From the IMG/VR virus record IMGVR_UViG_3300032397_000096, positions 1-20,822 of that record: a stretch of 20,822 nt of DNA. One strand, given 5' to 3'. The first letter of the stretch is position 1; each line of letters begins with the position of its first letter. The stretch comes from a virus. A program made the translations under genes and the position numbers. A model generated the notes under the pieces. The model was not told the origin of the DNA, searched no databases, and saw nothing but the letters and a program-made list of their open reading frames with translations. Shown here piece after piece: positions 1 through 20,822 of this stretch.

Positions 1-29
1 TTCTGGATAACCTCATCCCATTTAATCAT
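1..29 (-). CDS. Start of a further late gene, cut by the window edge
   Basis: An ATG at 29-27 shares one base with the TAA stop of the preceding gene (TAATG), the same coupling used between other genes of this operon. Only about nine codons are visible, reading MIKWDEVIQ. Large internal or ejection proteins of short-tailed phages often begin with a similar Lys-Trp-Asp/Glu-containing segment, so a large virion protein would fit the position, but nine residues cannot establish this. The rest lies outside the window. Confidence 0.5.
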
Positions 30-1000
30 TAAAATCCATAACCTTCTGTAGATTTAGTTGTTTCAGCAGGCAGACTCGAATTTATTTTCCATTTCTTTTG
101 AATTGCCGCCCACGCATTTGCATCATCTTGGTTAAAATCTCCCGCTGGTTTTGATAAAAGGAATTTAGAAAATTCTTCATAGGCTTTTGATTCCGCGTTA
201 GTCCATTTATTATTTTCAAATGATTTATTGATTGTATCGATATATTGTTTTCGGGTTCCCCTACTTGCTCCTGATCTTGTTGGAGTCTTTTTATTTCTTT
301 CATCCATATACTCCACATATCCAGCAGGCCCCAACCCCGACATATATTTAGCTTCGTTCTTTAAAAGATTAACAACACTCTCACTCGGCCTTCCCGATTT
401 TGGGTCTAACCATTTATATGGCTCGTCTTTTATTTCTTTAATGGTATCCAAAGCTCCTTTATACGCAAACTTTACAATTTCGGATTGCTCTTCTTTGGCT
501 ACCTTTGTCTTACTTATATAATCCGAATATGCAGTTTTCATTTGCACTATTTTATTGGCAAATGCCTGACCTTCAGGAGTTCCTTTCCCTATTTTGTCTA
601 ATAGCAAACCTGCTATATTGTCCGCTTCTTTAAAATTACCCTGCTTAATTTCTTTGTTCAATCCTTCTATCATCTTTGGATTGATCCTGTTTTTGGCCGC
701 GCCCAATACTAACGGGTCGGATATTTGTTTAGTGTATGCTTCATCTTTTTTATTTTTATCTGAATATGTACTTTCGATATCTTTTTTTATTTTAGAATAT
801 TTTTCAGTCTGACTTTCGGTATCTTTAGTATATCCGGTAGTATCGAAAGTTGGTATTGGTTTAACTGTTTTTTTAATATATTCATCGGGATCAGAAACCT
901 CGATTTCGCTTCTTCTGTTCATCCTTCCTAACTGCATACCCATAGCTACGCTATCTGCCAGACCTGCATACGGATTCATACTGCCATATTGAATTGCCAT
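29..1000 (-). CDS. Lys-rich hypothetical protein, ejection-region candidate (323 aa)
   Basis: I do not recognise a family. The protein is charged and lysine-rich, with long predicted helical stretches (roughly residues 60-300) and a Gly/Met/Ala-rich N-terminus. It has no signal peptide or convincing membrane segment. The ATG at 1000 shares one base with the stop of the upstream gene (TAATG), and an AAGGAAGG stretch lies shortly upstream. It sits at the end of the visible late operon, next to the S74-domain gene and ahead of another overlapping gene. That is where short-tailed phages often keep ejection or internal virion proteins. The role is inferred from position only; an unrelated structural or chaperone protein is equally possible. 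Confidence 0.7.
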   Translation of the reverse strand: MAIQYGSMNPYAGLADSVAMGMQLGRMNRRSEIEVSDPDEYIKKTVKPIPTFDTTGYTKDTESQTEKYSKIKKDIESTYSDKNKKDEAYTKQISDPLVLGAAKNRINPKMIEGLNKEIKQGNFKEADNIAGLLLDKIGKGTPEGQAFANKIVQMKTAYSDYISKTKVAKEEQSEIVKFAYKGALDTIKEIKDEPYKWLDPKSGRPSESVVNLLKNEAKYMSGLGPAGYVEYMDERNKKTPTRSGASRGTRKQYIDTINKSFENNKWTNAESKAYEEFSKFLLSKPAGDFNQDDANAWAAIQKKWKINSSLPAETTKSTEGYGF

Positions 1001-2160
1001 TATGACACCTTCCTTTCGAGTTTATCTATCTTTCTTGCAAGACTTTTTAGTCCCATAGATACAAGCTCTATTTTATTACCAAGATTTATGGCTTTCTTGT
1101 CCGGAGTCGTAACTTCGTCCGGGGATTCTTCGGCTATAGCACCTAACATTTTATCTTTACCGAATCCCATATAGTTCTTATACCTATATTCGTAAGACTT
1201 AGTATCTCTTATGCTCTTTAATGCTTTATCTTCATCTTTGGGAGTTTTAGCTTTAATGTCTTTTTTGTAAGTTCTACTGGACATAAGATATGCCGCACCC
1301 AACATGCCGCCAAGATTTAATAATGAACCTTGTTGTTGCATTTGATTACTTTGATTCTGAGCTGATGCCTGATATCCCATCTGATTATAAGCTTGATAAG
1401 GTTGGAGAAGACTTCCGAAATTTACGTTGTTACTCCAATTCCCAATACCAGACAAAGTTCCGACTTTCTGAGTTGCGAGATTATTGGTCAAGCCTTGACT
1501 TTGCAACATCGCCTGCCCTGTTGTTCCCAATTCGCCATATCTCTGCGCTTCTTCAACTAAGCCCCACCGTTTTTGAAATTCACCCAACTTTTGCACGCCT
1601 ATCGTGTCTTCAGCTTGCGCATTTTCTACCGTATCGCCCGTTATGCCACTTGCGTCAGCTAATTGTCTAAATTCAGTTTGTTTTTGATCTTTCATCTGTT
1701 GTGTTAAAGGAATTTCACCAGCAAGTGCTTGTTCGTATCTTTTCATTTGCTTCCCTGCGATATCCCATTCCTGACGCTGACGATCTGTAGTCATTGAGGA
1801 GTTATACCATTCATTATCAGTCATCTGAATCCATTCACCGCCTTCAATTTCATAGTGCATCTGGTGTGCATATATAGGCATCATCTTTTCATTGAAAGCA
1901 ATTTGATCCGTAAGTGCCTGAGTTTGTAATTTTAGTAAGTCTTTTTCTTCCTGACTCATTTCTGGCGTAGCAACGTCATTTTTGTCCCCAACTCCTAACA
2001 CTTTATTTACTTTGTCTGTTACTCCGAATTTATTAAGTAAATAAGTATTTATTGGGTCTATTGTATAGCCCAAATCTCCAGGACTACCAGACATCATATC
2101 ATCTACGGTATCTTCTCCCCAATATCCTCTCGCGTTTTGATTTATACTTTTAATTAACAT
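1000..2160 (-). CDS. Virion protein with C-terminal Peptidase_S74-type chaperone domain
   Basis: The protein has 386 aa. Residues 1-150 are mixed, 150-290 are Gln/Asn-rich and helical, and about 294-386 resemble the endosialidase-type intramolecular chaperone (Peptidase_S74). That part shows S-S-R-T-Y-K-K-D-I at 294-302, matching the usual S-(D/x)-x-x-x-K-K-(D/N)-I opening. A KSYEYRY segment and a LGAIAEESPDEV segment (339-350) follow, and the domain ends in a short coiled coil with heptad-like Leu/Ile spacing. In known members this domain trimerises fibres and cleaves itself off at the opening Ser, which is present here (S294/S295). The rest does not look like a beta-helical fibre, which is unusual. 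An SD (GGAGG, 5 nt before ATG) supports the start. It lies among probable ejection genes, so either an internal virion protein or a small fibre is possible. Confidence 0.75.
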   Translation of the reverse strand: MLIKSINQNARGYWGEDTVDDMMSGSPGDLGYTIDPINTYLLNKFGVTDKVNKVLGVGDKNDVATPEMSQEEKDLLKLQTQALTDQIAFNEKMMPIYAHQMHYEIEGGEWIQMTDNEWYNSSMTTDRQRQEWDIAGKQMKRYEQALAGEIPLTQQMKDQKQTEFRQLADASGITGDTVENAQAEDTIGVQKLGEFQKRWGLVEEAQRYGELGTTGQAMLQSQGLTNNLATQKVGTLSGIGNWSNNVNFGSLLQPYQAYNQMGYQASAQNQSNQMQQQGSLLNLGGMLGAAYLMSSRTYKKDIKAKTPKDEDKALKSIRDTKSYEYRYKNYMGFGKDKMLGAIAEESPDEVTTPDKKAINLGNKIELVSMGLKSLARKIDKLERKVS

Positions 2161-2547
2161 TTAAGCCTCCACTATATAAAAACTCACACCTTCTGTCTCT
2201 GCATATTGCTCTCTATTTTTTGCAAAGTATTGTGCAAATCTTTTTAAAGATTTTTTTTTAACTGCTACTGTGAACGTCGGAAACCCTAAATTTTTTATAA
2301 ATGCTTTCAGTGTTTTTATTATCATCATTGTAGTATTAAAATTGCGGTTTTCTTTTTTCACCACAAAATGCCATAAAGTTGGAATATTATTGTTAATTCT
2401 TAAAGTAAAAAATCCTATAATTTTGCCGTTACCATCGAATACGAAAGTATGTTTAGGAGTTAAATATGTCAGTCTATTGTCTCCTTCCGAAATAAGCATA
2501 TTTACTATTTCCGAAAATTCATCCGTTGTCATAGGTCTGATAAACAT
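2161..2547 (-). CDS. Small GNAT-like acetyltransferase-fold protein
   Basis: At 128 aa, it looks like a compact GNAT fold. It has an N-terminal MFIRPMTTDEF strand/helix, a V-F-D-G-N-G-K-I-I-G-F-F-T-L hairpin (about residues 36-49), a central strand around LWHFVVKKENR, a long helix (about 74-90) and a C-terminal strand ending in SFYIVEA. The Q/R-x-x-G-x-G/A acetyl-CoA loop is not clear, so catalysis is doubtful. T7 gp13, needed for internal virion assembly, is also described as acetyltransferase-like and sits in a comparable place, so a morphogenesis role is plausible. The start overlaps the coiled-coil gene upstream by 19 nt. An internal Met at codon 6 is an alternative start. Confidence 0.65.
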   Translation of the reverse strand: MFIRPMTTDEFSEIVNMLISEGDNRLTYLTPKHTFVFDGNGKIIGFFTLRINNNIPTLWHFVVKKENRNFNTTMMIIKTLKAFIKNLGFPTFTVAVKKKSLKRFAQYFAKNREQYAETEGVSFYIVEA

Positions 2548-3173
2548 TTCTGGACGTCCATTTCTAATTTATTTATATTGTCGAAATAGTTCCTATCTTC
2601 TGTCGTATGCTGTTCGATTAGTTGTTTCTGTTTATCTGGATCGGCGATCTCTTCGATGAGTTTAATTCTTGTAGGTAACGGTAACGAATTTAGCAGTTCA
2701 TGCGTTTGCGGAGAATATCTGCCTATACATAGCCAATCCGATACCATCATTTCTTTTACTTTGAATATGTACATTTCTTCTTCAAGTTGATTTACACTTT
2801 CTTCTGTCAGTTCTCCTACTTGTAGTTTTAATGCACAGGCTTGTTCATAGAATCTTTTAAACTCTCTTTCCGTATCAACTATAACCCTATCACATTCTTC
2901 TAATTGCATTGATTTACGTTTATATTCAATATCCGCATATTTACGTTTAAACTTATCAAATCCTTTCTGCGATAGATGTTTCTGCTCTTCAATTTCAACT
3001 AATAGTTTTTCACGGTCGCATTTAGACTCTCGAAGTCCTCGAATACGTTTGTATAATTCCCTCAATGCCTGTTTATACTGAGCGTAAACTGTGCCTTGTT
3101 TAATCGTAATGAAATTATCCATCTGAAATTCCGAATGAAAACATCTGTGGTCTGCGAGTAATTTTTTAATCAT
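2529..3173 (-). CDS. Coiled-coil hypothetical protein (214 aa)
   Basis: The frame is open to 3248, but I start it at the ATG at 3173. There an AAGGAG box sits 6 nt ahead and overlaps the stop of the preceding Kelch gene (TTAAGGAG); starting at 3248 would overlap that gene by 67 nt without an SD. The protein is highly charged and mostly helical. About residues 25-120 look like a continuous coiled coil, starting YAQYKQALRELYKR and rich in K/E/R, and a second helical region lies near 120-210. No enzymatic motif or membrane segment is visible. I do not recognise a family. Its place between receptor-binding genes and probable ejection genes suggests a tail or internal virion structural role. Confidence 0.7.
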   Translation of the reverse strand: MIKKLLADHRCFHSEFQMDNFITIKQGTVYAQYKQALRELYKRIRGLRESKCDREKLLVEIEEQKHLSQKGFDKFKRKYADIEYKRKSMQLEECDRVIVDTEREFKRFYEQACALKLQVGELTEESVNQLEEEMYIFKVKEMMVSDWLCIGRYSPQTHELLNSLPLPTRIKLIEEIADPDKQKQLIEQHTTEDRNYFDNINKLEMDVQKCLSDL

Positions 3174-3181
3174 AAATCTCC

Positions 3182-4282
3182 TTAACTGTGTAAAGTTGAT
3201 GAAGCTAAATCGTATGTTGCCGTACTCCCCGCCGTTTTTACTTTCCAACTATTTGTAATAGGATTGTACTCATGTGCAATTCTAGTACTCGGTCCAGCGC
3301 CGAAAATATAACCGTATTGTAATATAGCTGTTGCGGCGTGTGATGTATTAGCCTGTATTAAATTTGTTTTACTTAACCAAGTATCTGCCGCGGCATCGTA
3401 ACAATCGCAATCATTAAGTGAGTCTATAGCATAACCTCCCGTCACATATCCCTTATCCAATACAGCGAACGATGCTGCCGAATATCTTGACGGCGATAAT
3501 ATGGAACTCCTGTTCGTCCAAACATTAAGAAGCGAGTTGTATTGTTCGCAAGACGATAAATTAATCCCCCCTCCCGCATAACCGCAGAAAACATAACCTT
3601 TATCTAAAATAGTAGAAGCACACGCCTGCCGTCTTATCTGATTTAATGGTGCTTTTACAACCCAAGAATTAGCGGTTGGGCTATATTCATCACATAAACC
3701 TACTGATGTTGTCGTTGATCCGAACGCATATCCAGCGTAAATGTATCCTAAACCTAAAATAGTGGAAGCAGATAAATAACCTCTTGCAGTTGAAGAAAAA
3801 CTTGTTTTGGCAGTCCATGTACCCGGCGCACCAAAAGCATATTCCTCACAAGTTTGTACACTTCCAGTAGTAAACCCTCCGTAAATATACCCTTTGTTGG
3901 CTATAGATGAAGCCGCCAATCTGCAAGTACTTGTTGTCAAGTTTGTACGCGCAGTATAAGTATCAGCCGCAAAATTGTATGATACGCAAGTCTTTATTAC
4001 TCCTGCCGAGGTGTATCCTCCATAAAGCATACCGTAAACTATCGATTTAACATAAGCTATAATCTGTGTTAAGGAAATTTGAACTTGATCAGCGGTTTGA
4101 GTACCCATTACTACACCGCTGGCTATTAAATCATTTTTAGCGTACTGTGTAAAATCAGATATAGCATCTAAAATTTCAGTAGTTGTAGTCTTCTGGGTAA
4201 TCCCGTTTTTATGACATAGAAATTCATCCGAAACTGCGGGTGTGGTTACTGCTGAATAATATTCAATTTCGCGTATTGTCAT
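3182..4282 (-). CDS. Six-blade Kelch-like propeller with tail-anchor-like N-terminus
   Basis: The protein has 366 aa. Residues 1-50 resemble the short anchor found at the start of phage tail fibres (D-E-F-L-C-H-x-x-G-x-T-Q-K-T-T) and match the product of the gene just upstream. Residues 82-366 contain six Kelch-like repeats of about 47-50 aa, with cores YGMLYGG, GYIYGG, GYIYAG, GYVFCG, GYVTGG and GYIFGA. Each is followed by a C-x-x-Y strand (absent in the last) and an N/D-x-W/Y-x-x-K/R-x element. The chain ends in LASSTLHS, matching the strand before each blade core, so the terminus probably closes the ring with blade 1. Such propellers often bind glycans or proteins, so receptor binding is my inference. 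TAATG coupling links it to the gene before; its SD is weak. Confidence 0.8.
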   Translation of the reverse strand: MTIREIEYYSAVTTPAVSDEFLCHKNGITQKTTTTEILDAISDFTQYAKNDLIASGVVMGTQTADQVQISLTQIIAYVKSIVYGMLYGGYTSAGVIKTCVSYNFAADTYTARTNLTTSTCRLAASSIANKGYIYGGFTTGSVQTCEEYAFGAPGTWTAKTSFSSTARGYLSASTILGLGYIYAGYAFGSTTTSVGLCDEYSPTANSWVVKAPLNQIRRQACASTILDKGYVFCGYAGGGINLSSCEQYNSLLNVWTNRSSILSPSRYSAASFAVLDKGYVTGGYAIDSLNDCDCYDAAADTWLSKTNLIQANTSHAATAILQYGYIFGAGPSTRIAHEYNPITNSWKVKTAGSTATYDLASSTLHS

Positions 4283-4524
4283 TAGCTGTTCTCTATTATA
4301 AATTCTGCTAAAGCATCAACGGTGACTTTTGAATTTACACCAGATATTCTGCAAAATATAGTTTCAGTTCCGTCAAGTGTAGATGCCGTTGTCAAGTTTT
4401 CAATATTCTCAAGCACCTGCGCTACAGTTTGATAATAAGTAACTCCGGATTGCTGACATAACAATTTATCTGTTAAAGTAGAATCCGAAACTTGAGTGTA
4501 ATCTTTAATTTGTTTGTTCGCCAT
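4282..4524 (-). CDS. 80-aa tail-fibre-anchor-like protein (two motif copies)
   Basis: This small protein appears to consist of two copies of a motif of about 25 residues: S-x-L-x-D-K-L-L-C-x-x-S-G-V, then a Thr-rich strand and a helix, at about 15-41, and again as T-x-x-D-G-T-E-T-I-F-C-R-x-S-G-V-N-S-K-V-T-V at about 46-78. The same motif opens the neighbouring Kelch protein. Phage fibre N-termini often use this D-x-L-x-x-x-x-x-G-x-x-x-K/T-T pattern to dock on the tail. A stand-alone copy suggests an adaptor, capping piece or assembly partner for the propeller proteins, or a remnant from fibre-gene swapping. The SD AGAGG is 6 nt ahead of ATG. The downstream Kelch gene is coupled by TAATG. Confidence 0.7.
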   Translation of the reverse strand: MANKQIKDYTQVSDSTLTDKLLCQQSGVTYYQTVAQVLENIENLTTASTLDGTETIFCRISGVNSKVTVDALAEFIIENS

Positions 4525-4533
4525 AATTAACCT

Positions 4534-7500
4534 CTATATTGTAGATGCCGCTGTATAAGCTTTTGAACTTGACATATTCGCTTTTCTTTTCCATGTGTCA
4601 ATATTTGCAGAATATTCGTCACAATACGCATTTGTTTCCGGAGTCATGTATCCTCCATAAACATATCCCTTGTCGTATATCGCGGATGCCGAGCAACAAT
4701 TTTTATTATTCAAAGTCACGGCTTTACTTGTCCATGCATTAGTACCTATCGTATAGGATAGACAATCCGATAATCCGGAAATTAAATTCTGTCCCCCCAC
4801 AACATATCCTTTATCTGCAATTGTAAAAGCTTTCGAGTCGAATTTTGAAGTCGGCATGTCTGTTTTATTTGTCCACGAATCACCGGATACATTGTAAGAA
4901 TCACAATCTGCATAGAGTTCACTTCCGCCGTAATTTGTACCGTTGAAAATATATCCGTTGTTTAATATAGTTGTAGCGGATGAATAGCTTCTTCCGGGTG
5001 TGGGGATGTCTGTTTTAGCAGTCCAGCTATCGGCTATTGAATCATATTTATCACAATCTTGAAGTTCAATACTATCATCCCGACCGCCATAAATATATCC
5101 TTTATCCATTATAGTAGAAGCAGAAAATACGGTTTTGGCACTTAGTATATCCGTCTTGGAAGCCCAACTATTTGTTAAAGGTGTATATTCATCACAATTT
5201 TGTAAAATTTCTACTGTAAATCCTATAATATAAACACCTCCGCAAATATAACTTTTAGATAAAATCGTATTAGCCGAACTATACACCCTATAAGGTAGTG
5301 GGAGGTCATTTAAAATCGTCCAAGAATTATTTATTGGATTATATCTTTCACAGTCTTGTGTATAGAACGCAAAGAATCCTAAGTACACATACCCAAATTC
5401 TAAAACCAAATCTGCCGTAGCGTATGCGTATTCGTCAGCACTGCCTAATAACTGATAATCCACCATAATCTCACTGATGAAAAAATCATCGTTATCGTTA
5501 TTGAAAAATTCAAGCTGTAGTCTTAATCCAGTAGCTCCGATATATGAAATTATGTTCTGCATAAAATCACTCGCACCGGGAAGTGTAGTTCTGAAAGTCC
5601 CTATCTCTCTATTATCGATTGATATTTTGTAATTTAATAATTCAGTGCCTTGAGGTTTTACGATCAGAGATAATCGATCGAACATCTTGCTCGCTCTTGG
5701 ATTATCTATATGTATCAATGGAGTTTTGAAATATTTTCTATAATACGTCCCATCGTCTAATAGAGTATCAGATTCTAAACTGAAAACCTTGCCGCTAAAT
5801 CCACCTGTATAAATTTTCCATAAAGACTCGTTTACTTTAACAGAATTAGAACATAAATGATATAAGTTAAATGTATGTTTAGTCCATGTTGCGTAATCTA
5901 TGAAGTACACAAGACAAATATCAGGATTGTCAGAACCTTTAGAAATCATAAACCATTTAATGGCTCTAAGTTCAGAATCATATATCGCGTGGAATTTATC
6001 TATCTTTAATAAATCTACATTCTCTTTAATCCATTTATCTATATGTGTAGGTTTTATGAGGGATGCTATTTGATAATCTCCAACTTGCTGACTTGCCATA
6101 ATTGAGAATATGTTTCCGGTTTCGTCCATTACGGCAACGTCACGGGGAGTTTTAACTATGAGCCTCTGATGCGCCGCGCCTCCATCCCATTGAGCTGCCT
6201 GATAACCCCAATTCATAACGCCTATTGCAACATCGTCTAATATGAAGGTTTTATCCCTGCTGAAGATTACAAGATTACCCCCAAATTCTACACATCCGGT
6301 AATCTTATTTGTCATTATTTTAATAAGTATAGTGTTAGTATTACTGAAGTCTGCCAGTCCGTTAGCCGAAGCATAAAGCATATTTGGATGTCCTTCAACT
6401 CCATAAGCCCAAAGTCTTTTATGTACTCCGCGCCCGTGCTTTAAAAAATACTTTGGCCAGTCAGATTGCCAGTCTGTAGGAAGGAACGCAAGGCTTGTAG
6501 TAGGGATTGCATCAGTTAAAGAACCGTCTGCTATGTCGTCTGTATATGTTGTAGCTGTATTATTAGCTAAAGTTGCGAGTAATTTATACGATGTCCCGCC
6601 AGCCTCTGTACGGTATATTTTACGTTGTGTAGTTCCAGTAGGGCCAACTTCGATGCTCGTTAAATCAATACTATCGTTTCCCTCTGCCGCAGTAACTACG
6701 TTAGATGCTACACTTCCCGAACTTTCTCCGCTTGCCGTAACGAAAGTTATTTTATAAGAATGAGTCCCTGAAGTAACCGCACCCCCGTCACCGCCTAAAG
6801 CCGCGACACAAGGTTTTGGAGACCCCATATCCCAAGCGTAACTTAAATTATTACCATAAACTTGAGGTTTGTCTTCTCCGTTTGTGATATATAATTCATC
6901 ATAGAAAGTTTCAAAATAATACTTTAGATTAGCCGTTAAATCTGCTTTTAGATTTTCAGTATAATTTTTTATAATGTCTCCGTCGCTCGTTCCAACTATT
7001 ATATCAGAACCTTCGGATACTAAATAATTCCCATTTTCGTCGCCTATATTATCGGCATTTTCATCAACTACATAATAACCGCTAAGTTGTCCGTTTTCAC
7101 GAATGAAGTGATATACTCCGGTTATGCCCGTATAATTGTCTTGTGCGTAAGGGACTATAGGAGGATCGAAATCGGCAGTCCATGCCGCTACGCCTTTTTG
7201 GATTCTAAATTCGTCGATCCAACCGTTAATATAATAATTAGTATATGCGCCGAATCCAATTTTAAATGTCGCTGCGAGATTTGGAAAACTTGTGCTGACT
7301 GTTATTCCGACAACGGGAATCAATGCTTGACTAACTCCATCAATAAATATGTAGACACTTGCCCCTGACCGAACAAATGCTATATGATACCATGTATCGA
7401 CAACGGGAATCCAAGAAACTCTATAATATGCCAAAAAAGATGCCGCAGATTCACTCTTAAAGCATAGAAGATCTGTTCCAGAAACATAATATAATGTATA

Positions 7501-7974
7501 ATAATTATCGTTATCGACTCTTTGTTCAAAAAAACAACTACCCTGTTTAACCGCGAATCTTACCCACATATCAATTGTAAAATCGCCAGTTCCTAAATAC
7601 CAGTCAGCTGAATCCGGATATGTAATATAATCCGAATTACCATCAAGCAGAAGCGAAGTCGTGCCGAATTTTTTTTGTGCTGTATCTAATGCCGCAGTTC
7701 CTACAAAAGTCGCCGCGCCTTGGATCGGGTCTATGTAAGCTGTAGCCGCATCTGCTCCGTCAAAGTGAGACATTAACTTGGTTGTAGAAACATATTCGGT
7801 AGCTACTAAATCACCGTTTGCTACTTCTGTGCCGCCTCTGGGTTGCCTGCCGCCTCTATGTATATTGATATTTTCAACATCAATCATACATTCTTTCGGC
7901 ACAAGATCAAGATCGGGATTAGCGTTCCACCCGCCTATTTGCCCTATCCTATATGTCTGACCAACATACGCCAT
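4534..7974 (-). CDS. Tail nozzle/hub-type protein fused to LamG-like domain and Kelch propeller
   Basis: The protein has 1146 aa. Residues 1-60 look like the opening of short-tail tube or stabilisation proteins. About 62-272 form a LamG/concanavalin-like jelly roll, with SHFDG at 69-73, TWYHIAFVR at 194-202 and IDEFRI at 253-258. About 386-495 form a fibronectin/Ig-like domain (Y-K-I-T-F-V-T...R-K-I-Y-R-T). About 505-845 are typical of nozzle/tube proteins (T7 gp12-like or P22 gp10-like), with runs such as RLWAYG, VIFSRDKTFIL and the C-terminal ISEIMVDY. Residues 846-1146 carry six Kelch-like repeats with C-x-x-Y and N/D-S-W-x-x-K-T/A. The plausible role is the tail conduit plus receptor-binding domains. 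It follows the gp4-like adaptor directly. SD GAGG lies 7 nt before ATG. Domain borders are read by eye. Confidence 0.8.
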   Translation of the reverse strand: MAYVGQTYRIGQIGGWNANPDLDLVPKECMIDVENINIHRGGRQPRGGTEVANGDLVATEYVSTTKLMSHFDGADAATAYIDPIQGAATFVGTAALDTAQKKFGTTSLLLDGNSDYITYPDSADWYLGTGDFTIDMWVRFAVKQGSCFFEQRVDNDNYYTLYYVSGTDLLCFKSESAASFLAYYRVSWIPVVDTWYHIAFVRSGASVYIFIDGVSQALIPVVGITVSTSFPNLAATFKIGFGAYTNYYINGWIDEFRIQKGVAAWTADFDPPIVPYAQDNYTGITGVYHFIRENGQLSGYYVVDENADNIGDENGNYLVSEGSDIIVGTSDGDIIKNYTENLKADLTANLKYYFETFYDELYITNGEDKPQVYGNNLSYAWDMGSPKPCVAALGGDGGAVTSGTHSYKITFVTASGESSGSVASNVVTAAEGNDSIDLTSIEVGPTGTTQRKIYRTEAGGTSYKLLATLANNTATTYTDDIADGSLTDAIPTTSLAFLPTDWQSDWPKYFLKHGRGVHKRLWAYGVEGHPNMLYASANGLADFSNTNTILIKIMTNKITGCVEFGGNLVIFSRDKTFILDDVAIGVMNWGYQAAQWDGGAAHQRLIVKTPRDVAVMDETGNIFSIMASQQVGDYQIASLIKPTHIDKWIKENVDLLKIDKFHAIYDSELRAIKWFMISKGSDNPDICLVYFIDYATWTKHTFNLYHLCSNSVKVNESLWKIYTGGFSGKVFSLESDTLLDDGTYYRKYFKTPLIHIDNPRASKMFDRLSLIVKPQGTELLNYKISIDNREIGTFRTTLPGASDFMQNIISYIGATGLRLQLEFFNNDNDDFFISEIMVDYQLLGSADEYAYATADLVLEFGYVYLGFFAFYTQDCERYNPINNSWTILNDLPLPYRVYSSANTILSKSYICGGVYIIGFTVEILQNCDEYTPLTNSWASKTDILSAKTVFSASTIMDKGYIYGGRDDSIELQDCDKYDSIADSWTAKTDIPTPGRSYSSATTILNNGYIFNGTNYGGSELYADCDSYNVSGDSWTNKTDMPTSKFDSKAFTIADKGYVVGGQNLISGLSDCLSYTIGTNAWTSKAVTLNNKNCCSASAIYDKGYVYGGYMTPETNAYCDEYSANIDTWKRKANMSSSKAYTAASTI

Positions 7975-7977
7975 TAT

Positions 7978-8631
7978 CTACCTCAAAAGTGCTGAATCAA
8001 ATTTAGCGATTGGTGTGCTTGAGTTTCTACATTCTATTATATTTCTAAGTCTTGCCGCTTCGTTTAAAATGTACGGGTCTAAAGCCATGCCATATTCGGG
8101 GGCAAGGTCTATCGCAAGATTATATCTCATAGCCTTTTCCCATTCAGCAGGCTGTGTTATAGTATCCGTTATAGCCGTATAAGACGTAATTGGTTTATAC
8201 GATGTAAGATATAAAGTCTCTGCTGTAGAGTAAGCTCCGTTCAGATATATACACCCAAGACCGCTTGAATAATTAGCATCGTAGTATAATTCATTAGCTC
8301 TTTCATCTACATCTTTATCGCTTACTAAATTATAGTCTATTGGAGACATTGAGACTTCAACTTCGTAATCTACGCCGTCCGAATTCCTGATATATGCAGA
8401 TTTAATGCTCATGGGTTTTGCTGTGTCTAAAGTCCCTCCGGTTCCTATAGTGTATCCTGCGGTACTGGCAGTTAAGGTGAAAGATTCCGTAGTCGGCGTC
8501 AACATAGTCTCTTCCCAAGACTTGAGCATCAGATTTAAAGAGTCTAACGCTTCGGTTAGTATCGCACTGTTTGTATTCCTGACTCTACAAAGCCTTAATG
8601 CGCCATAAATAACGTCATACACCAGACTCAT
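7978..8631 (-). CDS. P22 gp4-like head-to-tail adaptor / tail accessory factor
   Basis: The protein has 217 aa. Its N-terminus has the helical pattern of the P22 gp4 tail accessory family: I-Y-G-A-L-R-L-C-R-V...E-A-L-D-S-L-N-L-M-L-K-S-W, about residues 8-40. A beta-rich middle and a C-terminal helical part follow (P-A-E-W-E-K-A-M-R-Y-N-L-A, about 160-173). In known phages this protein makes a ring under the portal and joins head to tail. It sits immediately before the nozzle-like tail gene, as expected. The start overlaps the preceding acyltransferase by 17 nt and has a GAGAGG box 6 nt ahead. Its separation from the head genes by a five-gene sugar cassette is the unusual aspect. Confidence 0.8.
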   Translation of the reverse strand: MSLVYDVIYGALRLCRVRNTNSAILTEALDSLNLMLKSWEETMLTPTTESFTLTASTAGYTIGTGGTLDTAKPMSIKSAYIRNSDGVDYEVEVSMSPIDYNLVSDKDVDERANELYYDANYSSGLGCIYLNGAYSTAETLYLTSYKPITSYTAITDTITQPAEWEKAMRYNLAIDLAPEYGMALDPYILNEAARLRNIIECRNSSTPIAKFDSALLR

Positions 8632-9169
8632 AGCGTACCTCTCTTTTGTTGACAGACGGTATAAAGTTCAACATATTTTTCGATCTTTTAGCTAAATATT
8701 TTATTGGTCTGCCGCCCCAAATCTCCCATTCAGGGATATCGTTATTTACAAAACTAAAAGCTCCGATTGCACATCCTTCACCTGTTGTAATACCGGGCAT
8801 TACTATGCTGTTGGCTCCGATTAGAGTATGTCTTTTAAGTAAGATTTTTCCTTTCTGCAATCCGGGCTTAAATTCATCAGAAATGCAAGGGCCAACCAAA
8901 CTATGACCGCTATAATCATCATTTGCAGAATAAAGCGAAACTCGGCCTGACAACTGCACAAAATCTTCAAGTTCTATGCCGTTACCTCCGCAGAGAAAAT
9001 CAAAACATCCAATATGAATATTAGAGCCAATTTTTATATTGCCCGTCAATATGCAGAAATCATCAATACGCACATTATCTCCAATTTCCAAATAGTCACA
9101 ATAGATACTTGCTTTAGGACTGATAATAACATTCTTTCCTTTATGAAGAATAGTCGGGTTCAATTCCAT
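8615..9169 (-). CDS. Left-handed beta-helix (hexapeptide) acyltransferase, WbbJ/galactoside-acetyltransferase-like
   Basis: The protein has 184 aa. Repeated hexapeptide steps with I/V every sixth residue run from about 14 to 155. The landmark S-A-N-D-D-Y-S-G-H loop (about 81-89), K-I-L-L-K-R-H-T-L-I-G-A-N-S-I-V-M-P-G and I-W-G-G-R-P-I-K-Y-L-A-K-R-S-K match acyltransferases of O-antigen and nucleotide-sugar clusters, which move an acyl group (usually acetyl from acetyl-CoA) onto a sugar hydroxyl or amine. It is probably an active trimer; no truncation is apparent. It overlaps the second acyltransferase by 29 nt and the adaptor by 17 nt, so it is expressed with virion genes. Together with the neighbouring aminotransferase, N-acylation of an amino sugar is an attractive inference. 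The exact substrate cannot be read from sequence. Confidence 0.85.
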   Translation of the reverse strand: MELNPTILHKGKNVIISPKASIYCDYLEIGDNVRIDDFCILTGNIKIGSNIHIGCFDFLCGGNGIELEDFVQLSGRVSLYSANDDYSGHSLVGPCISDEFKPGLQKGKILLKRHTLIGANSIVMPGITTGEGCAIGAFSFVNNDIPEWEIWGGRPIKYLAKRSKNMLNFIPSVNKREVRYESGV

Positions 9170-9539
9170 TTCCTACCTTTCCCTGCTCTGCCAATTTTTG
9201 AAATCTCAATAATTCCTTCCCTTCCAGAGGTCTTTTAAATACACAAGGATTCCCGGCACATATAGAATCGGAAGGCAGATCATGTGTTACAATGCTCCCT
9301 GCGCCTACCATTACGTTGTTACCTATATTCACGCCCGGAAGCACTACGGCTTTCTTGCCGATATAAACATAATCCCCTATATTGATTTTAATGTTTTCTT
9401 TATACAGTCTTATAGGGCAGTGAGTTATAATGGTAGCTCCCGCCGCGAGTACGAAGTAATTACCTATCGTCACGATATCGTCACGAAAAGTCTCAATTTC
9501 GCCCCATAGTTCCGCATGGTGTCCTATTGTTATTGGCAT
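9141..9539 (-). CDS. Short left-handed beta-helix (hexapeptide) acyltransferase
   Basis: The protein has 132 aa. The hexapeptide pattern covers almost the whole chain: V-T-I-G-N-Y-F-V-L-A-A-G, I-N-I-G-D-Y-V-Y-I-G, V-V-L-P-G-V-N-I-G and V-M-V-G-A-G-S-I-V. The classic closing motif S-I-C-A-G-N-P-C follows, then a short C-terminal helix. The H at T-H-C-P (about residue 40) lies where many members carry the catalytic His. It is shorter than the usual 180-220 aa, lacking most of an N-terminal region, but the helix coils and the closing motif look intact. It overlaps the aminotransferase by 10 nt and its sister acyltransferase by 29 nt, so the three are probably translated together. The predicted role is sugar O- or N-acylation; the acceptor is unknown. 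Confidence 0.85.
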   Translation of the reverse strand: MPITIGHHAELWGEIETFRDDIVTIGNYFVLAAGATIITHCPIRLYKENIKINIGDYVYIGKKAVVLPGVNIGNNVMVGAGSIVTHDLPSDSICAGNPCVFKRPLEGKELLRFQKLAEQGKVGNGIEPDYSS

Positions 9540-10159
9540 TGATATACCTTGAACTGACTTAAATCCGGGTATGATTTTTCTACATCTTCGTTGTCTATAG
9601 GTTTCCCGTTATCATAAAACTGCTCTATGAGTAAAAGTCCTCTTGTTGCTATTTCAGGCATCATGTAGAAATTATGACCTAACATATCAAAGTTATCATC
9701 AAGATAATTACACTCTCTACGGCCTGAGAACCTTGCTCTTTTAAACCATAAATAAGCCTCGTAATCATCTGTTAAAATTGCTCCGCCTTTCGTAAGTTTT
9801 AAATGTTTATAAGGCCCGGAGAAGGATAGACACATAAAAGTGTCGGGCATATACATATTATATGTAAATCTCAAAGCGGAGTCCCAAGTCTTTGTAGGCC
9901 ATAGGTTATATGCACCTTTAAGTGTCGTGCCTTTAACAGGCTCGAATTTAACCTTCCCGCCTGCGTGTATAATCTCGCACGGTACGCTCATGTAAGTTCT
10001 CGAAGGTATCGTAATCTCCTTGCCTTCTATTCCTTGATACTTCAAGCTCAAGAAGATAGCGTTACTGCAACAATCGAGAGCTACGGCATATTTAGCACCC
10101 GTATATTCGGCGAGTTTTTCTTCAAAAAGTTCGGTAACTTTATAAACGCCTTGAGCCAT
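9530..10159 (-). CDS. Shortened DegT/DnrJ/EryC1-type sugar aminotransferase
   Basis: Full enzymes are about 360-400 aa and convert a keto-sugar nucleotide to an amino sugar using PLP; this one is 209 aa. Family marks are clear: F-E-E-K-L-A-E-Y-T-G-A-K-Y-A-V-A-L near the N-terminus, then E-I-T-I-P-S-R-T-Y. A D-S-A motif (D93) stands where the PLP-pyridine Asp is expected. S-F-S-G-P-Y-K-H-L-K-L-T-K-G-G-A (112-127) carries the candidate PLP lysine K118. Between residues 76 and 93 about 45 residues of the usual fold seem missing, and most of the C-terminal domain is absent. It may be minimal, work with a partner, or be a non-catalytic sugar-binding relative. The SD AAAAGG is 6 nt before ATG. It sits between the glycosyltransferases and acyltransferases. 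Confidence 0.8.
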   Translation of the reverse strand: MAQGVYKVTELFEEKLAEYTGAKYAVALDCCSNAIFLSLKYQGIEGKEITIPSRTYMSVPCEIIHAGGKVKFEPVKGTTLKGAYNLWPTKTWDSALRFTYNMYMPDTFMCLSFSGPYKHLKLTKGGAILTDDYEAYLWFKRARFSGRRECNYLDDNFDMLGHNFYMMPEIATRGLLLIEQFYDNGKPIDNEDVEKSYPDLSQFKVYQCQ

Positions 10160-10162
10160 GTT

Positions 10163-10894
10163 TTACCTTTTCCAGAATTTCTTTAACTTCTTTTCTTGCT
10201 TTTCTTTATCTTTAAGTTCTTTTAAATACTTGTCAAAATTACCTGTGAATTTTGCCATACCCCAATGGTCTATTTCAAACATAGGGTCTACCCAAATCTG
10301 ATAGCCGAGTTCTCTCAGTTTGTCAGATAAACATAAATCCATGCCCGTAAATGTATGATCTATAATCTCATTGAAGAAAAACGGATATACTTTCTTGTTA
10401 TTTAACCAGAAATAACTATCCGGATAAGTTTCAATATATTTCAATACTACTTCTTTTTTAATTCTCAGGAATCCCGCAGGAATCCGGAAGGCTTCTAAAA
10501 GAAATCTGCCTTTTTCTACGGTCTTGCCGAGTATTCGGCCTTTATTATCTTTGTTATAATCGCCTATATAATCTAATTTGCCGTTTTTCATGCGATAAGT
10601 ACCCGCTACTATTGGGTCTTTATGAAGTAAAGAATCTACTACTGATACCGGATTCCAACTTTCGTCTGATTCAATCATTAAAAAATCAGTAGCATCACTT
10701 TCGGAAAATCTTGTCAAAGCTTCGTTAATGGCAACTTCAACGTGAAACCCGCCCTCAATTTCCCAATAATCAAAATCAATTCCCATTTTCATCAAGACTA
10801 TAGCAGTCTGGCATAAAGACCTTGCGTAAGGACTAACAGTTTGATAATTATAAAAAGGGGTGAATATAATCAACTTGCCTTTATATTCTATCAT
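10163..10894 (-). CDS. GT-A-like phage glycosyltransferase, second copy of a tandem pair
   Basis: The protein has 243 aa and is colinear with the gene just upstream over its full length. A GT-A-type layout is visible: an N-terminal strand L-I-I-F-T-P-F-Y-N, then the nucleotide-sugar/metal region F-L-M-I-E-S-D-E-S-W-N-P at about 71-82. There the usual D-x-D is E75-S-D77. A conserved R-I-P-A-G-F-L-R-I-K-K-E-V follows at about 137-149, then G-M-D (possible catalytic Asp) and I-D-H-W-G near 207-211. The C-terminus is Lys-rich and helical. Similar proteins in phages are usually annotated as glycosyltransferases; donor and acceptor are unknown. Its ATG overlaps the upstream stop (ATGA), with AAAGGAG 4 nt ahead. 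Confidence 0.8.
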   Translation of the reverse strand: MIEYKGKLIIFTPFYNYQTVSPYARSLCQTAIVLMKMGIDFDYWEIEGGFHVEVAINEALTRFSESDATDFLMIESDESWNPVSVVDSLLHKDPIVAGTYRMKNGKLDYIGDYNKDNKGRILGKTVEKGRFLLEAFRIPAGFLRIKKEVVLKYIETYPDSYFWLNNKKVYPFFFNEIIDHTFTGMDLCLSDKLRELGYQIWVDPMFEIDHWGMAKFTGNFDKYLKELKDKEKQEKKLKKFWKR

Positions 10895-11622
10895 ACAACT
10901 CCTTTGATATTCGTTGCCATTTTTTTTACATCTTCAATAGCTTTCAGACCTCTTAAATATTTATCAAAATTACCTTTATATTCCGTTAATCCAAAATGAT
11001 CTATTTCAAGCGCAGGGTCTATCCAAATCTGATAACCAAGTTTTTTGAACTTGTCAGATATAACATAATCCATGCTTGTAAACTGATTATTTATAATTTC
11101 GTTTTTAAAGAACGGATATATTTTCTCTCCATTGATGTAATAATGTTCAGGATATTTTTCGATATATTTTAATATTACTTCTTTTTTAATTCTTAGAAAT
11201 CCCGCAGGTATTCTATCGGCCTCAATGAGTATGCAATCTGCGTTTTTCTGAACACCCATGACGTGTCCATCTTCGGTCTTTTTAAAATCTCCTATGTATT
11301 CAGCCCATGCGTTTTTCTTTCTGTAAGTACCGCAGACTATCGGTTCCGTGTGCATAAGCAACATAACTACAGCCGCAGGATTCCACGCTTCGTCAGAATC
11401 TATAATTAAGAAGTCAGTAGCGTCACTTTCTGAAAATTTAGTCAAAGCCTGATCTAAAGCAACTTCAATTAAAAATCCACCTTCGCTCGCCCAATAATCC
11501 TGTTTAATCCCCAACCTTTCTAAAACTAAAGCAGTCTTGTATAAAGATTCTGCGTAATTAGAAATAGTCTGCCTGTTATAAAAAGTTGTGAATAATACTA
11601 CCTTACCGTCATATCCTTTCAT
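10891..11622 (-). CDS. GT-A-like phage glycosyltransferase, first copy of a tandem pair
   Basis: The protein has 243 aa. The layout matches its downstream paralogue: V-V-L-F-T-T-F-Y-N near the N-terminus, F-L-I-I-D-S-D-E-A-W-N-P (71-82) with a canonical D75-S-D77, R-I-P-A-G-F-L-R-I-K-K-E-V at 137-149, S-M-D at about 183-185 and I-D-H-F-G at 207-211. The enzyme would move a sugar from an activated donor to an unknown acceptor, either virion protein or surface glycan. This is the first gene of the carbohydrate cassette. No SD is seen close to its ATG; the nearest, GGGGAGG, lies about 25 nt upstream and inside a predicted hairpin. Translation may therefore be weak or structure-dependent. Confidence 0.8.
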   Translation of the reverse strand: MKGYDGKVVLFTTFYNRQTISNYAESLYKTALVLERLGIKQDYWASEGGFLIEVALDQALTKFSESDATDFLIIDSDEAWNPAAVVMLLMHTEPIVCGTYRKKNAWAEYIGDFKKTEDGHVMGVQKNADCILIEADRIPAGFLRIKKEVILKYIEKYPEHYYINGEKIYPFFKNEIINNQFTSMDYVISDKFKKLGYQIWIDPALEIDHFGLTEYKGNFDKYLRGLKAIEDVKKMATNIKGVV

Positions 11623-11630
11623 AAGAGTTT

Positions 11631-11654
11631 GAGGGGAGATTTTAACCTCCCCTC
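11631..11654 (-). promoter_or_regulatory. 8-bp perfect hairpin between head genes and sugar cassette
   Basis: GAGGGGAG (11631-11638) and CTCCCCTC (11647-11654) form a GC-rich 8-bp stem with an 8-nt loop. It lies in the 44-nt gap between the 85-aa gene and the first glycosyltransferase. No U-run follows directly on either strand, so it is not a standard intrinsic terminator. On the minus-strand transcript it contains the only SD-like sequence (GGGGAGG) near the glycosyltransferase start. It could attenuate transcription, protect an mRNA end, or limit translation of the cassette. Confidence 0.55.
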
Positions 11655-11666
11655 TCGATTCTCCTT

Positions 11667-11924
11667 TTAAGCTGTAGCTACAATTCCGAAAGTCTCTAAT
11701 GCGACAAGTATCGCATTAACCGCAGTAACTATAGCGTCAGCCTGTGTAGAGGCCGCATACCCGTAAGGGGTAGTGGTCGTAGCCGCCGCAGTAGAAACTG
11801 AGACAATGTGCGAATTTTGTATCGCCGGAGTAGCTCCGTAAACGCTGATGAGTTCCGATGCGTCAGCACCAAAGATAGTACCGTCATCGTTACCCTTATC
11901 TAAATATCTGTAATCTGTACCCAT
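11667..11924 (-). CDS. Small head-fibre/decoration-like protein (85 aa)
   Basis: The protein has a short polar N-terminus, then V-Y-G-A-T-P-A-I-Q (about 28-36), a Thr/Ala-rich linker, and a hydrophobic C-terminal helix (A-D-A-I-V-T-A-V-N-A-I-L-V-A-L, about 62-76). Many tailed phages have a small protein of this design, a F/Y-G-x-T-P-x-x-Q/K motif followed by a trimerising Ala/Leu helix. It is often annotated as a head fibre or head-associated protein. It sits in the head cluster just downstream of the 208-aa protein. The SD AAGGAG lies 8 nt before ATG. No enzymatic features are present; the assignment rests on pattern and position. Confidence 0.7.
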   Translation of the reverse strand: MGTDYRYLDKGNDDGTIFGADASELISVYGATPAIQNSHIVSVSTAAATTTTPYGYAASTQADAIVTAVNAILVALETFGIVATA

Positions 11925-11942
11925 GTTCGTTTCTCCTTATTT

Positions 11943-12569
11943 TCAATTTATCGGTGTTTCTTCCCATATAAAACTTGCCACCATCGAAGCCGCGCCCGAT
12001 GCAATGGTTGTATAAATCGCGCAGAACCCGCCCGGAGGCAGTATCAAATAACCGCCGAGGTCGAAGTTGTACGCAGGCTGTACGTTGGTTATCGTAATAG
12101 CCGCCGTCAGCATAGAGCCAAACGATTCTATGAGTGTCGGTGCTATAGGCAACGTCGCGCCGGTATCAACCTTCCCTACCGGGGCCGCTCCGCCGAGGTA
12201 GCAGTTCCTCAGTGTCGTTGACGGCACAGAGTGAGTGACTTCTGTAGAGCTATACCCGCCTTCTATGGCTATTATAGAGCCTGTGGTCGGCTGTGCTACT
12301 ATCATGCCCACGCCTACCCTCAACACCGATATGTCAACCTGCGACGTTACAGGGTTTGACAGCACGAGTCCTGTATAAACCGTGGTTAAACCCACCACGG
12401 TTACAACCCCCGCCTGATTCGCGGCTGTCATAAGCCGTCCTGCTTTTGCCATATCGTAATATCGGCCATGACATTCCGATACGATAAGATCACCTTTTAT
12501 GCCGGTTCTTAACGGATTAACAGTACCGCTTCCTACCGATATTTGTCCTACTTTTCCTTCGAGTAACAT
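11943..12569 (-). CDS. Beta-rich probable head-associated virion protein (208 aa)
   Basis: The protein is rich in Gly, Thr, Val and Ser, with few long helices. It carries an early H-G-R-Y-Y-D-M-A-K-A-G-R-L motif (about 34-46) and a later V-L-S-N-P-V-T-S-Q-V-D-I-S-V-L strand pair (about 69-83). The H/G-R-Y-Y-E motif followed by an L-x-N-P-x-x-S-G-like strand is a pattern I associate with phage structural proteins next to coat genes. The composition suggests an all-beta jelly-roll or decoration protein. It is more GC-rich than its neighbours. A strong SD, AGGAGG, lies 5 nt before ATG. The role in capsid decoration is inferred. Confidence 0.7.
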   Translation of the reverse strand: MLLEGKVGQISVGSGTVNPLRTGIKGDLIVSECHGRYYDMAKAGRLMTAANQAGVVTVVGLTTVYTGLVLSNPVTSQVDISVLRVGVGMIVAQPTTGSIIAIEGGYSSTEVTHSVPSTTLRNCYLGGAAPVGKVDTGATLPIAPTLIESFGSMLTAAITITNVQPAYNFDLGGYLILPPGGFCAIYTTIASGAASMVASFIWEETPIN

Positions 12570-12578
12570 TTTATCCTC

Positions 12579-12761
12579 CTAACCTTTCAATGCCATGTTC
12601 ATGGCATATATCATTCTCAAGTCTTCAACCCACTGATCGTGCCAGATATAGGTAATTCCGGTATTAACTTCGTGAAACAGTTCCCCCGGCCTTCCATTCG
12701 GCTTGGTGTCGGTTGATAGACCTATGTAACTTTCCGCATCAATGACTGTTTTAACTGCCAT
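12579..12761 (-). CDS. Small conserved phage structural-cluster protein (60 aa)
   Basis: The pattern Y-I-G-L-S-T-D-T-K-P-x-G-R-P-G-E-L-F-H-E-V-x-T-G-I-T-Y-I-W fills residues 12-40. It matches a recurrent small beta-hairpin protein found near capsid or tail genes in many phages. The usual end of the family is a short W-V strand, present here as Q-W-V-E-D. An extra C-terminal helix (about 47-60) may help it bind another protein. The SD AAGGAG is 8 nt ahead of ATG. It lies directly after the major capsid gene. No function is established from sequence. Confidence 0.7.
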   Translation of the reverse strand: MAVKTVIDAESYIGLSTDTKPNGRPGELFHEVNTGITYIWHDQWVEDLRMIYAMNMALKG

Positions 12762-12773
12762 TGTATTTTCTCC

Positions 12774-14000
12774 TTATGACATAACCCTGACCGCCCATCT
12801 CGGACGTGTGCATTTCTGACCGAAGATAACGTCAAGCCTGCAAGGGAACTGGTCGTTAGTTACATCGTAATCTCTGATAAGTCTTATCGACATACCTTTG
12901 GCGTTAGCTCTGTATGCAAAGTCCTGCCCTTTCGGTACTTCGAGGTCTGCCATTACGAATGTAAAAGCGTCCCTATGGAAAGCAAGGTTCTGAAGGTATG
13001 CAGTTGAAGCCGTACCGCTCGATCCTCCAAGGTCTACAACAGTTGCCGCAGAAGCCGCAGTCCAATCAGCGCAATAGCAATTCTGCTTCGGGCCTGACTT
13101 GTAAATAGGCCATGCTACCGTAAGGTCTGCCGCGCTTCCTGTAGCCGTATAAGAAGTACCCACTACAAACTGTTTCAGGTGGGTATAAGCTACTTTAGTC
13201 TCCTGGTTGACTTCATAAACTCCGGCTACCGTGATTATGTCGCCTTTGAGATAAATCTCTCCGTTAGTTCCAGTTACGGCAAGGTGGGTGTCCCCGTTAG
13301 CCGTACCTGACAAGTTGCAAGTCCCCGCAGTTGTACGAGTTCCAGTAGTATGAACAGGAGTCATTTCAGATTCCATACATTTAAAACTATAAACAGAACC
13401 CATGTGTCCTTTTTCATACTGTGTGGAAATTGCAGATGCAGGCTGATAAAGTCCTTTAGAATCGGTTATCAGTGAGTTCATTGCAAGTGCGCTTCCAAGA
13501 TAAATCCTGTTCCCGTCGTCCGGTGCAAGTCCCTGTTGCATTGTAGCTCTCGCGGCCACAAGGTCTGCAAGAACCGGATGTGTGCCGAAAGTTGTGTTTT
13601 CAAGGTTGTAAACTTCTTTGTAGCAAGCGGTTAAAACTGTTTTTTCAGTTTCTGCCGCGAGCCTTGCCATCGCAGGTTCGAGAAATCTTTTTGAGAAATC
13701 GTCTATTGACAGAGTAAGTTCAGCAGAACTGAACTCCATGTCAATGCCGAGCTGTGTAGCGAGTGTTAAGGTCTGTGTGCTTTCAGTTACATTCACAGTA
13801 TCCATAACCGCGCCAGTCCTGACGGAAAACTCGTTAGCATCACGAATTAACAAAGTCCCGCCGTTCTTCGCGCCAGTCTGAGCAAAACGCCCGTCATATT
13901 CGCGATTAATATTTTTACAGAAAACTAAATTGTTTTCATATATCTGAAGTGCCTTACGAGTTATATCGCCAGCACTTAACGTCTTGAGTGTGTTCGCCAT
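12774..14000 (-). CDS. Major capsid protein, P22 coat-like HK97 fold
   Basis: The protein has 408 aa. The N-terminal segment (A-L-Q-I-Y-E-N-N-L-V-F-C) and the block D-M-E-F-S-S-A-E-L-T-L-S-I-D-D-F-S-K-R-F-L-E-P (about 87-109) resemble the P22 gp5-like coat family. So do the insertion-type domain with K-G-D-I-I-T-V-A-G-V-Y-E-V-N (about 253-266) and the C-terminal Y-D-V-T-N-D-Q-F-P-C-R-L-D-V-I-F-G. Members build the icosahedral shell around a scaffold. The scaffold gene lies 4 nt upstream and packaging genes before it, as expected. AGGAGG 8 nt before ATG gives a strong start, fitting the most abundant virion protein. Confidence 0.88.
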   Translation of the reverse strand: MANTLKTLSAGDITRKALQIYENNLVFCKNINREYDGRFAQTGAKNGGTLLIRDANEFSVRTGAVMDTVNVTESTQTLTLATQLGIDMEFSSAELTLSIDDFSKRFLEPAMARLAAETEKTVLTACYKEVYNLENTTFGTHPVLADLVAARATMQQGLAPDDGNRIYLGSALAMNSLITDSKGLYQPASAISTQYEKGHMGSVYSFKCMESEMTPVHTTGTRTTAGTCNLSGTANGDTHLAVTGTNGEIYLKGDIITVAGVYEVNQETKVAYTHLKQFVVGTSYTATGSAADLTVAWPIYKSGPKQNCYCADWTAASAATVVDLGGSSGTASTAYLQNLAFHRDAFTFVMADLEVPKGQDFAYRANAKGMSIRLIRDYDVTNDQFPCRLDVIFGQKCTRPRWAVRVMS

Positions 14001-14004
14001 TTAC

Positions 14005-14811
14005 TTATCCTCCTAATCGTTTTTTAATCTCTGCCAGCTTCTTAGCATTTTCCCGATCTATCCACTGTTCGTCTGTGAGTTTAGAATCATCAGTTACTTC
14101 GATTCCTTTATCTCCGGAGACTGGTCTTATGGGTTCGGGAGCCTGTGAAGCCTTTAAAGTTAAAGTTGAAAGTTTACCCTCCAACTTGCCAAGTTCCCTC
14201 ATCATCTGATGATAGGGCATCTGGCTTAATTTCAATGCTTCGTTTTCGTTTTTACCGAGATAATAAGCAACTTCGGCAAGCTGATCTTCGAGCAACGCTT
14301 TCTGCAAAGCAGGTGCGAAAACTTTTTTATCAAGTGCCTCGTCAAAATCCGTGTATTTAGCCCTTACAAGTTCGGCGGCGGCGTTAAACTTTTCAAACGC
14401 AATCTCTTGATCCATCTTTGCAGAGACTTCCTGCTCAATTTGCGCTTTCTGCTTGTCTCGCCATCCCAACAAAGAATCTTCGTAAGTAGTAACGGCCGCG
14501 TCATACTTCACATGATCTATATTCCCATACTCATCTGTAAATTGCGTCATGCTCGGTCTTGCCGGTCTGCTACCTTCTGACTTTCTATACTCCGAAAGTT
14601 CCGCTTCCGCTCTTTCTGCTCTTGCTTTAGCCTCGAATTTTTCACGAGTTATCTTGTCAATTCTTGCCTGTACTTTCCGGCTGTAATCTTCGTTCGGTTT
14701 TATCTCTGGCTCAGAGGGTTTAACCTCAGTTTCTTCAGAGGGTTTAACCTCTGTATTTTCCTCTGCTGGTACTACGGGTTCAGTAACTTCCGTTACAGCT
14801 TGTGTTTCCAT
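14005..14811 (-). CDS. Scaffolding protein
   Basis: The protein has 268 aa. The N-terminal 42 residues are an acidic, Pro/Glu-rich tail with two direct K-P-S-E repeats. About 43-80 and 115-145 are charged coiled coil. Y-L-G-K-N-x-N-E-A-L-K-L-S-Q-M (about 184-198) is typical of phage scaffolds. The C-terminus is a D-E-Q-W-I-D-R-E-N-A-K-K-L-A-E-I-K-K-R helix of the kind that binds coat protein. Scaffolds guide assembly of the shell and leave before packaging. It sits immediately before the coat gene. AAAGGAG lies 7 nt ahead of the start. Confidence 0.85.
   Translation of the reverse strand: METQAVTEVTEPVVPAEENTEVKPSEETEVKPSEPEIKPNEDYSRKVQARIDKITREKFEAKARAERAEAELSEYRKSEGSRPARPSMTQFTDEYGNIDHVKYDAAVTTYEDSLLGWRDKQKAQIEQEVSAKMDQEIAFEKFNAAAELVRAKYTDFDEALDKKVFAPALQKALLEDQLAEVAYYLGKNENEALKLSQMPYHQMMRELGKLEGKLSTLTLKASQAPEPIRPVSGDKGIEVTDDSKLTDEQWIDRENAKKLAEIKKRLGG
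14711..14751. repeat. 17-bp direct repeat (two copies, 24-bp period) inside the scaffold gene
   Basis: The 17-mer TCAGAGGGTTTAACCTC occurs at 14711-14727 and 14735-14751. On the coding strand it encodes the duplicated E-V-K-P-S-E segment of the scaffold's acidic tail, so slippage or recombination is a simple explanation. Each copy is also nearly palindromic around GTTTAAC, which may be incidental. Confidence 0.8.
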
Positions 14812-14844
14812 TTTGAGTCTCCTTTCATGGCATTAAAGCCAAGT

Positions 14845-16575
14845 TTATTGTGTCCCCATCTGTGGCTGACCTTGCGGTTGTCCTCCGGGTGATTGTGCTT
14901 GACTCTGTGATTGAATGGCCTGCATTATAGCCCCTGCTATCTCCTCACTTCCAGGTACGTCCAAGTATTTCATAAGCAACGGCAATAAAACCGGCGCATA
15001 TTGCGGGCCCGCGTACTGCATAGCCTGAATTATATTGTCTGCTGTCTGCTGTCTGCGTGACGGAGATCCCGCGCTTCGTACCCTTATATCGTAACGTCCT
15101 TTGCTCAAATCGTTAAATATCGCCGGCTGTCCGTTTATCATAACCGGATAATTTATCTGAATATTCTGGTCAACACCGCGCAGTCTTATAATCCTCGCGT
15201 TATCGTAAATCTTCGGTATGAGTTCTATTAAAATCTTTTTAGTTTTTATTTTAGCTTTTCTTAAATTCTCCTGAAACGAATATACTCCGAGGTCAGACCT
15301 TGAGTTTCGTGCGTTAATAGCCTTGCCCGACCTTTCGTTAGACTGCATACCTAAAGAAGATTCGTACATACCCATAATATCTTTAATATTATTATCAAAT
15401 AATTGTATTAAAGTCATGGCTCCGGGGTCTACCGGAGCTACGGGAGTTCTTTGAGGCAGGGATTGCCCTCCGGGGTTGACCTGCAAATATGGCAGATTTT
15501 TAATATTGGCGTTTCTCCAATCGTCCTCAAACCCTTTAATCTGCTGAGGCGTTACGATAAACGGAGCTTTCGGAGCGAGTGCGACCTTTTCAGTTAAACT
15601 CGTAAGCCAATAATTATATCCCCTTTGTCCGTCTTTGGCATCGGTTATTAAAGACTTTTTATAAGTCTTACCAAGCAGATGAATCTCATGCCCCGAAACT
15701 TCGACTATTGGAATTTCAGTACCGGGCCAGATACCCTCGTCCAATATTTCAGTACCGCTTATCTTATACCATTTAATTTCATAAGTCTGAACTTTACGGG
15801 TTCTTAAAATTTTTAAATTATCAAACTGATGTTCGTCTATCTTTTCCGCTACTCCGGTTTCTCCGGTTACAGGGTTTTGTATTTCAACAATTTCTTTTTC
15901 TTTAGGTACTTTAACAAAATATTCAGCTATGAATACTTTATTGTCCTGATACCACAATTCGTAATCTTCATTACCTGAATAACTTTCAAAGTCCGTCATC
16001 TCGCTTTCCGGGTATTGTTCTTTGAACTCTTCTTCGCTCAAGGCTTCTCTGATAAAAGCAAAATTGCCCTTCGGGTCAAGGCTTACCATGCAGGGGTTTT
16101 TAATAGGCTTGATTTTAATTTCCTGATCAAACCCGTCAGCACAATACTCTGTAAGTATTCTCCAATAGCCGAACCCGCCGCCCGCCGCGTGTTCTGCGGC
16201 CATCGAATAAACATCTTCGGCTTCGCTTCTGTATTCTATATCTTGTATCAGCTCATTATAAATTCTCGCAACCTGAATGTCTCCCTTATCGTCTACGGGG
16301 ATAATGTCATCAGTATTCGGAAGTCCCTTCTCTGCATTAACGACCTGCGCGACAAACTTTGAAAGTTTATTCATAGTAAGATGAGGTCTGCCTTCTTCGT
16401 CCCTTGCGGTTACGTCAGCTTCGTCCCATTGGCCTGAACCGATATTAAAGGCAAACTTCATGTCTTTAATGAAAGCATCTTTGATATCACTTTCGGCGGC
16501 AGATAGGATTTTATAATGCTCTCTTGCCTTTTCTAAAAGTTTTTCTGTTGCCTTTTTCTCCGTTTCCTTTTTCAT
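14845..16575 (-). CDS. Portal protein, P22-like
   Basis: The frame is open to 16668, but I start it at the ATG at 16575 (576 aa). There the ATG overlaps the terminase stop as ATGA, whereas the longer form would overlap the terminase by almost 100 nt. The N-terminal third (H-L-T-M-N-K-L-S-K-F-V-A-Q-V-V-N-A-E, then D-I-I-P-V-D and A-A-G-G-G-F-G-Y-W-R-I) matches the P22-type portal family. The long helical segment with S-L-G-M-Q-S-N-E-R-S-G-K-A-I fits the stem/wing region. The C-terminal tail is Gln/Pro/Gly-rich and disordered. Portals form the dodecameric DNA gateway at one capsid vertex and dock the terminase encoded just upstream. Confidence 0.88.
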   Translation of the reverse strand: MKKETEKKATEKLLEKAREHYKILSAAESDIKDAFIKDMKFAFNIGSGQWDEADVTARDEEGRPHLTMNKLSKFVAQVVNAEKGLPNTDDIIPVDDKGDIQVARIYNELIQDIEYRSEAEDVYSMAAEHAAGGGFGYWRILTEYCADGFDQEIKIKPIKNPCMVSLDPKGNFAFIREALSEEEFKEQYPESEMTDFESYSGNEDYELWYQDNKVFIAEYFVKVPKEKEIVEIQNPVTGETGVAEKIDEHQFDNLKILRTRKVQTYEIKWYKISGTEILDEGIWPGTEIPIVEVSGHEIHLLGKTYKKSLITDAKDGQRGYNYWLTSLTEKVALAPKAPFIVTPQQIKGFEDDWRNANIKNLPYLQVNPGGQSLPQRTPVAPVDPGAMTLIQLFDNNIKDIMGMYESSLGMQSNERSGKAINARNSRSDLGVYSFQENLRKAKIKTKKILIELIPKIYDNARIIRLRGVDQNIQINYPVMINGQPAIFNDLSKGRYDIRVRSAGSPSRRQQTADNIIQAMQYAGPQYAPVLLPLLMKYLDVPGSEEIAGAIMQAIQSQSQAQSPGGQPQGQPQMGTQ

Positions 16576-18053
16576 CCTCTCATCCACGATCCTTTTAACT
16601 TCAAACCCATTTTTACAAAATTGGTTTTTTTGCTTGTCATTCTGTCTTCGTAGTAAAAAAGTAAACACATAGCATCGAACTCGTCAGGAGATTGCCCTAT
16701 TTCAGCCTTAATGTCTTTCTTATCTATAATCTGTGTATGGCCTTTATTATCAAATTTATAACGGGTAGCCGCGATCTGGTCTTTTAAATTCGGGTCGTCC
16801 GGAATACTTATAAGCCCTTTTTCAAACAACTCCCGAACCCTCCAATACATCTCAGCTCTTTTATTGCAGAATCGCGTAGGATCGTCAGCCTGTCGTCTTA
16901 CGTCTGCGGCCTCGACAATCCCGCCCTTCTTGTCTCGAAGCACACCCTCTACAGCCCAACCTACGCCTATGGTGTCAACCCGTACACAGTCAGGCTTTTC
17001 TAAATCGATATCCGCTCCCACCCAATTAGCCAACTCTATAGAATCGCTCGTCTTTAGACGCTTGAACGGATATATCTTATTCCCTCTCCTTTTAGCGATT
17101 ATGGAGTTATCCCCACCGGCCCCACAGTCAACTGCCATTAGAAGTGCCGCGTCCGGCGAGGTAGTAATCCCCCTTTCTATGGCAGTCATTACCCAATCCC
17201 AATTTATTAAGGTTGATTCGTCGAACAAAGGCGGGAGTCCTAATACGTTCATCCGGAAAGTATTACTTTCCCGTCCGTACCTATATTCTAACTTCTTGAT
17301 TCGTTCTTGATTGACAATTTCAGAGTCTTCTGCGTTCCATTGAAGCGTAACCCAATCGTCCCTCTTCCCCTGCTGAGTCTCTATAGCATAACCCTTAACG
17401 TGCATCGGATTAAAAATCAAAAACATCAAGTTACATTCGCCGGTCATGTTGTTCTCAAGAGTGCTGAACACAGGGTCTAAAATACCAGATCCCTCGTCCA
17501 CCACCTGAAGCATATATTTAGCATGAAGCCCCTGTAAAGTCTCGACCTGCTCATTCGGGGCCATTTTAGGATTCGCCGCTTTCTTAAAAGCAAACCATTC
17601 TTTGCCCCTGACAGAATCGTCTACATCCTTCCTCAGTAACTTATCAGTCTGTAATACGAAATATTCTTTAATCGCGGAATGGCTTAGCCATAGAGAAATT
17701 TCACTCCAAAGAACCTTGTCTAATTGGTCTGAACTCACGGAAATGCAGGGTATCTTCGGGAACGGGAAGCAGAACATAAACCATAAAATAACCCAACTTG
17801 CGACTGCATCCTTCCCTACACCTTTACCCGCCATGATAGAAACGCCGAGTACGTCCCGCCTGCGGCCTTTCCTTTTATCGTTTACAAGGTCTTGTACGGC
17901 TTTAAGCCCTTCTTTCTGCTGTTTAGTTATGAAATAATTACTGCCGGTATCTGCGTTGTAGGGATTAATTATAAATTCATCTACGAAGAAAATAATGTCT
18001 CCACGACATTTTTTTAATAAGTTTTCTTGTTGACTTTGAGTAGGTTGCGTCAT
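16572..18053 (-). CDS. terL: Terminase large subunit (packaging ATPase and nuclease)
   Basis: The protein has 493 aa. Walker A is at 75-82 (A-G-K-G-V-G-K-D). Walker B M-L-Q-V-V-D-E is at 181-187, with the catalytic Glu at 187. An F-N-P segment (214-216) is a plausible coupling motif. The nuclease half has D309 in M-A-V-D-C-G-A-G-G-D, D360 in R-V-D-T, and D457/D460 in S-P-D-E-F-D-A-M. All catalytic positions seem present. It pumps DNA into the head at the portal and cuts the concatemer. No small terminase is in this window. The AGGAG upstream lies 17 nt from the ATG, too far to be ideal; an ATT codon 12 nt upstream is better spaced, but I keep the ATG. Confidence 0.92.
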   Translation of the reverse strand: MTQPTQSQQENLLKKCRGDIIFFVDEFIINPYNADTGSNYFITKQQKEGLKAVQDLVNDKRKGRRRDVLGVSIMAGKGVGKDAVASWVILWFMFCFPFPKIPCISVSSDQLDKVLWSEISLWLSHSAIKEYFVLQTDKLLRKDVDDSVRGKEWFAFKKAANPKMAPNEQVETLQGLHAKYMLQVVDEGSGILDPVFSTLENNMTGECNLMFLIFNPMHVKGYAIETQQGKRDDWVTLQWNAEDSEIVNQERIKKLEYRYGRESNTFRMNVLGLPPLFDESTLINWDWVMTAIERGITTSPDAALLMAVDCGAGGDNSIIAKRRGNKIYPFKRLKTSDSIELANWVGADIDLEKPDCVRVDTIGVGWAVEGVLRDKKGGIVEAADVRRQADDPTRFCNKRAEMYWRVRELFEKGLISIPDDPNLKDQIAATRYKFDNKGHTQIIDKKDIKAEIGQSPDEFDAMCLLFYYEDRMTSKKTNFVKMGLKLKGSWMRG

Positions 18054-18163
18054 ATACTGTCTAATATAGACTCCTAATATAGACTTTATTCATATTGAAA
18101 GTACATATTATAAGAACTTTGTCAAGCACTAAATAGGCGATTACAGACGATTAGGAACGATTA
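18054..18163. promoter_or_regulatory. Divergent intergenic region with 12-bp direct repeats
   Basis: This AT-rich 110-bp gap separates two divergently transcribed units, so promoters for both are expected here. CTAATATAGACT occurs at 18061-18072 and again at 18074-18085, a 13-bp period close to the terminase start. That is a candidate operator or phage-specific promoter element. On the minus strand, TTGACA (18125-18120) and TATAAT (18112-18107) are present but only 7 nt apart, so they do not form a standard sigma-70 promoter together. The function of each element is inferred. Confidence 0.5.
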
Positions 18164-19345
18164 TTGCAGAATATGACTGAAAATGAAATAAGAAACATAA
18201 TATCCGACTGGCCTGCCAACAAATACCTCGAAATTAGTGATGCTAATCATACAATTAGCGATACTGAAGAATACACATCCTACGTTTTTACCAATCTTAC
18301 GGCAGATAGATATTTATATTTCCCTGTTTGTAAAGATCATCCGGGTAAAACCTTCAAAGTTGTAAATTTCGATGCCGTTTTTAATGTAAGATGTGTGCCA
18401 TCGGGAACTGACACTATTAACGGAGTAGCCGCAAACGCAATAATTCTCGCCAATTGGTACGATTTTATAAGCATGGTTACGGATTGGGTAGGGGCTACGT
18501 CAACCGAGGACGGAGGATATGTTCATCCTAATCATTCAGGGGACGCAACCTCGGTAGGCGACGGGGTTATCACATTAGACCCTGATGCGAAAAATCCTCC
18601 AATAGATGCGGATAGGGTTTTATATCAAGACTCTACAGCGGCTAATAATTTAGTCCGGTCTACATGGACTCAGGTTAAGGCATTTCTTAAAACATATTTT
18701 GATACTTTATATAATTTATACGTACATCCGAACCATTCAGGAGACGCGACAAGCGCCGGAGACGGCGCTATTAGCATGAACCCGGACGCGAAAAACCCGC
18801 CAATTGACGCGGATTTAGTTTTATATCAGGATACAGCTGCCGCGAATAATTTGGTAAAATCTACATGGACACAAATTAAAGCTTTTTTGAAAACTTATTT
18901 TGATACTTTATACTTGCCTATAACATCAAGACGTTCTGATCATATTGATATTAATATAGGTTGTTATAGTAGTATTACAGCCGGGACATGGTCTTTATAT
19001 GTAAACTCCTCTCAATTGGGAAATGGTTACATATATAACTCCTCAGCCGCAAATAATGATCAAATTAATTTTTTAGTGTCTTTTGAAGCCGGTACATGGT
19101 CTTGCGGAATCATTTATCTTAAATTCTCTTATTGCGGTATATTAGATTTACTCATTGACGGCGTTTCAGTTGGAACAAGTGACGCATACGCCGCCGTCGT
19201 TACCTGGACTCAGCGCTTAATTTTTACCGGATTAGTAATCACAGAGGGTATTCATACAGTTTCAATAAAAGTAACAGGCAAAAATGTAAGTTCAACGGGG
19301 TATGTTTTAGATCTATCTCATTTTGGATTTTGGAGGACATCTTAA
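18164..19345 (+). CDS. Tail-fibre-like protein with internal duplication and carbohydrate-binding-like C-terminus
   Basis: The protein has 393 aa. About 20-110 form a beta-rich N-terminal domain. Residues 119-183 and 186-250 are a near-identical tandem repeat: Y-V-H-P-N-H-S-G-D-A-T-S, N-P-P-I-D-A-D, V-L-Y-Q-D, A-A-N-N-L-V and W-T-Q-x-K-A-F-L-K-T-Y-F-D-T-L-Y. This is the kind of shaft module seen in trimeric phage fibres. About 255-393 look like a CBM6-type or fibre-tip beta-sandwich (A-G-T-W, L-L-I-D-G-V-S-V-G, G-I-H-T-V-S-I-K-V). The likely role is a receptor-binding fibre. I start at TTG (18164) because AGGA lies 7 nt ahead; an ATG three codons later (18173) has poor spacing but remains possible. 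Confidence 0.78.
   Translation: MQNMTENEIRNIISDWPANKYLEISDANHTISDTEEYTSYVFTNLTADRYLYFPVCKDHPGKTFKVVNFDAVFNVRCVPSGTDTINGVAANAIILANWYDFISMVTDWVGATSTEDGGYVHPNHSGDATSVGDGVITLDPDAKNPPIDADRVLYQDSTAANNLVRSTWTQVKAFLKTYFDTLYNLYVHPNHSGDATSAGDGAISMNPDAKNPPIDADLVLYQDTAAANNLVKSTWTQIKAFLKTYFDTLYLPITSRRSDHIDINIGCYSSITAGTWSLYVNSSQLGNGYIYNSSAANNDQINFLVSFEAGTWSCGIIYLKFSYCGILDLLIDGVSVGTSDAYAAVVTWTQRLIFTGLVITEGIHTVSIKVTGKNVSSTGYVLDLSHFGFWRTS
18518..18913 (+). repeat. Tandem 201-bp coding duplication in the fibre-like gene
   Basis: Copy 1 starts at 18518 and copy 2 at 18719, each about 195 bp plus a short linker, encoding 65 similar residues. The copies differ mainly at synonymous or third-codon positions, with a handful of amino-acid changes (for example T-L-D versus S-M-N before P-D-A-K). 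They are therefore an old or selected duplication, not a recent slip. Confidence 0.85.
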
Positions 19346-20346
19346 TGAAACTTGAACCGATTGAAGTCTTTAATATTGAAACATACGAAAAAGGATATGC
19401 TAATCCGTCCAATATTCCAAATGGTTGGAGCGCTGAAAATTCAGCGCGCGTAATTGTAGAAAATTATATAGATCAAAAACAACAATTTGAAAAGAAAATT
19501 CAAGATAAACTTAGAGAAATGGCTATTAAGGCAGAAATAATTTTAGCAGAAACAGCATCAGTATCAACACCAGGGGCGGGATTTGTAAGTGTATACGCAG
19601 ACACTACGGCAAACCCTAAAATGCTTTTTAAAGATGATGGAGGTACGGTTGTTGATATTTTAGACTCTCGGAATACAGTTACTGGCATCACATCCAAAAC
19701 CTTTACAAATCCTACTCTAACCGCAGGGTCAATAACAGTACCCTCAATGACTATTACAAACGGCTCTCTCTTGACAAATGCGACTGTTAATACCTTAGAA
19801 GCAGATGGAGCTAATTTCTTCCTGACACATAACGTCACAACTACCGGCAGAGGGCATATACCCACTATTAGAATTTTCAGATTAACAGCTAACGGCGGGG
19901 CTATAGGCAATGCTATAACTGATTTTTTCGGGGCTACTAGTTCTTTAAGTTTAGAAGCAACTACATCATATCTTTTCGAGGCTGAGTGCTGGTTTTTAAA
20001 ATCTACAGCGGGTACGGTAGTATGGACTTTATCAACGTCAGCCGCGAATTATATAAACCTTGCAGGACGGTGGCACGCGTCACCTGTAGCTACTTTGGCA
20101 ACAGCAGGGGCCATGACTTCCGCCGGTGTCGTTACACAGGTCGGCCCTGCTACTGCGTTCCCGGCAACTGGGTCACTTACGAGCGCAGTTAATCATTGTC
20201 ATTCTATTGTTGCCTTAATAGAAACAAACGCCGTTGGAAATATAAGATTGAGGTGTACAGAAAGCGCAGGTACTGTCACTCCTTTAAGGGGTAGTTATTA
20301 TAAAGTTACAAAGTTACCGGCTAATACAGGAGCCTTTGCCGCATAA
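19345..20346 (+). CDS. Virion appendage-type protein with trimeric tip-like C-terminus (333 aa)
   Basis: An upstream TTG keeps the frame open to 19330. The real start is most likely the ATG at 19345, which shares one base with the preceding stop (TAATG) and has GGAGGA about 7 nt ahead. The N-terminal 65 residues are helical. Then comes T-P-G-A-G-F-V-S-V-Y-A-D, followed by K-D-D-G-G-T-V-V-D, a pattern common in phage tail or fibre proteins. A Thr-rich connecting region follows. The C-terminal domain has R-G-H-I-P, F-L-K-S-T-A-G-T-V-V-W-T, V-N-H-C-H-S and a closing T-V-T-P-L-R-G-S-Y-Y-K-V-T-K-L. Phage appendage proteins often end this way. Probably a second fibre or tail-tip component acting with the upstream gene. 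Confidence 0.75.
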   Translation: MKLEPIEVFNIETYEKGYANPSNIPNGWSAENSARVIVENYIDQKQQFEKKIQDKLREMAIKAEIILAETASVSTPGAGFVSVYADTTANPKMLFKDDGGTVVDILDSRNTVTGITSKTFTNPTLTAGSITVPSMTITNGSLLTNATVNTLEADGANFFLTHNVTTTGRGHIPTIRIFRLTANGGAIGNAITDFFGATSSLSLEATTSYLFEAECWFLKSTAGTVVWTLSTSAANYINLAGRWHASPVATLATAGAMTSAGVVTQVGPATAFPATGSLTSAVNHCHSIVALIETNAVGNIRLRCTESAGTVTPLRGSYYKVTKLPANTGAFAA

Positions 20347-20367
20347 TATAATTAAAGTAGGCACATA

Positions 20368-20649
20368 ATGTATAAAACACTTAAAGATGTATACGGAAAT
20401 AAAATCCAAGCTATTGAAATTTTAGGCGGGGCCGTCAGGCAGACTTATTCGGAAACCGAAGGTCAGTTCTTCGTAACTGTCGAATTTTATAAAACTATCA
20501 ATGGGAAAGATGTGATTATCGAATCCTATACTAACCCTGTAGATAAGCAATCTTTTATCCAAGAATATAATAACAGGTTAGATGCTATCGAAATTCAGAA
20601 ACAACTTACAATTGCGGAAATTTCCAAAATATCCGGAGTCGCAGGGTAA
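20368..20649 (+). CDS. Small hypothetical protein downstream of the fibre genes (93 aa)
   Basis: I do not recognise it. The protein has a beta-rich first half (A-I-E-I-L-G-G, F-F-V-T-V-E-F-Y) and a C-terminal helix (about 60-87). Only a weak AGTAGG-like box precedes the ATG. It is the third gene of the rightward unit and lies 21 nt after the appendage gene, so it is likely co-transcribed and could assist fibre assembly or attachment. Nothing in the sequence shows an enzymatic role. Confidence 0.65.
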   Translation: MYKTLKDVYGNKIQAIEILGGAVRQTYSETEGQFFVTVEFYKTINGKDVIIESYTNPVDKQSFIQEYNNRLDAIEIQKQLTIAEISKISGVAG

Positions 20650-20651
20650 TA

Positions 20652-20807
20652 TCAATCTTCTGTAATTTGACGCTCTTTCTTCTTCGGCTTATTCGGACTG
20701 ATATTCGCAAGCATCTTAAAACAGAATTTTATAAGCTCCGGAGTAACTCGCTTAAGAACTGAAAGTCTATCAAATTCAGCCTCCAACTTCGCATCATCCT
20801 TAGCCAT
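20652..20807 (-). CDS. Small convergent ORF, possibly extending beyond the window (at least 51 aa)
   Basis: On the minus strand, ATG at 20807-20805 opens a 51-codon frame ending TGA at 20654-20652, two bases beyond the stop of the rightward gene. An AAGGG box precedes the ATG, with a short 2-nt gap. The product is charged (starts MAKDDAKLEAEFDRL) with a Lys-rich tail (P-K-K-K-E-R). The frame stays open to the window edge, so the true start may lie outside. No family is recognised. No terminator is seen between the converging genes. Confidence 0.5.
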   Translation of the reverse strand: MAKDDAKLEAEFDRLSVLKRVTPELIKFCFKMLANISPNKPKKKERQITED

Positions 20808-20822
20808 ATCCCTTGTAATTCT

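Follow-up and report, generated by a model that had tools for sequence, protein, structure and literature searches.

An environmental P22-like virus carries a five-gene cassette (8615-11622, minus strand) that we interpret, with a probability of roughly 0.6, as a virion-glycosylation module. The window, which is the whole 20,822-nucleotide stretch of DNA analysed, places two GT-A glycosyltransferases, a DegT-type sugar aminotransferase and two hexapeptide acyltransferases between head genes on one side and a gp4-like head-tail adaptor gene on the other. Activity, sugar and acceptor are unproven, and there are no virion or enzyme data. Virion glycosylation itself is already known, and what is new is this module. 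Text searches of the open literature turned up no paper with this arrangement of a glycosyltransferase beside a P22-like coat, head-fibre or decoration gene, which is only weak evidence of novelty.

Layout of the cassette and its neighbours

A first-pass annotation had proposed the cassette, and all five open reading frames were confirmed at the same coordinates and on the same strand. In order from GT1 (10891..11622), the genes are GT2 (10163..10894), the aminotransferase termed mini-DegT (9530..10159), AT2 (9141..9539) and AT1 (8615..9169), all on the minus strand. Their junctions of -4, +3, -10 and -29 bases, and the 17-base overlap between the end of AT1 and the start of the gp4-like gene (7978..8631, minus strand), bear out the earlier description of overlapping or near-overlapping genes. 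The claimed placement also agrees with the profile-identified neighbours: P22-type terminase, portal, scaffold and coat genes flank one side, and gp4/gp10-like genes the other. The coat gene (12774..14000, minus strand) matches PF11651 at 1.4e-27 and phrog_283 at 1.6e-61, while the adaptor assignment rests on phrog_637 (5.7e-5) and on profiles that connect the protein with ones annotated as P22 tail accessory factors. Three small genes occupy the interval between coat and cassette. Among them are sm, which encodes a Ser/Thr-rich protein of 85 amino acids (11667..11924, minus strand), and a gene for a 208-amino-acid protein without a family match (11943..12569, minus strand), which is inferred from position only to be a virion component. 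Because three further IMG/VR contigs from different metagenomes carry the same cassette at ~99% DNA identity, an assembly artefact is ruled out.

The gtrABC locus of P22 is a lysogenic-conversion locus that modifies host O-antigen by means of a membrane flippase and membrane glycosyltransferases. The window likewise holds sugar-modifying genes in a P22-type phage, but no such flippase or membrane glycosyltransferase was recognised in its cassette. None of the five proteins has a membrane-like segment or a GtrA/GtrB-type match, and a gtrABC serotype-conversion cassette was rejected on these grounds.

Predicted enzymes and chemistry

Taken singly, neither GT1 nor GT2 (243 amino acids each) matched a Pfam glycosyltransferase family. 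Both match phrog_1574 (1.4e-18 and 2.1e-16, respectively), and a family profile of 61 sequences finds A197 of STIV (2c0n) in the PDB at 1.6e-6. The AlphaFold2 model of GT1 (pLDDT 94.9) has a GT-A fold whose best structural match is again 2c0n (Z 18.0, 2.4 A over 163 residues), followed by LH3 and ColGalT1, with the PBCV-1 capsid glycosyltransferase also among the matches. As far as this model can tell, the closest structural relatives of the enzyme include virus-coat and protein glycosyltransferases, and the earlier assignment of two GT-A-like enzymes is upheld. The DxD motif of GT1 is D74/D76, accompanied by D184 and H208; D76, D184 and H208 are invariant across the 61 sequences, and D74 is nearly so. 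GT2, a paralogue 57% identical to GT1, reads E-S-D at the aligned motif, with E at position 74.

STIV A197, for which we know of no linked aminotransferase or acyltransferase, is a soluble GT-A enzyme from a virus with a glycosylated coat, and it is the best match of the window enzyme in both sequence and structure. STIV differs in being an archaeal virus, and the acceptor of A197 is also unproven. STIV cannot do without A197, and its major coat protein bears glycans (PMC10551542). Glycans have also been reported on capsid and tail-tube proteins of a mycobacteriophage (Freeman et al. 2023, cited in PMC12619734), likewise a tailed phage but one without a P22-type head.

The earlier DegT-type assignment held for the family, with a refinement on length. 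The protein matches DegT_DnrJ_EryC1 (PF01041) at 2.4e-15, over the Pfam cut-off, yet its 209 amino acids are ~55% of the usual length (standard members have ~360-400), and counterparts of Pfam positions 98-164 and of the C-terminal part are absent. Because of this length and the missing Pfam regions, including the C-terminal domain, mini-DegT is, judged from its sequence, a compact relative and not a standard member of the DegT/DnrJ/EryC1/StrS family. Its AlphaFold2 model (pLDDT 90.3) matches 7b0d with a Z of 20.0 over 198 of 209 residues; K118 aligns with the PLP lysine of DegT structures and N163 likewise has its counterpart there. D93 and S112 are invariant in the family, the role of D93 being assigned by position. 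Proteins of this family, ~209 residues long, occur on hundreds of viral contigs, compared with 15 contigs of 84,980 prokaryote genomes. In 78 of 105 instances a hexapeptide acyltransferase lies no more than 2.5 kb away, and in one locus (L317) mini-DegT is joined to GT4 and FkbM domains in a fusion. As a natural minimal sugar aminotransferase, the family is of interest to enzymologists.

Both proposed hexapeptide acyltransferases exceed the Pfam cut-off for Hexapep (PF00132; 4.2e-12 for AT1 and 4.2e-9 for AT2). AT1 (184 amino acids), the last gene of the cassette, matches AntD (3vbi) at 1.4e-44 and in the alignment keeps the Ser and Asp that are mutated in AntD structures 3vbk, 3vbm, 3vbl and 3vbp. 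AntD is the enzyme that N-acylates the 4-amino sugar in anthrose; AT1 appears to resemble it, with substrate and activity not shown. AT2 (132 amino acids, NodL/LacA type) has LacA (1kqa, 1e-12) as its best PDB match. It contains hexapeptide repeats, and the His of its ITHCPI motif aligns one residue off the catalytic His of LacA.

AntB/AntD of anthrose synthesis, PglE/PglD and QdtB/QdtC each pair a DegT aminotransferase with a left-handed beta-helix N-acyltransferase, and the window has the same pairing, with AT1 matching AntD. It differs from these pairs in that its aminotransferase is compact and mostly viral, its keto-sugar is inferred to be host-supplied, and two acyltransferases and two glycosyltransferases stand together in one late operon. 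The N-acylated amino-sugar chemistry suggested by the first-pass annotation is supported by profile, structure, the kept DegT PLP-site and the AntD-type Ser/Asp residues. No gene for keto-sugar precursor synthesis was recognised on the 20.8-kb contig. In the proposed pathway, the host would supply a 4-keto (or 3-keto) 6-deoxy sugar nucleotide for transamination by mini-DegT, AT1 would N-acylate the resulting amine in the manner of AntD, and a further acyl or acetyl group would probably come from AT2. As cytoplasmic GT-A enzymes, GT1 and GT2 would then place the finished sugar or sugars onto a virion protein during particle assembly. The acceptor would most likely be sm, which is produced alongside coat, or else the coat protein.

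The glycosyltransferase slot and the proposed destination of the sugar

Many environmental P22-like viruses have the order coat - sm - glycosyltransferase - gp4. The glycosyltransferase lies between coat and gp4 in 70 of 75 sm loci (34 of 37 non-redundant), although the scan was seeded with sm sequences of glycosyltransferase-bearing loci and the 92% figure is biased upward. In two of the three non-redundant exceptions the slot is taken by an O-antigen-ligase (Wzy_C) or MptE-like gene; the third contig is truncated. Among viruses sampled for similarity in portal/coat, the glycosyltransferase is present in 5 of 7 with sm, as against 1 of 20 without it (Fisher p 0.0014). Its place between the coat/sm genes and gp4 is thus a regular one, and it is not a stray gene. 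The family is not exclusive to the slot: 25 of 80 loci in a glycosyltransferase scan have no coat match, and members are also encoded in large genomes of cyanophages and of Caulobacter and Sinorhizobium phages. A diverged, independent phage (L237) repeats the order sm-GT-miniDegT-AT2-AT1, and these genes are 43-73% identical to those of the window, compared with only 34-40% for coat, portal and gp4. Once coat divergence was removed, a partial Mantel test (57 loci) detected no specific sm-glycosyltransferase co-variation (0.09, p 0.10; scaffold control, 0.19). Sequence co-evolution of the two was therefore not used as support.

The first-pass annotation had allowed for use of the sugar either on the virion itself or on host glycan late in infection, and this pair of options is supported. 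Comparative evidence favours the virion because the glycosyltransferase is resident between coat/sm and gp4 and because its structural relatives include virus-coat and protein glycosyltransferases; the host-glycan branch is not excluded. What is observed is the gene content and order, the enzyme families, the retention of catalytic residues and a conserved coat-sm-GT-gp4 arrangement; the folds are predicted. The conserved slot, the L237 repeat, the A197-like fold, the mini-DegT-acyltransferase pairing and the absence of membrane-like stretches count for virion glycosylation, while the unmatched sm, the null Mantel result, the biased sm scan, the Wzy_C gene in the slot of some relatives and the lack of a recognised keto-sugar gene count against it.

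The main rival is late remodelling of host surface glycan, by which the modified sugar would enter O-antigen or capsule, so that virions escape debris or competitors are excluded. P22-like phages are known to use O-antigen receptors, the combination of aminotransferase and acyltransferase follows the logic of O-antigen pathways, and a small number of bacterial MAG contigs have mini-DegT next to polysaccharide genes; the Wzy_C ligase/polymerase-type gene in the slot of some relatives would suit a change of host O-antigen too. We nonetheless judge such remodelling unlikely, since gene order ties the glycosyltransferase to coat, sm and gp4 across diverse viruses, the five enzymes lack membrane-like segments and GtrA/GtrB-type matches, and late expression would, by inference, leave little time to alter an existing surface.

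Contents of the slot vary. A sulfotransferase occupies it in L046, methyltransferases are fused to or adjoin the glycosyltransferase in L014, L015, L033 and L034, and an annotated endonuclease (L015) and a GIY-YIG-like open reading frame (L086) are also found there. Many P22-like relatives have no cassette gene at all, and most of these also lack sm. The first-pass annotation would have counted as refuted by relatives with the same structural genes, no cassette and unmodified virions; relatives of that gene content exist, with no evidence on whether their virions are modified, and the condition is only half fulfilled. The cassette-free relatives and the nuclease-type genes would also suit opportunistic, moron-like cargo inserted where a spacer in the late operon tolerates it, without any virion link. 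This seems improbable to us, as one glycosyltransferase family fills the slot in so large a share of the non-redundant sm loci and most replacements there are other glycan-type genes.

To our knowledge, genes for DNA-modifying glycosyltransferases do not usually lie between those for coat and adaptor, Pfam/PHROG-type profile matches revealed no base-modifying gene on the contig, and the top structural matches of the glycosyltransferase are protein or glycan enzymes, not DNA ones. Glycosylation of modified phage-genome bases against restriction is accordingly very hard to credit, although there are known phage glycosyltransferases that act on DNA (Pyle et al. 2024, cited in PMC12619734).

Virion glycosylation, our preferred reading, might extend beyond the window. 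We suggest tentatively, and at somewhat less than even odds, that a large group of environmental P22-like viruses uses a partner glycosyltransferase to put sugar on a small protein dedicated to the head surface, and that some members make their own N-acylated amino-sugar for it via mini-DegT. If so, virion glycosylation would be routine in many environmental P22-like viruses, where the tailed-phage cases known so far are few, with an identified glycosyltransferase, a candidate acceptor of ~70-85 residues and, in some viruses, a self-made amino-sugar. Capsid decoration by phages, and what it protects against, could then be tested directly in a small system.

The sm protein and the sm-GT1 gap

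The position of sm between coat and glycosyltransferase is conserved in P22-like viruses. Searches that included head-fibre and decoration families gave no significant family or structure match. Identity with a known head fibre or decoration protein has no significant match behind it: the sole PDB match is phage decoration protein 9d82 at E 0.75, and phage head fibre PF11133 is matched by 1 of 10 members at 0.01 and by 0 of 29 in a later set. Even without such a match, sm is a probable virion decoration or head-fibre protein and a candidate acceptor. Between sm and GT1 lies a hairpin with a perfect 8-bp stem (11628..11651, minus strand; GAGGGGAG-GTTAAAAT-CTCCCCTC), and the whole gap folds with an MFE of -19.9 kcal/mol. 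The hairpin recurs between sm and the glycosyltransferase in relatives, 81% of them with z < -2.

The late operon and its five cassette enzymes

The minus strand of this 20,822-base IMG/VR virus record has the layout of a P22-like viral late operon, with genes for the terminase large subunit (16572-18053), portal (14845-16668; PF16510, 5e-138), scaffold (14005-14811) and coat (12774-14000; PF11651, 1.4e-27), a gp4-like adaptor (7978-8631), the gene in the gp10 position (4534-7974) and tail-region genes. Between coat and adaptor lie three small genes followed by the cassette (8615-11622), encoding two GT-A glycosyltransferases (GT1 and GT2), a compact DegT-type sugar aminotransferase (mini-DegT) and two hexapeptide acyltransferases (AT2 and AT1). 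The first-pass annotation had placed five sugar-modification genes with overlapping or near-overlapping junctions inside the virion assembly operon. Its positions for all five reading frames agree exactly with ours, and the junctions are borne out, with the last gene running 17 bases into gp4. The cassette recurs at ~99% DNA identity on three further contigs from separate metagenomes, one of which (L005) starts within GT2. Upstream of terminase, the plus strand (18164-20346) holds two long unknown reading frames of 393 and 338 aa with TTG starts; weak PHROG matches are all that the first returns, and the second has no Pfam match.

GT1 and GT2 are paralogues (57% identical) that both match phrog_1574, and neither is matched by the Pfam glycosyltransferase families. 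The sole match in a PDB search with an 11-sequence family profile was A197 of STIV, which improved to 1.6e-6 with a 61-sequence profile. Invariant residues of the family are D76, D184 and H208. The AlphaFold2 model (pLDDT 94.9) is also closest to A197 (Z 18.0, 2.4 Å over 163 residues), followed by the glycosyltransferase domain of lysyl hydroxylase LH3, Mnn9 and ColGalT1, and its Foldseek list includes the PBCV-1 capsid glycosyltransferase. In STIV, A197 is reported to be essential and the coat to be glycosylated; as with the enzymes studied here, the acceptor of A197 is unproven (PMC10551542).

Mini-DegT scores above the Pfam DegT cut-off, yet has 209 residues and lacks ~70 middle positions and the C-terminal part of full-length DegT enzymes. 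Its AlphaFold2 model is good (pLDDT 90.3, pTM 0.88); it can be superposed on sugar aminotransferases of the DegT family (7b0d, Z 20.0, 198 aligned residues), and PseC is the top Foldseek match. The PLP lysine K118 and an N-x-x-M motif align with DegT enzymes, and D93, S112, F113, G125 and G126 are invariant in 43 relatives; position rather than alignment is the basis for assigning D93 as the PLP-nitrogen aspartate. Because free-standing copies mostly span 195-224 residues, we regard mini-DegT as a true compact family and not a truncated gene. A pattern search yielded at least 547 confirmed viral stretches and, in 84,980 prokaryote genomes, only 15 contigs, all from MAGs, some of which may in truth be viral. 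In 78 of 105 instances (redundant contigs included), mini-DegT has a hexapeptide acyltransferase no more than 2.5 kb away; in Flavobacterium phage immuto one follows it directly. Elsewhere, GT4 glycosyltransferase and FkbM methyltransferase domains are joined to mini-DegT in a single 872-aa viral protein (L317:3009-5624). On contigs L295, L349 and L363, mini-DegT is clustered with proteins resembling, by eye, NeuB-type synthases and nucleotide-sugar enzymes, which suggests nonulosonic-acid-like pathways in large viruses.

AT1 matches AntD (3vbi; 1.4e-44), the N-acyltransferase of anthrose synthesis, and retains both residues altered in deposited AntD variants (a serine changed to A, T or C and an aspartate changed to N). 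AT2 is a short enzyme of the NodL/LacA type.

The interval between coat and gp4 in P22-like viruses

Twelve annotated phages picked by coat similarity mostly have no such gene between coat and gp4; two P22-like metagenome phages carry a single glycosyltransferase of the GT1/GT2 family exactly there. IMG/VR was scanned with alignments of the portal, the glycosyltransferase and sm, the small Ser/Thr-rich protein upstream of the glycosyltransferase (11667-11924, minus strand; 85 aa). A coat match accompanied 55 of 80 loci in the glycosyltransferase scan, and in 37 of 38 such non-redundant loci the enzyme occupies the interval. The sm scan found it in 34 of 37 non-redundant loci; of the three exceptions, L209 has a Wzy_C gene, L257 has an MptE-like gene and L232 is a truncated contig. 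Since that scan was seeded from glycosyltransferase-bearing loci, the portal/coat-based sample of 27 non-redundant loci is the fairer test. Here 5 of the 7 loci with sm have the enzyme, as does 1 of the 20 loci that lack sm (Fisher p 0.0014), and one of the two sm loci lacking it (L041) has an MptE-like gene in its stead.

Tailoring varies among loci, as judged from methyltransferases fused to or beside the glycosyltransferase, tandem glycosyltransferases and a sulfotransferase. The sulfotransferase (L046:14203-15054; PF00685, 6e-27) occupies the coat-gp4 interval of a P22-like virus. In L194, L195 and L209, a Wzy_C membrane protein (O-antigen ligase/polymerase type) takes the place of the glycosyltransferase downstream of sm, called by Pfam in L195 (just below cut-off) and L209 and by resemblance in L194.

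An independent P22-like phage, L237, has the order coat, sm, glycosyltransferase, mini-DegT, AT2 and AT1, then two small reading frames and gp4-like genes. Its identity to the present virus is 48% for sm, 43-45% for the glycosyltransferase, 73% for mini-DegT, 50% for AT2 and 52% for AT1, versus 38% for portal, 40% for coat and 34% for gp4. L031 has the opposite pattern (portal 57%, coat 50%, gp4 49%; sm 35%, glycosyltransferase 29%). From this reversal the block from sm to AT1 seems to be mobile as a unit, but only one comparison supports it, and sm and the glycosyltransferase showed no specific co-variation in a partial Mantel test covering 57 loci (0.09, p 0.10).

The gap between sm and GT1 contains a hairpin (11628-11651, minus strand; GAGGGGAG-GTTAAAAT-CTCCCCTC). 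Strong hairpins occur here in most loci with enough gap, diverged ones included (z < −2 in 17 of 21 non-redundant gaps, 81%; mean −2.7), versus 15-39% with z < −2 in three further gaps within these operons. By inference, this would fit attenuation that separates abundantly produced virion proteins from enzymes or minor proteins.

Possible roles: virion glycosylation or host glycan alteration

We favor a role for the cassette in virion glycosylation, with a probability of roughly 0.6. The host would most likely supply a keto-sugar nucleotide, which mini-DegT would aminate and AT1 (and AT2) acylate; during assembly, the glycosyltransferases would then move the acylated sugar onto a virion protein, acting in the cytoplasm. 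Position, a Ser/Thr-rich stretch and the tie to the glycosyltransferase make sm the favored acceptor, although its Ser plus Thr content exceeds that of coat only modestly (21% versus 18%), and to sm specifically as acceptor we give somewhat less than even odds. The main rival is that the enzymes alter host glycan late in infection.

Viruses are already known to carry GT-A enzymes and phages to bear virion glycans, and pairs of a DegT enzyme with an acyltransferase are known as well. Within the open literature searched, we found no description of a regular coat-sm-glycosyltransferase-gp4 arrangement in P22-like viruses, of this arrangement enlarged by an amino-sugar pathway of the virus's own, or of a compact DegT family.

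The 1146-aa protein in the gp10 position (4534-7974, minus strand) carries kelch repeats C-terminally and, close to the N-terminus, a LamG/concanavalin-like domain, so sugar-binding modules seem to be built into the tail hub. A second kelch-repeat protein (3182-4282, minus strand) resembles its C-terminal part. Also on the minus strand, an S74 endosialidase-chaperone domain protein (1000-2160; just above the Pfam cut-off) lies beside a weak GNAT-like acetyltransferase (2161-2547).
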